NCBI GenBank assembly: GCA_003402375.1
Contig: QFXJ01000017.1
Coordinates: forward strand, 1-64,000
Origin: Candidatus Nitrotoga sp. CP45
GTDB taxonomy: Bacteria > Pseudomonadota > Gammaproteobacteria > Burkholderiales > Gallionellaceae
Reading direction: 5' to 3'
Length of the DNA stretch: 64,000 bases
The notes beneath the pieces are model-generated. The model ran no database searches. It was not told where the DNA came from and saw only the letters and a list, made by a program, of their open reading frames with translations. Each line of letters starts with the position of its first letter. The first letter of the stretch is position 1. Shown here piece after piece: positions 1-64,000 of this stretch. Position numbers and translations under genes: made by a program.

Positions 1-118
1 CAACAACGACCGTACCCATCAAGGCAAGATGTGTTGCGGGCGTACACCGATGCAAACTTGTGTGACGGAAAGGAGGCGTGGCACGATAAAATAACCACAT
101 TGAATAGCTGAATCTGAA

Positions 119-154
119 CTGACAGTCACTTCGATCAAATCGGGTAACTGTCAG
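119..154. other. Inverted repeat downstream of tatC
   Basis: An 8-bp perfect inverted repeat (119-126 and 147-154) encloses a 20-nt loop about 80 bp beyond the tatC stop. There is no T-tract, so it is not a convincing intrinsic terminator. The remainder of bases 1-234 shows no gene. Confidence 0.25.
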
Positions 155-234
155 ATGATGTCGCGATTACTACAGATTATCTGGGTTTAAAGATATTCAT
201 AGCGTAATTTTTGCGACTAAAACACAAGAAATAG

Positions 235-975
235 TCATCCACTTTTCATTTCCGCCTCTTTCGAAGGTTTTATCATCCACCCCGCTACTACGACGCCAAC
301 TTCGTACAACAACCACAATGGTATAGCAAGCATGAACTGCGATACTACGTCCGGCGGGGTGAGAAGGGCACCGAGAATAAATGCTCCGACAATCACATAA
401 GGTCGGACTTCCTTAAGCTTGGCGATACTTACCATATCCATTTTAACCAATACCACTACTGCCACCGGCACTTCAAAGGTAGTACCAAAGGCAAGGAACA
501 TCCCCATTACGAAACTCAGGTATTTGTCAATGTCAGTCATTACCGCGACGCCTTGCGGCGCGGCACCACTAAAAAAGCCAAATACCACTGGAAACACCAC
601 AAAATATGCAAATGCCATGCCGAAAAAAAACAACAACACGCTGGCCGTAACGAGCGGCAACATCAAACGCTTTTCATGTGCGTGCATCCCGGGCGCAACA
701 AAAAGCCAAGCTTGATACAATATGTAAGGTAATGCAATCAGGAATGCAGCCATCATCGCCACTTTAAGCGGCACGAAAAATGGCGTAATAACATCAATAG
801 CGATCATCTGCCCACCTTTTGGCAACTTAGCGAGCATCGGTTCTGCCAATAGCGCATAAAGATCACCTGCCCATGGAACAAGGCATATAAACACTAGCAG
901 CAGCCCCCCAAAAGCATATAGAAGGCGGGTGCGCAATTCGAGCAGATGGGAAATGAAACTTTCGCTAGTGCTCAT
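235..975 (-). CDS. tatC: Sec-independent (Tat) protein translocase subunit TatC
   Basis: TatC is the polytopic receptor of the twin-arginine translocase. With TatB it binds RR signal peptides of folded proteins in the inner membrane. The 246-residue product has the family length and six hydrophobic segments. It opens with the conserved N-terminal ISHLLELR element and ends in a short charged cytoplasmic tail with Lys and Glu. Its ATG overlaps the tatB stop (TAATG on the minus strand), so translation is probably coupled. It is the last gene of the his-hinT-tat run. Confidence 0.97.
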   Translation of the reverse strand: MSTSESFISHLLELRTRLLYAFGGLLLVFICLVPWAGDLYALLAEPMLAKLPKGGQMIAIDVITPFFVPLKVAMMAAFLIALPYILYQAWLFVAPGMHAHEKRLMLPLVTASVLLFFFGMAFAYFVVFPVVFGFFSGAAPQGVAVMTDIDKYLSFVMGMFLAFGTTFEVPVAVVVLVKMDMVSIAKLKEVRPYVIVGAFILGALLTPPDVVSQFMLAIPLWLLYEVGVVVAGWMIKPSKEAEMKSG

Positions 976-1748
976 TAATCGATGGGGAATCTTTTTTGCT
1001 CGGCAGCCATCCGCAACTCGGGCTGTACCTGCTGCATGCTAGCTTGTTTGGGTTGAATTTCGACACTATGAGGTTGCTGCATTAACTGATCTTGCAGCGC
1101 CGTCTGATCGTTAACGCTGACTTGCTGATCGGTGTTTTGCCTCAATTGACGTAATTTTTCCTCCTGAACATGCAAATTACGTGCTGCCTCTTGTTGGGCA
1201 TATAAATTACGTGTTGCTTCTTGATATGCTGATGAAATCGTTTTAAATTCAAGCTCATCTACCAGATTCACACCGCTCGCACGCGCTGAACCTTCGATAT
1301 TATCGCCACCCTGTGTGCTCAATGATGGCGTACCCTTCTCTCTTTCGCTAGCCGCAGGAAAATTCTTCTGCCCTGAATTAGTCTGTTGTACGGTGGAATG
1401 CACCTCAGAATTCAATTGCGATTGTTGATTAACACTCTCCCTAGCCTGCTCTACTTGCTGATTGAGAGACTGCGTGACTTCTTGCGCATGCAAGTTAAGC
1501 GTTTGCGTAACCTGATTCACCGCCTCTTCAGCGCTCTTGTATTCGTTTTGTACTTTTTCCTGCAGCTGACGCAATTCCTCAATTCTTAAGTCCCGTGCTA
1601 TATCAGCCTTAACACCGCTGATATAGCGTTGCCCACGACCCAACAAATGACCAAGAGTACGCGCTACCTTAGGTAGACGCTCCGGGCCAATAACAATGAA
1701 TGCGACCACCGCAATCACCATCATCTCGGAGAAATTGACGTCAAACAT
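975..1748 (-). CDS. tatB: Sec-independent protein translocase subunit TatB, extended
   Basis: TatB works with TatC in the Tat substrate receptor. Residues 1-20 form the membrane helix, ending in the family hinge GPERLP at about 21-26, and an amphipathic helix follows. At 257 residues it is much longer than E. coli TatB (171). The extra C-terminal part (about 60-257) is Gln-rich and predicted coiled or disordered, with short repeated NLYAQQEAAR / NLHVQEEK-like units near residues 180-200. It starts 15 nt after tatA and overlaps tatC by one base. The N-terminal family signature makes the identity secure; the role of the tail is unknown. Confidence 0.93.
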   Translation of the reverse strand: MFDVNFSEMMVIAVVAFIVIGPERLPKVARTLGHLLGRGQRYISGVKADIARDLRIEELRQLQEKVQNEYKSAEEAVNQVTQTLNLHAQEVTQSLNQQVEQARESVNQQSQLNSEVHSTVQQTNSGQKNFPAASEREKGTPSLSTQGGDNIEGSARASGVNLVDELEFKTISSAYQEATRNLYAQQEAARNLHVQEEKLRQLRQNTDQQVSVNDQTALQDQLMQQPHSVEIQPKQASMQQVQPELRMAAEQKRFPID

Positions 1749-1763
1749 GGCTGCTAAATCGAT

Positions 1764-1997
1764 CTATACGTTGGTGTGACTCTTGTCTTTAACTTCGCCT
1801 TCAATGGTTTGACCACCCTGTTCCACTTGCTTTTGAGTATCATCTCTAACCACTTCTGGATCTGAGCGCATACCTTCCTTAAAGCCTTTCATCGCCCCCC
1901 CCAGATCACTGCCCATATTGCGCAATTTCTTGGTACCAAATATGAGAATAACCACCAACAATACAATCAACCAGTGCCAAATACTGAATGAACCCAT
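1764..1997 (-). CDS. tatA: Sec-independent protein translocase subunit TatA
   Basis: TatA is the pore-forming subunit of the twin-arginine translocase. The 77-residue protein has one N-terminal membrane helix (about residues 5-20), the FGTKKLR hinge, and the amphipathic helix with the [12 protein letters not shown] pattern typical of TatA, then a short acidic/polar tail. A clear Shine-Dalgarno (AGGAG) precedes the ATG. It is the first of the three tat genes and follows hinT by about 30 bp. Confidence 0.97.
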
Positions 1998-2026
1998 TTT
2001 TATTTCTCCTAAAAATTTAAGTGGCG

Positions 2027-2371
2027 TTAATCTCGCCGCACCATAGGTGGAATACTTCCGCCTATGATATGAATATGCAGGTGAAACACTTCTTGCCCTC
2101 CACCCTTGCCAGTGTTTATTACAGTACGAAAGCCGTTGCTCAGCCCCTGTTCTTTTGCCAGTTTAGGCGCCAGCAACAACATCCTTCCCAGTAACGTCTC
2201 ATGACTGCCATCAACTTCCATCAGTGAAGCCAAATGCAACTTAGGGATCAGCATGATATGTACTTGCGCGACTGGGTGGATGTCATGGAAGGCAAGCAAC
2301 TCGCCGTCATCATACACCTTTCGGCAAGGTATATCACCGCGAACTATCTTACAAAAAACACAATCGTCCAC
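2027..2371 (-). CDS. hinT: HIT-family purine nucleoside phosphoramidase HinT
   Basis: HinT hydrolyses adenosine 5'-phosphoramidates and aminoacyl-AMP-type substrates. The 114-residue product starts with the family [12 protein letters not shown] element, and the histidine-triad motif HLHIHIIGG lies near the C-terminus. The start is GTG, supported by a GGGAG Shine-Dalgarno about 7 nt upstream. It sits between hisE and tatA, an arrangement common in betaproteobacteria. Confidence 0.95.
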
Positions 2372-2475
2372 TTTTTTCTCCCTGATCTCACTCCAACTCT
2401 AATTAACCTGGCGACAGGAACCAGTAGACACTCGCCATACTGACAAATCCCCTTCTAACCATGAAAAATGGAATA

Positions 2476-2805
2476 TCAGGAGGCGTTACTCTTACGACCG
2501 GCCTTCTCATCAAGCCCGGAAACCCCTACCCGTTGCGCCAGCTCTTCCAGCACATCATTTACGCTCATGCCATGCTGCGCTAGCAAAACCATACAATGAA
2601 ACCACAGATCAGCGGTTTCGTATACTAAATGTTGTTTATCACCGCTTTTAGCGGCCAACAGTACTTCCGTGGCTTCTTCACCGACTTTTTTCAGGATAAC
2701 ATCTTCGCCTTTGCTAAACAGTTTGGCTACATATGAGCTTTCAACTGCGGCGTCTTTGCGCGCCACTATTGTTTCCATCAATTTTTGAAGAATGTCGTTT
2801 CTCAT
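2476..2805 (-). CDS. hisE: Phosphoribosyl-ATP pyrophosphohydrolase HisE
   Basis: HisE carries out the second step of histidine synthesis, PRATP to PRAMP plus pyrophosphate. The 109-residue protein is an all-alpha MazG-like pyrophosphohydrolase. The family pattern is visible: [19 protein letters not shown] at about 29-47 with metal-binding acidic residues, then [13 protein letters not shown]. HisE and HisI are separate here, as in many betaproteobacteria, not fused as in E. coli. It starts 3 nt after the hisI stop. Confidence 0.96.
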
Positions 2806-2808
2806 TGA

Positions 2809-3204
2809 TTATGATTTCTTTTGATAAATCTCATCGGGCGCTTTAAGTACCGGGTCGATTTCCACCCACCGATCCTTTTCCAGGCGACTAAAAAAGCAAC
2901 TGGCTCGCCCAGTATGACAGGCGATTCCGCCAACCTGCTCCACTTTCAATAAAACCACATCGCTGTCGCAATCAAGGCGAATTTCCTGCACCCGCTGAAT
3001 ATTGCCGGATTCTTCGCCCTTGTGCCACAATTTTTTACGCGAGCGCGACCAATATGTCGCCTCGCCCGACTGAACGGTGCACTTTAAAGCCTCGAGGTTC
3101 ATCCACGCCATCATCAGCACGCAACCTGTACTTGCGTCCTGTGCAATGACCGGCACTAATCCATCTGCCGACCAGCTTACTTTATTCAACCAGGTGTCGC
3201 TCAT
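2809..3204 (-). CDS. hisI: Phosphoribosyl-AMP cyclohydrolase HisI
   Basis: HisI opens the purine ring of PRAMP, the third step of histidine synthesis. The 131-residue stand-alone enzyme carries the family motifs: [26 protein letters not shown], and the zinc/magnesium site [13 protein letters not shown] with a downstream ACHTG. The ATG overlaps the hisF stop by 4 bp (ATGA), so the two are probably translationally coupled. Confidence 0.96.
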
Positions 3205-3959
3205 AACCGCACCACAATACCTTGCTGTGCCATATATTGCTTGGCCTGCTGTATCGTGTATTCACCATAATGAAAAATACTGGCCGCCAACACCGCATCC
3301 GCACCGCCCAACTTCACGCCGTCCGCCAAATGCTGTAGCGTACCCGCACCGCCGCTGGCGATAAGGGGTATTTCCAGCGCATCCGTCACCGCGCGAATAA
3401 GTTGTAAATCATAACCAATTTTGCTGCCATCACGATCCATACTGGTAAGCAGGATTTCTCCCGCGCCCAGTGCCTGCATCTTTTTAGCCCATTCCACTAC
3501 ATCCAAGCCGGTAGCCTGACGTCCGCCATGAGTGAATACCTCCCAACGACCGGGCTGAATCTGTTTAGCATCTATTGCGACCACGATACATTGCGAGCCG
3601 TAGCGCCCTGCAGCATCCGCCACCAGTTGCGGGTTGAGTACGGCAGATGTGTTAATGCTTACCTTGTCGGCGCCCGCATTAAGTAGGTTGCGCACATCTT
3701 CCACTTGGCGCACACCGCCACCCACAGTGAGAGGAATAAAAACCTGCTCGGCCACCTGCTCAATGATACGAAATAAAATACCACGGTCATCGGAACTGGC
3801 GGTGATGTCGAGAAAAGTTAACTCGTCTGCGCCCTGCTGGTCGTATCGGCGCGCAATTTCTACCGGGTCACCTGCATCGCGCAACTCAACAAAGTGGACA
3901 CCCTTGACTACGCGACCAGCGGTTACGTCCAGACAAGGAATGATACGTTTGGCTAGCAT
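3201..3959 (-). CDS. hisF: Imidazole glycerol phosphate synthase cyclase subunit HisF
   Basis: HisF is the (beta/alpha)8-barrel cyclase that uses ammonia from HisH to form IGP and AICAR. The 252-residue protein has the opening [19 protein letters not shown] with the catalytic Asp of strand 1, the phosphate-binding GGGVR loop, and the second half-barrel motif [15 protein letters not shown] containing the second catalytic Asp. It lies between hisA and hisI; hisH is three genes upstream in the same operon. Confidence 0.97.
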
Positions 3960-3999
3960 ATTATCTAATCTGAGCAGAGGGAAATGGAAATCTCAACAC

Positions 4000-4758
4000 T
4001 TAACTTTTCACATTTCTATTCGCGGTTAACATATCTGCCAATTTTTGTGCCGCAGCAAAATTCAAAGTATCTTCATAGATGGCCCGGCCAGTTATCGCAC
4101 CAGTAATACCGTTGTCCTGTACCGCACACAGCGCATGCACATCGTCAAGATTAGTGATGCCGCCACTTGCAATGACTGGCACCGTAAGTTCACGAGCCAA
4201 TTCCACAGTCGCGGGAATATTTACGCCAGATAACATACCATCACGCCCGATGTCAGTGTAGATGATGGCCTCAATGCCATAACTTTCAAAACGCTTAGCT
4301 AGGTCAAGCACGTCATGTCCTGTCACCTTAGACCAGCCGTCCACCGCCACCTTGCCAGCATTAGCATCGAGTCCTACCATGACGTGGCCTGGAAAAGCAT
4401 CGCAGGCCTCATGCAAGAAACCAGGAGTCTTCACCGCTGCAGTGCCTATAATGACATACGCAACTCCAATATCGAGATAGCGTTCTATGGTTCCCAGATC
4501 GCGAATGCCACCCCCTAACTGAATTGGCACGTCCAGCCCAACCGCTTCCACGATGCTACGGACAGCCGCTTCGTTCTTAGGTTTGCCAGCAAAAGCGCCA
4601 TTCAAATCAACCAAGTGCAGGCGGCGCGCGCCCTGTTTTAACCAATGTAGCGCCATCGATTCAGGATCTTCGGAAAACACCGTGGCATCTTCCATCACAC
4701 CTTGGCGCAGGCGTACGCAATGCCCATCTTTTAAATCAATCGCAGGAATAATCAGCAT
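4000..4758 (-). CDS. hisA: ProFAR isomerase HisA
   Basis: HisA is the phosphoribosylformimino-AICAR-phosphate isomerase, an Amadori rearrangement on a half-barrel-duplicated TIM barrel. The protein opens with [11 protein letters not shown] (first catalytic Asp), contains the phosphate loop QLGGGIRD, and has [13 protein letters not shown] with the second catalytic Asp. I place the start at the ATG at 4758, giving 252 residues. The frame is open upstream to a TTG at 4782, but family members begin at this methionine. No strong Shine-Dalgarno supports either choice. Confidence 0.95.
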
Positions 4759-4792
4759 GACAGCACTATACAATATGAACAAAAATAAAAAA

Positions 4793-5428
4793 TTAAACCG
4801 GCACCCAATTCACAAAATTTTTCAGCAACATCAGTCCAGCACCTTGGCTCTTCTCTGGATGAAACTGCACAGCAAATAAATTATCACGCGCCACGGCACA
4901 GACAAACGACTGTGGATAGCAACAAGTAGCCTGCACAAACTGCGCATCCTGTTGACATACGTAGTAACTATGCACAAAATAAAAGCGCGCGTTCTGATCT
5001 ATGCCTTCCCATAGTGGATGGTTACCATGTTGCACTTGATTCCAACCCATATGCGGCACCTTCAACTTATTATTCTGCGCATCGCGCAAATTGCTGGCGA
5101 AGCGCACGACCCTGCCCGGCAGGATGGACAATCCAGAAATATCGCCTTCCTCACTGTGTTCAAATAACATTTGCAGGCCGATACAGATACCAAGAAAAGG
5201 CTTGGTCCGCGCCGCATGCAACACTGCCGCTCGCAACCCGCGCATCTCCAACTCGCGAATACAGTCTGGCATCGCACCTTGGCCAGGAAAAACCACACGA
5301 GCCGCCTGTATAACTTCTTGCGGATCATCGGTCACCACGATAGACGCAGTTGGCGCAACAGCGCGCAATGCTTGATGTACCGAGCGCAAATTGCCCATGC
5401 CATAATCAATTATCGCAATATCTACCAT
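4793..5428 (-). CDS. hisH: Imidazole glycerol phosphate synthase glutaminase subunit HisH
   Basis: HisH is a class I glutamine amidotransferase that feeds ammonia to HisF. The 211-residue protein shows the start [10 protein letters not shown], the oxyanion-strand region [10 protein letters not shown], the nucleophile Cys82 in FLGICIGLQ, and the His/Glu of the triad in VQFHPEKSQ near the C-terminus. The gap of about 108 bp to hisB is the longest inside the his run, so a secondary promoter is possible. Confidence 0.97.
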
Positions 5429-5536
5429 AAGTTATACGTGATTTTTATAAATCTAAATCCACAACATACGACACTCAATTCTATTAGGTACATTATCTCA
5501 TTTATTACTTCGTTTATTGAAGCGACTTGAGAATCT

Positions 5537-6124
5537 TTACAATGTACCCTTTGTGGAGGGCATCATGCCTACCATACGCGGATCAACCTCCAGCGCCATG
5601 CGCAAAGCACGGCCGAATGCCTTGAACACAGTTTCCGCCTGATGGTGAGCATTTTTACCAACCAAATTGTCGATGTGCAGCGTCACCAGCGCATGATTGA
5701 CAAAGCCTTGGAAAAACTCATGAACCAAGTCCACATCAAATTCACCTATGTTGGAACGCACAAAATTTACATTGAACACCAAACCGGGGCGACCGGAAAT
5801 ATCCAGCACTACGCGCGACAGCGCCTCGTCTAGTGGGACATAAGCATGGCCGTAACGACGTAGCCCCTTTTTGTCTTCTACCGCTTGGCTGAACGCTTGA
5901 CCAAGAGTGATACCGATATCCTCGACAGTGTGATGCGCATCAATATGAAGATCACCTTTGGCAACGATGTCCAAATCAACCATGCCATGACGTGCAACTT
6001 GATCGAGCATATGCTCGAGAAAAGGCAAACCGGTATCGAATTTGACCTTACCGCTACCATCTAAATCCAGCTTGATAGTGATCTGAGTTTCCAGGGTGTT
6101 ACGAGTAACTTGCGCACTACGCAT
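5537..6124 (-). CDS. hisB: Imidazoleglycerol-phosphate dehydratase HisB
   Basis: HisB dehydrates IGP to imidazole-acetol phosphate. At 195 residues it is the monofunctional dehydratase, without the N-terminal histidinol phosphatase of enterobacteria. The Mn-binding histidine motifs are visible: [27 protein letters not shown], and the C-terminal [17 protein letters not shown] separate histidinol phosphatase must therefore be encoded elsewhere. It is 20 bp downstream of hisC. Confidence 0.97.
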
Positions 6125-6144
6125 AATTTTCCCTAATAAACAGC

Positions 6145-7239
6145 CTAAACAAATTGATGAATACTTTCCTGCAATGCCCGTATGAAATGTTCATTCTCTT
6201 GCGGAGTGCCCACTGTAACTCGTAAACAATTAACCAATAACGGATGGGATTTGCTCAAATTCTTGATTAACACACCCCGTTTTTTCAGTCCATGAAAAAT
6301 CTTATCAGCATGCATCACACGAAATAAGATGAAATTGGCATCACTCACATAAGGTCGTACATCCGCCACCCCAACCAGCCGCTCATATAACCATGCGCGA
6401 TCCTGTTTGATCTGCTCGGCCTGCCGCAACAGCACATCGTGATGCTGCAATAATTTTTCCGCCACCTGCTGCGTCAACACGCCTATATTATACGGCAAAC
6501 GGAGCTTTTCTAACTGCGCTAGCCACACCTTACTACCCACCATAAAGCCCAAACGCAAACCAGCCATACCAAGCTTGGAGAATGTACGCATCACCAGCAG
6601 ATTTGAATAACGCGTCAACATGGGCATAAAACTAGCATTAGCAAAAGCATAATAGGCTTCGTCCACCACCACCAAACCGGGGGCAGCCTCAATAATTTGA
6701 GCAATAACTTCCGCATCAAACAGATTTCCGGTGGGATTATTTGGATAGGACAAAAACACTAGCGCAGGCTGATAATGTTGCATGGCAGTCAGAATGGCAG
6801 GCAAGTCCAGGGCAAAATCTTCTGTCAGCGGCACACCTACATATTGCATCCCAGTAAAAGCTGCGATCATTTTGTACATCACAAACGAAGGCTCGACGCT
6901 CAATAATGTAGCATTAGGCTTAGCGACCGCAAGCGCTAACAACTGGATGATCTCATCCGACCCATTTCCAAGCAATATATCCAAACCCTGTGGCAAGCCA
7001 GTCACGACGCGGATGCTGGCCTTTAGCCGCTGAGCATCGGCGTCAGGGTATCGGTTGATGGCGACATCCGCCACCAGGCGGGAGATCTCCTCACGCAATG
7101 ACTGTGGCAGTGAATAAGGATTTTCCATTGCATCCAATTTGACCATGCCAGTGCTATCGGACACAGGGTAAGCTTGCAAATCGAGCACTTTTTGGCGGAG
7201 CAAACTTTCAGGTGTTGCCCCAAAATTGGTAGAAGACAT
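6145..7239 (-). CDS. hisC: Histidinol-phosphate aminotransferase HisC
   Basis: HisC is a PLP-dependent aminotransferase (fold type I) that converts imidazole-acetol phosphate to histidinol phosphate. The 364-residue product shows LDAMENPY, the phosphate-anchoring [27 protein letters not shown], and the PLP-lysine motif [16 protein letters not shown]. It is the first gene of the minus-strand his run. hisG and hisD, which commonly precede hisC in betaproteobacteria, are absent upstream. Confidence 0.96.
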
Positions 7240-7905
7240 AAATTATCGACACTGTTAGACACCATCATTTTATCCTAATCGTAATGCATTCTGGTCAAAT
7301 TTCCTTTGACAGTGCAATTTTTGCTCCAGCCCGCACCTCTCAATCACGCCATAGATACACTGTGCCACTTTGATATCTATCGACCCACTACCCGGACGTG
7401 TTAAGGGACAGCCAGATATGCGGTTACCCTGCGGCATAGGTGGCCGCCGATAGGATGCCGAGCGCGCAAGCTTGGCGCGGTATCGACAGAGATGGTACTT
7501 GACCCATAGCAACCACCTAAATTTCATGCAATGTAAGCCGATAATAGACTTATACGGGGCGACGTCCCCTTCCACAGAAGGCAGTAAATGAAACAGACTG
7601 ACCAACAACACAAACGGGCTGCCTGACAAACGCAAATGGATAAAGCTATCATCGTCAGAAGCGCCTAGAGCATATGTGAACGCCACCCTTAGACGACGAC
7701 ATAACAAGTACGGTAAAAATTTGGCCAATATTTTAAGAAATGAAAAATAATTACGATTTAATCCTTTAATCCCTCAATACAAAAAATAAGGTTGCACTAC
7801 CGAATTTATGAATTACTAAAGTGCCAAGTTAGAGGCAATTTTCCACCTTATTCTATTTATCATGCCCATTAAATTTCTCTGATAATTCAACTTAAAGAAG
7901 TTGTA
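7240..7905. other. Intergenic region between hisC and bcsB
   Basis: This 666-bp divergent spacer must hold the promoters of the his run and of bcsBZC. A 152-codon minus-strand frame (7270-7728) starts at TTG without a Shine-Dalgarno, has an unusual Arg/Cys-rich composition and matches no family I know, so I do not call it a gene. Bases 7730-7900 are very AT-rich, as expected of a promoter zone, but I could not pick a reliable -35/-10 pair. Confidence 0.5.
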
Positions 7906-10263
7906 ATGGTAAAAAATAACAACAAAATAAAATCGAATCATTTACACAATGAAGTCAGACAAAACCGAAAAATCAAAAAAATGAAAGTCTCTGTGATCAC
8001 AAATCTCAACAAATCATTCTTACTGTTCGCAGCACTTTGTTTAAATTTTTCGTCTCTTTCATGGGCCGATCAGGTAGATGCACCACTTCTTTTGCCAAAG
8101 ACAGAAGCTGCAATAATTCCCAGCCGTCAATCAATATTAACGATGAAGGATATTGGCGCTTCCCGTCCAATCGAGTTGAGAGGCGTGAACAGCAATGCCT
8201 ATCTTTCTTTGGGCGTGCGGCTGGACGAAGTCGTCACCAAGGCTAAACTGCGCCTAAACTACACGCTATCCCCCGCACTACTACCAAATATCTCTCATCT
8301 CAAGGTATACCTGAACGATGAAGTATTGGCCACGTTACCAGTAACCAAAGAAAGTCCGGCTGGCCCACAAAAACTTGATGTTGAGCTTGATCCCCGTTTC
8401 TTTACAGACTTTAACAAACTACACCTGCAATTTATCGGCCATTACACCAATGATTGCGAATTTCCTCTGCACTCCAGCTTGTGGGCCAACATTAGCAACA
8501 CGAGCACGCTGGAAATAAATTTGCAATCAATCGCTCTACGCAACGATCTTGCCCTGCTGCCAGCACCCTTCTTCGATCAACGGGACAACCGCTTGCTTAC
8601 CCTGCCTTTCGTGTTTGCCACTAAGCCATCCCTGAATTCCCTGCGGGCGGCGGGCAGTCTTGCCTCTTGGTTTGGTGCTTTGGCGAGCTATCGCGGTGCC
8701 CGCTTTCCGGCCTATCTGAATCGTCTGCCAGAGCGTTATGGCGTGGTTTTTGCGGCCAACGATGAACGGCCAGAATTTCTTGCTAAATATCCCAAAGTGG
8801 ACGCACCAACCATCTCTCTGATACAACACCCGGAAAACCCTACAGGTAAGCTACTCCTCATCCTTGGCCGCAATGCTGCCGACCTGCAGCTAGCCGCAGA
8901 CGCCTTGGCCCTAGGCAAGGCTGTCATGACTGGCACTTCAATTGCCGTTAAAAAACTGGAATATCCACCGCGCCGTATCGCCTACGATGCACCCAACTGG
9001 CTGCAGTCAGGCCGCCCCATACCATTGGGCCAACTCGTCAATAGCCCCGCCGACCTACAGCGCCAGGGCCAGCCTCTCGAACCCATTCTCATCAACGCCC
9101 GCTTGCCAGCTGATCTGTTTACTTGGGAAGTAAAAGGAATACCAATTGACCTCAAATACCGTTACACGCCACCGGCAGAACAAGGCGATGCCAATCTGAG
9201 AATTGAAATAAACGACCAATTTATAGAAGCAATACCGCTGCTATCCAGCACAGGAACCCGAGAAAAGAACCACCTGATACTGCCTATTCTGGATGATGGT
9301 TCCTTGCGGGAGCAAAGCGGCGTGATGATCCCTGCTTTCCACCTGGGCAGCAATAACCAGCTACAGTTTTCATTTTCAATTCCGTCCAGTGACAATGGCC
9401 GCTGCAAATCTTCACCACAAGAAAACATGCGCGCTGCAATCGACCCGGACTCAACCTTGGATCTCAGTCACTTCTACCACTACGCAGCAATGCCAAACCT
9501 GGCATTTTTCGCTAATAGCGGATTTCCGTTCACAAAATACGCAGATCTAGCCGAAACCGCGATCGTCATCCCAGACCAACCTAACACCTTTGACATGGAG
9601 GCCATGTTCGCTTTACTGGGCCATATGGGTCGCTCTACCGGTGTTCCCGCCCTGCACTTCAAGCTCATCCAAACAAAATCCATACAGTCTGCAAAAGATT
9701 CAGACTTGTTGGTGATTGCCAGTGGTGCCAACAAGGATCTTCTCGCTAGCTGGGGTAAATCCCTTCCAACCCTGCTGGAAGAAGGAAGCCGCACCTTTAC
9801 GCCTTTAGGCAAAGCCATGGATATGGCTTATGACTGGTTCGGAATGAATGAAAACAAAACATTCAAACCTGGAGAAAGCAGCATATTTCTTGGATCCGGC
9901 CCCCTGGCCGCCATCATCGGCTTTGAATCACCGCTCAGTCCATCACGTAGTGTCGTGGCCCTTACTGCCAATACCCCAATAGCTTTGACCTCAGCTCTAG
10001 ATGCCCTAAGCGATGGCGGAAAGGTTCAATACATCCGCGGTGATATCGCTTTAATGCGAGGAGGAAATGTCGAAAGTTACCGCGTTAACGATGTGTATTA
10101 CGTTGGCGAATTGCCTTGGTGGCGCTGGATATGGTTCCACCTGCATCACCATCCTCTATTCCTGACTACTATCGGCATCGCAATCGGTCTTTTTGTTGCC
10201 CTGCTTGCGTTTGGTGCCCTACGTAGCCTAGCTGCCAGACGGCTCGGCCAGCACAAGAAATAA
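7906..10263 (+). CDS. bcsB: Cellulose synthase periplasmic regulatory subunit BcsB
   Basis: BcsB is the periplasmic partner of BcsA. Its carbohydrate-binding and flavodoxin-like domains guide the emerging glucan, and its C-terminal membrane anchor completes the synthase. The 785-residue protein has a signal peptide (hydrophobic core FLLFAALCLNFSSLSWA), family stretches such as RPIELRGVNS and the FIGHYTNDCEFP segment, and a C-terminal transmembrane helix (about 750-775) with a basic tail. The start at 7906 has an AAGAAG element 5 nt upstream but gives a 25-residue longer n-region; the ATG at 7981 fits a normal signal peptide but lacks a Shine-Dalgarno. It is the first gene of bcsB-bcsZ-bcsC, on the opposite strand from bcsA. 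Confidence 0.93.
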   Translation: MVKNNNKIKSNHLHNEVRQNRKIKKMKVSVITNLNKSFLLFAALCLNFSSLSWADQVDAPLLLPKTEAAIIPSRQSILTMKDIGASRPIELRGVNSNAYLSLGVRLDEVVTKAKLRLNYTLSPALLPNISHLKVYLNDEVLATLPVTKESPAGPQKLDVELDPRFFTDFNKLHLQFIGHYTNDCEFPLHSSLWANISNTSTLEINLQSIALRNDLALLPAPFFDQRDNRLLTLPFVFATKPSLNSLRAAGSLASWFGALASYRGARFPAYLNRLPERYGVVFAANDERPEFLAKYPKVDAPTISLIQHPENPTGKLLLILGRNAADLQLAADALALGKAVMTGTSIAVKKLEYPPRRIAYDAPNWLQSGRPIPLGQLVNSPADLQRQGQPLEPILINARLPADLFTWEVKGIPIDLKYRYTPPAEQGDANLRIEINDQFIEAIPLLSSTGTREKNHLILPILDDGSLREQSGVMIPAFHLGSNNQLQFSFSIPSSDNGRCKSSPQENMRAAIDPDSTLDLSHFYHYAAMPNLAFFANSGFPFTKYADLAETAIVIPDQPNTFDMEAMFALLGHMGRSTGVPALHFKLIQTKSIQSAKDSDLLVIASGANKDLLASWGKSLPTLLEEGSRTFTPLGKAMDMAYDWFGMNENKTFKPGESSIFLGSGPLAAIIGFESPLSPSRSVVALTANTPIALTSALDALSDGGKVQYIRGDIALMRGGNVESYRVNDVYYVGELPWWRWIWFHLHHHPLFLTTIGIAIGLFVALLAFGALRSLAARRLGQHKK

Positions 10264-10273
10264 GCACCTGGAA

Positions 10274-11485
10274 ATGACCTATTTATTCATGGGTATCAGA
10301 TGCAAAGTTGGCATTTTGCTATATCGTGGATGCCAAACTCTCGCTACGCTCTGCGTCTGCTTGGGAACCGTTCAGGCAGTAACAACAGAACCCACTTGCC
10401 AGGCAGATTGGCCCGCTTGGCAAAGCTTCAAGTCAGGGTTCATCAACGAGGGCGGACGGGTAGTTGATGGCAGCACCCCCCGCAAACAGACCGTATCAGA
10501 AGGACAGGCCTATGCGCTGTTTTTCGCGTTGGTGGCCAACGACCGCAAAACCTTCGACAAAATCCTGCAATGGACCGAAAATAATCTGGCAAATGGCGAT
10601 TTGACCAGCCATCTGCCAGCTTGGTTATGGGGTCGCAGAGATGATGGCAACTGGGGAGTGTTGGACAATAATCCAGCATCGGATGCCGATCTATGGATAG
10701 TCTATGCGTTAGGTGAAGCGGGTCGACTCTGGGGCGAGCGCCGCTTCGTTGCGCTTTCATCGCTGCTGGCCAACCGTATTTTGCGCGAAGAAACGGCGGA
10801 TCTGCCGGGTCTAGGCCCCACCTTGTTACCTGCACCGCGCGGATTCCAGACGGGGAAAAAAACCTGGCGCCTCAATCCCAGTTACCTACCCATGCAACTT
10901 ATGGATTGGCTAAGCAGCCGGAGTCCTGATTCCGCTTGGCAACGAATCTCGGAATCCTCCCAACGAATCCTCTTGGAATCCGCCCCACAGGGATTCTCAC
11001 CTGATTGGACAGTCTATGAAGACAGCAAAGGATTCCAAATAGACCGTACGGGAAAAGAAAAAGGCGCAGGTGGCTATAATGCCATCCGGGTTTATCTGTG
11101 GGCTGGCATGCTTGCACCTGACGCTCCCGCCCGGCCCCAACTTCTTACTGCTTTTGCCCCCATGGCCAGCTATATCGCACGCCACGGCTACCCGCCAGAG
11201 TCTGTCAACATAACGACAGGTGTAGCCAATGGTCCAGGGCCATCAGGATTTTCCGCCGCGCTGCTACCCTTCCTGGCCGCCCGTGAAGATAGCGCCACCC
11301 TGCAGGGACAACAGGATCGTTTAACGGCTCGCCCACTGCGCCCAGACGCCTACTATGAGCAAGCACTTTCCCTTTTTGCCCATGGCTGGATGGAAAGACG
11401 CTACCAATTCACAAAAAATGGCAGCCTGCTGCCCTCTTGGCAAAAATCATGCAATTCCGCCTCATCCCGCTTACCTTTGCACTGA
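10274..11485 (+). CDS. bcsZ: Periplasmic endo-1,4-beta-glucanase BcsZ (GH8)
   Basis: BcsZ is the family-8 cellulase that trims or edits glucan during export. The 403-residue protein has an N-terminal signal segment (about 10-36). The GH8 core has the proton-donor Glu76 in VSEGQAYALFFALVAND, followed by PAWLWGRRDDGNWGVLDNN and the conserved ASDADLW. It lies 10 bp after bcsB, and its 3' end overlaps the start of bcsC by about 37 bp. Confidence 0.95.
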   Translation: MTYLFMGIRCKVGILLYRGCQTLATLCVCLGTVQAVTTEPTCQADWPAWQSFKSGFINEGGRVVDGSTPRKQTVSEGQAYALFFALVANDRKTFDKILQWTENNLANGDLTSHLPAWLWGRRDDGNWGVLDNNPASDADLWIVYALGEAGRLWGERRFVALSSLLANRILREETADLPGLGPTLLPAPRGFQTGKKTWRLNPSYLPMQLMDWLSSRSPDSAWQRISESSQRILLESAPQGFSPDWTVYEDSKGFQIDRTGKEKGAGGYNAIRVYLWAGMLAPDAPARPQLLTAFAPMASYIARHGYPPESVNITTGVANGPGPSGFSAALLPFLAAREDSATLQGQQDRLTARPLRPDAYYEQALSLFAHGWMERRYQFTKNGSLLPSWQKSCNSASSRLPLH

Positions 11486-14400
11486 CCCTGGCCGGGTTGT
11501 TGAGTACGCCAGCTCTTGCCAGCCCAAAAAATAACAACGCTGGTGCCGACCTGCTGCGCAGCGCCCGCATGTGGGAAGCCAAGGATCGACCAGATTTAGC
11601 ACGTGTCATGCTGGAAAAATTACTGACAATCGAATCCAATCCGGAAGTGCTGTTTATGCTGGGAAGTATTGAACTACGCACAGGAAATATAAAGCTTGCC
11701 GGTGAATATTTACGTCGCCTGGAACAGCATTATCCCCAACACCCCAGCACTCTAGGCCTACGCAGCCTGTATCGGGTTAACACCACTGAGAAACAGACTC
11801 TGGCAAATGCACGCCTGATGGCCCGAGCAGGCAACACCAAAGAAGCAGCCAAAATCATGCGCCAGTTATTTCCGGAAGCCCCTCCCCCTGGTGAAGTCGG
11901 GCTCGAGTATTACCAACTCGTGAGTAACACTGCCAAAGATCAGCAAACGGCAAAATCTGCCCTTGACAAGCTCTACCGGGAAACAGGAGAAGCGCGCTAC
12001 CGCCTTGCCTGGCTTAAACTACAAAGCAATCAAGGCAATAAACAAACAATCTTGCAAGGTTATGAGTCCTTGGCCGCTGCGCCTGACGTTAATCGGCAAA
12101 AATTACGCGAAAGCTGGTGGGCTGCCATAAACCGCCTTGCGGCAGCACCGGCAACCCTACCCTGGGTTCGCCGCTATCTAAAAGAATTCCCGAATGACCA
12201 GAATGCCATCGAGTATCTGGCAGAGCTACAGCAATTGCTTGAAAAAGCGTTGCGTATCGCCAACGACCCTGCGGTACGTGCCCGTCAAACTGGGATCGTA
12301 TTCCTGGAACAAGGGCAGCTAGACAATGCCCAGCGTGAGCTGCAAAACTCTCTAGCCAAACGCCCCAATGACCCCAAAGTTCTAGGTAACATCGGCTTGC
12401 TCCGCTTGCGCCAAGGGCGTCACGAAGAGGCTAAGAGCTGGTTCCAGCGTGCAGTAAGGGCTGAACCGGGCAGCAACAAATGGCATGGCCTGATCCGTAC
12501 CGCAAATTTCTGGAGTCAAATGAAAGAGGCCGATGATCTACTCGAAGCGGGCAAGCTGGCTGAGGCGCAAAAGTTTGCACGGCAAGCCCTGACTATCGAA
12601 CCAAATAATGCGGATGGGCTTGCCCTGCTAGGCAATATTTTAGCCCGAGGCCAAAATTTGGCTGGTGCCGAACCGCTCTACCGTGAGGCACTCAAACGGG
12701 GTGCGGGCAATACTTCAGCTATGCGCGGCCTAATTGAACTGCTCTCCCGTAACGGACGGCGCGATGAAGCCCAAGCATTGATCGCCGAATTCCGTCAGAA
12801 CAACCCCAAGGAAGCCAATCGATTCAACGAAAGCCAAGCCAGCCTGCTACGGGACGAAGCCGAAACATTTATCAGCGCTCATAGTCCCAGCCACGCACTG
12901 CTGGCATTGGAAACCGCTATACAACTCGCCCCCCGTGACGCCTGGATTCGCTATGACCTGGCAAATCTTTATGGGAATCTGGGCTTACACACACTCAGTC
13001 GCCGTGTAATGGCTGAAGGTGCTGCACTGACTCCGAACGACTCAAGCATGAACTATGCCTATGCTTTGGTACTGACAGCACAAGAAAGGGAAATAGAAGC
13101 TCTGCAACGCTTGGCCCGTATTCCCCTATCAACACGTTCCAGCGCCATGAATGAACTGGAAACGCGTACTTGGATCAAGTTGCGCATCCGTCAGGCTACA
13201 AAACTCCAAGCTAGCGGCAGGAGAGACGAAGCGATCCGAATGCTGCTCCTTGCCGAACAACGTGCCGCTGACAACAATCCAAATGCGATCAAACAAGTAT
13301 CAGAAGGCTGGTTTAGCCTTGAGCAGCCAGCCCGCGGCCTCGCCCTGATGAAGCGACATCTAACTGACGTAAAACCAGCAGCGGCGGACAGCCAGCTTTA
13401 TTACGCCTCGTTGCTCAATCGGGCTAAACAAGATGACACACTGGGCATTTTTTTGCCGGAAATACAACAGCATCCCGACTGGAATGACGAGCAACGGGAG
13501 ACTATGCTGGCAATTGAAACTGACCTTGCCGCCCGGCAAATCGAACATCTGCTGCAACGTGGCGAAACGGCTCAAGCCCGGACTCTTGCTGCCCGGGCGG
13601 CTGTTTCAGGGCGGGCAGGCGACATTTCGACCCTGAAAGCCCAGGCCCGCCTGCTGCTGGAAGCTAACGATTCAAAAGCCGCCCTACTAATCTTGCAGGC
13701 GATACTGGATAAACATCCGGACGATTTGGAATCACGTCTAAATCTCGCGCAAGCTCACTCCCAGGCAGGAGAAAAACAGGCTGCTCAAGAGGCAATCGAT
13801 CAGTTGCTGCCCCGTTTGCGTGAGAATGATGTGGATACCAAATTGTCCGTTACCCGGCTGGAAACTCGCCTTGAAAATATGGATCGAGCCAGAAAGATAA
13901 TTACGAATCTCCTCGCCAGCAACCCCAACAATCCAAATGTATTGATCCAGGCAGGTCGTATTGAACACAGTGACCGACGGTACCATGCTGCCCTGGCCTA
14001 TTTTCGCCAAGCACTAGCCTTGGAAGGACACGCTCCAAGCGTGACAACGACCGCTCAATCAGTGCCCCTCCTCGACTTAGATCCCAAGCACCCAATAACC
14101 CAACCTAATTACGCCTCAGGGTATCCCAATGTAGTTAAGAGCATAGCTACCGCTGACAAACAAAAATCTGCAGCCGCTATACCTCTCGTCCCGCCCATAC
14201 CAGGGCTAGGAAAAACAGATTTAATTCGTCGCCCCACCAGAGCGGAGGAGGAAATTACCCGTATTGAGGCCAGGCGAGATCCCCGCATTGAAGTAGGGTT
14301 CGAAAAGCTCAGCAGGAACTCTTCAAACGGCACATCCACCTATCACGGAACAGAGATTCCAATAGTCGGGTGGTGGCCAGTGGGTTACGACGGGCACGGT

Positions 14401-15402
14401 TTTGTCCACGTGGATCAGATCAGTGTGAATGCAGGTGAGCTTACCCAAGGCGATGCACCTCTCTTCGGCAAGCTGGGTGTGAGACCTTCCTCTCTCCCCC
14501 CTCCATTTGCGCAGAAAGTAGATGGTACCTCGGTAGGTGTGGGCTATGAAGGTGATGAATTACGCTGGGATCTGGGCGTGTTCGGTATCGATTTTCCGGT
14601 CCGAAATATGGTCGGGGGCATTCGCAAAAGCTGGGAAGCAAACAAAGTAGACTACGCCCTTGAAATTTTCCGTCGCCCACAAAATAACAGCCTGCTTTCC
14701 TATGCCGGCACGCGCGACCCTGCTACAGGTGAAATTTGGGGAGGTATCACCTATACCGGGGTTAGTGGTCGGCTTGCCCACACTTTTGGTCAATTTAATA
14801 CCTTCGCCAGCGCCGAATATGGCCTATTGCGGGGCAAGAATGTACTCGACAACAATCGTCTCGCCCTGCGTACTGGCATAGACAAAGACGTGCTACACCG
14901 GGAAAATATGTGGGTCAATCTGGGATTCACCCTGACCCACTGGCGCTACAAGGAAAACGAATCTTTCTACACTTTTGGTCATGGCGGTTACTACAGCCCG
15001 CAAAGCTACACTTCAGTGAACTTGCCGGTAGAATGGGCAGGCCGCAGCGGGAAGCTTTCTTATTTGGTGCGAGGTTCAACCTCCTTCGCCTGGACCTATG
15101 AGAAACGTATGCCTTATTACCCAACAAACAGCGCGTTACAAAGCGATGCTGTCACTAGTGGCAATAACGTCGATCTTGGATTTTACCCCGGAGGGGACGG
15201 CGGTGGAAAAGGCTATTCCTTGCGGCTGGCAACCGAATACCGGGTTACGCCTCACCTGGCCATTGGTGGATACCACAACATGGACCGTACAGCTTTCTAT
15301 ACTCCAAACTTAACTTTCATCTACCTGCGTTACCTGTTTAAGGCTCACTCAGAACCAGTGCGCTTCCCACCAATAACGGCTAGGCCTTACTCCCGCTTCT
15401 GA
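11449..15402 (+). CDS. bcsC: Cellulose export outer-membrane protein BcsC (TPR + beta-barrel)
   Basis: BcsC is the outer-membrane exporter of the cellulose machine: periplasmic TPR repeats followed by a 16-strand barrel. From the ATG at 11449 the product is 1317 residues with a signal peptide (MQFRLIPLTFALTLAGLL). Many TPR units fill the region to about residue 870, then a linker and the BcsC C-terminal barrel domain from about 950, with alternating beta-strand pattern and a terminal Phe. A TTG four codons upstream is an alternative start. The start lies inside the end of bcsZ. The stop codon abuts that of the convergent bcsG with no spacer. Confidence 0.95.
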   Translation: MQFRLIPLTFALTLAGLLSTPALASPKNNNAGADLLRSARMWEAKDRPDLARVMLEKLLTIESNPEVLFMLGSIELRTGNIKLAGEYLRRLEQHYPQHPSTLGLRSLYRVNTTEKQTLANARLMARAGNTKEAAKIMRQLFPEAPPPGEVGLEYYQLVSNTAKDQQTAKSALDKLYRETGEARYRLAWLKLQSNQGNKQTILQGYESLAAAPDVNRQKLRESWWAAINRLAAAPATLPWVRRYLKEFPNDQNAIEYLAELQQLLEKALRIANDPAVRARQTGIVFLEQGQLDNAQRELQNSLAKRPNDPKVLGNIGLLRLRQGRHEEAKSWFQRAVRAEPGSNKWHGLIRTANFWSQMKEADDLLEAGKLAEAQKFARQALTIEPNNADGLALLGNILARGQNLAGAEPLYREALKRGAGNTSAMRGLIELLSRNGRRDEAQALIAEFRQNNPKEANRFNESQASLLRDEAETFISAHSPSHALLALETAIQLAPRDAWIRYDLANLYGNLGLHTLSRRVMAEGAALTPNDSSMNYAYALVLTAQEREIEALQRLARIPLSTRSSAMNELETRTWIKLRIRQATKLQASGRRDEAIRMLLLAEQRAADNNPNAIKQVSEGWFSLEQPARGLALMKRHLTDVKPAAADSQLYYASLLNRAKQDDTLGIFLPEIQQHPDWNDEQRETMLAIETDLAARQIEHLLQRGETAQARTLAARAAVSGRAGDISTLKAQARLLLEANDSKAALLILQAILDKHPDDLESRLNLAQAHSQAGEKQAAQEAIDQLLPRLRENDVDTKLSVTRLETRLENMDRARKIITNLLASNPNNPNVLIQAGRIEHSDRRYHAALAYFRQALALEGHAPSVTTTAQSVPLLDLDPKHPITQPNYASGYPNVVKSIATADKQKSAAAIPLVPPIPGLGKTDLIRRPTRAEEEITRIEARRDPRIEVGFEKLSRNSSNGTSTYHGTEIPIVGWWPVGYDGHGFVHVDQISVNAGELTQGDAPLFGKLGVRPSSLPPPFAQKVDGTSVGVGYEGDELRWDLGVFGIDFPVRNMVGGIRKSWEANKVDYALEIFRRPQNNSLLSYAGTRDPATGEIWGGITYTGVSGRLAHTFGQFNTFASAEYGLLRGKNVLDNNRLALRTGIDKDVLHRENMWVNLGFTLTHWRYKENESFYTFGHGGYYSPQSYTSVNLPVEWAGRSGKLSYLVRGSTSFAWTYEKRMPYYPTNSALQSDAVTSGNNVDLGFYPGGDGGGKGYSLRLATEYRVTPHLAIGGYHNMDRTAFYTPNLTFIYLRYLFKAHSEPVRFPPITARPYSRF

Positions 15403-16971
15403 TCACAACCCAGGCTGATAATCGACCCATGTGCTCTCAGAGCGCATCAGGTAACCGTTGTCACGTCCAATGACAACGATATCCTCGTTTTCGCTCACAA
15501 AAGGGGTACTCGGCAGATTTTGTACCCGTTCCGCCAGAGGTTTGCCGCCAGTTCCAGCAAAGGGACTATCCGCAATAAAGTCGGCAAGAAGTGTGCTAAT
15601 CGCAAAGTAACTCACTGACTTATCCACCCGCAAGGGTTGGTGTGGCGCATCCCCGGACTTACCCTTAAAGCCTACCAGTTTGATGGCGGCGGGCACCAGT
15701 GTGATCTTGGGATTGGGAATTTCACGCATACCTGATATCTGCACCTTGTCTCCCCGCAAAGCGGCACCGTGTTCTGGTACTAAAATCACCACCACCGGCC
15801 TTCCTTTATCCTCTAGGAAAGTAATAAAACGATCAAAATCTGACATCAATTTATCCAAACGCGGTTTGAAGGTTTCCAAACTAGAACTTGATTTAACCCC
15901 AGAAATACGGTTTCCATCATGCAAGGCAATAGTATTGTAGTACAAGGCTCGAGGCCGAACTGATGGTTGCTGGCGTACCCACCACTCCGAGAGTAGTGGG
16001 TAATCCTCATAAATAGGAGTATTGTCAAAACTGTGCATCATTACGGGGGCGAAGCGATTGTCATCCAGCTTTACCCCAAGACCAGATGACTTTTGTACCA
16101 TATCTGCGAACTGGTCGAAATGTCCATCGTGATTAAGCAAACCCCGTACTTCAAAGCCAGCAGCCTCAAAATTGCGGAAAAGATTGCATTGGGACGCATC
16201 CACTTCATATAGCTTGCGGTGCGGAAGCTGACCGCAATTACTATGAAACAGGCGTAGAACACCGGGACCGCTGTAACTAGCGGCCGTATTAAAACGACGG
16301 AACACGACATCAAAACGGTTTAATAGCGTCGCGTTGCTTTCGCCGACATAATCCATGTCATCCCATGAAAGGGAACAGACATGCAGAAACACCACATCAA
16401 AGGGCGCGGTAGAATCTGCAATAGATGGGAAGCTCACCCGCTTGCCCTGTTCGGCGGCATAAAAGGCTTCCAATTGGGCCGTCGGTTCCTGCTTAATTTG
16501 CGAAATTGCGACATTTCCATCCACTAGCGCCGGGCGGGAAGAAACAATCTGGGCGACATTGGCACCCTGCAGGCTAGCAATAGGTGCGCTCAAAATACCA
16601 AGAAAAGCCAAAGTGGCAAAACGCAGACGGCGACGTAGCAACAGGTAAACCACTAGCAAAAGTCCCAGCGCAGCAAGTATCCAAAGATTTACAAAGCGAC
16701 CCAGGAGCTCCAAAAGATAATCATTGCCGAACCCTGTCAAAGCGTCCTTCTGGGAAAGAATGCGCGAAATCGGCGGCAGCCATGAATCATGATAAAGCAG
16801 TGTTAATCCGACTGGCATGGCCAACACCGTGCGTATCAGACAATACCGGGTAGACGCCAACGGCAACACAAGTGTAATGGCAAAGGCCAGGTTAGGAAGC
16901 CAATGAAAGCCAATAAACCCGCTGTAAAACAGGCCCAGCTTGGCAATAAAATAAACACTCCAGTAGCCCAT
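15403..16971 (-). CDS. bcsG: Cellulose phosphoethanolamine transferase BcsG
   Basis: BcsG transfers phosphoethanolamine from phosphatidylethanolamine onto cellulose in the periplasm. The 522-residue protein has four to five N-terminal membrane helices (to about residue 130) and a periplasmic alkaline-phosphatase-fold domain. The zinc ligand Cys199 is in LHVCSLSWDD, the likely nucleophile Ser234 in AASYSGPG (35 residues later, the same spacing as Cys243/Ser278 of E. coli BcsG), and the metal-binding Glu/His in VPEHGAALRG. It is the last gene of the minus-strand bcs unit, 40 bp after bcsA. Confidence 0.94.
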   Translation of the reverse strand: MGYWSVYFIAKLGLFYSGFIGFHWLPNLAFAITLVLPLASTRYCLIRTVLAMPVGLTLLYHDSWLPPISRILSQKDALTGFGNDYLLELLGRFVNLWILAALGLLLVVYLLLRRRLRFATLAFLGILSAPIASLQGANVAQIVSSRPALVDGNVAISQIKQEPTAQLEAFYAAEQGKRVSFPSIADSTAPFDVVFLHVCSLSWDDMDYVGESNATLLNRFDVVFRRFNTAASYSGPGVLRLFHSNCGQLPHRKLYEVDASQCNLFRNFEAAGFEVRGLLNHDGHFDQFADMVQKSSGLGVKLDDNRFAPVMMHSFDNTPIYEDYPLLSEWWVRQQPSVRPRALYYNTIALHDGNRISGVKSSSSLETFKPRLDKLMSDFDRFITFLEDKGRPVVVILVPEHGAALRGDKVQISGMREIPNPKITLVPAAIKLVGFKGKSGDAPHQPLRVDKSVSYFAISTLLADFIADSPFAGTGGKPLAERVQNLPSTPFVSENEDIVVIGRDNGYLMRSESTWVDYQPGL

Positions 16972-17011
16972 GAGTACTATTAGCTCCCGAAACTTATACT
17001 ATCTGCAATTA

Positions 17012-19519
17012 TCAAATCATTGGTCTCCCAAGCCAGCCACGCAGCGACTGATGCTGTCTTGTCAAGCCCTTAACCAGATTACGCCACAAACTGCGGTAAC
17101 CCTTGAACCCGAAAATGGCAATTTCTTTCAAACTTTGCAGCGGGCGATCCACACCCTGCTCGTCCGACCAATGGCTCCATGCGTCTGGCCGGGCAAAGGT
17201 ACACTGAACAAAATTTGCTTCTTGCTCTATGCTCAGATTATCGAACTGAACTCCAAGTTTGTTACCATGGCTCGCAATTACTCGTGCAGGAAAGGCGAAT
17301 TCCACCTCATCGTGCCAAAGTGAAATCCAAATCCGCTCTTTCACCGGCAATTTCAATTCCCGGTCGAGCATCAAGCCAAGGCCAGTCATGGAATAATCTT
17401 CAGTGCGGCACATCTTGGTGCTCCCGTCTTTAAAATGCAATGCAACCAACAAATTAGCAGATACCCGATGGGATACCCGCACTTGTCTGGCTTCAGTAGC
17501 GACGCCAATAGCTGCGCCTAATATCAGAAGGTTATAAATTGTCCAGCTCAGGTTGAGCAACACTGTTCCCGTCTCAAAAGTATTCCAGAAGAAAAGCCGT
17601 CCCAATCCGATGGACAACCCGACAATATTAAGTGTAGCGAGCACGATATACGGTTTGGAAATGGCCCAGTCAAAGAAGGAATTCTCAATCAGGCCTCCTT
17701 TGGCCGTGACATTGAATTTCCCTGCTTTCGGATTGAAGACAGCGACAGCGGTGGGCAGGATGATGTACCAAGCCAAAACTGATTCATACACCTCAGCCCA
17801 AAACGAGTGCCGGTGCGGCCCTTGAATGTGTGCGTTAGCCAAATTAGCCTGCAGCATGTGCGGCAGTACGTAGAGGGCAAGCATGGCGGCGGCGGCACTG
17901 ATTATGTGGACTTCGAAATAAAGATAGGTCAGAGGGGCGGTCAGGAAAATAAGGCGCGGGATACCATAAAAGAAATGCAGCATTGCGTTGCTGTAACAGA
18001 TGCGCTGAAAGAAGCTCAACCCCTTGCCCAGGAACGGATTGTCGATTCTAAAAATCTGCGCCATGCCCCGTGCCCAGCGGATGCGCTGCCCGATGTGGCT
18101 AGAGAGGCTTTCTGTGGCCAGTCCTGCTGCCAATGGAATATTAATATAGGCGGTGGTATAGCCAAGCCGATGAAGTTTCAGGGCAGTATGGGCATCTTCG
18201 GTCACCGTTTCAACGGCAACCCCTCCCACCTCTTCGAGTGGTCCCCGACGCAACACTGCACAAGAACCACAAAAAAAGGTGGCATTCCAAAAATCATTAC
18301 CATCCTGGACCAGGCCATAGAACAAGGCGCCCTCGTTGGGAACCCGGCGGAAAGTGCCGAGGTTACGCTCGAAGGTGTCAGGGGAAAAGAAGTGATGGGG
18401 CGTCTGCAACATAGCGCAACGCTTGTCCTTGAAAAACCAGCCCATTGTCAACTGCAAAAAGGAGCTGGTAGGCAAGTGGTCACAATCAAAAATGGCCACA
18501 TACTCGCCGCGGGTCAATTTTAGTGCATGGTTCAGATTGCCCGCCTTGGCATGGGCGTTGTCAGGTCGAATGATGTAGCCCACCCCGGCTTCCTTGGCAA
18601 AGCGACGGAATTCATCCCGCCGCCCATCGTCCAGGATATAAATATTGATCTTGTCGCTTGGCCAATCCACCCCTTTGGCGGCAAGAACCGTCGGCTCCAG
18701 CACCTTGAGCGGCTCGTTATAAGTAGGAATGAAAATATCGACAGTGGGCCACAGGGACTTGTCCGCTGGCAAACTCAAGGTTTGCCGCTTGAGAGGCCAA
18801 GCATTCTGAACATAACCAAGCAACAAAACCAGCCAGGTGTATATCTCCGCAAGAAGCAAACTGATAGCAAGAAAAGTCTCCCAACCAGCATCCAGTGGGA
18901 TGGTTTGGGTCAATCGCCACCAACCGTAGCGGCATGAAGCCAACACTGAAAGCGTGATTAATATCAGGGCCGGCAGGTTACCGGGAATACGCCGTACAAA
19001 CAGCGCAACTCCCCACAAGCACACAATAAATAAAAGCTGTCCAAACCAGGTAAAGGGAGTAGTGACCACCAGCCAGAAAAAAAATATTGAGCACAAAACC
19101 AGCAGCCAAAGTAACCAAGGTTTTTGAAAAGCGGAAGTCTCCAGCCAGCCCTCCAAGCGGTGGCCGACCGACTCATAATTCACTGACGGCAGAAAAGAAA
19201 GTAACCGCTGCCAAAACCAGCGCAAAGCCCGAACGCCTGCCAGTACAATCCGCACTGAGATTGAAAATAACAGACCAATAGTTTGAATCGACAGCACAAA
19301 AAAAGTATTCCTGGAAGAAACTTCGGTGCGCACGGCACGACCTGGGGGGTAAATAAATAAATATAACACCCACTGCCAGACGCTACGCCTATCAACCACC
19401 CCCAGTTCTTCAGCCAGCCAACCCAGCGGATCAGGACGTGGTCTAACTTCCACACGGGCTGATGCAGCCAGCCCATCTGCCTTTGGCAACAAGAACGGTC
19501 GCTTCAGCAAATGGCGCAT
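17012..19519 (-). CDS. bcsA: Cellulose synthase catalytic subunit BcsA (UDP-forming)
   Basis: BcsA is a GT2 processive glycosyltransferase that polymerises UDP-glucose and extrudes cellulose through its own membrane channel when c-di-GMP binds. In the 835-residue product the catalytic motifs are in order: Asp pair in ILDDG (297-299), FDCDH (345-347), TED (440-442, catalytic base), QRIRW (478-482). A C-terminal PilZ domain has RVSHR (681-685) and DYSMTG (708-713), the two c-di-GMP-binding elements. I start at the ATG at 19519, which overlaps the bcsQ stop (TGATG); an adjacent TTG is one codon upstream. Membrane helices flank the GT domain. Confidence 0.97.
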   Translation of the reverse strand: MRHLLKRPFLLPKADGLAASARVEVRPRPDPLGWLAEELGVVDRRSVWQWVLYLFIYPPGRAVRTEVSSRNTFFVLSIQTIGLLFSISVRIVLAGVRALRWFWQRLLSFLPSVNYESVGHRLEGWLETSAFQKPWLLWLLVLCSIFFFWLVVTTPFTWFGQLLFIVCLWGVALFVRRIPGNLPALILITLSVLASCRYGWWRLTQTIPLDAGWETFLAISLLLAEIYTWLVLLLGYVQNAWPLKRQTLSLPADKSLWPTVDIFIPTYNEPLKVLEPTVLAAKGVDWPSDKINIYILDDGRRDEFRRFAKEAGVGYIIRPDNAHAKAGNLNHALKLTRGEYVAIFDCDHLPTSSFLQLTMGWFFKDKRCAMLQTPHHFFSPDTFERNLGTFRRVPNEGALFYGLVQDGNDFWNATFFCGSCAVLRRGPLEEVGGVAVETVTEDAHTALKLHRLGYTTAYINIPLAAGLATESLSSHIGQRIRWARGMAQIFRIDNPFLGKGLSFFQRICYSNAMLHFFYGIPRLIFLTAPLTYLYFEVHIISAAAAMLALYVLPHMLQANLANAHIQGPHRHSFWAEVYESVLAWYIILPTAVAVFNPKAGKFNVTAKGGLIENSFFDWAISKPYIVLATLNIVGLSIGLGRLFFWNTFETGTVLLNLSWTIYNLLILGAAIGVATEARQVRVSHRVSANLLVALHFKDGSTKMCRTEDYSMTGLGLMLDRELKLPVKERIWISLWHDEVEFAFPARVIASHGNKLGVQFDNLSIEQEANFVQCTFARPDAWSHWSDEQGVDRPLQSLKEIAIFGFKGYRSLWRNLVKGLTRQHQSLRGWLGRPMI

Positions 19520-20292
19520 CAAACTTGTGCCCTTCCGTCAAGACTGCTTGCAGACCCAGCAAGCAACCAATTAAGCAAACCGTTCAAATCATGGGCGACT
19601 AAGGAGTCTGGGCTCAAGCTCTGCAAGTTCGCATAGTTTGCGACTGCACGTGGAACCGCTTCATCCCGATGTATGGGATAAGGTGACAGCCGCATCTGTA
19701 GCGCCGACCGGAATTGTGCCAATAAATCACTTTGAAGTGCCCGGGTACTATCCAGGCCGTTCATCACATAAATGGGCTGAAGCCCTGGAGCACACCTGGC
19801 CAATGCAGCTTCCACCGCTGGCACCAGAGCCAGGGAGCGAGTATCTGGCGCCAGCACAGCCAGCACCAGGTCTGCTGCAACTATAGCCTGGCGTGCATAG
19901 GGAGACGGCAAGCGGGGTGTGTCCATTATTAGAAAAGCCCCTGGCGGATAATCAATCTGGGCAATAGATTTCTTGAGCCACTCAGGTTCTGTACGCAGGT
20001 GTTGCTCAAAAGTAACCAAACTGGCTTCATTAACCCGACCAAACGGCAAACAAGCCACTTCATTTGAATTGATAAGCGCGCTCTTACCGAACTCTTTCTT
20101 TGTTAGGAAATCCGGCAGCAGTCCGCCTAAGCTAATTTCATCACTACCGAGCAGGGTAGATAATAGATTTTGAGGATCAAAATCTAGAGCTAGAACGGCA
20201 ATTTTGCGCTGGGCAAGCAAAGTGGCCAGACTGGCCGTCAAGGTCGACCGCCCCACCCCACCTGCGGCTGAAACAATGGCAATTTTAAACAT
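19519..20292 (-). CDS. bcsQ: Cellulose synthesis MinD-like ATPase BcsQ
   Basis: BcsQ is a SIMIBI/MinD-family protein needed for polar localisation and stability of the cellulose secretion complex, where it partners BcsE and BcsF. The 257-residue protein opens with a P-loop-like segment SAAGGVGRSTL, then ALDFDPQNLLS and MDTPRL (Walker B-like). The deviant Walker A lysines are replaced (Ala and Arg), a degeneracy also seen in known BcsQ proteins. It lies between bcsF (3 nt spacer) and bcsA (stop-start overlap). Confidence 0.93.
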   Translation of the reverse strand: MFKIAIVSAAGGVGRSTLTASLATLLAQRKIAVLALDFDPQNLLSTLLGSDEISLGGLLPDFLTKKEFGKSALINSNEVACLPFGRVNEASLVTFEQHLRTEPEWLKKSIAQIDYPPGAFLIMDTPRLPSPYARQAIVAADLVLAVLAPDTRSLALVPAVEAALARCAPGLQPIYVMNGLDSTRALQSDLLAQFRSALQMRLSPYPIHRDEAVPRAVANYANLQSLSPDSLVAHDLNGLLNWLLAGSASSLDGRAQV

Positions 20293-20295
20293 GGG

Positions 20296-20463
20296 TCAGT
20301 CCCTTGCGCCAAGCACCCGTTCGGTGTGACTAGGTTTATAGGGCACTATGCAACGCAAATGCCGACGCAAGAACAGGCGCCGTAACAACCGCTTCAGCAC
20401 ATAATAGGCAAGTGCGGCTAGCGCTACGCCTGAAAGGAGAGATAACAGGAAATTATCAAGCAT
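20296..20463 (-). CDS. bcsF: Small membrane protein BcsF-like
   Basis: This 55-residue frame sits in the only gap between bcsE and bcsQ. It starts at the ATG at 20463, three nt after the bcsE stop, and ends three nt before bcsQ. The product has one membrane helix (about residues 4-23, LSLLSGVALAALAYYVL), then a strongly basic segment (KRLLRRLFLRRHLR) and a short C-terminal tail. E. coli BcsF is about 63 residues with one N-terminal helix and a basic cytoplasmic tail, and recruits BcsE to the synthase. Position, size and topology support the call; sequence similarity is weak by eye. Confidence 0.8.
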   Translation of the reverse strand: MLDNFLLSLLSGVALAALAYYVLKRLLRRLFLRRHLRCIVPYKPSHTERVLGARD

Positions 20464-20465
20464 TA

Positions 20466-22259
20466 TCAGTGGGCTTGTTCAGATAAAGTGGAAAGTATGT
20501 CAGCCGTTGCATGCCGAGGCAGCGGGAAAGGCCGCATGGTTCGGTGCTTGACCACAGTGCATGTCAATTTTGGCTCAGTGATTTCAATCGATGAAAGCAG
20601 GGAAATCTGCACCACTTTCTCCTGGGGGTCAGCTGTTGCGATCGGGCGTTTGGTTTTGTCTTCCAGAATCGGCAAACCGAGTTGCAGCATCGCCGAGTAG
20701 TCGGATATAGGTGAGTTTTCATTGTCTAGCTGTAGCTGGCCCACGCTTTCCAAAATCAACTCTGGTGTCGGTTCAATAATATGGGAAGAAAATAGTTCCG
20801 CCACAGGCACGGAAAAAAGCCGATCGAGCGTCGAATCCACGTCCGACTCCCGGCAAGCAAATAAAAATAGATAAACACTATGCTGATCAGCAGTAAAAAT
20901 GTCGCCAAATCTTCGCGCCTGGCAAGCCTGGAGAGCATCCAACTGCGCTAACCGGGAAAGAATGGGGAGGCGTAACAGGCAATGGCCCAGATTGATACGC
21001 TCGGAACGCTTGAGCATTGCCACCACTTCGCGACAAAAGATGGGCGGCGATAAATAACCGGCAACCCGGTTCGGCTCAGCGGCCTGCACAGCAAGAAGAT
21101 ATTCGCTCTCAATCAGACGACTGAAAGTCTGGGTAGCCATGTCATTTATGACCTGCAATAAGCGAGAGAACGAAGTTTCCTTGTGTACCATCAAATTGGC
21201 CCCCAAACGCAAGAGCACCAACTCGTTGTTATAGCGGAGCTTGTTGCCGACTTCCCGCACAATAATTTTTAGGGAACGGGGACGGGACAAGCGCATACGA
21301 TGAACAAACCGCGATAACGTTTCGAACTCCTGATCACCATCCGCATGCAACAAGATGGTAGCAGCCACCGCATTATTACAGACCGCTTCCATGGCAGATA
21401 AATCATTTACCACTGTCCATTCTGCCGGTACCCCCCTTACCCCAGCCACGGTAACGGCCATCGCTATGACCCTGCCCTGGTCAGGCGCATAAAGAATTGA
21501 CCGTCCTTTTGCATCCATTTCAGAACCATCTGCATGCAAAGACTTATCCTCAGCGGACAATTTCAGGCCGAATTGCCGATGCACACTCCTATCTTGCCCC
21601 GCCCACCGCTCAACCGTCAGCAAACCACCACCACAATCAGCATCCAGCACGGCAAGATTGGGTACAAGTTCCGGCAAACTTTGCAGTAATGGCAATAAGC
21701 CATCAGCTCCATTGATATCCTCGATTATCAGAAGAACAGGAGCATGATGACTGGCAGTCCATGCCTTCCAGGCTCGCCACTGTTTAATAAGCAGGTCGTG
21801 GTTCTGCCAATCGAAGATCGCCTGCCCGCCCTGAACCAACACAGCGTGTTGTGTTGTAACGCCACAAGCTTCGATTTCATCAAACAAACGATTAACGCTC
21901 AGTCGCCCCATGGTCTTGGCGTAGTCATCGGTAATACGAAAAAAAAGTGCTCTGCGGCCACATTCTACGGTGCTATCAAAACTACGGACGGATTGATCCA
22001 TAAATTTCTGGCCAGACTCCCCCGACGCCAAAATAGCCAGCGACCCAGCCTGCTGGAAATTGCGTGCTGACGCGAGTACGCAACATTGACCTAACGCCTC
22101 ATCCCGCACCAATAAAACACTTGCCAAGCCAGCGCCGCATAAGCCAACATCACTGGGCAAACCAAACACTCCCAAAGGAACTTGATTGACCTTAGCTTTT
22201 ATCGAAACATTGTCTTTGCGCAATAAGCGCATGATCAAAGACGCGAATCGCCCATACAT
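20466..22259 (-). CDS. bcsE: Cellulose biosynthesis c-di-GMP-binding protein BcsE
   Basis: BcsE is a cytoplasmic second c-di-GMP receptor that boosts cellulose synthesis and binds BcsQ and BcsF. From the ATG at 22259 the product is 597 residues. It has an N-terminal divergent region, a degenerate NTPase-like part (LIIEDINGADGLLPLL), a degenerate receiver-like part (RLGANLMVHKETSFSRLLQVI), and a GIL-type domain whose RFGD at about 450-453 matches the RxGD c-di-GMP motif. A TTG start 13 codons upstream is possible, but the ATG has a GAGGT Shine-Dalgarno that lies within the end of dgkA. Confidence 0.9.
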   Translation of the reverse strand: MYGRFASLIMRLLRKDNVSIKAKVNQVPLGVFGLPSDVGLCGAGLASVLLVRDEALGQCCVLASARNFQQAGSLAILASGESGQKFMDQSVRSFDSTVECGRRALFFRITDDYAKTMGRLSVNRLFDEIEACGVTTQHAVLVQGGQAIFDWQNHDLLIKQWRAWKAWTASHHAPVLLIIEDINGADGLLPLLQSLPELVPNLAVLDADCGGGLLTVERWAGQDRSVHRQFGLKLSAEDKSLHADGSEMDAKGRSILYAPDQGRVIAMAVTVAGVRGVPAEWTVVNDLSAMEAVCNNAVAATILLHADGDQEFETLSRFVHRMRLSRPRSLKIIVREVGNKLRYNNELVLLRLGANLMVHKETSFSRLLQVINDMATQTFSRLIESEYLLAVQAAEPNRVAGYLSPPIFCREVVAMLKRSERINLGHCLLRLPILSRLAQLDALQACQARRFGDIFTADQHSVYLFLFACRESDVDSTLDRLFSVPVAELFSSHIIEPTPELILESVGQLQLDNENSPISDYSAMLQLGLPILEDKTKRPIATADPQEKVVQISLLSSIEITEPKLTCTVVKHRTMRPFPLPRHATADILSTLSEQAH

Positions 22260-22267
22260 ATTTATTT

Positions 22268-22645
22268 TTACCTCAAGGGCCAGAGAATCATGATCCAAAT
22301 CAAACTGGCATTCGCCAATGCCAATAAAACGGCAGCGCTGCCCATGTCTTTTGCTTTTTTGGCCAATGGATGAATATCCAAGGACACTCGATCAACAACG
22401 GCCTCTATGGCCGAATTGATCATCTCCACAACTAGCACCAACATAACACTGCCCACTAACAACACCCGCTGGATCTCACCCACTGGCATCATAAAGGCCA
22501 CTGGCAGAAGAATGATGGCGAGAATAACTTCCTGACGAAAGGCGGCCTCATCTTTCCAGGCAAGTCGCAGTCCCGACAGGGAATAGCCTAGGGCATTTAT
22601 CAACCGACGTAACCCGGTAGCTTTGTGGGGATTCACATTTGTCAT
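22268..22645 (-). CDS. dgkA: Diacylglycerol kinase (DgkA family)
   Basis: DgkA phosphorylates diacylglycerol to phosphatidic acid in the inner membrane. The 125-residue protein has three hydrophobic helices and the family active-site stretch EMINSAIEAVVDRV followed by HPLAKKAKDMGSAAV, complete compared with E. coli DgkA. It is the first gene of the minus-strand bcsEFQAG unit, and its last codons contain the Shine-Dalgarno of bcsE, so co-expression is likely. BcsG would release diacylglycerol from phosphatidylethanolamine, which gives this position a metabolic logic (inference). Confidence 0.95.
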   Translation of the reverse strand: MTNVNPHKATGLRRLINALGYSLSGLRLAWKDEAAFRQEVILAIILLPVAFMMPVGEIQRVLLVGSVMLVLVVEMINSAIEAVVDRVSLDIHPLAKKAKDMGSAAVLLALANASLIWIMILWPLR

Positions 22646-22998
22646 GTTTACGAATTTCAGGCCATAGATTTAATTTCAAAATAAAACACTCATATAGTGG
22701 TTTAATTTAATGCATCATTTTTTCAGTAAAAAACTTGTCTTTTCATCAACCATTAGGAAGAAACTAGACATAACACCGTCTGGCCACGACAATACTTTAT
22801 ATTTTTTATTAATTACTCGTAACACCAAGTCTACATTGCACTTTTGTTTGAATATGTACGCACAGTATCCTTCACTGTATTTCTTTACCGCACACTCAAT
22901 TTGCACAGCACTGTTCCAATTATTAAACAATATAAAGTGGTTGATAAACGAATAATCTTAAAGATACCTCAATCAAATCACGATGAATCCTGCCAAGA

Positions 22999-23115
22999 TT
23001 AGGCTTCTCCTAGTTTTTTCCGTACTTCATCTAACTTTTCGACCTGATTAAAGGTCAGGACAAATTTTTTCCGTTTATTTTCGCTATGCGTTATGCCATA
23101 GCGGATGCACCTACC
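22999..23115 (-). pseudogene. 3' relic of an unidentified gene
   Basis: A 38-codon frame ends at the TAA at 22999 and reads like real protein (YGITHSENKRK followed by KFVLTFNQVEKLDEVRKKLG). It has no start codon and is closed upstream by an in-frame stop. The composition suggests the C-terminus of a charged helical protein whose upstream part is lost. I cannot name the family. Confidence 0.3.
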
Positions 23116-23593
23116 TCATTGGCAACACAAGCACCTAAACAAATGCCTGCATGCCATACATGATACGTCCACCCATCTACATCTAAACACCGAAAACATA
23201 TTCAATCCTGCCCCTACTTTGAAACTTAGCTCGGTTGATTTCTTTTTACACATTTATCAACGGATTGACCCCACTAACCCTTCTCGCAAATCTGACTGAA
23301 CAAGTTACCAATCGCCGGTTTTTCTTCGTTCTCTTGAAAATATTAAACTTTATCGACATAAGCTGTGCGCTTGTTGACACTCTCATTTACCGTCTGATCT
23401 AGGCATGCATCGAATAACCTAACTGTACGACGACGGTGTCCGTCACCGTGCAGCCCTGCGCCAATTTGTTGGCATCATCCGCCGCTGACGTAGTGTTTGT
23501 AACTACAATGGGTATCGTTATTTAGCTTAACCTAGCAGGAAACCACATCCTTCTAACGCATTCAACATCTATCCGACCTTCTGCTGCCTTACC

Positions 23594-23715
23594 TATAGAC
23601 TCGGCCCGATTTATCCGTGAGTCACCCAGTTTAAATTGCTCATAGAACTTGTATTTATTGACTTGCACGAGTGTCTCTCATACATGAGTCGCGGATAAAT
23701 CAGGCCGGATCAATA
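23594..23715. repeat. MITE-like element, copy 1
   Basis: A non-coding 122-bp element has imperfect terminal inverted repeats of 31 bp (23594-23624 against 23685-23715, 25 of 31 matching). An identical copy occurs at 48086-48207, 24.5 kb away; identity extends one base further on the left (123 bp). No coding capacity. It looks like a recently mobile MITE or an internally deleted insertion sequence. The termini contain GATTTATCC near the outer ends. The family is not assigned. Confidence 0.8.
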
Positions 23716-23983
23716 GCATTAACCACAAACTTCATAACATATTTGCTGGCACATTTGATTCATCTTATTCTGTTTATCGGTCGCTTAAGTCCAAGATTAA
23801 GACAAACTTGTGTAGTTATTTCCCCACGCTGCATAGACACAATGCAAGCCAGTATCTGGCGAGCTAAGGTTCACGCCACAGAATCTGGTTATGCAAATGC
23901 ACGAGAAATTACTACCGGCAGCATCACCGCTAGTTCCAAAAATAACAGGATAGCGTTCTTTTATCCTTTACTTTTTAATCTTA

Positions 23984-24002
23984 GTGAATGATAATCATTA
24001 TT
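23984..24002. promoter_or_regulatory. Fur box upstream of the small iron-island gene
   Basis: The 19 bp match the classical Fur consensus (GATAATGATAATCATTATC) at 16 of 19 positions, including the uninterrupted core AATGATAATCATTAT. It lies about 250 bp upstream of the gene at 24249. With the second box at 24606 it implies iron repression of the whole fec block. Confidence 0.75.
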
Positions 24003-24248
24003 AATTGTATAATCATTTACTAAGTCGGAAAATCCTTTTTATTTCCTTTTACCGTAGCTTTATTTATGAAATTACGAAGCTTTATTTTGTTAAATAACTG
24101 ATGCTGGTGGAGTTTGCTTCCCAAGCCAAAATATTGCTGAAAAACGTGCAGAAACATGGCGAATTTTTATTCGAAGATAAAAATATGTATCTAAAAATAA
24201 AGTTGGACAAATTCATTTTGCCTAACCAAATAAACAAGGAAAATTGAC

Positions 24249-24569
24249 ATGGCAATCATAATTTATAGTGTGAATACCGAAGAGTTTAAAGACCGATATG
24301 TGAATATGAATAATTTACATATCTACAAAGCATTAGCGGCTAGTCAGTTAGTGATTAATTGTGGATCTCTAAGGGAAGCGCGAGAGAAATTAACAAAAAT
24401 TATGGGTCCAAACTTTATCTTGCATCAAGGAGGCCATCATTTAGCTATACGTTTAAGGCAAGAAGGAACAACTGAAGGTATTCCGTTAGTTAAGCTGTAT
24501 TCAACGAAAGATAAAGGCCCCCATCAATGGGATGCCTTGCAAGAACTATCTCATGTGGCAGCTGTTTAG
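24249..24569 (+). CDS. Small conserved-looking protein of unknown function in the Fur-controlled island
   Basis: The 106-residue product starts at an ATG with an AAGGAA Shine-Dalgarno about 7 nt upstream and is flanked by Fur boxes on both sides. It is soluble, without signal peptide or membrane helix. The N-terminal half (about 1-60) is helical with an AREKLTKIMG segment; the C-terminal half is His/Gly/Lys-rich (LHQGGHHLAIRLRQEG) and ends with a short helix. I do not recognise the family. The context suggests an iron-regulated accessory protein transcribed ahead of fecI. Confidence 0.7.
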   Translation: MAIIIYSVNTEEFKDRYVNMNNLHIYKALAASQLVINCGSLREAREKLTKIMGPNFILHQGGHHLAIRLRQEGTTEGIPLVKLYSTKDKGPHQWDALQELSHVAAV

Positions 24570-24605
24570 TGCGTCGTTTCGGCTTAATGCCGCGCGGTTT
24601 TAGGA

Positions 24606-24624
24606 TACAACGATAATCATTCCT
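24606..24624. promoter_or_regulatory. fecI: Fur box upstream of fecI
   Basis: The stretch AACGATAATCATTCC (24609-24623) matches 12 of the 15 core positions of the Fur consensus. It lies about 30 bp upstream of the fecI ATG, where a bound repressor would block transcription initiation or elongation. It is weaker than the box at 23984. Confidence 0.6.
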
Positions 24625-24651
24625 ATAAAAACATGAGGCAGGCTAATATTC

Positions 24652-25158
24652 ATGTCAGTGACAGACACTATTCTTCAGGAAATTGAATCACTCTACAGCA
24701 ATCATCATAGTTGGCTGTGTGGGTGGTTACGCAAAAAATTGGGTACACACTGTGACGCGATTGACTTTGCACACGACACTTTCCTGCGTATTCTTACGTC
24801 ACGCGACCTATTTTGTATCCGCGAACCGCGCGCTTATCTCGCTACGGTTGCAGGCGGATTGGTCGCACATCATTATCGTCGGTGTGCCATTGAAAAAGCG
24901 TATCTTGATGCACTGACCAGCTTGCCAGAACCGGAAACTCCTTCCCCAGAATACAGCGCTATTCTATTGGAAACATTAATCGAGATTGATCAATTACTGG
25001 ACAATTTGCCCCTGAAAGCACGCCGAGCGTTCTTGCTAGCACAACTCGAAGGTTTGACTTATGCGGAAATTGCTCAGCAATTAGGGGTGTCCGTCAGCAT
25101 GATCAAACAATATATGCTGCGTGCTACACAGCAATGCTATTTTTCGCTCTCGCTTTGA
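24652..25158 (+). CDS. fecI: FecI-type ECF RNA polymerase sigma factor
   Basis: This iron-starvation ECF sigma factor is expected to transcribe the downstream TonB receptor when signalled by FecR. The 168-residue protein has region 2 (about 10-75; DFAHDTFLRIL, EPRAYLATVAGGLVAHHYRR) and region 4 (about 105-160; LDNLPLKARRAFLLAQLEGLTYAEIAQQLGVSVSMIKQYM, a helix-turn-helix). The FecI-type features DTFLR and LxxLPxKxRxAFL are clear. A Fur box precedes it and fecR starts 3 nt after its stop. Confidence 0.94.
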   Translation: MSVTDTILQEIESLYSNHHSWLCGWLRKKLGTHCDAIDFAHDTFLRILTSRDLFCIREPRAYLATVAGGLVAHHYRRCAIEKAYLDALTSLPEPETPSPEYSAILLETLIEIDQLLDNLPLKARRAFLLAQLEGLTYAEIAQQLGVSVSMIKQYMLRATQQCYFSLSL

Positions 25159-25161
25159 ACC

Positions 25162-26187
25162 ATGGCTACCAAAAATACTGTTGGCTCTACTACTACACCT
25201 AAACAAGTCACTGCTTTTAACGAGGTTGAATTACCATTCAATACCCATGTTGCCCAGCAGGCATCAGAATGGCTAGTCTTGCTAATTTCCGGCACTGCCA
25301 CAAACGAAGATCGCCATGCTTGGGAAGAGTGGCGCAACGCCGACCCAGAGCATGGTCGTGCTTGGTGTCACATTGAAAATATCAATCAGCGCATTCAGGG
25401 CATACCAACTGATATTGTCTTCAAAACATTGGCTCCCAATGCTTTGCAAGATCGCCGTCGCTTAATTAAGGCACTAACTGTAGTGCTCATGGCCAGTGGA
25501 ACGGGTTTGCTCGTCCGACAAACAGCACCTTGGCGTGAATGGACTGCCGACTATCGAACCAGTACAGGTGAGCAGCGCAAGCTTACATTGATAGACGGCA
25601 CGCTTATTGTGCTCAATACCACTAGCGCCATTGATGTGGATTACAACGACACGATAAGATTAATACAACTGCACACTGGTGAAATGTTCATTACCACAGC
25701 TCAAGATAGGCCAGCAGCGACATTGATGCGACCCTTCGTTGTTGAAACTGCAGAAGGTACGGTGCGTGCACTCGGCACACGTTTCGTTGTACGACAAGAA
25801 GACGGTCGCAGCCATGTGGCCGTTTATGAAGGCGCGGTTGAAATTACACCTTTCGATGCCAGCAATCAAAAGATCATCGTGCCAGCCGGACAAACACTCA
25901 GCTTTACCCGTCAAACCAGAGACACCTTTTTATCGGCTGACGAAAATTCAATCGCTTGGACCGAAGGCATGATCGTCGCCGAAAAAATACGCTTGGGTGA
26001 ATTTATCGACAGTCTGCGCCGTTATCGAAATGGATATCTGATCTGTGATCCAGCAGTAGTGAATCTGCTCGTTTCCGGCGTTTTTCCATTGAAAAATACG
26101 GACAGCATCTTGGCATCGCTCACCGATTCACTGCCAGTCAGCATCCATTATCGAACCCGATTTTGGGTGACAGTAGTACACAAGTGA
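25162..26187 (+). CDS. fecR: FecR-family transmembrane sigma-factor regulator
   Basis: FecR links the outer-membrane receptor to FecI. The 341-residue protein has a cytoplasmic N-terminal DUF4880-type domain (about 30-75; QQASEWLVLLISGTATNEDRHAWEEWRNADPEHGRAW), one membrane segment (about 108-122), and a periplasmic FecR domain (about 130-235; TSTGEQRKLTLIDGTLIVLNTTS, GEMFITT, RPFVVETAEGTVRALGTRF). A C-terminal domain similar to STN-interacting DUF4974 follows. The gene is 3 nt downstream of fecI. Confidence 0.93.
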   Translation: MATKNTVGSTTTPKQVTAFNEVELPFNTHVAQQASEWLVLLISGTATNEDRHAWEEWRNADPEHGRAWCHIENINQRIQGIPTDIVFKTLAPNALQDRRRLIKALTVVLMASGTGLLVRQTAPWREWTADYRTSTGEQRKLTLIDGTLIVLNTTSAIDVDYNDTIRLIQLHTGEMFITTAQDRPAATLMRPFVVETAEGTVRALGTRFVVRQEDGRSHVAVYEGAVEITPFDASNQKIIVPAGQTLSFTRQTRDTFLSADENSIAWTEGMIVAEKIRLGEFIDSLRRYRNGYLICDPAVVNLLVSGVFPLKNTDSILASLTDSLPVSIHYRTRFWVTVVHK

Positions 26188-26241
26188 CAAAATCTCCTCA
26201 TAAAAATTATTTTAAATAATTACTGTCCTTTTTTCAGTTTC

Positions 26242-26296
26242 AAGTGGCCTACCAAATAAGCCGCTGCTAACAGCAGTGCATACGTTAGTGCCACTT
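26242..26296 (+). other. Nested inverted repeats in the fecR-fecA leader
   Basis: A 7-bp inverted repeat (26242-26248 with 26290-26296) encloses a smaller hairpin whose arms are CTGCT/AGCAG around 26263-26275. It ends just before the Shine-Dalgarno of the receptor gene. It could act as a leader structure or mRNA stabiliser; there is no T-tract. Confidence 0.3.
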
Positions 26297-26319
26297 ACAA
26301 AACTTGGAAAGAGAAGACA

Positions 26320-28830
26320 ATGGGAATCCGGAAAAATCGAGGCAAGCAATACAACAATGTCGAGAGCATATCAATATTGACGCTCACACAGCGTTCACGC
26401 GCTATTCATACTATGTTTTATGGCTTTGCGACATTAGCCAGCATGACAGTGGCAGCACCATTTGCCTATGCAGCCGATACTGCGCAGGTTCAGACAGCAC
26501 TTAAACACTATGACGTTCCGGCCGGACCGCTTGCTACCCGTTTGAATGACCTCGCCCGAGCAGCGGGGGTGCTGTTGTCGTTCGACCCGGCACTCGCAGA
26601 AGGCAAACGTACCAATGGAATATCAGGTGACTATGCGCTTCCCGATGCATTTGCGAGGTTGTTGGCTGGTTCAGATGTTGAAGCAGTTGCAATTTCAGGT
26701 GGCCGGTACACCCTGAAAACCTTACCCATTGTTCCAATCCAGCGGGGGGCCGAACTCAATGCAACGACATTACCAGAGGTTAGAGTTTCAGCGGCAATGA
26801 ATAATAAAGAAACTGCCCATGGCCCGCTAACAGGTTATGTTGCCAAACGTAGCGCTACTGCAACCAAGACCGACACCCCGATTATCGAAATACCACAATC
26901 AATCTCTGTGATCACCCGTGACGAACTTGACGACCGCGGCGTTCAAGGGATGACAGAAGCATTACGATATGTCCCTGGCGTAGTCGTCGACAATTTTGGA
27001 TTCGAAGCCAGAGGCTTCGAATATCTCCTTATGCGTGGCTTTAATGGAACCAATTCAGCCAATTACCGAGACAGTTTGCACCAATTAACAGAGGGTCTGT
27101 ATTTTGCATCTTTTCTTAGCGAACCCTATGGAATTGAACGAATTGAGGTGATGCGCGGCCCAAGCTCTATCATGTTTGGCAAAGGTGATGCAGGGGGTGT
27201 TGTTAATCGTGTCAGTAAGCTTCCCAGTAGGGACGCCATGCGCGAGATCGAAGTCCGGGTCGGCAACTTTAACCGCAAGCAAATCAATGCTGACCTGGGT
27301 GGGACACTCAATGAGGACGGAACGCTGCTTTATCGCATTGTCGGCCTCGGGCTGGATACAGACACGCAAGTCAAATACCCCAACGGAGAACGTGCTTCCG
27401 TTGAACGCCAGTATCTAGCTCCTTCCTTGACATGGCACCCTTCAGCGGACACGTCAATTACGCTGCTTGCGGATATGCTAAAAAACACGACCGGAGCCTC
27501 TCCCTTTTATCTGGTTGCCCCAAATGGGGTCTTAACCCGCACGATGGCCGCTGATCCTAGTTTTATTAACTATAAACAGGACCAAAATTCCATCGGCTAC
27601 AAAGTCGAACATCATTTCAATGATATCTGGACGATCCGGCAAAATTTCCGTCATGCGCAAACTGATGTCAAGGTGAGGGAGGTTAATCCAGTTGATTACC
27701 TTGAGGACGGTCAGACGCTACTCCGCTCCGCGATATCAACTAAAGAACGGGTTAAGCAGACACTTGTTGACACCCAGTTACAGGCTAAGTTACAGACCGG
27801 AATGGCAGAGCACACCGTGCTGTTCGGGATCGATTCCAACCGCGCCGATCTGACTCTCAATGCATTCGCAAGTGCTGTAACCCCTACGCTGAACATATTT
27901 TCCCCTACATACAATCAGACAATACCCGAGCCAGACATATTGGCTGCAGATGGGAAACAGAGGGTTCAGCAGCTTGGTTTCTACCTTCAGGATCAGGTTA
28001 AATTTAATCAGCGCTGGATTCTTACGTTGGGTGGACGTCAGGACAGGGTAAAAACCATTCATAACGATGTCCCGCAGGGCATCGCAGAAACATCGAACCA
28101 AAATGCGTTTAGCGGCCGTGCGGGGTTAACATACCTCGTGTCTAATGGCTTAGCGCCTTACATAAGCTATGCAGAATCGTTCGTGCCACAGGTCTCTTCA
28201 ACATTTGACGGTAGACTTCTTGATCCAAGTCGCGGCCGACAATATGAAATCGGAATTAAATATCAACCAGAAAATAGTAACAGTCTATATACAGCGGCAA
28301 TATTTGACCTGACCAAAACGAATGTCGCAACACCAGACCTGAATCCTGCGCACCTTGCACTTAATCCTTTTGCCAGCATTCAGACGGGGGCAATTCGATC
28401 GCGCGGACTGGAATTGGAAGCGCGGACCGAGCTTACCCGTAACCTGAACGCTATTGGGGCTTTCACTTACAACGATGTTGAAGTAACTAAAAGCAACGAT
28501 GTTGATTTAGGTAAAGTTCCACCGCGAGTACCTAAAACAACGGCCTCACTCTGGCTGGACTACAAGCCATCTGGACCAGCTTGGCAGGGATTTGGTTTCG
28601 GTAGCGGCGTTCGATATACCGATAGCCGCTTTAACGACCCTACCAATACCTCGTCCTTACCTTCGTTTACTTTGTTTGATGCGGGAGTTCGCTACGAATC
28701 AGGCCATTGGCGCTATGCCCTGAATGCCGCGAACCTGTTCAACAAAGAATATACCTCTACGAAAAATACCTTTACCCATTTCCTGGGCATACAGAGAACT
28801 GTGATAGCTAGCGTGAAGTATCGGTGGTAA
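26320..28830 (+). CDS. FecA-type TonB-dependent siderophore receptor with signalling domain
   Basis: This is an outer-membrane receptor for a ferric siderophore, probably also the signal input for FecR/FecI. The 836-residue protein has an extended signal peptide region (cleavage after about residue 52, AYAADT), an STN signalling domain (about 60-115; LKHYDVPAGPLATRLNDLARAAGV, SGDYALPDAFARLLAGSDVEA), a plug domain (about 180-300; IPQSISVITRDELDDRG, VMRGPSSIMFGKGDAGGVVN), and a 22-strand barrel ending in the aromatic-terminated SVKYRW. The class is the siderophore-receptor family (TIGR01783-like). A GGAAAGAG Shine-Dalgarno precedes the ATG. The ligand cannot be read from sequence. Confidence 0.94.
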   Translation: MGIRKNRGKQYNNVESISILTLTQRSRAIHTMFYGFATLASMTVAAPFAYAADTAQVQTALKHYDVPAGPLATRLNDLARAAGVLLSFDPALAEGKRTNGISGDYALPDAFARLLAGSDVEAVAISGGRYTLKTLPIVPIQRGAELNATTLPEVRVSAAMNNKETAHGPLTGYVAKRSATATKTDTPIIEIPQSISVITRDELDDRGVQGMTEALRYVPGVVVDNFGFEARGFEYLLMRGFNGTNSANYRDSLHQLTEGLYFASFLSEPYGIERIEVMRGPSSIMFGKGDAGGVVNRVSKLPSRDAMREIEVRVGNFNRKQINADLGGTLNEDGTLLYRIVGLGLDTDTQVKYPNGERASVERQYLAPSLTWHPSADTSITLLADMLKNTTGASPFYLVAPNGVLTRTMAADPSFINYKQDQNSIGYKVEHHFNDIWTIRQNFRHAQTDVKVREVNPVDYLEDGQTLLRSAISTKERVKQTLVDTQLQAKLQTGMAEHTVLFGIDSNRADLTLNAFASAVTPTLNIFSPTYNQTIPEPDILAADGKQRVQQLGFYLQDQVKFNQRWILTLGGRQDRVKTIHNDVPQGIAETSNQNAFSGRAGLTYLVSNGLAPYISYAESFVPQVSSTFDGRLLDPSRGRQYEIGIKYQPENSNSLYTAAIFDLTKTNVATPDLNPAHLALNPFASIQTGAIRSRGLELEARTELTRNLNAIGAFTYNDVEVTKSNDVDLGKVPPRVPKTTASLWLDYKPSGPAWQGFGFGSGVRYTDSRFNDPTNTSSLPSFTLFDAGVRYESGHWRYALNAANLFNKEYTSTKNTFTHFLGIQRTVIASVKYRW

Positions 28831-28854
28831 ATCAGATTCGTTCTCGAAAGGGAA

Positions 28855-28894
28855 AAATAAAGAGTTTCATAATCTGTTCAGAAACTCTTTATTT
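28855..28894 (+). terminator. Stem-loop after the TonB receptor gene
   Basis: A perfect 14-bp stem (28855-28868 with 28881-28894) with a 12-nt loop lies 24 bp after the receptor stop and about 30 bp before the PepSY gene. The right arm ends in TTTATTT, so it may act as an intrinsic terminator or a partial one. The stem is AT-rich. Confidence 0.55.
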
Positions 28895-28922
28895 GATCTT
28901 TGAATATTTAAGGATGTCCTAA

Positions 28923-30245
28923 ATGCGCTCAGTCTTCGTTCATTTACATCGCTGGCTCGGCCTGACTATTGCTGGTTTTTTATTCATTTCCGGCATTACT
29001 GGCGCAATCATCTCCTGGGATCATGAACTTGACGAGTTACTTAATCCACACCTCACCGAGGTGCAAAGTCGGGGGCAGGCTATCCCTTCACTGGAAATAG
29101 CCAAACGCATTGAGGCCGCCAACCCTCATGCTTGGGTTACTTTCATTCCTTTATTAACACAACATGGTGAATCAGCAACCTTTGGTATTTCCCCCCGCAT
29201 AAACCCTGACACCGGACGAGCATATGAACTTGGGTACAACCAGGTATTTGTAGATCCGATCACAGGGTTGGAATTGGGGAAACGCGAGTGGGGAGCAGTG
29301 TCGTTATCACGCGAAAATCTGATATCTTTTCTGTACAAATTGCATTACAGCCTGCATATCCCGGAAATGTGGGGCATAGACAGCTGGGGCATTTGGCTGT
29401 TGGGAATTATCGCTATGATTTGGGTGCTGGATTGTTTCTTTGGGTTTTACCTAACATTGCCATTGCGGCGGCGTCAGCGCTTATCCGACAATAATGCGCT
29501 ACACAATGAAGCCATTCCCAACGCTTATTTACAACCGAAGTTATCAACGCAGAGAACAGAACCCACCTGGTGGGAAAGATGGCTACCTGCATGGCAAGTG
29601 CGCTGGAAAAACGGAATATATAAGCGCAATTTCGATCTGCATCGTGCAACGAGTTTATGGACTTGGGCGGTGCTATTTATCATGGCCTTTACCGCTTTCT
29701 CACTAAACCTGAATCGTGAAGTGTTTTTCCCCGTCATGTCGCTCGTATCGAATGTAACCCCCACCCCCTTCGATCTACGGGTACCTAGAGATAAGCATAA
29801 CCCGATTATTCCCAAGGTTAATTACGAATCAATAATTGGCAAAGCTCACGCAGAGTCCGCGCGTAGAGGCTGGAAAGAACCGGCCGGAAGCATATTCTAC
29901 GCAGAAGATTATGGCATCTATGGGGTAGCTTTCTTCCATCCGGGTGATGACCACGGGGCAGCGGGGGTTGGTCCGGCAAATCTTTACTTTGATGCTGAAG
30001 ATGGACGTTATTTAGGTGATAGAAAACCTTGGGAAGGTTCAGTGGCAGATATCTTTATGCAGATGCAATTTCCACTGCATTCGGGTCGCATTCTTGGACT
30101 ACCAGGACGCATCCTTATTTCCATTATGGGATTAGTCGTAGCTATGCTCTCCGTAACGGGAGTTTATATATGGTTGAAAAAACGCCACGGTCGTGCGGTT
30201 CTGACCGAACGCACACGTCAAATACCTAATACTGCGGTCACGTAA
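28923..30245 (+). CDS. PepSY-associated membrane protein (siderophore-iron reductase type)
   Basis: The 440-residue inner-membrane protein has PepSY-TM architecture: a first helix at about 10-35 starting with VHLHRWLGLTIAGFLFISGITGAI, a periplasmic PepSY part, helices near 145-180 (LHYSLHIP... WLLGIIAMIWVLDCFFGFYLTLP), near 245-265, and a final helix at about 390-415 ending in VYIWLKKR. Conserved His residues (HLHRW, KLHYSLH, FDLHRATSLW, FPLHSGR) are the expected haem ligands of this family. Such proteins sit beside TonB siderophore receptors and are thought to reduce ferric siderophores. It probably belongs to the fec island. Confidence 0.88.
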   Translation: MRSVFVHLHRWLGLTIAGFLFISGITGAIISWDHELDELLNPHLTEVQSRGQAIPSLEIAKRIEAANPHAWVTFIPLLTQHGESATFGISPRINPDTGRAYELGYNQVFVDPITGLELGKREWGAVSLSRENLISFLYKLHYSLHIPEMWGIDSWGIWLLGIIAMIWVLDCFFGFYLTLPLRRRQRLSDNNALHNEAIPNAYLQPKLSTQRTEPTWWERWLPAWQVRWKNGIYKRNFDLHRATSLWTWAVLFIMAFTAFSLNLNREVFFPVMSLVSNVTPTPFDLRVPRDKHNPIIPKVNYESIIGKAHAESARRGWKEPAGSIFYAEDYGIYGVAFFHPGDDHGAAGVGPANLYFDAEDGRYLGDRKPWEGSVADIFMQMQFPLHSGRILGLPGRILISIMGLVVAMLSVTGVYIWLKKRHGRAVLTERTRQIPNTAVT

Positions 30246-30462
30246 TAATTATTTCAGCCTTACAAAAACCCATGAACGAGCAAAGACGCCCCTTCAAATC
30301 GGCAGAAACAGGTAAGGACAAACAACAGCATTTTTCACGAGCGAATCAAATGTGATTTTGCCCTCGAAGATAGATCACAGCTGTTTTTTATCACAGACCC
30401 GACATATTTCAATTAAGCAGACGGCAGCTTTATCGCAGCCTATAAATTGTTAGGCAGGCCGC

Positions 30463-32646
30463 GTGAGAAAGTATTTATTTATATCGCTGGTTCTGCGCGT
30501 CTGGATTGTTCGTACCCTGATCACCGGATTACTATTCGGTTCTCATCTAGTGTTAGCTGTCACCACCAACCCTACAGCTCCCGCTGCGATTCGTATTACA
30601 TCTATCCCTGTAATCGATGGGGTACTAGATGATCTGGTCTGGAAGCAAGCACCCCCCATAAGCGACTTCATACAGATTCAACCCACTCACGGTGCTGCCC
30701 CCACCCGTCATACTGAAATTCAGATGGTTCATGATGGCCGCATGCTGTTCGTTGCTATTCGTGCTTATGATACTGCCCCAAAAGAGATCGTCGCGCGTCA
30801 GATGCTGCGGGATGCCGATGGCATTAAATACGACGATCACGTTGCCCTTGTTTTTGATCCGGAAGGCCGCGGCCGCAACGGCTTCGTTTTTCGTGTTAAT
30901 GCTAATGGTGCACGGCTTGATAGCCTGGTTTATGACGGTGTGGAAGAACGCAGTGACTGGGATGCTATCTGGAACGCTGAAGCCCGTATCGACGACGCAG
31001 GATGGAGCGCAGAACTGTCCATTCCATTGTCGGCAGTTGGCGCTACCGATAATGACGCCCCCTGGAAGTTTAATGCTGAGCGCTGGATCGCTCGTGCTAG
31101 TGAAAAAGTACGCTTATATGGTATTTCAGCAGATAAATACCTCACATCTCTGGGCGATGCCAAAGATCTGAATGGTATTAAGCCCGATTCGGCTGGTCTC
31201 GGAGTACGCATAAAGCCATCAGTCCGGTTAAATGCCAACAATCTTGGGACCAGTGTTAAACCTGAATTTAATTTGGAACCCGGATTGGAAGTATTTTATC
31301 AAGGGCGCCGTAACCTCTCTGCCTCATTCGCTTATAACCTGAATTTTGGTGAGGCGGAGGCGGACGATCGCATTGTCAACCTTACTCGCTTTCCCCTATT
31401 CAGGCCGGAAAGACGTGAATTCTTCTTAAGAGACTCAGGCCGCTTTAGCTTTGGCGGTTTATCAGAAACAGCAATACCCTTCTTTTCTCGTCGAATTGGT
31501 ATTAATTCACAAGGCATCGTTTCGAATCTGGATTTCGGCGCAAAAGTTACCGGTACTGTGGCAGGCCTGGATTTCGGAATTCTTGGCACGCGCGTGGAAA
31601 AAGGTGAAGCAGAACGGGCAGCCCAAGTAGGAGTAATGCGGGTAACCGGTGCGTTGTCGGAAAAAACTCGAATGGGTATGATCGCAACGCAAGGCAATCC
31701 TGAAGGCACCAACGGCAGCTACCTTGTAGGTTCAGATTTTCAGTACCGCAATACCAGTCTTCCTGGTGATCGCACTCTTGATGCCTTTGCCTGGATGCAA
31801 AAATCCGGTAATCCCGGGCTGGGCACTGGTCGAGCATTTGGTGGCAGTATCAATTATCCCAATATCGGATTATCCGGCAATGCAAACTGGCAATACATTG
31901 ACGCAGGCTTTCTGCCCGCGTTAGGCTTCATAACCGAATCTGGTGTAAATCGTACTGGAGGCGAAATCGGCTGGTGGACACGCACAAAAAAGGGGGGGGA
32001 TATTATCCCGGCACTGGATTGGCAAACCCGCAATAAACTCGATGGAACGGAAAGCTCAGTGCTACTCAATCCAGAGATTTATCTTGCAAATGCGGCCGAA
32101 GATTTTATCTTTCCTGAATTTTTTATACAGAGTGATCGGCTAGCCGCACCATTTCACCTACTGCCAGGCGTTGTTATCCCGGCTGGAAACTATCGCTGGA
32201 ATTATTTCTCGCTGGAAGCTGGCTCATCGCCCTCTCGACCTTTCTCAATGACAGCCTACGCTCGGATTGGGGGTTACTATGATGGCCGACGTAATGATCA
32301 ATCTATTAACACGATTTGGAACGTCAATAAACACTGGGGACTACTTAGTGGTTTGGAGCGTAGTGACATCGGCTTACCAACAGGCAGCTTCGTTGTACAC
32401 ACTGCAAAGATACGACTAAATCATGCCGCATCGAATCGGCTTTCGGAAAGCTTAACATTTCAATGGGACAATGTATCCGAACAACTTGGAGCCATCGCTC
32501 GCGTGCATTGGATAATTGTGCCCGGACGCGAGGTATTCCTTGCTGCCAATTACTTGGCAGCAGCAAGCGGCATTGCTGATGAGCCCATGCAAATGCAATC
32601 ACAAACATCGGTGACGCTTAAATTAGTATGGAATTGGGAACGATAA
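30463..32646 (+). CDS. DUF5916/CBM9-like outer-membrane-type protein
   Basis: The 727-residue product starts at GTG with an AGGCAGG element upstream and a signal peptide (hydrophobic to about residue 32). Residues about 42-235 resemble the carbohydrate-binding module family 9 fold typical of this group (PVIDGVLDDLVWKQAPP, DDHVALVFDPEGRGRNGFVFRVNANGARLD). The rest is a predicted beta-barrel of the DUF5916 type (NLSASFAYNLNFGEAEAD, FPLFRPERREFFL). The C-terminus VTLKLVWNWER is strand-like. Function is unknown; related proteins occur near surface polysaccharide or TonB systems. It is separated from the PepSY gene by 217 bp with no gene. Confidence 0.85.
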   Translation: MRKYLFISLVLRVWIVRTLITGLLFGSHLVLAVTTNPTAPAAIRITSIPVIDGVLDDLVWKQAPPISDFIQIQPTHGAAPTRHTEIQMVHDGRMLFVAIRAYDTAPKEIVARQMLRDADGIKYDDHVALVFDPEGRGRNGFVFRVNANGARLDSLVYDGVEERSDWDAIWNAEARIDDAGWSAELSIPLSAVGATDNDAPWKFNAERWIARASEKVRLYGISADKYLTSLGDAKDLNGIKPDSAGLGVRIKPSVRLNANNLGTSVKPEFNLEPGLEVFYQGRRNLSASFAYNLNFGEAEADDRIVNLTRFPLFRPERREFFLRDSGRFSFGGLSETAIPFFSRRIGINSQGIVSNLDFGAKVTGTVAGLDFGILGTRVEKGEAERAAQVGVMRVTGALSEKTRMGMIATQGNPEGTNGSYLVGSDFQYRNTSLPGDRTLDAFAWMQKSGNPGLGTGRAFGGSINYPNIGLSGNANWQYIDAGFLPALGFITESGVNRTGGEIGWWTRTKKGGDIIPALDWQTRNKLDGTESSVLLNPEIYLANAAEDFIFPEFFIQSDRLAAPFHLLPGVVIPAGNYRWNYFSLEAGSSPSRPFSMTAYARIGGYYDGRRNDQSINTIWNVNKHWGLLSGLERSDIGLPTGSFVVHTAKIRLNHAASNRLSESLTFQWDNVSEQLGAIARVHWIIVPGREVFLAANYLAAASGIADEPMQMQSQTSVTLKLVWNWER

Positions 32647-32756
32647 CTAGTTTTTTAATTCACTGAAATAAACCTGGAACTGGGATTATCCCGGATTTTA
32701 TGTAAACGGAATTTTTGACCTCCTTAGCATCCGGTCCAAGAACACTACAAACAGTT

Positions 32757-33833
32757 CTACCGTCTTTCAGTCAACCACAACATCCCCGTCGCCAATAACA
32801 GAAATAACAAAGGTATCGCCACAGCACTCAGCACGGGCTGCCACTCATTAAGCGCACCCAAATTGGTGAATAATTTACCCACAAAGTGAAAAGTCAGTCC
32901 CAATATAATACCCAAAAATATTTTTGCGCTAATTCCGCCATCACGCCGTTGATGCGAAGCAAATGGCAAGGCCAGCAGCAGCATCACCAATATCGCGAAT
33001 GGATACACTACCTTATTCCACATAGCAATTTCATAAGACACCGTCTTCTGATGATTGTCGCGCAGGTGTTGAATATATTGATAAAGATTCAGCACCGACA
33101 TCTGTCGCGGCCCCACCAGTATCGCCCTCAAAATACCCAAGTTAAGCGCCGAGCGCCACTCCATGCTTGCTTGATGGTTTACTGTTGTGCCTTGCTTATT
33201 AAAGAGGGTTTGCGTCACGCCTTCTAGTTGCCAGCGATTTTTTTCCACATAAGCAGCGCGTTTTGCTGCTGTTATGGCGCGCAGATGGTAACTCTCATCA
33301 AATTCATAAATACTAATATTTAATAGAGTGGTATCTGGCAGCACGTTTTTTACATTTACAAAACTGCGTTCATCTTTAGCCCATATACCCGAACGAAATT
33401 CTCTCAGCGACACTTCAGCATTTTGAGCTTTAAGCCTAAGCTCCTGCGCCATACGTTCACTAATAGGAGCAATCATATCGCCACACAAATACGTCAATAA
33501 AAGAAGTGGCAAGCCTATCTTAAACAAAGCCAGTATCATTTGTCGCAATGAAACGCCAGAAGAACGGTAAACAGTCAATTCCGAATTGGCAGCCATCTGC
33601 GTCAGCGCGAAAATTGCGCCAATAAGAACTGCCACCGGAAACAACTCATAGATTCGGCCAGGCACTGTTAACAGAACAAACAACGCCGCATAGCCTAAAT
33701 GATAATTACCGCTACCTAGTGCATTCAGTTCATGTATCAGGTCAAAAAAAGAAAACAGCATCAGCAAAGCCGTAAACACCAGTGCGATGCTGGCGTATAT
33801 CTCGCGCGCCAGACAACGGGTCAGCAACTTCAT
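32757..33833 (-). CDS. lptG: LPS export ABC transporter permease LptG
   Basis: LptG pairs with LptF in the LptB2FG transporter that extracts LPS from the inner membrane. I start at the ATG at 33833 (MKLLTRCLAREIYASIAL), giving 358 residues; an upstream open frame does not resemble the family. There are six helices in the YjgP/YjgQ pattern: three N-terminal (including LLMLFSFFDLIHEL), a periplasmic jellyroll domain, and three C-terminal (about 270-358). The start overlaps the lptF stop by 4 bp (ATGA). Confidence 0.94.
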   Translation of the reverse strand: MKLLTRCLAREIYASIALVFTALLMLFSFFDLIHELNALGSGNYHLGYAALFVLLTVPGRIYELFPVAVLIGAIFALTQMAANSELTVYRSSGVSLRQMILALFKIGLPLLLLTYLCGDMIAPISERMAQELRLKAQNAEVSLREFRSGIWAKDERSFVNVKNVLPDTTLLNISIYEFDESYHLRAITAAKRAAYVEKNRWQLEGVTQTLFNKQGTTVNHQASMEWRSALNLGILRAILVGPRQMSVLNLYQYIQHLRDNHQKTVSYEIAMWNKVVYPFAILVMLLLALPFASHQRRDGGISAKIFLGIILGLTFHFVGKLFTNLGALNEWQPVLSAVAIPLLFLLLATGMLWLTERR

Positions 33834-34918
33834 CGCGCCAACCGCCGCCAAGAAAATACTGATATACGGCGATAAAACAGTAATGCCATCACTACCCACA
33901 TCAGCACATGAATACCCCAAAAACCAATGACTGGGCTAATCTTACCCTGTCCAACCAATGTATTAGTGACACTAATCAGGTTGTTATAAAGCATGTAAAT
34001 CACTATCGCCATAATAAGGTTGAGCGAACGTCCGGCGCGGGGATTAACGAAGCTCAACGGAATTGCCAGCAATGACAAGCTTAGCGCACTAAGCGGAAAA
34101 CTGAGCCGCCGCTCCAGTTCGGACATGTTCCAGCTATTAAGGTTTTGCAGTAACTGTAACGTAGGTAATGAATCGACAGGGACGGGGCGTTGCCTCGCTT
34201 CTACTGCCTTAATGCGCACTGCATAGCGCTCAAATTCAACGATCTTGAAATCAAGCTGCCCAGGCGCGCCTTCATAGCGCGTACCATTCAGTAATACCAG
34301 GAAACGATCACCATTAGGTGCAGTTTCCTGCATACCCTGCTTGGCCACCATGGTACCCATCTTGCCATGCTGCAACGATTGCACAAAAATGTTGCCAACC
34401 CGGTTTTTGCCCACATCCACGTTTTCGATAAAAAACACACGGTCAGCTTGCTTGGATTCGCGAAATGTTCCAGGCGATGCGGCAGTGACATCATCACGGC
34501 TATCCAGCCTGCGCTTTAATTCTTCCACTTGAGACATAGCCCAAGGCGACAACACCAAACTTAGCAGCGCAATCAAGCACACCACTGGCAGTGCATACCA
34601 CATCACCGGGCGTATCCAGCGTGTCAAACCAATACCGGAACTGAACCACACAACCATCTCGTTGTCACGATAGCTGCGCGTCAGTGTCAATAACACCGAC
34701 AAAAACAAACTTATGGAAAGTAGGGCTGGCAGGTAATTCAGCGCACTAAAGCCCAGCAATGCCAGCACGCCGTCCACCGCTAAAGAGCCACTAACGGATT
34801 GACCTAACAAGCGAACTAACTGAGTAAAAACAACAATACCGAGTAGAATGGCGAATACTAATAGCCCCATGCTAGCGGACTCACGCACTAGCTCACGATG
34901 AAAAATACTGCCACGCAA
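33830..34918 (-). CDS. lptF: LPS export ABC transporter permease LptF
   Basis: LptF is the second YjgP/YjgQ permease of the LPS exporter. Family similarity begins at about IFHRELVRESASMGLLVFAILL. No ATG exists there, so I place the start at the TTG at 34918 (362 residues); ATT or GTG starts nearby are possible. The frame stays open far upstream over the divergent pepA, but that part is non-homologous. Topology is three helices, a periplasmic beta-jellyroll and three helices. Divergent to pepA-holC-valS, a synteny shared with many proteobacteria. Confidence 0.9.
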   Translation of the reverse strand: MRGSIFHRELVRESASMGLLVFAILLGIVVFTQLVRLLGQSVSGSLAVDGVLALLGFSALNYLPALLSISLFLSVLLTLTRSYRDNEMVVWFSSGIGLTRWIRPVMWYALPVVCLIALLSLVLSPWAMSQVEELKRRLDSRDDVTAASPGTFRESKQADRVFFIENVDVGKNRVGNIFVQSLQHGKMGTMVAKQGMQETAPNGDRFLVLLNGTRYEGAPGQLDFKIVEFERYAVRIKAVEARQRPVPVDSLPTLQLLQNLNSWNMSELERRLSFPLSALSLSLLAIPLSFVNPRAGRSLNLIMAIVIYMLYNNLISVTNTLVGQGKISPVIGFWGIHVLMWVVMALLFYRRISVFSWRRLAR

Positions 34919-35009
34919 TAACTTAAAGCGCAACGGCTTTGACTTTTGCTTTGGAATCTGCAGATAATCCGGCACTTTGTGTAAAACAAAAATCGTTAAG
35001 GAGATACAA

Positions 35010-36509
35010 GTGGAATTTAGCATAAAACTGGGCAGCCCGGAAAAACAGCGTAGCGGTTGCGTGGTGGCGGGGGTGTTTGAGGGTGGCAATCTATCGGATG
35101 CGGCGCAAATATTAGACAATGCCGCCAAAAACACGCTCAGCGGCATCATCGCGCGCGGCGACATGGGTGGCAAGATCGCTACTACACTGCTGCTGCATGA
35201 CGTGCCTAATATTCTAAGCGAACGGGTATTACTAGTCGGGCTGGGCAAACGTGATGAGTTTGCCGCACGCCAATATCTGGACAGTATCCGTGCCACAATG
35301 CGCGCACTATTTGCCACTGGCGCCAAGGATGCCGTGCTCTATCTGGCTGACTTACCATTGGCAGGCCGTGATAGCGCTTGGTGCATCAGCCAGGCAGTGC
35401 TTGCCGCATTCGATATGGCGTATCGATTTGACCACCTCAAAAGTAAGGCCGACAAAAATAAAAAAGCAGCATGCAAAATTCGGTTTGGCTTGATGTCCGG
35501 CAAATCAACCGCTAAACAAGATGCGGCTCTCACGCAGGCCACAGCAATCGGACAAGGCATGAAGCTGACAAAGGACTTGGGCAATCTGCCGGGTAATATA
35601 TGCACCCCGAGCTATCTGGCGCAACAAGCAGTGGCTTTAGCCAAGGCGCACAAATCAATCAAAGTTACCGTACTGGAAGAAAAAGACATGCAAAAGCTTG
35701 GCATGGGTTCGCTACTGTCGGTAACCCGAGGTACAGACGAACCCGCCAAGCTGATTACTTTAGAATATCGCGGTGCCGATAAGAAACAAAAGCCCATCGT
35801 ACTGGTCGGCAAAGGCGTTACTTTTGACACTGGCGGCATCTCGCTCAAGCCGGGTGCCGAGATGGATGAAATGAAATACGACATGTGCGGCGCAGCCAGC
35901 GTGCTCGGTACACTACAAGCCATTGCTGAAATTGGGCTCAAGCTAAATGTAGTCGGCATTATTCCCACCTGTGAAAACATGCCTAGCGGTTCCGCCACCA
36001 AACCGGGCGACATCGTCACCAGCATGTCCGGGCAGACCATCGAGATCCTAAATACTGATGCGGAAGGCCGTCTTATCCTATGCGATGCACTTACTTATGC
36101 GGCCAAGTTTGAGCCAACCACAGTCATTGACATAGCCACCCTTACCGGTGCCTGCGTCATCGCATTAGGCCATGTTGCCAGCGGGCTTTATAGTAATCAG
36201 GATATCCTGGCACAGGAACTGCTGGCAGCAGGCGAACAAACCTATGACCGTGCTTGGCACATGCCGTTGTGGGATGAGTATCAACCGCAACTGGATAGCA
36301 ACTTCGCCGATATTCAAAATATCGGTGGACGCGCAGGAGGCAGTATCACCGCCGCCTGCTTCCTGTCGCGCTTCACCAAAGACTATCGCTGGGCGCATCT
36401 GGATATCGCCGGTACCGCATGGAAATCAGGCAAGGAAAAAGGTGCCACCGGACGTCCCGTTCCGCTACTGGCAAAATATTTGATCAATTGTGTCCAAGCT
36501 GACACTTAA
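35010..36509 (+). CDS. pepA: Leucyl aminopeptidase PepA (M17)
   Basis: PepA is a hexameric dizinc aminopeptidase that can also act as a DNA-binding protein in Xer recombination in E. coli. I start at the GTG at 35010: AAGGAG lies 6 nt upstream, and the resulting N-terminus (EFSIKLGSPEKQRSGC) matches E. coli PepA. The 499-residue protein carries the metal site VGKGVTFDTGGISLKPG and the M17 signature NTDAEGRLILCDAL. The longer frame to 34977 lacks support. Confidence 0.96.
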   Translation: MEFSIKLGSPEKQRSGCVVAGVFEGGNLSDAAQILDNAAKNTLSGIIARGDMGGKIATTLLLHDVPNILSERVLLVGLGKRDEFAARQYLDSIRATMRALFATGAKDAVLYLADLPLAGRDSAWCISQAVLAAFDMAYRFDHLKSKADKNKKAACKIRFGLMSGKSTAKQDAALTQATAIGQGMKLTKDLGNLPGNICTPSYLAQQAVALAKAHKSIKVTVLEEKDMQKLGMGSLLSVTRGTDEPAKLITLEYRGADKKQKPIVLVGKGVTFDTGGISLKPGAEMDEMKYDMCGAASVLGTLQAIAEIGLKLNVVGIIPTCENMPSGSATKPGDIVTSMSGQTIEILNTDAEGRLILCDALTYAAKFEPTTVIDIATLTGACVIALGHVASGLYSNQDILAQELLAAGEQTYDRAWHMPLWDEYQPQLDSNFADIQNIGGRAGGSITAACFLSRFTKDYRWAHLDIAGTAWKSGKEKGATGRPVPLLAKYLINCVQADT

Positions 36510-36560
36510 TTAAACTCATAACGATTTGGGTCAACGTCAAGAATTCAGGTAGCAGCAAAT

Positions 36561-36592
36561 TGTAGTCCTTACCCTGAAAAACAAGGACTACA
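36561..36592. other. Perfect stem-loop between pepA and holC
   Basis: A 10-bp perfect inverted repeat (36561-36570 with 36583-36592) with a 12-nt loop lies about 50 bp after the pepA stop. No T-tract follows, so it may be an RNA-processing or attenuation structure. Confidence 0.4.
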
Positions 36593-36657
36593 TGACACCC
36601 ACCCAGTAACCATAAATAATTTCTCTGAATCATCGCTATCACTCGTAAATTCATTAA

Positions 36658-37089
36658 ATGACCAAGGTTGATTTTTATACCGGTGTGGATGACAAATTAC
36701 GCACTGCTTGCCACCTTAGCCACAAGGCTATGCAAAATGGACTGCGTGTGCTGCTGCATACCCCGGACGAAACCACTACTGAGGCGTTAGACAAACTATT
36801 GTGGCAGTATCCCGTTACGGCCTTTATGCCGCACTGCCGCAACAATGAAGCAACAGCCGCTGAGATGCCGGTTGTGGTTGATCATCAAGGTAAACATTTC
36901 CCACACAATGAAGTGTTGATCAGTCTGCATACCGTCTGTTTGCCATTCTTCAGTCGTTTCGAACGCGTACTTGAAATCGTCAGCCAAGATACAGAAGATG
37001 CGCGCTTAGGCCGTGAACGCTTCAGCTTTTATCGAGACCGCGGCTATGAAATGCGACATTTCGACCTGAGTAAACAAGCCGAATATTGA
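36658..37089 (+). CDS. holC: DNA polymerase III chi subunit HolC
   Basis: HolC (chi) links the clamp loader to SSB at the replication fork. The 143-residue protein has the family start VDFYTGVDDKLRTACHLSHKAMQNGLRVLLHT, the DEttTEALDKLLW region, and the C-terminal RDRGYEMRHFDLSK. It lies in the conserved pepA-holC-valS order. Confidence 0.93.
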   Translation: MTKVDFYTGVDDKLRTACHLSHKAMQNGLRVLLHTPDETTTEALDKLLWQYPVTAFMPHCRNNEATAAEMPVVVDHQGKHFPHNEVLISLHTVCLPFFSRFERVLEIVSQDTEDARLGRERFSFYRDRGYEMRHFDLSKQAEY

Positions 37090-37095
37090 ACATGA

Positions 37096-37178
37096 GGGTA
37101 TCTTTAAAAATCCAGACTTGAAAGCATCTCCCACACAGCAGCCCTCAAGAAATTTATTGTAAGTTTTTATAGACACCC
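37096..37178. repeat. Palindromic intergenic repeat between holC and the valS frame
   Basis: The ends are imperfect inverted repeats: 37096-37112 begins GGGTATCTTTAAAAATCC, and the reverse complement of the right end (up to 37178) begins GGGTGTCTATAAAAAC. It fills the gap between the holC stop and the ATG at 37179. It appears related to the element at 40343-40492 (shared GGGYRYCTNTAAAAA ends), suggesting a dispersed family. Confidence 0.5.
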
Positions 37179-37571
37179 ATGAGCTATCCGTCCGAACAGT
37201 TAAATAAATTAAGCAACCTTCCTGTACTTACAGACGTAATCGATGCTGACTCCCCGGAAATTCCCACCCTGACAGAAGTCGTGACTGAAGAATCTTCAGC
37301 GTTCCTAGCGGAAAATAAAGAATTTGCTACCTTATCTGATACACAATACCAGCATCTCGCAACACAAATCGCACCGCAACTGGAAACGCTGCTACGCGCA
37401 AAACTTGCACCACAGTTCGATGCGCTATGGCAGGAGGCTTGGCAACAGGCCAAATCAAATTTGCCCGAATTAATTCGGGAACATATTTCCACGCCGTCCG
37501 CACCATCTCCATCCGCTATAATCACGCCCTTTCTCACTGCACCCGACAGAATTAATTCAAATACTATCAAC
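37179..37571 (+). other. In-frame extension upstream of ValRS resembling a DUF2486-like protein
   Basis: The reading frame of valS is open 131 codons upstream, from an ATG at 37179 without a Shine-Dalgarno. The sequence is clearly coding-like: [11 protein letters not shown] and [11 protein letters not shown] near the start, a helical middle ([31 protein letters not shown]), then a Pro/Ser linker. A separate small protein with this [L/I]PxLTxV pattern commonly sits between holC and valS in betaproteobacteria. Here there is no stop before ValRS, so either it is fused to ValRS or valS starts internally at 37572. It is not part of the catalytic ValRS. Confidence 0.7.
37517..37522 (+). promoter_or_regulatory. 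valS: Possible -10 box of an internal valS promoter
   Basis: An exact TATAAT lies 50 bp before the canonical valS ATG at 37572, inside the upstream extension. No good -35 hexamer is at the right spacing, so support is weak. If used, it would give an mRNA lacking the extension, with a leader of about 40 nt. Confidence 0.25.
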
Positions 37572-40346
37572 ATGGAACTTACAAAAAGCTTTGAACCTCA
37601 AGCAATCGAAGCGCGCTGGTATCCAATATGGGAAAGCGCGGGTTATTTCCAGGCTAAATTAGAGAGCAACAAGCCCGCTTACGCCATCATGCTGCCGCCA
37701 CCTAATGTGACCGGCACGCTGCACATGGGACACGCCTTCCAGGATACGCTTATGGACGCGCTTACCCGCTATCACCGCATGCGCGGAGACAATACCCTAT
37801 GGCAGCCTGGAACTGACCATGCCGGCATTGCTACGCAAATCGTGGTAGAGCGCCAGCTGGACGCACAAAAAATTAAACGCCACGATCTTGGCCGCGAAAA
37901 ATTCATTGAGCGCGTGTGGGAATGGAAGGAGGAGTCCGGCTCTACCATCACTCACCAGATGCGTCGCCTCGGGGCCTCATGTGATTGGTCGCGGGAGCGC
38001 TTCACCATGGACGAAGGTCTGTCCGAAGCCGTTACCGAAGTATTCGTTAAACTCTACGAGCAAGGTTTAATCTATCGCGGTAAGCGATTGGTGAACTGGG
38101 ATCCGGTGCTGGGTACCGCAGTATCAGATCTGGAAGTAGTAGCGCAGGAAGAAGACGGCTTCATGTGGCATATCGCTTATCCGCTGGAAGCTGGTATCGG
38201 CGCTTTAATCGTCGCCACCACACGTCCTGAAACGCTGCTCGGCGACGTGGCTGTCGCGGTGCATCCTGAAGATACACGCTACAAACACCTGATCGGCAAG
38301 CGTCTGCAACTGCCACTGTGCAATCGCACTATTCCCATCATCGCCGATGAATATGTCGATCCAGCTTTCGGCACTGGCTGTGTGAAAATCACACCCGCGC
38401 ACGATTTCAACGACTACATTGTGGGGCAGCGTCACAGCCTTGCACCGATCAACATATTTACGCTGGACGCAAAAATAAACGAACATGCACCTAGCGTTTA
38501 CCAAGGGCTAGATCGTTTTGACGCGCGCAAAATAATTCTTTCCGACCTATCCGCACAAAACCTACTGGTGGACACCAAGCCGCACAAGCTAATGGTGCCG
38601 CGTGGAGACCGCAGTCATGCGGTAATTGAACCGATGCTGACCGACCAGTGGTTCGTGAAAATGGAGGGTTTGGCGCAACGCGGGTTGCAAGCGGTGGCGG
38701 ATGGCGAAATTAAGTTCGTGCCGGAAAACTGGACCAACACATACAACCAGTGGCTAAACAACATTCAGGACTGGTGCATCTCGCGCCAACTGTGGTGGGG
38801 ACATCGCATCCCGGCGTGGCATGACGAACAAGGTAATATATTTGTCGCTCGCAACGAGGAAGACGCCCGCAAGCAGGCAGGCAAGACCAAACTACGCCAG
38901 GACGAGGACGTGCTCGACACCTGGTTCTCCTCCGCATTGTGGCCTTTCTCAACCCTGGGCTGGCCACACGACACCAAAGAACTCAAAACTTTCCTGCCGA
39001 CCTCGGTACTGGTTACCGGCTTCGACATCATCTTCTTCTGGGTGGCACGCATGGTGATGATGTCGCTACACTTCACTGACAAGGTACCATTCCGCGAAGT
39101 GTATGTACATGGCCTGATCCGTGACGCGGAGGGACAAAAAATGAGTAAGTCCAAGGGGAATGTGCTAGACCCGCTGGATCTCATTGACGGCATCTCGCTG
39201 GAAGATTTGGTGACCAAACGCACACAGAATCTAATGAACCCCAGGCAGACAGAAAGTATCGAAAAACAGACACGCAAACATTTCCCAAATGGCATCCCAG
39301 CCTTCGGTACAGATGCCATGCGCTTCACCTTCGCCAGCCTTGCCTCGCATGGGCGCGACATCAAATTCGACCTGCAACGCTGTGAAGGTTACCGCAATTT
39401 CTGTAACAAGCTATGGAATGCCACGCGCTTTGTACTAATGAATTGCGAAGGTCAGGATATCGGGCTGGACGAATCATTGCCAGTTAAATACAGTGCGGCA
39501 GACAAATGGTTGATTAGTCATTTGCAGCAGGCGGAAACTGAAATGGCAGACCACTTTGACCACTATCGTTTCGACATGGCGGCGCGGACGCTGTATGAGT
39601 TAGTGTGGGACACCTACTGTGATTGGTATTTGGAATTGGCCAAGGTGCAACTCAGCCCTCACTCCGGCAACCCACTTCCAGCGGAAGAAGAGGCTTTAAA
39701 TGCCGCAAGGCAACGCGCCACGCGGCGCACCCTGGTGCGTGTACTGGAAACTATACTGCGCCTGGCTCACCCTATCATCCCTTTCATCACCGAAGAGCTG
39801 TGGCAGAAAATTGCACCGCTGGCCGGAAAACAGGGCGACAGCATCATGCTGCAACCCTATCCGCAAGCCAACTCCAAGCTAATTGACCAAATTTCCTTGC
39901 AACAAATCAGCCTGCTGCAGGAAATGGTCACTGCCTGCCGCAAGCTGCGCAGCGAAATGAACTTGTCGCCAGCGCAGAGAGTGCCACTGATTGCGAGTGG
40001 TGATGCAACTATCCTGCAAGGCTTCGCGCCTTATCTGCAAGCGCTGGGCAAGTTAAGCGGGGTTAGCCTACTCGATGAACTGCCTAACACCGATGCGCCA
40101 GTCGCAATCGTTGGCAACTTCAAGTTGATGCTGGAAATCGAAATTGACGTGGACGCAGAGTGTGAGCGCTTGGACAAGGAGATAGCCCGTCTTGCGGGCG
40201 AAATCACCAAGGCACAAGGCAAGCTAGGCAATGCCAGTTTCGTCTTGCGCGCCCCACCGCAAGTGGTGGAACAAGAGCGCAGGCGTATGGACGATTTCAC
40301 CGTGACGCTGATCCAGTTACAGGCGCAACTCGACAAACTTGGTTAA
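37572..40346 (+). CDS. valS: Valyl-tRNA synthetase
   Basis: ValRS charges tRNA-Val and edits threonyl errors. From the internal ATG at 37572 the product is 924 residues, the normal family length (E. coli 951), and starts with the typical [20 protein letters not shown]. The class I signatures are [14 protein letters not shown] (HMGH at 51-54) and KMSKS (523-527). The editing CP1 domain lies between them ([17 protein letters not shown]), and a C-terminal coiled-coil tRNA-binding arm ends the protein. The frame continues 131 codons upstream, so the annotated start is uncertain. Its TAA lies in the left end of a palindromic repeat. Confidence 0.96.
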
Positions 40347-40492
40347 GGGCACCTCTAAAAATCCAATTTTCGTCACAATACGGCGTTACTCGAAAAAAAT
40401 TATCGCTTACATATCAACTATATGCTGCGCTCAAATTTTTTACTCGCGCCTTGTCTTGCCTAGAAACTTGAATTTTTTAGAGGCGCCCTTAA
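40343..40492. repeat. Palindromic intergenic element between valS and tusA
   Basis: About 150 bp with imperfect terminal inverted repeats of about 24 bp: the left end reads TTAAGGGCACCTCTAAAAAT and the reverse complement of the right end reads TTAAGGGCGCCTCTAAAAAA. It fills exactly the space between two convergent genes and supplies the valS stop codon. The hairpin could serve as a bidirectional terminator. It shares ends with the element at 37096-37178. No protein is encoded; a 116-codon frame across it is spurious. Confidence 0.65.
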
Positions 40493-40494
40493 AT

Positions 40495-40722
40495 CTATCG
40501 GCGACGCAAGTAAAATACGAACTCGTCGCCCTGCTGCGTAGCAGACAACAAATCATTCCCGGTTTGTTTGCAAAAATCGGTGAAGTCATCCGGGGATTTT
40601 TTGTCTGTAGCAACCACTTTCAGTACCTGCCCACCTTGCATCTGCGACAACATTTTTTTGGTACGCAGAATAGGCAAGGGGCAACTTAACTGGCGAGCAT
40701 CCAATTCGACATCGAATTCCAT
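40495..40722 (-). CDS. TusA/SirA-family sulfur carrier protein
   Basis: The product belongs to the TusA family of small sulfur-relay proteins. The conserved cysteine motif CPLPILRTKKML lies near residue 15, followed by GGQVLKVVATDKKSPDDFTDFCKQTGNDLL. I start at the ATG at 40722 (75 residues), since AGGA is placed 8 nt upstream; another ATG three codons earlier is too close to it. It could be TusA for tRNA thiolation or a paralogue in sulfur metabolism. Convergent with valS. Confidence 0.9.
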   Translation of the reverse strand: MEFDVELDARQLSCPLPILRTKKMLSQMQGGQVLKVVATDKKSPDDFTDFCKQTGNDLLSATQQGDEFVFYLRRR

Positions 40723-41111
40723 TATGTGCATCCTACGGGTAACGCACTTACTTGCGTTCTATCAATAACACCACTCTGTAGCTTGTATGTTTCTGCAAAA
40801 CTCAGCGCTGGGGCGAAATCCGAAGTATGTGCGGAATCCCTGTCTATTTGAACCTGCAATTCTGTCTTGTTAATATTCATAGTCTTTACGGTTTAATGAT
40901 TTTTTCAGTGTTTAAGCAAACAATCGCAATCATTAGGCAGCACATGTGCAATAGCAGTAGTAAGAACTGCTTAACATTTACAAATTTACCTCCAACACAC
41001 GACCATTATACCTTGCGAATAAGGAAACACGGGCATCCCCGCCTGAATGTCACTTTGAAACTCTGCGCTCCACACTTGGGAACCACCGGGCAAAGCAGGT
41101 ATCATATTGTC
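40723..41111. other. Intergenic region between tusA-like gene and bepA-like gene
   Basis: This 389-bp divergent spacer must hold both promoters. The frame of the protease gene is open through much of it, but the upstream part lacks a signal peptide and family similarity. I see no convincing hairpin, repeat or promoter pair. Confidence 0.4.
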
Positions 41112-42533
41112 ATGAAAAATTTGTTGTACATAGTGCTCTACACATGGTCGCTGTTATGCCGCGCTGATGGACTGCCCGACTTGGGTGATACCTCACAAGA
41201 GGCTATGTCACAACAACAGGAGCGAAAAATCGGCGAACAGAGTATGTTTGAAATCCGCTCCGATAAAGATTACCTTGATGATGCTGAAGTCAACGATTAT
41301 CTTAATCAGCTTGGGTATCAACTGGTTTCCAACAGCAACGAACCAAGCCAAGAGTTTGAATTCTTTGCCCTCAACGACAACACCATCAACGCTTTCGCGC
41401 TACCCGGCGGCTTCATTGGAGTAAACACCGGGCTGATACTCATGGCACAAAGCGAGTCTGAACTCGCCTCAGTGTTGGGCCACGAAATCGCACACGTCAC
41501 CCAGCATCACTTGGCACGTATGGTAGCCGGCCAGAAGATCGACTCAGTCGCCGCCATAGCCGCTCTTGCAGTGGCTATCCTGGCGGCACGCAGCAACCCG
41601 CAAACCTCACAGGCGGCCATAGTAGGAATGCAGGCTGGCTCTATCCAACGGCAACTGAACTTTACTCGCATTCATGAACAGGAAGCGGACCGCATCGGCC
41701 TCACCACTTTGAAAAAAGCAGGCTTTGATCCGCACGCCATGCCCATTTTTTTCGAACGCTTGCAAAAATCCACACGCTTGCTGGACAACAGTATGCCGAC
41801 TTACCTGCGCACCCATCCGATCACCAGCGACCGCATCGCCGATGTCGCTAACCGCGTGCAGCAGACCCCTTATCGCTTGGTTGCTGACAGCCTCAGTTTC
41901 CAGCTGGTGCGCGCCAAACTACGGGCCATGCAGAAAAACTCACAGGAAGCAGTAAACTTTTTCAAAAGTGCCATTGGGGAACAAAAACATGGCAATCAGA
42001 CAGCCCAGCGTTACGGCCTGGTGCTGGCACTGATGCGCGCTGGCCAAATCGCACGCGCCACGCAGGAATTTACCTCTTTGCAAACACTGACATCACAAAA
42101 CCCGATGATCGCGACGCTAGCCGGACAAATCAAGCGTATGGACAAGAGTAACACAAACATTACTGAATTCTACCGTAACGCCACACAAAGTTTTCCACAG
42201 CACCGAGCACTAGCCTATGATTATGTCGAGCTGTTGCTGGAAGCCAAACGTTTTGAAGACGCGCTCAAATTACTCAACGAACAAATTATCACTCACCCTA
42301 ATGACCTGCGTCTGCACGAGCTACTCGCACGCAATTACGCGGCATTAGGCAAACGGCAAGAAGAGCACCACGCACTAGCCTACACTTACATTCTGCGCGG
42401 TAACTTGCTCAATGCAATTGAACAACTGGAATTAGCCAAGAGCGCGGGTACCGATTTTCACGAGCTGTCGATTATTGAAAGTGAACTGAAGCAATTCAAG
42501 GAAATCGCGGCAGCGCGGGCAAAGAAGAATTGA
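41112..42533 (+). CDS. Periplasmic M48 metalloprotease with TPR repeats, BepA-like
   Basis: BepA-type proteins act in the periplasm on outer-membrane protein and LptD assembly. From the ATG at 41112 the product is 473 residues (E. coli BepA 487) with a signal peptide (MKNLLYIVLYTWSLLCRA). The zinc-protease motif HEIAH is at 124-128, preceded by NAFALPGGFIGVNTGL; the third ligand is the Glu in EQEADRIGL, and RTHPITSDRI is also conserved. The C-terminal half contains several TPR units. The open frame upstream to 40827 is not homologous. Confidence 0.92.
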   Translation: MKNLLYIVLYTWSLLCRADGLPDLGDTSQEAMSQQQERKIGEQSMFEIRSDKDYLDDAEVNDYLNQLGYQLVSNSNEPSQEFEFFALNDNTINAFALPGGFIGVNTGLILMAQSESELASVLGHEIAHVTQHHLARMVAGQKIDSVAAIAALAVAILAARSNPQTSQAAIVGMQAGSIQRQLNFTRIHEQEADRIGLTTLKKAGFDPHAMPIFFERLQKSTRLLDNSMPTYLRTHPITSDRIADVANRVQQTPYRLVADSLSFQLVRAKLRAMQKNSQEAVNFFKSAIGEQKHGNQTAQRYGLVLALMRAGQIARATQEFTSLQTLTSQNPMIATLAGQIKRMDKSNTNITEFYRNATQSFPQHRALAYDYVELLLEAKRFEDALKLLNEQIITHPNDLRLHELLARNYAALGKRQEEHHALAYTYILRGNLLNAIEQLELAKSAGTDFHELSIIESELKQFKEIAAARAKKN

Positions 42534-42569
42534 TACGCCATTTCTATCCAACATCCGTAGTTCTATTGC

Positions 42570-44210
42570 TTATGGAGAAATATTTTTTTGTTGCTGCTGG
42601 TGTAATGCCACAATAATGCAAGCTTGCTTCAATCCCAACTGACAGCTTTTCTCCATTTGCTGTACCGATCCGGCCATATCACGCAAATTTTTTAAAACGA
42701 AACTTTTCCCATAATAGGCACTGGCATTTTTAGGATTACCAGCAATCACTTTATCAAACTCTGCAATCGCTTCCGGATACCGTCCTGAGTTTGAATATGC
42801 AGAAGCCAACGCAATATTCACCTCAGGATAGGTCGAATTAATTGCCAACGATTTTTTATAGTCGGCAATGGCCTCATTCCACTTATTAACTTTAGCCGAA
42901 GCTTGTGCGCGAATAAAATAGGTACGATGGGCACCGAGACGATCTTCGCCATGCAGTAAGCGCACCGCGTCATCCCACAGACGATATTGATCCGCAAACA
43001 CCCATAACCGATTCCATGCCAGCGGTACGAATAGCAAAACTACTAATGCACCAACCAGCATAGTTTTTCGGCTAGGGAGTGAACTAAGCACTAACGGCAA
43101 TAACAACATATAGCCAGGCAACCATAAATAACTACGGTACAGCACAAAAATTTCCTGAATACGTATGCTTGAAAATTCTGCCATGAAGTAACACCACGGA
43201 TACAACAAAGCCAACCCCAATAAGGCGGCACGCCCACCGCGAAACAAAGAAGCCAGCGCAAATGCGCCGTAAGCCACAAAAGCAACCAGGCCGACCCAGC
43301 TTGTCCACTCTTGCCAAGTGAGAATAAATGACTCGCGCATATCCAGCGACATCCAAGCGGGATTAGGAACTAGCATTAATAAGCAGTATTTGAAAAAAAG
43401 CCCAGCCTGCGTCAGCACACTCAACAAATGCAACGCTGACGTTCCCTGAAGCAGCGCTTGCTCCCCAAACAATGCCGCCGCATCCATCTCATAAGGCACA
43501 CCAAATATACCTTTTATGCGCAGCACAACAAACAGCCCAACCAATGCAAATCCTAACCAAGTTACCAGCAAGGCACGTAACGAAAGTTTATTCTGGGCTT
43601 GAATCGCCAAGGTCAAAGGTAACAATATGGCGGGCGCCATCAAGCTGTGTTCCTTGCTGAACAATGCCAGAAAATACGCCATGACTGCTAGCGCCATATA
43701 GCGTTTGTCGCCCTCCAGCAGGCCGCGTAGATAAGCTAATTGCATAACCAATGTAAACATGGTCGCCATCAAAATGCTGCGTTGTATCAGATAACCTACG
43801 CCATAAACCGCAAGAGGATGACATGCGAATATCAGCGCTCCCAACCATGCGCCCCAATTCACGATATTTTCTTTGTTCACATCAGTGATAAATAACTTAA
43901 TCCACATCCGCAACACCAGCAATAGCAACAACACATTCACACCATGCAACAATAAATTCTGTACGCGAAAAACAGGTGGGGCCTCACCGAAAAACACCCA
44001 GGTAACGCCAAGCGTTGTATAAGGAAACCAGCGTAAATCTAAATGAAACAGTGTATTGGCGTAACGATCTATGACTGCATCAAAAAATGGAACGTCATCG
44101 AATACCAAGGGATTATTCAAAAAAGGGACATACACCACAACAACCAACAGCACCAAAAATAGTGCTTTGACTCGGTCACGCGGGTAAACAAAGTTATGAA
44201 AAAAACTCAT
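42570..44210 (-). CDS. GT-C-type polytopic membrane protein with C-terminal TPR repeats
   Basis: From the ATG at 44210 the 546-residue product has about ten to eleven hydrophobic helices (to about residue 410) and a C-terminal block of three TPR-like repeats (about 430-530; KWNEAIADYKKSLAINSTYPE, RYPEAIAEFDKVIAGNPKNAS). An early loop with FDDVPFFD resembles the acidic first-loop motif of lipid-dependent GT-C glycosyltransferases (the PMT/TMTC type with DUF1736-like features). It lies directly downstream of pilA beyond a terminator. That makes pilin glycosylation an attractive but unproven role. A TTG start four codons upstream is possible. Confidence 0.75.
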   Translation of the reverse strand: MSFFHNFVYPRDRVKALFLVLLVVVVYVPFLNNPLVFDDVPFFDAVIDRYANTLFHLDLRWFPYTTLGVTWVFFGEAPPVFRVQNLLLHGVNVLLLLLVLRMWIKLFITDVNKENIVNWGAWLGALIFACHPLAVYGVGYLIQRSILMATMFTLVMQLAYLRGLLEGDKRYMALAVMAYFLALFSKEHSLMAPAILLPLTLAIQAQNKLSLRALLVTWLGFALVGLFVVLRIKGIFGVPYEMDAAALFGEQALLQGTSALHLLSVLTQAGLFFKYCLLMLVPNPAWMSLDMRESFILTWQEWTSWVGLVAFVAYGAFALASLFRGGRAALLGLALLYPWCYFMAEFSSIRIQEIFVLYRSYLWLPGYMLLLPLVLSSLPSRKTMLVGALVVLLFVPLAWNRLWVFADQYRLWDDAVRLLHGEDRLGAHRTYFIRAQASAKVNKWNEAIADYKKSLAINSTYPEVNIALASAYSNSGRYPEAIAEFDKVIAGNPKNASAYYGKSFVLKNLRDMAGSVQQMEKSCQLGLKQACIIVALHQQQQKNISP

Positions 44211-44242
44211 TAAGCACACCAATGCAATATGGGCTATTCACG

Positions 44243-44273
44243 AAAAAACCCGCGATCCATTACAGAACGCGGG
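44243..44273 (-). terminator. pilA: Rho-independent terminator of pilA
   Basis: On the minus strand the stem CCCGCG/CGCGGG (44268-44273 with 44249-44254) with a 13-nt loop is followed by six T residues (44243-44248). It lies about 55 bp after the pilA stop. It should end most pilA transcripts before the GT-C gene. Confidence 0.85.
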
Positions 44274-44325
44274 CCTTCAGAAAGTCATCAATCCTACAAT
44301 TCAAAATCTTGGTTCGGGGATATTT

Positions 44326-44796
44326 TTATTTCCATTTGGACATGACGTTATTCAAAACTGGGTCAGTAGTAACACTTGAAGTAACCGCCCAAGTTACACC
44401 TGTCGCTGAAGGTGTTGGACGCCAAGTGAGAACCGCGCCGTCGAGTGCGGTCTTAATGCAACCAGTACATAGAGTGACTCCGATATCGCCAGTTGTAGTT
44501 GCCAAAGCATAGCTTACAATTTCTGTGGTTTTTGTTGGTCCTGTTGAGCCCAATCCCAAGCCTCTTGTATTCCAATCCCCACCATCAGCTAAGGCGAAAT
44601 TAGGCAGAGCACCGTTTTCCTGGATATACATGGCAACCGCAAGCTTAATCGGATCCACAGCGGTCGCAACTTTTGCAAGCTTAGCCTTCACCACGTAATC
44701 CTGATAGGCAGGGATCGCTACCGCCGCGAGAATACCGATGATCGCGACCACGATCATTAATTCGATTAAGGTGAAACCTTTTTGCATTTGTTTCAT
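44326..44796 (-). CDS. pilA: Type IV major pilin PilA
   Basis: This is the major type IVa pilin subunit. From the ATG at 44796 (GGAGG Shine-Dalgarno) the prepilin is 156 residues. A short positively charged leader ends in Gly7, then the class III signal continues as [27 protein letters not shown] with Glu5 of the mature protein. The only two cysteines are Cys110 and Cys113 in a CTGC motif, unlike the widely spaced disulfide pair usual near the C-terminus. A sigma-54 promoter lies upstream and a terminator downstream, as expected for a highly expressed monocistronic pilin. Confidence 0.95.
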
Positions 44797-44853
44797 GATA
44801 GAGCCTCCTTCAAGAGTTAAAAATTTGGTACACGGAGTGTGCGGTTTACTACA

Positions 44854-44869
44854 AGCAGGATTCATGCCA
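44854..44869 (-). promoter_or_regulatory. pilA: Sigma-54 (-24/-12) promoter of pilA
   Basis: Read on the minus strand, TGGCATGAATCCTGCT matches the RpoN consensus TGGCACG-N4-TTGCW with GG and GC separated by exactly 10 bp. It lies about 58 bp upstream of the pilA ATG. pilA in Pseudomonas is driven by RpoN with PilR, so a PilS/PilR pair elsewhere in the genome is expected. Confidence 0.75.
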
Positions 44870-45256
44870 GAATATCATCTCCCCCAGCCATCACCGTCTA
44901 GAGCCGGCTCACCTAACAAATCAGAAAGACTATGAAATTCCACATTTGAAGAGAGAAGCCGATTTACGTCAGGAAAGTGACGGTTTTTGTCACTCTGATT
45001 TCCGCATAAGGAACAATGCAAAAAAATCATGTAATCCACTACCTGCTGAGAGATATCATGATTGTGTAAGCGTCGGGTTTGGGAACCCTTGAGCACAGCA
45101 TCTATCATTATTGCTTTTCGAGTATTACCGCCGGAAAGCCACTACTCGTTAGCTCGAATTTTTTCTCGCAAAAAGACTATCGTGACCGCAATTTTATCCA
45201 GTCAGCGCAAATGATCATCATCTGGATGGTTTACTTCTTATGAGGGAGGTTCAAAA
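44870..45256. other. Intergenic region upstream of pilA
   Basis: About 390 bp between the pilA promoter and the terminator of the ATPase gene. A minus-strand frame of 77 codons (44875-45108) has an ATG but no Shine-Dalgarno and no recognisable family, so I leave it out. The space is the expected place for an activator (PilR-type) binding site, which I cannot pinpoint. Confidence 0.35.
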
Positions 45257-45306
45257 AAATAAATCCGCCCATCCTTACGATAGACCCAGGACGGACGGAT
45301 TTATTT
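45257..45306 (-). terminator. Rho-independent terminator of the GAF-GspE gene
   Basis: A long stem has perfect 11-bp outer arms (45257-45267 with 45296-45306) and mostly paired inner arms. It is followed on the minus strand by a run of T residues (45253-45259). It begins 19 bp after the stop of the ATPase gene. Confidence 0.8.
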
Positions 45307-45324
45307 CTTCTGCGTGTGCCGTGA

Positions 45325-47754
45325 TTACTTCATGCAGACGACACGCACCTGATGCATGTCGGTAATGCCGGATAAAACCTTTTCAATGCCATCTTGCTTC
45401 AGGGTACGCATGCCTTCGTTGAGTGCGTTAGCAATCATTTCCGCGACACGGGCGTGTTCCTGTATATTCTTTTTTATCAAATCGGTACCCACCATCAATT
45501 CATGTAAACCCACCCGTCCGCGATAACCTGTGCCGGAACAATCTTCACAGCCAACCGGCTCATACAGCGTGAATCTCCCCATTTCATCCGCGAACAGTTT
45601 GACCCATTCAGCGTACAGTGCCTTATAAGCGGCATTGGCATCCTGCCTCCAGGACGCACAGTTCATAAGCTCTGTCGAATATTCAGCAAGTAATGATTTA
45701 AGCTCATCTTGAGTGGCGGTATGTGGTTTCTTGCACTTCTTACATAAACGTTTGGCTAAACGCTGTGCCAGAACACCTAACAGTGCATCGGAAAAATTAA
45801 ATGGATCCATGCCCATATCCAATAATCGCACTATGGATTCCGGTGCGCTGTTAGTGTGCAGGGTGGCAAACACCAAATGGCCCGTAAGAGAGGCTTCTAT
45901 GCCAATGGAAACCGTTTCCTTGTCGCGCATTTCCCCTACCATAATCACGTCTGGGTCAGCGCGCAAAAAAGCTCTCATGATGGTGGCGAAATCCATACCG
46001 GCCTTTTTGTTGATCTGCACCTGGCGCAGGCCCTTCTGCGTAATTTCTACCGGGTCTTCTGCCGTCCAAATTTTTGTTTCAGGCTTATTAATGTGGCCAA
46101 GCACGGAATGCAAAGTGGTCGTTTTACCGGATCCGGTCGGACCACATACAAAAAATAGGCCGTAAGGTTTGCTGATTACCGCTTTCAGGGTTTCAAGGTT
46201 TCGTGCCGACAAACCCAATTCATTGAGTTTTATCGGCTCGCCGGTGGCCAAAATACGCATCACGATATCTTCCATGCCGCCCTGGGAGGGAATGGTGGCA
46301 ACACGCAATTCAATATCCAGAGGGCCATATTTATTAAACTTGATTTTTCCGTCCTGTGGTTTGCGTTTTTCCGAAATATCAAGGTCGCACATGATTTTGA
46401 TACGCGTAACCAGTGAATTGCGGAAAGATGATGGCACTTCAATGTACGGTAGCAGCGAGCCATCCTTGCGCAGACGAATCACGGTCTTGCCCTTGCCCGG
46501 CGCGGGCTCTACGTGAATGTCGGAAGCTCCCATCCTGTGGGCATCCATGATGATTTTGTTAACCAGCTTGACTAGCTCATTATCCGCCGCAGCACTAACA
46601 TCCTCCTGGATAATGTCATCAACCTCTTCTTCATCTCCTCCCATAGCGGAAAGCATCTCATCCATTGAGGTGTCGCCCATTTCCGAGCCACTGGACATGC
46701 CACCGCCCCCACCTCCGCCAAAGAATAAATTGAGGGTTGCATTGAATTCGCGCTGCGAACAAACCCTGTAGACCAGTCGACTCTTCGAAAAAACGTTATT
46801 AACCACGCGTGAGGTTTGTATCCACTCAGGGTCAGTGGTAAGTATCACCAAGCCTTCACTAACTTCATCTATCGGCACCCATTGGCTGCTTTCTATATAT
46901 TCCCGTTTTAAATTTTTGAGTAAATCAGACGGTTTGGCGCGATCAGCCTTAAACGGTTCGTAGGGCACACCGAAAAAAAGTGCAAGCGATTTACCAAGCG
47001 CGGCCGGTTTAACCTGAAAATCGTCGAGCAATACATCCTCAACATCAGCATTTTTGCGCCGTGCTGTGGACACGACAAGATCCAACTCGTCGGCAGATAA
47101 TACCGCGTCATAAATTAAATGATCATATTTGGTTTTAACAGTGGGTTGCTGCTGGCTTTGGCGAAGCGCTACTGCCAAGTTCTGCGCTAGCTCCAATATC
47201 CCATCTACTATCATCCTCGAAAAAGGCTGGTCGACCTTATTATTGAGAACCTGGATGACACCTGCCAAATCCTTGCTATCTGGATCGAGTATGGGCACCA
47301 CAAGGGCTTGCTTAGTACGATAGCCAGTGCGCTTATCTACGTCTTGCAGAAAGCGTAGGTTTGAACTATACGAAGCAAGCTCTTTTTCGTCATATACATC
47401 CGTGATGTTAAGTAATTTTTTTTGTAGCGCCACATACCCAACAAGACTCTGCTCGGTAACGCGTAGTTTGAGATCTTTGAATGAGTTAGCCCCGGTCTTA
47501 ATTTTTGAAATCAGCGTGGCCTTGTCTTTATCCAGTGAATAAATAGTAAGGCGATCAGCGTTGAATATCGTACATATATCCTTACTAACTCCCAGCATAA
47601 TTTCGTCGAAATTGTATGCAGTATTAATCTTGCTTATGACATGATCATGAATATTACTTATGACCTGATTAAGATTTTTCGTGAACACCAATTGCGCTTC
47701 AATCTGGCTAACATTGGCGCGTCGTTCTAGCTGTATTGTTGGTGTGTTACCCAT
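45325..47754 (-). CDS. GspE/PulE-type secretion ATPase with N-terminal GAF domain
   Basis: From the ATG at 47754 (GGAGAGG Shine-Dalgarno) the product is 809 residues. A GAF sensory domain occupies about 30-200 (ICTIFNADRLTIYSLDKDK, KQALVVPILDP, GVIQVLNNK). A T2SSE/MshE N-terminal-like domain follows at about 220-350, then an acidic Gly-rich linker. The type II/IV assembly ATPase core has ASDIHVEP, Walker A GPTGSGKTTT near 540, Walker B VIMVGEMRD, TGHLVFATLHTNS, and a zinc motif CKKCKK/CEDCSG. The GAF fusion distinguishes it from plain PilB. It may be a signal-responsive pilus assembly ATPase, in line with the pilin gene next door. Confidence 0.9.
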   Translation of the reverse strand: MGNTPTIQLERRANVSQIEAQLVFTKNLNQVISNIHDHVISKINTAYNFDEIMLGVSKDICTIFNADRLTIYSLDKDKATLISKIKTGANSFKDLKLRVTEQSLVGYVALQKKLLNITDVYDEKELASYSSNLRFLQDVDKRTGYRTKQALVVPILDPDSKDLAGVIQVLNNKVDQPFSRMIVDGILELAQNLAVALRQSQQQPTVKTKYDHLIYDAVLSADELDLVVSTARRKNADVEDVLLDDFQVKPAALGKSLALFFGVPYEPFKADRAKPSDLLKNLKREYIESSQWVPIDEVSEGLVILTTDPEWIQTSRVVNNVFSKSRLVYRVCSQREFNATLNLFFGGGGGGGMSSGSEMGDTSMDEMLSAMGGDEEEVDDIIQEDVSAAADNELVKLVNKIIMDAHRMGASDIHVEPAPGKGKTVIRLRKDGSLLPYIEVPSSFRNSLVTRIKIMCDLDISEKRKPQDGKIKFNKYGPLDIELRVATIPSQGGMEDIVMRILATGEPIKLNELGLSARNLETLKAVISKPYGLFFVCGPTGSGKTTTLHSVLGHINKPETKIWTAEDPVEITQKGLRQVQINKKAGMDFATIMRAFLRADPDVIMVGEMRDKETVSIGIEASLTGHLVFATLHTNSAPESIVRLLDMGMDPFNFSDALLGVLAQRLAKRLCKKCKKPHTATQDELKSLLAEYSTELMNCASWRQDANAAYKALYAEWVKLFADEMGRFTLYEPVGCEDCSGTGYRGRVGLHELMVGTDLIKKNIQEHARVAEMIANALNEGMRTLKQDGIEKVLSGITDMHQVRVVCMK

Positions 47755-48085
47755 CCACCTCTCCCTGATAACTCCAAATGCGGCTCGCCGCATGATGAAA
47801 TTGCATAATTTTGTTGCTTGCTATTGATATAGCGGCATTTAGCGAAAATTCTCCATGTCATTTTGAAATAAAGACAAGTTATGCCACCGATATTTAAGGA
47901 GTCGCGTCCATTGTGCTCATAACACAAAATAAAATGCTGCATAGCAAAAATAACACTACCAACATCACAAAATGTGACATTCCGGGCGGAAAACGGCGCA
48001 ACTTTATTTATTGTTCCTACAGGGATAAAAACTCAACTCTTGACCACGCTGTAACAGCACTGGTGTGATCCGTGTAAACATTAGC

Positions 48086-48207
48086 TATAGACTCGGCCCG
48101 ATTTATCCGTGAGTCACCCAGTTTAAATTGCTCATAGAACTTGTATTTATTGACTTGCACGAGTGTCTCTCATACATGAGTCGCGGATAAATCAGGCCGG
48201 ATCAATA
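48086..48207. repeat. MITE-like element, copy 2
   Basis: Identical over its whole length to copy 1 at 23594-23715, in the same orientation. Terminal inverted repeats are 48086-48116 and 48177-48207. The flanks differ from those of copy 1, which defines the element borders. Perfect identity implies recent movement or gene conversion. Confidence 0.8.
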
Positions 48208-48253
48208 ACGCCGCTCGTATCTACCATCCCCCGATGATGAGTAATGTAGATTT

Positions 48254-48379
48254 CTGGGCCGCATCCCACTTAAATTTGAACAGCCCACCCATAAGCTGCC
48301 TGAATGAAAAAAGCGGCTCTGATGATGCAATAGTATAACTAGCGGCCTGCGCCACATTAAACTCAAATTTAAACAGACT
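48254..48379. mobile_element. Relic with two imperfect direct repeats, possibly an IS21-family end
   Basis: Two 33-bp imperfect direct repeats (48254-48286 and 48347-48379, 24 of 33 matching), each containing CAAATTT or CTTAAATTTGAA-like cores, lie just after the FHA gene stop. Multiple spaced terminal repeats of this look are typical of IS21-family ends. No transposase remains. Family assignment is tentative. Confidence 0.35.
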
Positions 48380-48380
48380 C

Positions 48381-49184
48381 TCAACTTTTGAGATAAAACT
48401 CCATCTTGATCCCCGCCAATTCAATAATGTCATGCTCATTAAGCTGGCATGGCTGATCGTCCAACGGCTTGCCATTAAGATTGGGGTAACTTTCTCCCTC
48501 CACATAGGTAATAAAATAACCACGCGGACGGCGAGTAAACACTACAACTTGCAAACCTGATTTACCTACGGTGGTCAGATTTTTCACCAACTCTAGCTCT
48601 TTACCGGCATTAGGGCCATTAAGTATTTGTATTACACCCATTACTTGTTGCGAGCCAGGCACTTTATCGACCGCAGTTGCAAGAGCAGATTGCGGGGGGG
48701 GAGGAACAGCCTCAACCAGCCGCAATTCATTTACGTTCTTGGCGGGTACTAATTGTGGTTGCTCCATAGGCTTTAATTTCCCTGGCATTTCATACGGATC
48801 AGCTTTTACCAAAGTGGGAGCAACGGATGCGATACGGGAAGATGCGCGAAACACCATTGTTTTCTCGAAATCTGCCGCAGTAGATTGGCTTTTCTGATCG
48901 TTCAGATACTTGAGTTTATATTTTCCAATTTCAACCACGTCATTATTTTGCAAAAAATGCTTCTTAATTGCCGCGCCATTTACCAAGGTTCCATTGGTAC
49001 TGTCCAAATCTTCCAAAAAGGAATCATTAAATATGGTCACTATCGCAGCATGCTCACCACTAACAGCAAGGTTATCGATAACAATTTCATTGTGCGGCTT
49101 GCGCCCTACCGTCATGCGTTCCTTGTCCAGAACATATTCCTGCAACACCACACCATCCATGCTTAGTATCAGTTTCGCCGCCAT
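48381..49184 (-). CDS. Double-FHA-domain phosphothreonine-binding protein
   Basis: The 267-residue protein has a canonical N-terminal FHA domain (about 22-90; VGRKPHNEIVIDNLAVSGEHA, DLDSTNGTLVNG, LQNNDVVEIGKYKLKY). A linker rich in Pro, Ala and Val follows, and a second, more divergent FHA-like fold lies at about 185-265 (LTTVGKSGLQVVVFTRRPRGYFI, NGKPLDDQPCQLNEHDIIELAGIKMEFYL). It should read Thr phosphorylation, possibly that of the kinase encoded across the divergent promoter region. It lies 16 bp after the PP2C gene, in the same transcription unit. Confidence 0.9.
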   Translation of the reverse strand: MAAKLILSMDGVVLQEYVLDKERMTVGRKPHNEIVIDNLAVSGEHAAIVTIFNDSFLEDLDSTNGTLVNGAAIKKHFLQNNDVVEIGKYKLKYLNDQKSQSTAADFEKTMVFRASSRIASVAPTLVKADPYEMPGKLKPMEQPQLVPAKNVNELRLVEAVPPPPQSALATAVDKVPGSQQVMGVIQILNGPNAGKELELVKNLTTVGKSGLQVVVFTRRPRGYFITYVEGESYPNLNGKPLDDQPCQLNEHDIIELAGIKMEFYLKS

Positions 49185-49200
49185 ATCATTAATCCCCGTA

Positions 49201-50025
49201 TTAATTCTTGAACCAGGACAACATTTTTACGAGCCAACCCCGTGGCACAGCAAAATCACCGTTAACTTTAATAAGTATCACAGATACATTATCACGCCCG
49301 CCATTATCATTTGCCATTTCGATCAGCCGTCTCGCCATCAATTGTAGATTGGCACGCAGCATGTGTAGCGTGGCACCAATTTCATTATCTTCGACCATAT
49401 CGTTCAAACCGTCCGAGCATAACAAATAAATATCGCCTACTTGTACCGCATGACTGTGAATTTCCGCCTCGACCGCTGGTTCCACTCCGACCGCGCGTGT
49501 AATCAGATTTTTGTTTTTGGATAGTCGCGCATCTTTTTGGCTTAACATGCCTCTGTCAACTTGCTCCTGCAACAATGAATGGTCACGGGTGATAGGCTCA
49601 AATAGTTCACCGCGCAATCGGTACATTCGCGAATCACCAACGTGGGCGACTGCTAAACGGTTGTCATAAAATAAACCGGCTACCACTGTGGTACCCATCC
49701 CAGCGCATTGTGGCTGGCTCTGCGACGTATGATAAATAGAGGCATTGGCTTTTTGAATTTTTTCACGTAACAGCATTATTCCAACATCTTCACCGCCTTC
49801 ACTCCGGTCTTCGGGACGCATGCTTTCCAAACTATGCTTCATTTCGGTCGTTATCAACGAAACTGTAATGCCACTCGCAATTTCACCCGCATTATGCCCA
49901 CCCATGCCGTCAGCCAGCACCACCAACCCGCACGACGCGTCATAAGCCACGCTATCTTCGTTATGCGATCGCACAGCACCTGGATGGGTCTGGCTAACCA
50001 TTTCCAACGCCTGTTTAATATTCAT
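49201..50025 (-). CDS. PP2C-family protein serine/threonine phosphatase
   Basis: The 274-residue cytosolic enzyme carries all PPM motifs: RSHNEDSVAY, VVLADGMGGHNAGEIAS (metal-binding Asp), GMGTTVVAGLFYDNRLAVAHVGDSRMYRLR, LCSDGLNDMVED and NGGRDNVSVILI. It should reverse Ser/Thr phosphorylation. It is first in the PP2C-FHA minus-strand unit, divergent from the cyclase-kinase gene. Phosphatase, FHA reader and kinase together form a typical Ser/Thr phospho-signalling set. Confidence 0.95.
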   Translation of the reverse strand: MNIKQALEMVSQTHPGAVRSHNEDSVAYDASCGLVVLADGMGGHNAGEIASGITVSLITTEMKHSLESMRPEDRSEGGEDVGIMLLREKIQKANASIYHTSQSQPQCAGMGTTVVAGLFYDNRLAVAHVGDSRMYRLRGELFEPITRDHSLLQEQVDRGMLSQKDARLSKNKNLITRAVGVEPAVEAEIHSHAVQVGDIYLLCSDGLNDMVEDNEIGATLHMLRANLQLMARRLIEMANDNGGRDNVSVILIKVNGDFAVPRGWLVKMLSWFKN

Positions 50026-50714
50026 ATGGCATCTCTATATATTCAAAATTCTAAGCGTAATCAGAGTACAAACTCTGGTCGGTTTTAAGCAGATAGCTCT
50101 GCTATATCGATACCTACGAAGCTTCGCCGCAATGGGGTCTGATTTATGGGACACCTTAATTTTTATCCATGCAAATTTACCGTATGCGGTCGATTACCCC
50201 AGTCATTCCGGCACTGATAAAAAACTTCTTTATCGGCAGAAATGTCAACAACTTGCATTTTAATTTTCAGGATTACCACTTTTTCTAGCGTAACATTTTT
50301 ATGGCCCACCATGCATATCAACGGTGGATTGGAATATCGACGAACACATCTATACAGGGTAAAAATAGCACCCTGTTACTGCACGCCAAACAAATAAAAT
50401 AAAAAACGGCTCTATGTGAAATAGCGTGGGTAATCAACTTTCAACCCTCCGCAGAAGAGATAAATCCGCTCATCTTGCACTTATCGAAGAGTTACCCACT
50501 ACGAATCATTAGAGAACCTAAAAATCCAAAGCCAAGCTAAAGTTTCCTAAAGCCCATCCGTTATTTCAGATAGCCGCTGCTAATTATGCCTTGCAGCATA
50601 AGGTAACGTACAAAGGCACTGCCACAATCATCCTAGCTTACGAATGCAGGCCATGAATCTAACCATCGAATTTTTCTCATCTCTCCACAGAACCTTACAT
50701 TTTGGTGTGGACAC
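50026..50714. other. Divergent intergenic region between PP2C and cyclase-kinase genes
   Basis: About 690 bp without a convincing gene. It must hold promoters for PP2C-FHA and for the Pil-Chp operon. Bases 50130-50160 contain a GGGTCTGATTTATGGGACACC string that looks like intergenic repeat debris, and 50513-50527 resembles the CTAAAAATCCA ends of the palindromic repeats near valS. I found no reliable CRP-type site or sigma-54 promoter by eye. Confidence 0.4.
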
Positions 50715-52490
50715 ATGATTACATCATCCAAGATAAGTCTTATCGCATTGCCTAATGCCGTTTCTATACATCTACAGCAGACTGAAACCATACGTAAGTT
50801 AATAGCTGAAGATAGCGCTGGATACACTCCTGCCCGCAACCATTCAATGCTATACCAAACTAATGAATGCAGCACCCATACCAAACTGCACCGAAATACC
50901 CTACCAAACAGCGGAATAGTCATTCCTGCGGCCCAGATCACAGTTAATGGTTCAGTACTCTTCGTCGATATCCGCAACTTTACTATGTTCGCCGACCAAC
51001 TTCACGGCGAAGAGGTTGTTGAATTTTTGAATACATTCTTTGAACGAGCGTATGAGCCAGTCCGTCAGCAATGTGGATGGGTAGTGAGATTCATCGGCGA
51101 TGGAATGGCAGCAATGTTTGAACCAGGCGCGCAACAACCGGATGACCACGCCGAGCGTGCACTTAAAGTGGCACTCCTAATAGTGCTCGCCGCCGACTCC
51201 TTCCGTGAGTGGATCGCGCAACGCTTTCCAAAACGAAAATTGCCGGAGTTTGCAGTCGGTGTCGGCATACATTCAGGCGAAGTGATGATCTGCAATATGG
51301 GCAGTGGCACCGCAATCGAAACCACCATAATCGGCGATACGGTAAACATCGCTGCACGTCTGCAAACGATGTCGGAAGTACTCGGCTGGAGCATAACAAC
51401 GAGCCGTACCTGCGCAAATATGGCCGGAGACCGTTTTCAGCTCGGCCGTGACAGTATGGTGACTATAAAAGGAAAAGCGCTACCAATCCAGGTCATAGAG
51501 ATTGTAGGGCTCTACCCACGCACCGCAAGCGCCCACACTGATAACGCTTTTTACGATAAGCTGAATCGATCTGTAGCTGTAAATACGGCAATATTTGAAT
51601 TGTCACGAGAACAGGCAGACTCAATTCAAAACCCTATTTTTAACACCGAAAATACACTCAAACGGATTCCTCAAGATCAATCGATCAAACTGGATGGTTA
51701 TCGCTTACTGCGCAAGCTAGGGCAGGGTGGAATGTCTGAGGTTTTTCTCGCAGAAAATCTCGTCACGCATACCCATCAAGTACTAAAACTTATCCCGACA
51801 ATAGATATTGACATCGACCACGATGACGTATTGCAACGTTTTTTGCATGAATTCGCACTAATTTCGCAAATCGATCATCCCAACGTCGCACGCATCTATC
51901 ATCAGGGTTTTACCTCGACCCACGCTTATATCTCAATGGAATTTTTTCCCGGCGGAGATTTACGGTGTCTAATCTCTGAAACCCACACACCACAGGTCGC
52001 AATCGCTTCGTTGCTACAAATTCTAGGCGGACTCTCGGCGATTCACGCACTGGGTATCATTCATTGCGATATGAAACCTGACAATGTGATGATTCGCAGG
52101 GACGGCTCGCTTGCACTCGCCGATTTCGGCATTGCCGAGCATTCCGACGCAGTCCGGTTACCTACCCGCCCCGATGAAATCATGGGTTCACCGTCATATC
52201 TCGCGCCTGAGCAGGCGTTGGATCTACCCGTCGACGAGCGGACAGATCTGTACAGCACAGGAGCCATGTTTTACGAAATGTTGACAGGACGGCCACCTTA
52301 CAAAGGGAATTCCGTGCAGGCGGTTCTTTACCAACACGTAAATCTCCCGGTACCCCTATTGCCCGTGGGTCTTGAACGATTTCAACCCATCCTGAATCGC
52401 ATGATGGCCAAATCGGCCGCAGCACGTTTTAAAAGTGCCGACGCGGTCGTCGAGTACATCATTTCTTCAGGCTTGATCGGAAACCTATGA
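50715..52490 (+). CDS. Class III adenylate cyclase fused to a Ser/Thr protein kinase
   Basis: The 591-residue protein joins two signalling enzymes. Residues about 75-265 form a class III nucleotidyl cyclase domain with both metal Asp residues (VDIRNFT Asp85, GDG Asp129) and the catalytic Asn211 and Arg215 in GDTVNIAARLQ. Residues about 327-585 form a Hanks-type kinase: GQGGMSEVF glycine loop, Lys358, HCDMKPDN (Asp452, Asn457), DFG (470-472), SPSYLAPEQ. The HRD arginine is Cys451, so it is a non-RD kinase. There is no membrane helix; residues 1-70 are unassigned. The stop overlaps the next ATG (ATGA), coupling it to the response regulator. Confidence 0.93.
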   Translation: MITSSKISLIALPNAVSIHLQQTETIRKLIAEDSAGYTPARNHSMLYQTNECSTHTKLHRNTLPNSGIVIPAAQITVNGSVLFVDIRNFTMFADQLHGEEVVEFLNTFFERAYEPVRQQCGWVVRFIGDGMAAMFEPGAQQPDDHAERALKVALLIVLAADSFREWIAQRFPKRKLPEFAVGVGIHSGEVMICNMGSGTAIETTIIGDTVNIAARLQTMSEVLGWSITTSRTCANMAGDRFQLGRDSMVTIKGKALPIQVIEIVGLYPRTASAHTDNAFYDKLNRSVAVNTAIFELSREQADSIQNPIFNTENTLKRIPQDQSIKLDGYRLLRKLGQGGMSEVFLAENLVTHTHQVLKLIPTIDIDIDHDDVLQRFLHEFALISQIDHPNVARIYHQGFTSTHAYISMEFFPGGDLRCLISETHTPQVAIASLLQILGGLSAIHALGIIHCDMKPDNVMIRRDGSLALADFGIAEHSDAVRLPTRPDEIMGSPSYLAPEQALDLPVDERTDLYSTGAMFYEMLTGRPPYKGNSVQAVLYQHVNLPVPLLPVGLERFQPILNRMMAKSAAARFKSADAVVEYIISSGLIGNL

Positions 52491-53425
52491 TGATGGAAAC
52501 GTCCTCAACCGTGTCACCGGCAAAGCCCCAATACACCGTCGATGTCCACGGCTTCAGCCAGACTGAACGGATTATTTTGAAAAGCATTTTCAGCCTATCC
52601 GCGCGCCGCGCGCCTAAATTTGTCGAGTTTATGCCGACAATGGATTCGATGCCGGACGTTTTTCTCGTTGATGCTGAAGACGCGAATGCGATAGCGGATT
52701 TTCGTCAAAAAAATGCCATGAACACCCGGCCTGCGATTCTGATTGGCGACACCAATCACGGCATTTCATGCACAACTTTATCACGGCCATTACAGTGGAC
52801 AAAGATGTTCAAAGCATTCGATCTCGCAGTAGGAATTAACACGCCTAGCCCAATACCAAAACCAGAGCTTTCAGTTCGTATAGCGGCTCCCTATGAGAAA
52901 ACTCAGCCAATGGTCGCCTTAATGCCAACCCTGCGATCATCAGCGCCCCCGATCACCCCACCACAACTATCAAATACAACGACACTTAAATCAAACCCAG
53001 TAAATCAAAAGTTGGCAGATAACCTGACGCTAGCAAATCCTCCCGATCGGCCATTTAACTGGGTGTTGGTCTGCGACGACAATATGACTGTGCGTGAATT
53101 CATGCGGGCAAAACTCGCACCATTTGGTTTCAATGTCGATTACGCCGAAACAGGGGAGCAAGCAGTTGGACTCACCGGCACTAAACACTACGCCTGCGTT
53201 TTTCTCGATGTCGTGATGCCAGGAATCAATGGTTATCAGGTTTGTAAGCTTATCAAATCCAAGAAAAGTGCCGCAAAAACTGCGGTGGTGATGCTATCGA
53301 GCAAAGATTCAACTTTCGACAAAATCCGGGCAACCATGTCTGGCTGCGATACGTACCTCACAAAACCAGTCAACGAAAATCGCCTTTTCGAAGTAATCAG
53401 CAAATACTTGCCAACGAATGCCTGA
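52487..53425 (+). CDS. Response regulator with N-terminal pseudo-receiver, PilG-like
   Basis: The 312-residue protein has a C-terminal receiver domain (about 190-312) with acidic pair Asp197/Asp198, phospho-acceptor Asp241 (FLDVVMPGINGY) and Lys293 (TKPVNENR). The N-terminal part (about 16-120) has a receiver-like pattern (VFLVDAEDANAIADF, RPAILIG, SRPLQWTKMFKAF) but without the Lys and acidic pair, so it looks like a pseudo-receiver. A Pro-rich linker joins them. No DNA-binding domain. By position it corresponds to PilG of Pil-Chp systems. Its start overlaps the cyclase-kinase stop by 4 bp. Confidence 0.85.
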   Translation: MMMETSSTVSPAKPQYTVDVHGFSQTERIILKSIFSLSARRAPKFVEFMPTMDSMPDVFLVDAEDANAIADFRQKNAMNTRPAILIGDTNHGISCTTLSRPLQWTKMFKAFDLAVGINTPSPIPKPELSVRIAAPYEKTQPMVALMPTLRSSAPPITPPQLSNTTTLKSNPVNQKLADNLTLANPPDRPFNWVLVCDDNMTVREFMRAKLAPFGFNVDYAETGEQAVGLTGTKHYACVFLDVVMPGINGYQVCKLIKSKKSAAKTAVVMLSSKDSTFDKIRATMSGCDTYLTKPVNENRLFEVISKYLPTNA

Positions 53426-53473
53426 CCCCGACCACATTATATTTAACTCAATTCAATTAAAGGAAGAGCAACC

Positions 53474-53836
53474 ATGACAATCAAGAAAGTTCTTTGTGTC
53501 GACGATTCGTATACTGATCTTGTCAATATTCAAAAAATCGTAATCAGCACAGGCCGCTTTGTTGTCACTGCCGCCAACGGCAAGGAAGCGATCGAAATGA
53601 CCAAATCCGAGAAACCGGATTTGATCTTCATGGACGTAAACATGCCGGACATGGATGGCTTTGCCGCGACCCGCGCTTTGAAAAAGGATCCCGCGACCAA
53701 GGACATTCCGGTCGTGTTCGTAACCAGTAAGGATCAGAAAGCAGACAAGATGTGGGGGCAAATGCAGGGAGGGAGCGGATATGTCGTTAAACCGTATACA
53801 TCCGACGATATCGTCAGGCTCGTCAACACGTTATGA
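53474..53836 (+). CDS. pilH: CheY-like response regulator PilH
   Basis: A 120-residue single receiver domain: Asp10/Asp11, phospho-acceptor Asp54 (FMDVNMPDMDGF), Thr in VFVTSKDQ and Lys in VVKPY. The KKVLCVDDSYTDL start and the KADKMWGQMQGGSGYVVKPY segment are typical of PilH. In Pseudomonas it acts with PilG downstream of ChpA to control pilus retraction and extension. A Shine-Dalgarno (AGGAAG) precedes it. Confidence 0.9.
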   Translation: MTIKKVLCVDDSYTDLVNIQKIVISTGRFVVTAANGKEAIEMTKSEKPDLIFMDVNMPDMDGFAATRALKKDPATKDIPVVFVTSKDQKADKMWGQMQGGSGYVVKPYTSDDIVRLVNTL

Positions 53837-53893
53837 CGGCTCCGTTCTCACGTTTGAACGCCCTTTTGCCGATCCATTCTGTACGGGACAACC

Positions 53894-54451
53894 ATGCAAA
53901 ACGAGATCAACTCTGCTGATTCGCTGCTAGCGCCGAGCGTAGCACTGCACCCGGCGCGTACGGCAGGAGAGCTTATGGCTATCGGGCTCCCTCGACAGTA
54001 TGGAGATCCCCTTGCCGCAGCTCAGGAATGGATAGGTTTTGACGTGGCGAACATTAAATTTCTTGTTCCGCACGCACACGTAAGCGAAATTTCTGAAATG
54101 CTGCCTGTTTTTCGCCTTCCTAACACTGGCCGTTGGTTGCTCGGTCTAGTGAACCTGCACGGTAATCTTGTGCCGGTATTTGACCTAGCGTCGCTCGTCG
54201 GTGGCACATGTGACACGAAATCGAAAACAATGCTCCTCGTGCTTGGTCGCGGTGAGTCGATCGCAGCCATCGTGGTTAACGGTATTCCGAACCGCAAGCG
54301 TTTCGATGCTTCGAACCGAACCCCGCTTCCAGCGTTCCCAGCAGCAATCCGTGACTACGTATCGAACGCTTATGCAGAAGAAGCCACAGTGTGGCTGGAA
54401 CTCTACCACACCCGCTTCTTCGAAATGATGGCACGCAGAATCCCAGGCTGA
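53894..54451 (+). CDS. pilI: CheW-like adaptor PilI
   Basis: A 185-residue protein with one CheW domain (about 40-175): WIGFDVANIKFLVPHAHVSEIS, TGRWLLGLVNLHGNLVPVFDLASLVG, LGRGESIAAIVVNG. It should couple the PilJ-type receptor to the ChpA-type kinase. Position between pilH and the receptor gene matches PilI. Confidence 0.9.
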   Translation: MQNEINSADSLLAPSVALHPARTAGELMAIGLPRQYGDPLAAAQEWIGFDVANIKFLVPHAHVSEISEMLPVFRLPNTGRWLLGLVNLHGNLVPVFDLASLVGGTCDTKSKTMLLVLGRGESIAAIVVNGIPNRKRFDASNRTPLPAFPAAIRDYVSNAYAEEATVWLELYHTRFFEMMARRIPG

Positions 54452-54491
54452 CGTACCTGGCCTTAATTTACGACCCTCCTGGAGAAATAAA

Positions 54492-56810
54492 ATGAAAAAC
54501 AGACTAAACTTTACTTTTCTTACACGGATAAAATTGTGGCAAAAATTCCTGCTTCTGGGCGCCGTTGCGCTACCCGCTGCCGGAGTGCCTGCCTATCTGT
54601 TCTTGACGCAGACCATCGCCGCCATCCAGACCGCCAAGCTCGAAGCTAGTGGTATTGCCCCAGCGGCAAAGCTGCTTAAAGTAATCCAGAATACCCAACA
54701 GCATCGCGGCTTGGCCGCCGCTTTCATCGGTGGCAATGCTTCCGTTGCTACAGATCGCGCCGCAAAGGAAACGGAGGTTGCCCAGGCCATCAGCACCTTT
54801 GACGCATACATGAAAGATAACAACAATACCAAACAAGCCGAGACGTGGGACAAGATAAAAACCGATTGGACACGAATCGCAGCCGAGACCGCGAGCCAAC
54901 ACACGGACACACGCAAATCATTTACTGATCACTCTGCACTGGTAGCTACCGAACTGGCCCTGCTTGATCTTCTTATGGATCATTACAAGCTTTCGTTCGA
55001 ATCAGATACCGCGACACACTTCTTGATCCAAGCCACGCTATCAGACCTGCCCCGAGTATCTGAGACATTGGGGCAGGCACGGGCTTTTGGGGTTGCCCGT
55101 CTCGCGGAAGCCGAACGCTTAACCGTCGATCAAAACTCCGGTATTGAACTAGGCAAAGAAACGCTCACCTTGACCGACCGCGCAACGATGGCAACTCTAA
55201 TTTCGTCATTAATTGCCAAAACCAATCAAGCGACTAATCAGCTAAGCAAAGCACAGGCTGAAGAGGCGCGGATTAAAGATCAAATTGCAGGTAGAGATCA
55301 AGCCGCTGAAGAACAAATCAAGTACCTTGCCGATCTGGCCGCCTCAGAAATTAGCAATGCGCAGCGGCTCCAATTTAGCTCAGCAGAGTATGTCAAGCAA
55401 TTCACGAGCGGCATCAATTATCAGTTCAAATTAATCGATATCGCGATGGTAGCGCTAAACAACGAATTACAATTCAAAGTTGCAAACCTGCTCAACCGTT
55501 CATTAATCCTATCGGGCGTGGTAATCGCCTTTATCATATTTGCTGCGCTTCTCGCCTTGCTGATCACACGAAATGTCACCGACACAGTACGTTTATTGCA
55601 GCTATCGGTCGAAAAGGTACGTGGCGGAGATAACACCGCACTAAACTCGATTGAGGCAAAGGACGAGGTCGGCGATTTGGGACGGACGGTTAATCAACTG
55701 CTAGAAGAACGTATGGCCGCGCAACGCAAAGCTGAAGCGGAAACCGAAGCACTCAATGACTCGGTGATCTCGCTCCTGCAAACCATGCAGAAACTCTCGG
55801 AGAAAAATCTCACGGTCAAGGCACCTGTCACGCAAGACATTGTGGGTACGGTGTCTGATGCCGTAAATCAGCATACTGAAGAAACGAGCAAAGTGCTTTA
55901 TCGGGTAATGCAGATCGCCGGCCAGGTGGAAAATTCATCGGTCAAATTGAAAGGGCAGGCAGATCAAGTGCAAGCGACAGCTGCAGTGGAACGCAAAGGC
56001 GTCGAGGAAATGATCCGCGAGCTCGCCACTTCAACCGAAGCCATGAACAATGTGGCACAGCTCACCGCAAAATCCCACATTGCGTCCGGTGATGCGACCC
56101 GTTCAACCCTCTCTGCGCTCAATGCTGTAACCGGAACAATGAAGGGCATGAACTCAATCCGTGAAATGATTGCCGAGACCGAAAAGCGAATAAAACGCCT
56201 TGGCGAGCGTTCGCAGGAAATTAGCGGCATCGTGAATTTGATCAATACAATCGCGGAGCGCACACATGTACTTGCGTTGAACGCGAGCGTACAGGCTGCA
56301 GTCGCAGGAGATGCAGGCCGTGGTTTCGCGGTGGTAGCTGAGGAAGTGCAACGTCTTGCCGAATCCTCACGCAACGCTACAGCGCAAATTGGCACGTTGG
56401 TGAATAACATTCAAATCGAGACGAACGACACTATCAATACAGTGAACAAGACAATCTCTCAAGTAGTGCAAGGAACTGAATTTGCTGAAAAAGCCGGTGT
56501 TCAAATGGCGGAAACACAGAAGGCAACCGACAATTTAGTGGAATTAGTACTGCAGATCGCCGCCAGCCTGGAGGTACAAATCAAGAGCGCAGAAATTCTG
56601 CAAAATAGAGTCGAAGATATTGGCCGTAGTGCGGAAAAAACCGGAGAACAGATTACAACCCAGACAGCCGAAACTAACCTGCTCTCCAGATCCGCCGAGC
56701 AATTGGTGAAAACGGTGGGCGTATTCAAGCTACCTAACGCACAAGCTCTTGGATTGTCGACCATGCCAGAGCGTACGAGCGCCATGCCCAAGCTTCAAGC
56801 GGTTGGTTAA
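54492..56810 (+). CDS. pilJ: Methyl-accepting chemotaxis protein PilJ
   Basis: The 772-residue receptor has a first membrane helix (about 15-40), a large periplasmic region whose start (LLKVIQNTQQHRGLAAAFIGG) resembles NIT-type sensor domains, a second helix (about 337-360), a HAMP domain (about 360-415; LLQLSVEKVRGGD), and a cytoplasmic signalling hairpin with tip INTIAERTHVLALNASVQAA followed by AGDAGRGFAVVAEEVQRLAESS, a PilJ-like variant of the MCP tip. It should sense surface contact or pilus state and feed the ChpA kinase. A GGAG Shine-Dalgarno lies upstream. Confidence 0.92.
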   Translation: MKNRLNFTFLTRIKLWQKFLLLGAVALPAAGVPAYLFLTQTIAAIQTAKLEASGIAPAAKLLKVIQNTQQHRGLAAAFIGGNASVATDRAAKETEVAQAISTFDAYMKDNNNTKQAETWDKIKTDWTRIAAETASQHTDTRKSFTDHSALVATELALLDLLMDHYKLSFESDTATHFLIQATLSDLPRVSETLGQARAFGVARLAEAERLTVDQNSGIELGKETLTLTDRATMATLISSLIAKTNQATNQLSKAQAEEARIKDQIAGRDQAAEEQIKYLADLAASEISNAQRLQFSSAEYVKQFTSGINYQFKLIDIAMVALNNELQFKVANLLNRSLILSGVVIAFIIFAALLALLITRNVTDTVRLLQLSVEKVRGGDNTALNSIEAKDEVGDLGRTVNQLLEERMAAQRKAEAETEALNDSVISLLQTMQKLSEKNLTVKAPVTQDIVGTVSDAVNQHTEETSKVLYRVMQIAGQVENSSVKLKGQADQVQATAAVERKGVEEMIRELATSTEAMNNVAQLTAKSHIASGDATRSTLSALNAVTGTMKGMNSIREMIAETEKRIKRLGERSQEISGIVNLINTIAERTHVLALNASVQAAVAGDAGRGFAVVAEEVQRLAESSRNATAQIGTLVNNIQIETNDTINTVNKTISQVVQGTEFAEKAGVQMAETQKATDNLVELVLQIAASLEVQIKSAEILQNRVEDIGRSAEKTGEQITTQTAETNLLSRSAEQLVKTVGVFKLPNAQALGLSTMPERTSAMPKLQAVG

Positions 56811-56868
56811 GCCTGCAATGACGGCGGTACGCTTGTGCCGTCATGCTTCGACCTGAGGACCATAGAAA

Positions 56869-59800
56869 ATGCAAATGAGCGATTTCATCGAAGCGCTACT
56901 AACCGAAATAAAAGAGGTGCGCGCCGATCTTGCTGGTTGGATCGCAACGATTTGTTCGGCTGTCCCCGAAGACCCCACATTCGGCGACGCACTTGATCAA
57001 TATGTCGGTCAAGTCGAACGAACAGCGTCAACTTGCGGAATGCTCGGACTGCGCGGCTTGGAGTCCTGTTGCGCTCAGGTACAGGAATGCCTGGTGGTCA
57101 TTGTTGGGCTTAATGCGGAAGAGCGCGGCGCAGCGCAAGCCTTCTTCGATCTCTGGCCCGATCTTGTGCTCGCTTACCTCGCTGACATCACGAACTTCGA
57201 GTCCGCAGAGCACTTGGCACAATATTTTTCCCTCCCCCCCTGTCCATCACCCGTAAATGCAGAGCGCAGCCTCGAACTCATTATCGAGCTCACCACCGAA
57301 CCGGTGCTAGCGGGGTATTTACGCGCAGAAGCAGAGGCCGAGGAGCTGGAACGTCCGCGCGTGGCGACTGATGAAGACGTCTCCCTTGCACTGCCGGACG
57401 ATGTGGATCGGAGCGTGTATGAAGCGCTGCTTCAAGAAGCGCCAACACAGGCCGCCGAGCTTTCAACCTACATCCGCAATATTGTGGACGGCGAAGCCAC
57501 GGACGAGGATATGGCCGCAGCAAAGCGCATTGCGCACTCGTTAAAAGGTTCGGCAAACATTGTCGGCATCCGGGGCATCGCAACGCTCGGACACCACACA
57601 GAAGACATCCTCGAATGGTTCGAGCAAAACCAGACACGCCCCCCGTTAGCGCTTACCAATACACTGCTCGACGCGGCAGCGTGCTTGGAACAAATGATAG
57701 GCTCCCTGCTCGGCATCGAGGATGCCCCCACACATACACAAGCGAAGGAAATATTGCAGTCTGTTCTTGATTGGGCAAGCCGGATTCACTCAAGAAGTAT
57801 TGAGGACGAAGTCGATGCCGCCCCGCCTGTACTTGCCGATCTCGACACGTCGCTCCCAGCACCAACTGAAAGCACTGATCTCGATGCAACGTTTGCCATT
57901 CAAATAGAATTCAATGATCTTAACTCGACGCCCCCAATCCAGGCTAAAAATGCAAATCTTGATGCGATGTTTCCGGCTTTGATTGAAGCTGCCCATCACA
58001 ACGCAACGCCCCGGGCATTAACTGAAACCTTCAGGGAAGAAGAATCTTCTTTGCCCAGCAATGTGACCAACCAGACTCCAGTCGCTTCAATAATACGCGT
58101 CCCGGTTACAACCATGGACGAACTCTTCCGTCTCACTGGTGAGCTATCTGTAAAGATTGGGCAACTTACCGAGCAAGTAAAACAGGCTCAGCAACGTACT
58201 AACGGCTTATTACGTCAGAATCTCAAGGTACAGCAGCGAATTTTTGATCTTGAGAACCTGGTTGACATCCGCGGCCTCGCGAGTCTGCGCGACACGCAAA
58301 TCTCTCACGGTGACCCAATATTTGATGCACTGGAAATGGAACAGTACACCGAGCTTCAGAGCAATACCCGCGCGCTAACAGAAGAAGCCGCCGACACACG
58401 GGAATTCAGCCGGCGCATTGAGGAGGACGTGGCACAGATGGGCGCCGTACTTCAACAAACGCAGCGGGTACAGCGCGACCTTCAGTACATGGCCATGACC
58501 ACTCGCATGAGTCCAGTGGGAAGCCTCGCCCCTCGCCTGCACCGCAACATCCGCCAGACTTCACAGCAAACAGGAAAAAAAGCAAAGCTGATAATTGAAG
58601 GGGAAGATATCCTAATCGACGGAGACATGCTGAGCAACCTCGTCGACCCGCTACTGCATATACTGCGAAACGCCATCGATCACGGTATTGAAACACCCGA
58701 TGAACGTAGGTACTCCGGGAAACCGGAGGTGTCTACAATTCATCTTAAATTCTCCCGGCGCGGCCAGACGGTTACTGTGTGTTGCCGGGACGACGGGCGC
58801 GGACTCAACTACGACGCAATCCGACACAAGGCGATTGAGCGCGGCCTGATGCAAGCTGGCCAGGATGTCTCCAAGGAAGAATTGTCACGCTTCATTCTGC
58901 TTCCTGGCTTTTCAACACGGGAACACACAAATGAAATATCGGGACGTGGCGTCGGACTCGATGTGGTGCGCGACCGTCTTCTTGTCATGAAAGGAATGGT
59001 CGAAGTACGGTCTGAATCCGGAAAAGGCAGCGAGTTTCTACTGCGCTTCCAGGCGTCGCTCGTCGCCCAACACGCATTACTCATAGAATCCTCCACCCAG
59101 ATTTTTGCGGTGCCCAGCTACGCGTTGGATCAAGCATTACCACCCGCCGCAGGAGAATTCATATCAATCGGCAGCGAAATAAACCTGCGCTATCAAAAAC
59201 ATACCTATCCGGTAAAGGCCCTGAATGCGCTGATCGGTTATGACAGCGGCGAGATGACGCCAGAAATCATGAATTCGAAGTCGGTATTGCTGGTTCACGT
59301 CGACCTTGATATTCATGCGGTACTGGTCGACCGCATCGTTGACGGTCGCGACCTGATCCTCAAAGATCCGGGCCGCTATGTAAAGAAAATTAATGGCGTG
59401 GGCGGGATCGCGATTCTGGGTGATGGCACCGTCGCACCGCTGCTCGATTTAGCCGAATTGCTACGTCTTCCCATGCCGCAATCGATAGAAGCTTCAGCCT
59501 CCATTTCCACAGGCAACCATGAAACATCAATGCGACGCGATATTCTCGTTGTAGATGATTCCCTTAGCGTACGTAAATCGCTAGTTCAACTCGTAAGTGA
59601 CGCAGGATATAACGTGAAAGCAGCGAAAGATGGATTAGAGGCAGTCGCACTCCTAAATGATTTCATACCCGGAGTGATACTCACTGACCTTGAAATGCCA
59701 AACATGAACGGGCTCGAGTTCACTTCACACCTGCGCGCGCGCCCCGACACCCGCGAGCTGCCGGTAATCATGATCACTTCTCGCTCCATGGACAAACATC

Positions 59801-59901
59801 GTAAGCAGGCCGAGCTCGCTGGGGTTAGCATATACATGACCAAACCCTACACCGACACCGACCTTCTCGGGCATATCCACAGCGCGATCGGCGGGGTGTA
59901 A
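56869..59901 (+). CDS. Hybrid chemotaxis histidine kinase ChpA/PilL-type
   Basis: The 1010-residue CheA-like kinase of the pilus chemosensory system. Domains in order: a degenerate N-terminal Hpt-like helix bundle without the phospho-His (about 1-110); an active Hpt with His223 in AHSLKGSANIVG; a repetitive linker (about 315-390); a dimerisation region; a HATPase (HILRNAIDHGIE, CRDDGRGLNYDAI, SGRGVGLDVVRDRL); a CheW domain (about 735-870); and a C-terminal receiver with phospho-acceptor Asp940 (LTDLEMPNMNGL). Pseudomonas ChpA has many more Hpt modules. The stop overlaps the next start (TAATG). Confidence 0.92.
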   Translation: MQMSDFIEALLTEIKEVRADLAGWIATICSAVPEDPTFGDALDQYVGQVERTASTCGMLGLRGLESCCAQVQECLVVIVGLNAEERGAAQAFFDLWPDLVLAYLADITNFESAEHLAQYFSLPPCPSPVNAERSLELIIELTTEPVLAGYLRAEAEAEELERPRVATDEDVSLALPDDVDRSVYEALLQEAPTQAAELSTYIRNIVDGEATDEDMAAAKRIAHSLKGSANIVGIRGIATLGHHTEDILEWFEQNQTRPPLALTNTLLDAAACLEQMIGSLLGIEDAPTHTQAKEILQSVLDWASRIHSRSIEDEVDAAPPVLADLDTSLPAPTESTDLDATFAIQIEFNDLNSTPPIQAKNANLDAMFPALIEAAHHNATPRALTETFREEESSLPSNVTNQTPVASIIRVPVTTMDELFRLTGELSVKIGQLTEQVKQAQQRTNGLLRQNLKVQQRIFDLENLVDIRGLASLRDTQISHGDPIFDALEMEQYTELQSNTRALTEEAADTREFSRRIEEDVAQMGAVLQQTQRVQRDLQYMAMTTRMSPVGSLAPRLHRNIRQTSQQTGKKAKLIIEGEDILIDGDMLSNLVDPLLHILRNAIDHGIETPDERRYSGKPEVSTIHLKFSRRGQTVTVCCRDDGRGLNYDAIRHKAIERGLMQAGQDVSKEELSRFILLPGFSTREHTNEISGRGVGLDVVRDRLLVMKGMVEVRSESGKGSEFLLRFQASLVAQHALLIESSTQIFAVPSYALDQALPPAAGEFISIGSEINLRYQKHTYPVKALNALIGYDSGEMTPEIMNSKSVLLVHVDLDIHAVLVDRIVDGRDLILKDPGRYVKKINGVGGIAILGDGTVAPLLDLAELLRLPMPQSIEASASISTGNHETSMRRDILVVDDSLSVRKSLVQLVSDAGYNVKAAKDGLEAVALLNDFIPGVILTDLEMPNMNGLEFTSHLRARPDTRELPVIMITSRSMDKHRKQAELAGVSIYMTKPYTDTDLLGHIHSAIGGV

Positions 59902-60350
59902 TGAACACCACAGCAGCCGGGTACGCGTTGATCTGCTTTGACGGTCTGAATTTACTCATCGACCAACACGCGATCGTCTGCCTTAATGATATGGCCATGT
60001 TACAAAGCGGAGGTCATGAAGAAAAAGCACGCGAAGCCATTGAAGAGACTGCATGCAAAGTACATTCGCTAACTGCACACTTGATCGTGGCAGACAAAAT
60101 TGATACACGGTGTCGATACATTGTCGTACTACAGGCAGATGAGCATCACTTCGGCATTACCGTGGACTCGGTACAATCGCTCCCCACTCAAAATCCAATA
60201 CTACATTCTTTACCCGCGTGCATGAACCTCTCTGGATCGCCAATCAAAGCTTACGTACAAATTAAAGAAAATATCGCATTCTGTTGCGATGTCGGCACAT
60301 TGTGGTGTTACATCAACTCCTCGGAGAGCAGGCATGAATATGAAGCATAA
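59901..60350 (+). CDS. CheW-like protein, first copy
   Basis: The 149-residue protein has a single divergent CheW fold: an N-terminal strand set ALICFDGLNLLIDQHAIVCL, the central ICRYIVVLQADEHHFGITVDSVQSL-type segment, and a C-terminal WCYIN. It may play the role of ChpC. The start overlaps the CheA-type stop (TAATG), so it belongs to the operon. The sequence is clearly diverged from PilI. Confidence 0.75.
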   Translation: MNTTAAGYALICFDGLNLLIDQHAIVCLNDMAMLQSGGHEEKAREAIEETACKVHSLTAHLIVADKIDTRCRYIVVLQADEHHFGITVDSVQSLPTQNPILHSLPACMNLSGSPIKAYVQIKENIAFCCDVGTLWCYINSSESRHEYEA

Positions 60351-60789
60351 CGCCGTTTTGTTCGAGTTCACGAGTGGCCACCACGCAGCAATCGGTCTGC
60401 ACGAAGTCGCCGAACTCGTCATGTCGCCAAGGCTTGTACCTGTACCGCTGGCTCCAGATTACTGCCATTCGCTTTGTATTTGGCAGGATCGCGCCATTCC
60501 ATTTGTTGAGTTGGCACCGCTCATCGGCCAACGTTCTCTGGAAAAAATTAGTCTTGCGCTGGTTGTCACGTATTTTGCCCGATCAAACGGCGAGCAACGA
60601 TGGGGCGCTCTAGGTCTATCTGCCTATTTTCGAATGGTGAGCGTCGGAGACGATGCAGCGTGTTTGCTACCCCAAGATTCGTCCGCATGGATATCTATCG
60701 CCCACTCGTGCTTCCAACTGGTAGATGAAAACGTTCCCATTCTGAATTTAGACGCCCTGTTTGAGCAACGCCTAGAGTTGATTTCATAA
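60334..60789 (+). CDS. CheW-like protein, second copy
   Basis: From the ATG at 60334 (GGAG about 8 nt upstream) the 151-residue protein again has CheW features: LFEFTSGHHAAIGLHEVAELV, a CIWQDRAIPFVELAPLIG segment in place of the usual RG.v.pvvdL strand, and ending VPILNLDALFEQ. It overlaps the previous gene by 17 bp. It is the last gene of the Pil-Chp operon. A second ATG two codons on is possible. No CheB- or CheR-type gene follows. Confidence 0.75.
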   Translation: MNMKHNAVLFEFTSGHHAAIGLHEVAELVMSPRLVPVPLAPDYCHSLCIWQDRAIPFVELAPLIGQRSLEKISLALVVTYFARSNGEQRWGALGLSAYFRMVSVGDDAACLLPQDSSAWISIAHSCFQLVDENVPILNLDALFEQRLELIS

Positions 60790-60860
60790 TCAGTTTTTAA
60801 TTACTCGAGAGACCAATAAACAAAACGATACTTAAATTTAAATCAAAACTAGCAGCACGT

Positions 60861-60897
60861 ACCATGCTACTGCTGAAGTCGAGTGAGCAGTCATGGT
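60861..60897. terminator. Stem-loop between convergent Pil-Chp operon and pilE
   Basis: Arms 60861-60874 and 60886-60897 pair over 12 bp with a 2-nt bulge (ACCATG...CATGGT outer pairs). It lies about 70 bp after the last CheW-like gene. There is no long T-tract, so termination is only presumed. Confidence 0.35.
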
Positions 60898-60978
60898 GAA
60901 AGAAGAACAACACCATCCAAGTACACCCGGTAAAATCACATGCTGGAATTTACCGCTTATTTGCCCTGACCAATGACA

Positions 60979-61443
60979 TTATCGATTCCAGCAGCTTGCA
61001 ACATCACCGCCAGCGCCTTGTACTCCCGTATTCGTCAGCGTAAACGTTCCGCATACATCTCCGGCCATTGAACCCACTGGCACGGCCCGAAGCGTAAAAG
61101 TAGCGTCTGCCACTGCCTGGAGTGAAATGTTGTACTGTACAAGAGCGCCAGTCCTGGGTGATTGAATAAGAGGTAATGCAACGTCCACATCATCTCCCCC
61201 TGCATTTGCAATACCATCTGCCCCGACAGTTGCATCATATTGATTATTGACCGTATAAAATCGCTCCATAAATTGGGCATTTTCAAGAAGTATTGCTTTG
61301 GCTACCGCCCGGTTAGATTGCCTCACATGATTCTGGTAGGAAGGCAAAGCAACGGCTACCACAATGCCAATGATGACGACTGCAACCATAAGCTCAACCA
61401 GCGTAAAGCCCTTTAGCTTTTTTAAATCTGCCGTAATTTTCAT
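60979..61443 (-). CDS. pilE: Type IV minor pilin PilE
   Basis: From the ATG at 61443 the prepilin is 154 residues. A 12-residue leader ends in Gly, followed by FTLVELMVAVVIIGIVVAVALPSY with Glu5, the class III signal. The C-terminal Cys pair (CGTFTLTNTG to SCWNR) would form the D-region disulfide usual for PilE minor pilins. A GTG four codons upstream is an alternative start. It follows pilY1 as in other minor-pilin operons. Confidence 0.9.
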   Translation of the reverse strand: MKITADLKKLKGFTLVELMVAVVIIGIVVAVALPSYQNHVRQSNRAVAKAILLENAQFMERFYTVNNQYDATVGADGIANAGGDDVDVALPLIQSPRTGALVQYNISLQAVADATFTLRAVPVGSMAGDVCGTFTLTNTGVQGAGGDVASCWNR

Positions 61444-61620
61444 AATATTGTTCACTCAGCCATGACCCATATTTTTCCGTCATTCAGTTTGGCAAAATTG
61501 CATGGCAACTCTACCTTCAGCCCTTATAGCTACGCCCGATGCCTGTTAAATACCTTCCCCCTGGCAATATTCAAGTAAAAATTTTACAACTTGTCACCCT
61601 GACTGCACCTAAAAACAAGT

Positions 61621-64000
61621 TTAACGAACAAGTTCTCGCCATGTAATCCGGCCACGCAATCCTGCAGGACCTTTAGTAGCCGGCGTTTTCACTAGCGAAC
61701 CATCAGCTGTGGAAGATATTAATACATCATCCATTGCTCCCCTGATCCGCGTTACACCACCCACCGCAAATCCAATTTCTATACCTGCAGACAATCCATC
61801 ATTTTGGGCAACAACCCCATTTCTGTTAGTATCAAAAGTTGGAATAGAAAGCATTCCTCCCGTCAAGAAATCCACCGCATTTACAAATCCTTTGCCGCCA
61901 AAATCACAGGGGGAGACCGATGGGACAATGGTAGTAAATGCTAAAATACCATTCTCCAGAGTAGGAACGCCCGTCAGCCTTTCTCCAGAAACAGGCAGGT
62001 CAAAATACCACCCTTTTACAGTGGAAGAATAAGGCACCGGGTTCTGTGTGGCGGTTCTGGCCGTAGCGTTTGTCACAACCTGCTGAACTAAGTTTGTCGA
62101 TATGACCGACGTAGTCAGGTTATAGTCCCATACCCCATACATAGTCTGTGTACTTGTCGTTGTAGTATCCCCTGTTTCAAGGTATTTTCCAGTGCCGAAC
62201 ATAACCAATAGACCCCCTTTGGGGTGAAAAGTCACGACCGGTGGCGAAATGACCGGTTTACTAGTGCCTGACACAAAAAGTGGCGCGCCACTTAAAGCCA
62301 CACTCCAGCTGGCGGGGGTAGCAGAAGCGACATCAAATTTCCACAGATTACCCTTAATGTCGCCTGCGTAAATCACATCAATCAAACCATTTCCATCAAT
62401 ATCGAATGGCATGGGCGTGGAAAGGCCATTACCTGTACCCGCATCAGCGACTAGCTTGATATAATCTGTACCAATTGTCCAAGTGCCATCTTCACCACCG
62501 GTAATAAACAAGACATAAAGTACTGCTTTACCGCCAGCGCTGCTATAGCCATTACCTATCACCACAGCCCATTTATGGTTTTCCATCTGTACAATCTGGT
62601 TGGATTGGCTGGTAAAAGGATTAATCGGTGGAAGATTATGGCTGTAACCCATATCTGCATCATCGACATTAGTAAATTCCCAAAGTAACAAATCAGCTGC
62701 GTTTGCTGCGGTAAAACCAGCCGGATCTGTTATATCCAAGGCATAGTAACCTTGCCCACCCCCATTTAAACCACCCACGAGAACGCTTTTCCATCTGGGC
62801 GTTGCACCCACATAAGCATCTGCCACCATGGGAGAACCATCCACAAAATAGCGATGATTGGCATTGTAATCCTTGTCGCTCAACCTATTCAGATTCGCAT
62901 AAATCATGCTAGGCACATAAGCAATGAGCTCTTTACCTTCATCAGCTGCCGTACAGCCTGATGTTACGCCCTCAATACAGGCGTTAAAACCATGCAGCAT
63001 GCCGTCATTTGCCCCCACATAAACTACTGGTTTTCGATTTTTGTAGCTGGTTCGAAATGCAGCATAGCCCGCATAATCCACATCAGAATGCCCTGCATTG
63101 GGACGGCCTACATAAAATGGCCCCGAATTGACAATATCCCCCAATTTGCTGGCCGGACGACTACGAAATTTGTTTATCACATTTGCACTGGCACAGCTAA
63201 AAGTTCCACTGCCCTCATTAACCGCAACGCCACGCAAATAGGCAACCCGTTCCAAACCACAGTTATCGACTGTGCCTGCAACATCTTTATCCAGCAGTAC
63301 TTTTTGTGCCGTAGTCAAATTGGCATATTCAAACGGTACGCCATCACTACTACCCCTGGTTATGATAATACGGGCGGCAGGTACAATTGTGTCCGACGCA
63401 AGTGAGACGGCCCCTGCATTCCACTCTATCGCTCCTAACGTACCCGCTGCATTAATAGGGATTGATAATAGCTGTCCGGTCCAATCCCCACTATTAAATT
63501 TGGCTTGGTATATCCGGCCATTGGTTATCAATGAATTCGAATTGGCGGCCACAGCCGAAGCAGAGCCTGTGCGTGCCACAATAGTTGTTAATGCATTGGT
63601 CAAGGCATTAGCAAATGTAGTTGGGTCAGCGGCACTAAAAAAAGCGCCCCGGCTATTAACAGCGGCATGCCAGAGATCATCTATCTTGGCGGGGATGCTC
63701 GCGGTACCGGAAGGATCCGGCCATGTTTCCACGCCTGACGGCAAATGCGTAAGACTCCCACTCACGCCCAACCCCACTGTAAAAGTCACCATATGTTGCC
63801 AGAATGCCGGATCGGCAGCATTGGTTGGAACCTTGTTGAGCATATCGGTGCGTAAATCATTTTTCCAATAATGCATTGCCACATCGGCCAGGGTGTCACT
63901 GTAACTATCAGAATAAGGAAGCACAGGGGTATAGGTATACGTTGGTGGTGTAGCCGGAGAGGAATGGTTGGTAATACTGGCACCCGCCGTATTGTCAGAA
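61621..64000 (-). CDS. pilY1: Type IV pilus tip-associated adhesin PilY1, 3' part
   Basis: The frame is open to the window end, so the N-terminal part of the gene is missing; at least 792 codons are present. The visible part has PilY1 features: a VWA-like remnant near the upstream end (FFSAADPTTFANALTNAL), then a C-terminal beta-propeller with VYVGANDGMLHGFNA, YALDITDP and a calcium-binding loop in DIDGNGLIDVIYAGD, a second Asp-rich loop in DTNRNGVVAQND, and the conserved C-terminal GRITWRELVR. PilY1 sits at the pilus tip and acts in adhesion and mechanosensing. pilE follows 165 bp downstream. Confidence 0.92.
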   Translation of the reverse strand, partial: SDNTAGASITNHSSPATPPTYTYTPVLPYSDSYSDTLADVAMHYWKNDLRTDMLNKVPTNAADPAFWQHMVTFTVGLGVSGSLTHLPSGVETWPDPSGTASIPAKIDDLWHAAVNSRGAFFSAADPTTFANALTNALTTIVARTGSASAVAANSNSLITNGRIYQAKFNSGDWTGQLLSIPINAAGTLGAIEWNAGAVSLASDTIVPAARIIITRGSSDGVPFEYANLTTAQKVLLDKDVAGTVDNCGLERVAYLRGVAVNEGSGTFSCASANVINKFRSRPASKLGDIVNSGPFYVGRPNAGHSDVDYAGYAAFRTSYKNRKPVVYVGANDGMLHGFNACIEGVTSGCTAADEGKELIAYVPSMIYANLNRLSDKDYNANHRYFVDGSPMVADAYVGATPRWKSVLVGGLNGGGQGYYALDITDPAGFTAANAADLLLWEFTNVDDADMGYSHNLPPINPFTSQSNQIVQMENHKWAVVIGNGYSSAGGKAVLYVLFITGGEDGTWTIGTDYIKLVADAGTGNGLSTPMPFDIDGNGLIDVIYAGDIKGNLWKFDVASATPASWSVALSGAPLFVSGTSKPVISPPVVTFHPKGGLLVMFGTGKYLETGDTTTTSTQTMYGVWDYNLTTSVISTNLVQQVVTNATARTATQNPVPYSSTVKGWYFDLPVSGERLTGVPTLENGILAFTTIVPSVSPCDFGGKGFVNAVDFLTGGMLSIPTFDTNRNGVVAQNDGLSAGIEIGFAVGGVTRIRGAMDDVLISSTADGSLVKTPATKGPAGLRGRITWRELVR

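What the first reader, a model, noticed from the sequence alone, without database searches (positions are those of the whole stretch)
50715..60789. Pil-Chp chemosensory operon headed by an adenylate cyclase-Ser/Thr kinase fusion
The first gene encodes a class III cyclase domain with intact metal and transition-state residues fused to a Hanks kinase, and its stop overlaps the start of the PilG-like regulator. In Pseudomonas the Pil-Chp system controls a separate cyclase (CyaB) encoded elsewhere. Here cAMP synthesis, Ser/Thr phosphorylation and pilus chemosensing appear hard-wired in one transcript, and the divergent unit encodes a PP2C phosphatase and an FHA reader. This could be an undescribed integrated surface-sensing module in which the receptor or response regulators tune cAMP and kinase output together.
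Basis: partly seen in the sequence, partly recalled or inferred. Interest (0 to 1): 0.82.

Follow-up and report, generated by a model that had tools for sequence, protein, structure and literature searches.

The report
Fused cyclase-kinase heading pilus-sensing operon
A nitrite-oxidising bacterium carries a fused cyclase and protein-kinase gene, coupled to a pilus-type chemosensory operon and placed beside a phosphatase and a pilus motor gene; comparison with relatives suggests that the kinase half matters most, while the cAMP-making half looks worn in this genus.

Summary
In this Candidatus Nitrotoga genome a class III cyclase-Hanks kinase gene (CK, 50715-52490) overlaps by 4 bp a chemosensory operon (52487-60789) and lies divergent to PP2C-FHA-pilus ATPase genes. 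The operon follows CK in all 12 Nitrotoga genomes that carry CK; PP2C adjoins CK in 11 (contig end in one).

The interpretation needs three changes. (1) The operon is a short-ChpA, Pil-Chp-like paralogue; 13 of 13 other family loci where its head was seen lack CK. (2) CK belongs to a wider receiver-cyclase-kinase family. An RR312-like regulator follows it in Nitrotoga and four other lineages, one of which (G522) has the same operon. (3) PP2C, FHA and the ATPase come from an older family cluster with separate CHASE2 kinase, CHASE2 cyclase and phosphodiesterase genes. These three were not found in this genome; phosphodiesterase remnants survive in relatives.

Nitrotoga CK lacks the receiver; its substrate lysine is arginine in 11 of 11, and two species lost a further cyclase residue. 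Eight of nine kinase residues checked are canonical and unchanged.

Best reading: a chemosensory-linked Ser/Thr kinase that replaced the cluster's own kinase; cAMP output is doubtful. No function was tested.

The parts
50715..52490 (+). CK: class III cyclase domain (residues 79-254) fused to Hanks Ser/Thr kinase (329-580); the receiver found in relatives outside the genus is absent; substrate Lys is Arg125; kinase HRD is HCD
52487..53425 (+). RR312: two-part regulator, conserved N-terminal domain of unknown fold plus C-terminal receiver; start overlaps CK stop
53474..53836 (+). PilH-like single receiver
53894..54451 (+). PilI-like CheW
54492..56810 (+). PilJ-like MCP with HAMP
56869..59901 (+). 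short ChpA-like CheA (Hpt, HATPase, CheW, receiver)
59901..60350 (+). 149-aa ORF without Pfam or NCBIfam hit, conserved in place
60289..60789 (+). ChpC-like CheW; true start may lie inside the ORF
49201..50025 (-). PP2C phosphatase; relatives in 148 of 158 family genomes
48381..49184 (-). FHA protein
47794..48380 (-). gap where many relatives carry cyclase and/or phosphodiesterase genes; phosphodiesterase remnants stand out in four other Nitrotoga loci, not in the window
45325..47793 (-). GAF-MshEN-T2SSE pilus-type ATPase (not the only PilB-like ATPase of the genome)
50026..50714 (.). 689-bp divergent intergenic region; no clear remnant of the lost CHASE2 kinase

Best explanation
CK is a receiver-cyclase-kinase family protein that has been worn down to a kinase-centred output in Nitrotoga. 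Inferred mechanism: PilJ-ChpA phosphorylate RR312 and/or PilH; RR312, translated with CK, controls CK in place of the receiver that CK lacks; CK phosphorylates Ser/Thr sites, PP2C reverses this, FHA reads them, and the target is the neighbouring GAF-MshEN pilus ATPase or its partners. The cyclase domain is kept mainly as a dimerising or nucleotide-binding regulatory part, with weak or no cAMP synthesis. In this lineage CK took over from the separate CHASE2 kinase of the older PP2C-FHA-ATPase cluster, which also lost its cyclase and phosphodiesterase. Shown: gene order, overlap, absences in this genome, remnants in relatives, residue states, trees. Inferred: every protein-protein and enzymatic step.
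For: Coupling: ATGA/GTGA overlap in 12 of 12, synteny. CK followed by an RR312-like gene in Nitrotoga, G009 (about 330 bp apart), G522, G214 and G333. The G009 homologue has a Pfam receiver ahead of cyclase and kinase; some order relatives sit next to hybrid histidine kinases or a CheA cluster, so the family looks like a response-regulator output. Kinase: 8 of 9 residues checked are canonical and unchanged in 11 of 11 full-length Nitrotoga CKs, the ninth (HRD Arg) is Cys in 11 of 11; median dN/dS 0.078 against 0.166 for the cyclase domain. Cyclase: Lys to Arg in 11 of 11 plus two further losses; by comparison all six residues stand in 12 of 12 CHASE2 cyclases and in 12 of the 13 aligned relatives that carry Lys, the thirteenth being a fragment. 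Replacement: the old cluster in relatives; no CHASE2 kinase, CHASE2 cyclase or this phosphodiesterase found in this genome; remnants in others.
Against: The cyclase domain still evolves under purifying selection (dN/dS 0.166); D85, T204 and N211 keep the expected letter in 11 of 11 and D129 and R215 in 10 of 11, and Lys to Arg may be tolerated. Seven of 11 Nitrotoga CKs keep everything but Lys with an intact GDG motif. The receiver Asp is seen in only 10 of 18 aligned relatives; six have another residue and two no residue there, so a receiver-driven output is not general. Three relatives (L190-L192) lost the kinase HRD Asp too. A single-domain cNMP-binding protein on contig C8 could bind cAMP (motif recalled). 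The genome keeps another PilB-like ATPase. G108, a CK carrier, has a separate phosphodiesterase relative at 47%. The two extra residue losses rest on one genome record each.
Confidence: 0.45

Rival explanations
1. One reading: CK is an active adenylate cyclase and kinase, and the chemosensory pathway sets cAMP and Ser/Thr phosphorylation together.
For: Both metal Asp, the substrate Thr, Asn and transition-state Arg are present in the window; 12 Lys-bearing relatives have the full set; the older cluster also joined kinase, cyclase and phosphodiesterase; a possible cNMP-binding effector exists.
Against: Substrate Lys is Arg in 11 of 11; Asp129 lost in L010, Arg215 lost in L005; the 5 aligned relatives with Arg there all lost further cyclase residues; 9 of 12 CK-bearing Nitrotoga gave no match to the cluster's phosphodiesterase.
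Confidence: 0.25
2. CK acts upstream: it phosphorylates PilJ, ChpA, PilH or RR312 and so tunes the chemosensory pathway, rather than being its output.
For: Overlap with RR312 and no receiver of its own in Nitrotoga.
Against: Receiver-bearing relatives, some beside histidine kinases, point to CK as taking a signal.
Confidence: 0.18
3. The gene order is a shared transcription unit without a shared pathway; CK serves the PP2C-FHA cluster only.
For: 13 of 13 other family loci with the operon's head in view have no CK; CK lies beside PP2C in all 11 CK-bearing Nitrotoga loci where that side is assembled.
Against: CK is found with an RR312-like gene and no PP2C called nearby in G009, G522, G214 and G333.
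Confidence: 0.12

Closest known systems
Pil-Chp system of Pseudomonas aeruginosa with CyaB (review PMC12632253, passages seen)
   Same: CheA/MCP/CheW/receiver set of the pilus type; in Pseudomonas PilG activates the cyclase CyaB
   Different: Here the CheA is a short ChpA-like protein, no CheR/CheB hit in the operon, the first regulator has an extra N-terminal domain, and the cyclase is fused to a kinase and encoded in the operon
TOMM system kinase/cyclase fusion (TIGR03903)
   Same: Ser/Thr kinase and cyclase in one protein, by the family's name
   Different: The best-matching stretch of the window's CK is its kinase part, at the N end of the 1267-position model; 122 bits against a cut-off of 706
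CHASE2 kinase-PP2C-FHA-CHASE2 cyclase-phosphodiesterase-PilB-like ATPase cluster of the family (described here)
   Same: Related PP2C, FHA and ATPase genes in the same order
   Different: Separate CHASE2 kinase and cyclase genes with intact cyclase residues, no chemosensory operon attached in the loci seen
Receiver-cyclase-kinase proteins of the same order
   Same: Cyclase-kinase part 27-53% identical to the window's; RR312-like partner in some
   Different: An N-terminal receiver region aligns in most of them; 13 of 18 aligned keep the substrate lysine

Membership tests
Pil-Chp chemosensory system | CheA-type kinase with Hpt, HATPase, CheW and receiver domains, beside MCP, CheW and PilG/PilH-type receivers | tested here: met
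Pil-Chp chemosensory system | Long ChpA with many Hpt-like domains (recalled) | tested here: not met
   1010 aa, one Hpt hit; no long ChpA among this genome's matches; long ChpA next door in 5 g6 loci
Pil-Chp chemosensory system | PilK/ChpB methyltransferase and methylesterase | tested here: not met
   no CheR or CheB Pfam hit among the eight ORFs of 50715-60789; the rest of the genome was not searched for them
Pil-Chp chemosensory system | Controls type IV pili | not testable with these tools
   a PilB-like ATPase and ORFs that I read by eye as pilins and PilY1 adjoin; function untested
Active class III adenylate cyclase | Two metal Asp, Asn and transition-state Arg | tested here: inconclusive
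   present in the window; one lost in each of two Nitrotoga species
Active class III adenylate cyclase | Substrate-specifying Lys with Thr/Asp | tested here: not met
   Arg in 11 of 11, Thr in 11 of 11; roles of the positions recalled
Hanks-type Ser/Thr kinase | Gly loop, VAIK-type Lys, alpha-C Glu, HRD Asp, DFG Asp, APE Glu | tested here: met
   11 of 11 each; HRD Arg is Cys
Receiver-cyclase-kinase family | N-terminal receiver | tested here: not met
   absent in all 11 Nitrotoga proteins; their cyclase-kinase part groups inside the family tree

The most novel reading that the evidence does not exclude
Receiver-cyclase-kinase proteins are an undescribed class of response-regulator output that turns His-Asp phosphorelay into Ser/Thr phosphorylation. 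They were joined to the same pilus-type chemosensory operon in three lineages, perhaps more than once, each time with an RR312 partner. Several groups lost cyclase residues while keeping the kinase (one small group lost both). In Nitrotoga the fused protein displaced a separate kinase and a cAMP cyclase-phosphodiesterase pair from a pilus-ATPase cluster.
Probability: 0.3. Interest if true: 0.75.

Novelty: new variant of a known kind. Interest (0 to 1): 0.55.

Why it matters
If true, it is a natural case where two-component chemosensing, Ser/Thr phosphorylation and a pilus motor are wired at one locus, and where a second-messenger step appears to be dropped during evolution. Species with intact and with broken cyclase residues in one genus offer ready-made comparisons for whether the cyclase domain matters. 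It would also give a lead on how nitrite-oxidising Nitrotoga might control pili.

Tried and rejected
Rejected: that CK arose by fusing the cluster's own CHASE2 kinase and cyclase (26-32% identity to either, against 46% to the G009 protein, and up to 53% to f3 proteins). That the ~420-aa kinase of relatives is the missing PP2C partner (its 15 fetched loci gave no PP2C, FHA or ATPase match as best hit of any called ORF). That other CHASE2 proteins of Nitrotoga are the relocated kinase (three of the longer ones tested are GGDEF-EAL proteins, the window genome's single one is CHASE2 alone).

Inconclusive: remnant of the CHASE2 kinase upstream of PP2C (27.7 bits in L007 against a shuffled maximum of 26.2); phosphodiesterase remnant in the window itself (up to 20 bits); N-terminal RR312 domain as pseudo-receiver. 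One origin or two for the CK-operon linkage: the CK tree rejects a Nitrotoga+G009+G522 clade (p 0.013), but the ChpA tree (p 0.091) and the three-gene tree (p 0.112) do not; these groups were named after seeing trees. Against two origins: of 11 non-Nitrotoga PilJ proteins aligned, only that of G522 aligns over nearly all of the window's N-terminal 340 residues (335, 27% identical; the other ten 181-201 residues, 9-19%).

Papers: the listings (no paper) showed no title or abstract start on this arrangement; only passages of PMC12632253 and one passage of PMC10734462 were read. The library lacks most subscription papers, so this is weak evidence of novelty.
Full report
Observation. The window lies in a 2.8-Mb genome whose nearest named match is Candidatus Nitrotoga MKT (CK 98% identical). 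ORF 50715-52490 has a class III cyclase and a Hanks kinase domain, followed on the same strand by a regulator, PilH-, CheW-, MCP-, CheA- and CheW-type genes; PP2C and FHA genes are divergent. The described feature is real.

Conservation in the genus. Of 19 genomes of the genus (window included), 11 have CK over nearly its whole length, one (G111) has its C-terminal part at a contig end, and seven have none (four of these match with kinases only). In all 12 carriers the operon follows, and the stop/start overlap is ATGA in 11 and GTGA in one. PP2C lies beside CK in 11; in G111 PP2C is on another contig next to a transposase-like ORF, read by eye, so CK may be interrupted there, which is not proven.

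Wider chemosensory operon. Matches to this ChpA at E up to 1e-30 exist in 151 of 158 family genomes, many to other CheA kinds. I fetched 16 family loci around near ones. Besides G009 (L089), 13 of the other 15 show an RR312-like gene ahead of the pilJ/chpA genes; L095 and L096 are cut by contig ends inside pilJ and chpA. No CK relative was called in these 15. In five g6 loci the operon stands directly after a long-ChpA operon. This genome showed no long ChpA: its other CheA matches lie in open frames of 635 and 735 aa.

CK outside the genus. G009 (same family, another genus) has a receiver-cyclase-kinase protein followed by RR312-, PilH- and PilI-like genes up to the contig end. In 399 genomes of the order, 46 matched that protein at 1e-60, many over the kinase alone. 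I fetched 17 loci. G522 carries the same operon from CK to the last CheW gene, with no pilI called by my ORF picker. G214 and G333 have an RR312-like gene (26-31% identical) right after CK. Four of five f3 loci have a large gene with receiver similarity downstream; the one tested is a hybrid histidine kinase, as is the large gene of the G333 locus. G443 has CheA and hybrid kinase genes and an MCP-like ORF nearby. The other nine loci showed no such neighbour among called ORFs. Fifteen family genomes have a 34-36% fusion; 11 of these loci were examined, none held other relatives of the window's genes, and the one tested lies between RadC and EF-Tu.

Receiver. Pfam was run only on the G009 protein (receiver at 4-115). 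In the alignment of 18 proteins (17 order loci plus G009), the receiver Asp is seen in 10, another residue in six, and none in two (L180 and L185, whose starts were cut). So the receiver is not functional, or not present, in every member.

Residues. Cyclase positions D85, K125, D129, T204, N211, R215 (roles recalled): 12 of 12 CHASE2 cyclases aligned keep all six (read from the alignment). Of the 18 proteins, 13 have Lys; 12 of these show all six and one is a fragment that lacks the first; the other five have Arg there and further losses, and three of these five (L190-L192) also lack the kinase HRD Asp. The 11 unlinked family fusions keep none of the six but keep the four kinase residues checked. 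The 11 full-length Nitrotoga proteins have Arg at 125; L010 has His for D129, L005 has His for R215. L006 and L011 changed a neighbouring Gly of the GDG motif. Seven of 11 thus differ from the full set by the Lys alone with GDG intact. Kinase positions: eight canonical residues unchanged in 11 of 11; the HRD Arg is Cys in 11 of 11. Median dN/dS among 11 (G111 left out): cyclase 0.166, kinase 0.078, PP2C 0.106, FHA 0.135, ATPase 0.072, RR312 receiver 0.049 and N part 0.243. So the cyclase domain is constrained but its active site is not strictly so.

The divergent unit. PP2C relatives are found in 148 of 158 family genomes. Of 20 loci fetched around it, two are Nitrotoga of the CK-type layout (G111, and G106, in which no CK was found). 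Of the other 18, 17 have a kinase ORF called ahead of PP2C (not L136) and 12 have a cyclase ORF after FHA; it is not called in L129, L133, L135 and L136, and L137 and L142 are cut. The ATPase gene follows where the stretch reaches, except that none was called in L127 and L134. PP2C or FHA was not called in a few because of overlapping ORFs (L128, L135, L143, L144). Pfam was run on one kinase (CHASE2-Pkinase), one cyclase (CHASE2-cyclase) and one gene between cyclase and ATPase (metallo-beta-lactamase with PDEase_II); CHASE2 was also found in the cluster kinases of G101, G104 and G112 and the cluster cyclases of G104 and G112. These three genomes of the same genus have no CK and the older layout, G101 without the cyclase.

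Losses in this genome. CHASE2 occurs once, without kinase or cyclase hit; only two class III cyclases exist; a CK search finds one other kinase; the phosphodiesterase gives no match. Among the 12 CK carriers nine give no phosphodiesterase match; G108 has a 47% relative elsewhere plus a remnant, G111 a remnant, G103 a weak match elsewhere. Remnants between FHA and ATPase score 78 bits in L007 (G108), 59 in G106, 54 in G111, 42 in L050 and 28 in L049, against a maximum of 26 in 20 sets of 13 shuffled gaps; L006 equals that maximum, and none stands out in the window.

Trees. The cyclase-kinase part of Nitrotoga groups with the f3 proteins (100/97), with G009 and G522 outside, and a Nitrotoga+G009+G522 clade is rejected (p 0.013). 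Its ChpA groups with g6 operons that lack CK (95/95), while G009 and G522 pair (97/98), but the alternative is not rejected. CK thus joined this operon twice, or was displaced in place, or was lost in g6.

cAMP targets. Four cNMP-binding domain proteins exist: by eye two look like FNR/CRP-type regulators and two are single domains; which, if any, bind cAMP is unknown.

Mechanism. The anatomy suggests that a chemosensory phosphorelay, through RR312, sets the activity of a kinase that with PP2C and FHA acts near a second PilB-like ATPase (the genome has five T2SSE matches over the cut-off: the window's, one other in a 591-aa frame and three in PilT-sized frames). Each functional step is inference.

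Noticed in passing
L003 1351-2631 (own genome contig C50): The genome's second class III cyclase, a 426-aa protein, has His at the transition-state Arg position, so both cyclases of this genome deviate from the usual set.
   Followed up: partly
L053-L063: A separate group of kinase fusions in the family has lost all six cyclase catalytic residues in 11 of 11 loci while keeping the four kinase residues checked; the one locus tested lies between RadC and EF-Tu genes.
   Followed up: partly
L090, L091, L092, L093, L101: Long-ChpA and short-ChpA pilus-type chemosensory operons stand in tandem.
   Followed up: partly
L139 9019-9761: Transposase-like ORF (read by eye) beside PP2C in G111, whose CK is cut at a contig end on another contig.
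   Followed up: partly
window 45325-47793: The ATPase carries an MshEN domain, a type known (recalled) to bind c-di-GMP in some proteins.
   Followed up: no
window 59901-60350: Conserved 149-aa ORF between chpA and chpC without Pfam or NCBIfam hit; a similar ORF (24%) lies at the same place in G522.
   Followed up: partly
L138, L139: The PP2C genes of G106 and G111 have an in-frame TAG within the matched length.
   Followed up: no
window 7906-22298: ORF sizes and order look like a cellulose synthesis cluster; a guess from sequence starts, not tested.
   Followed up: no
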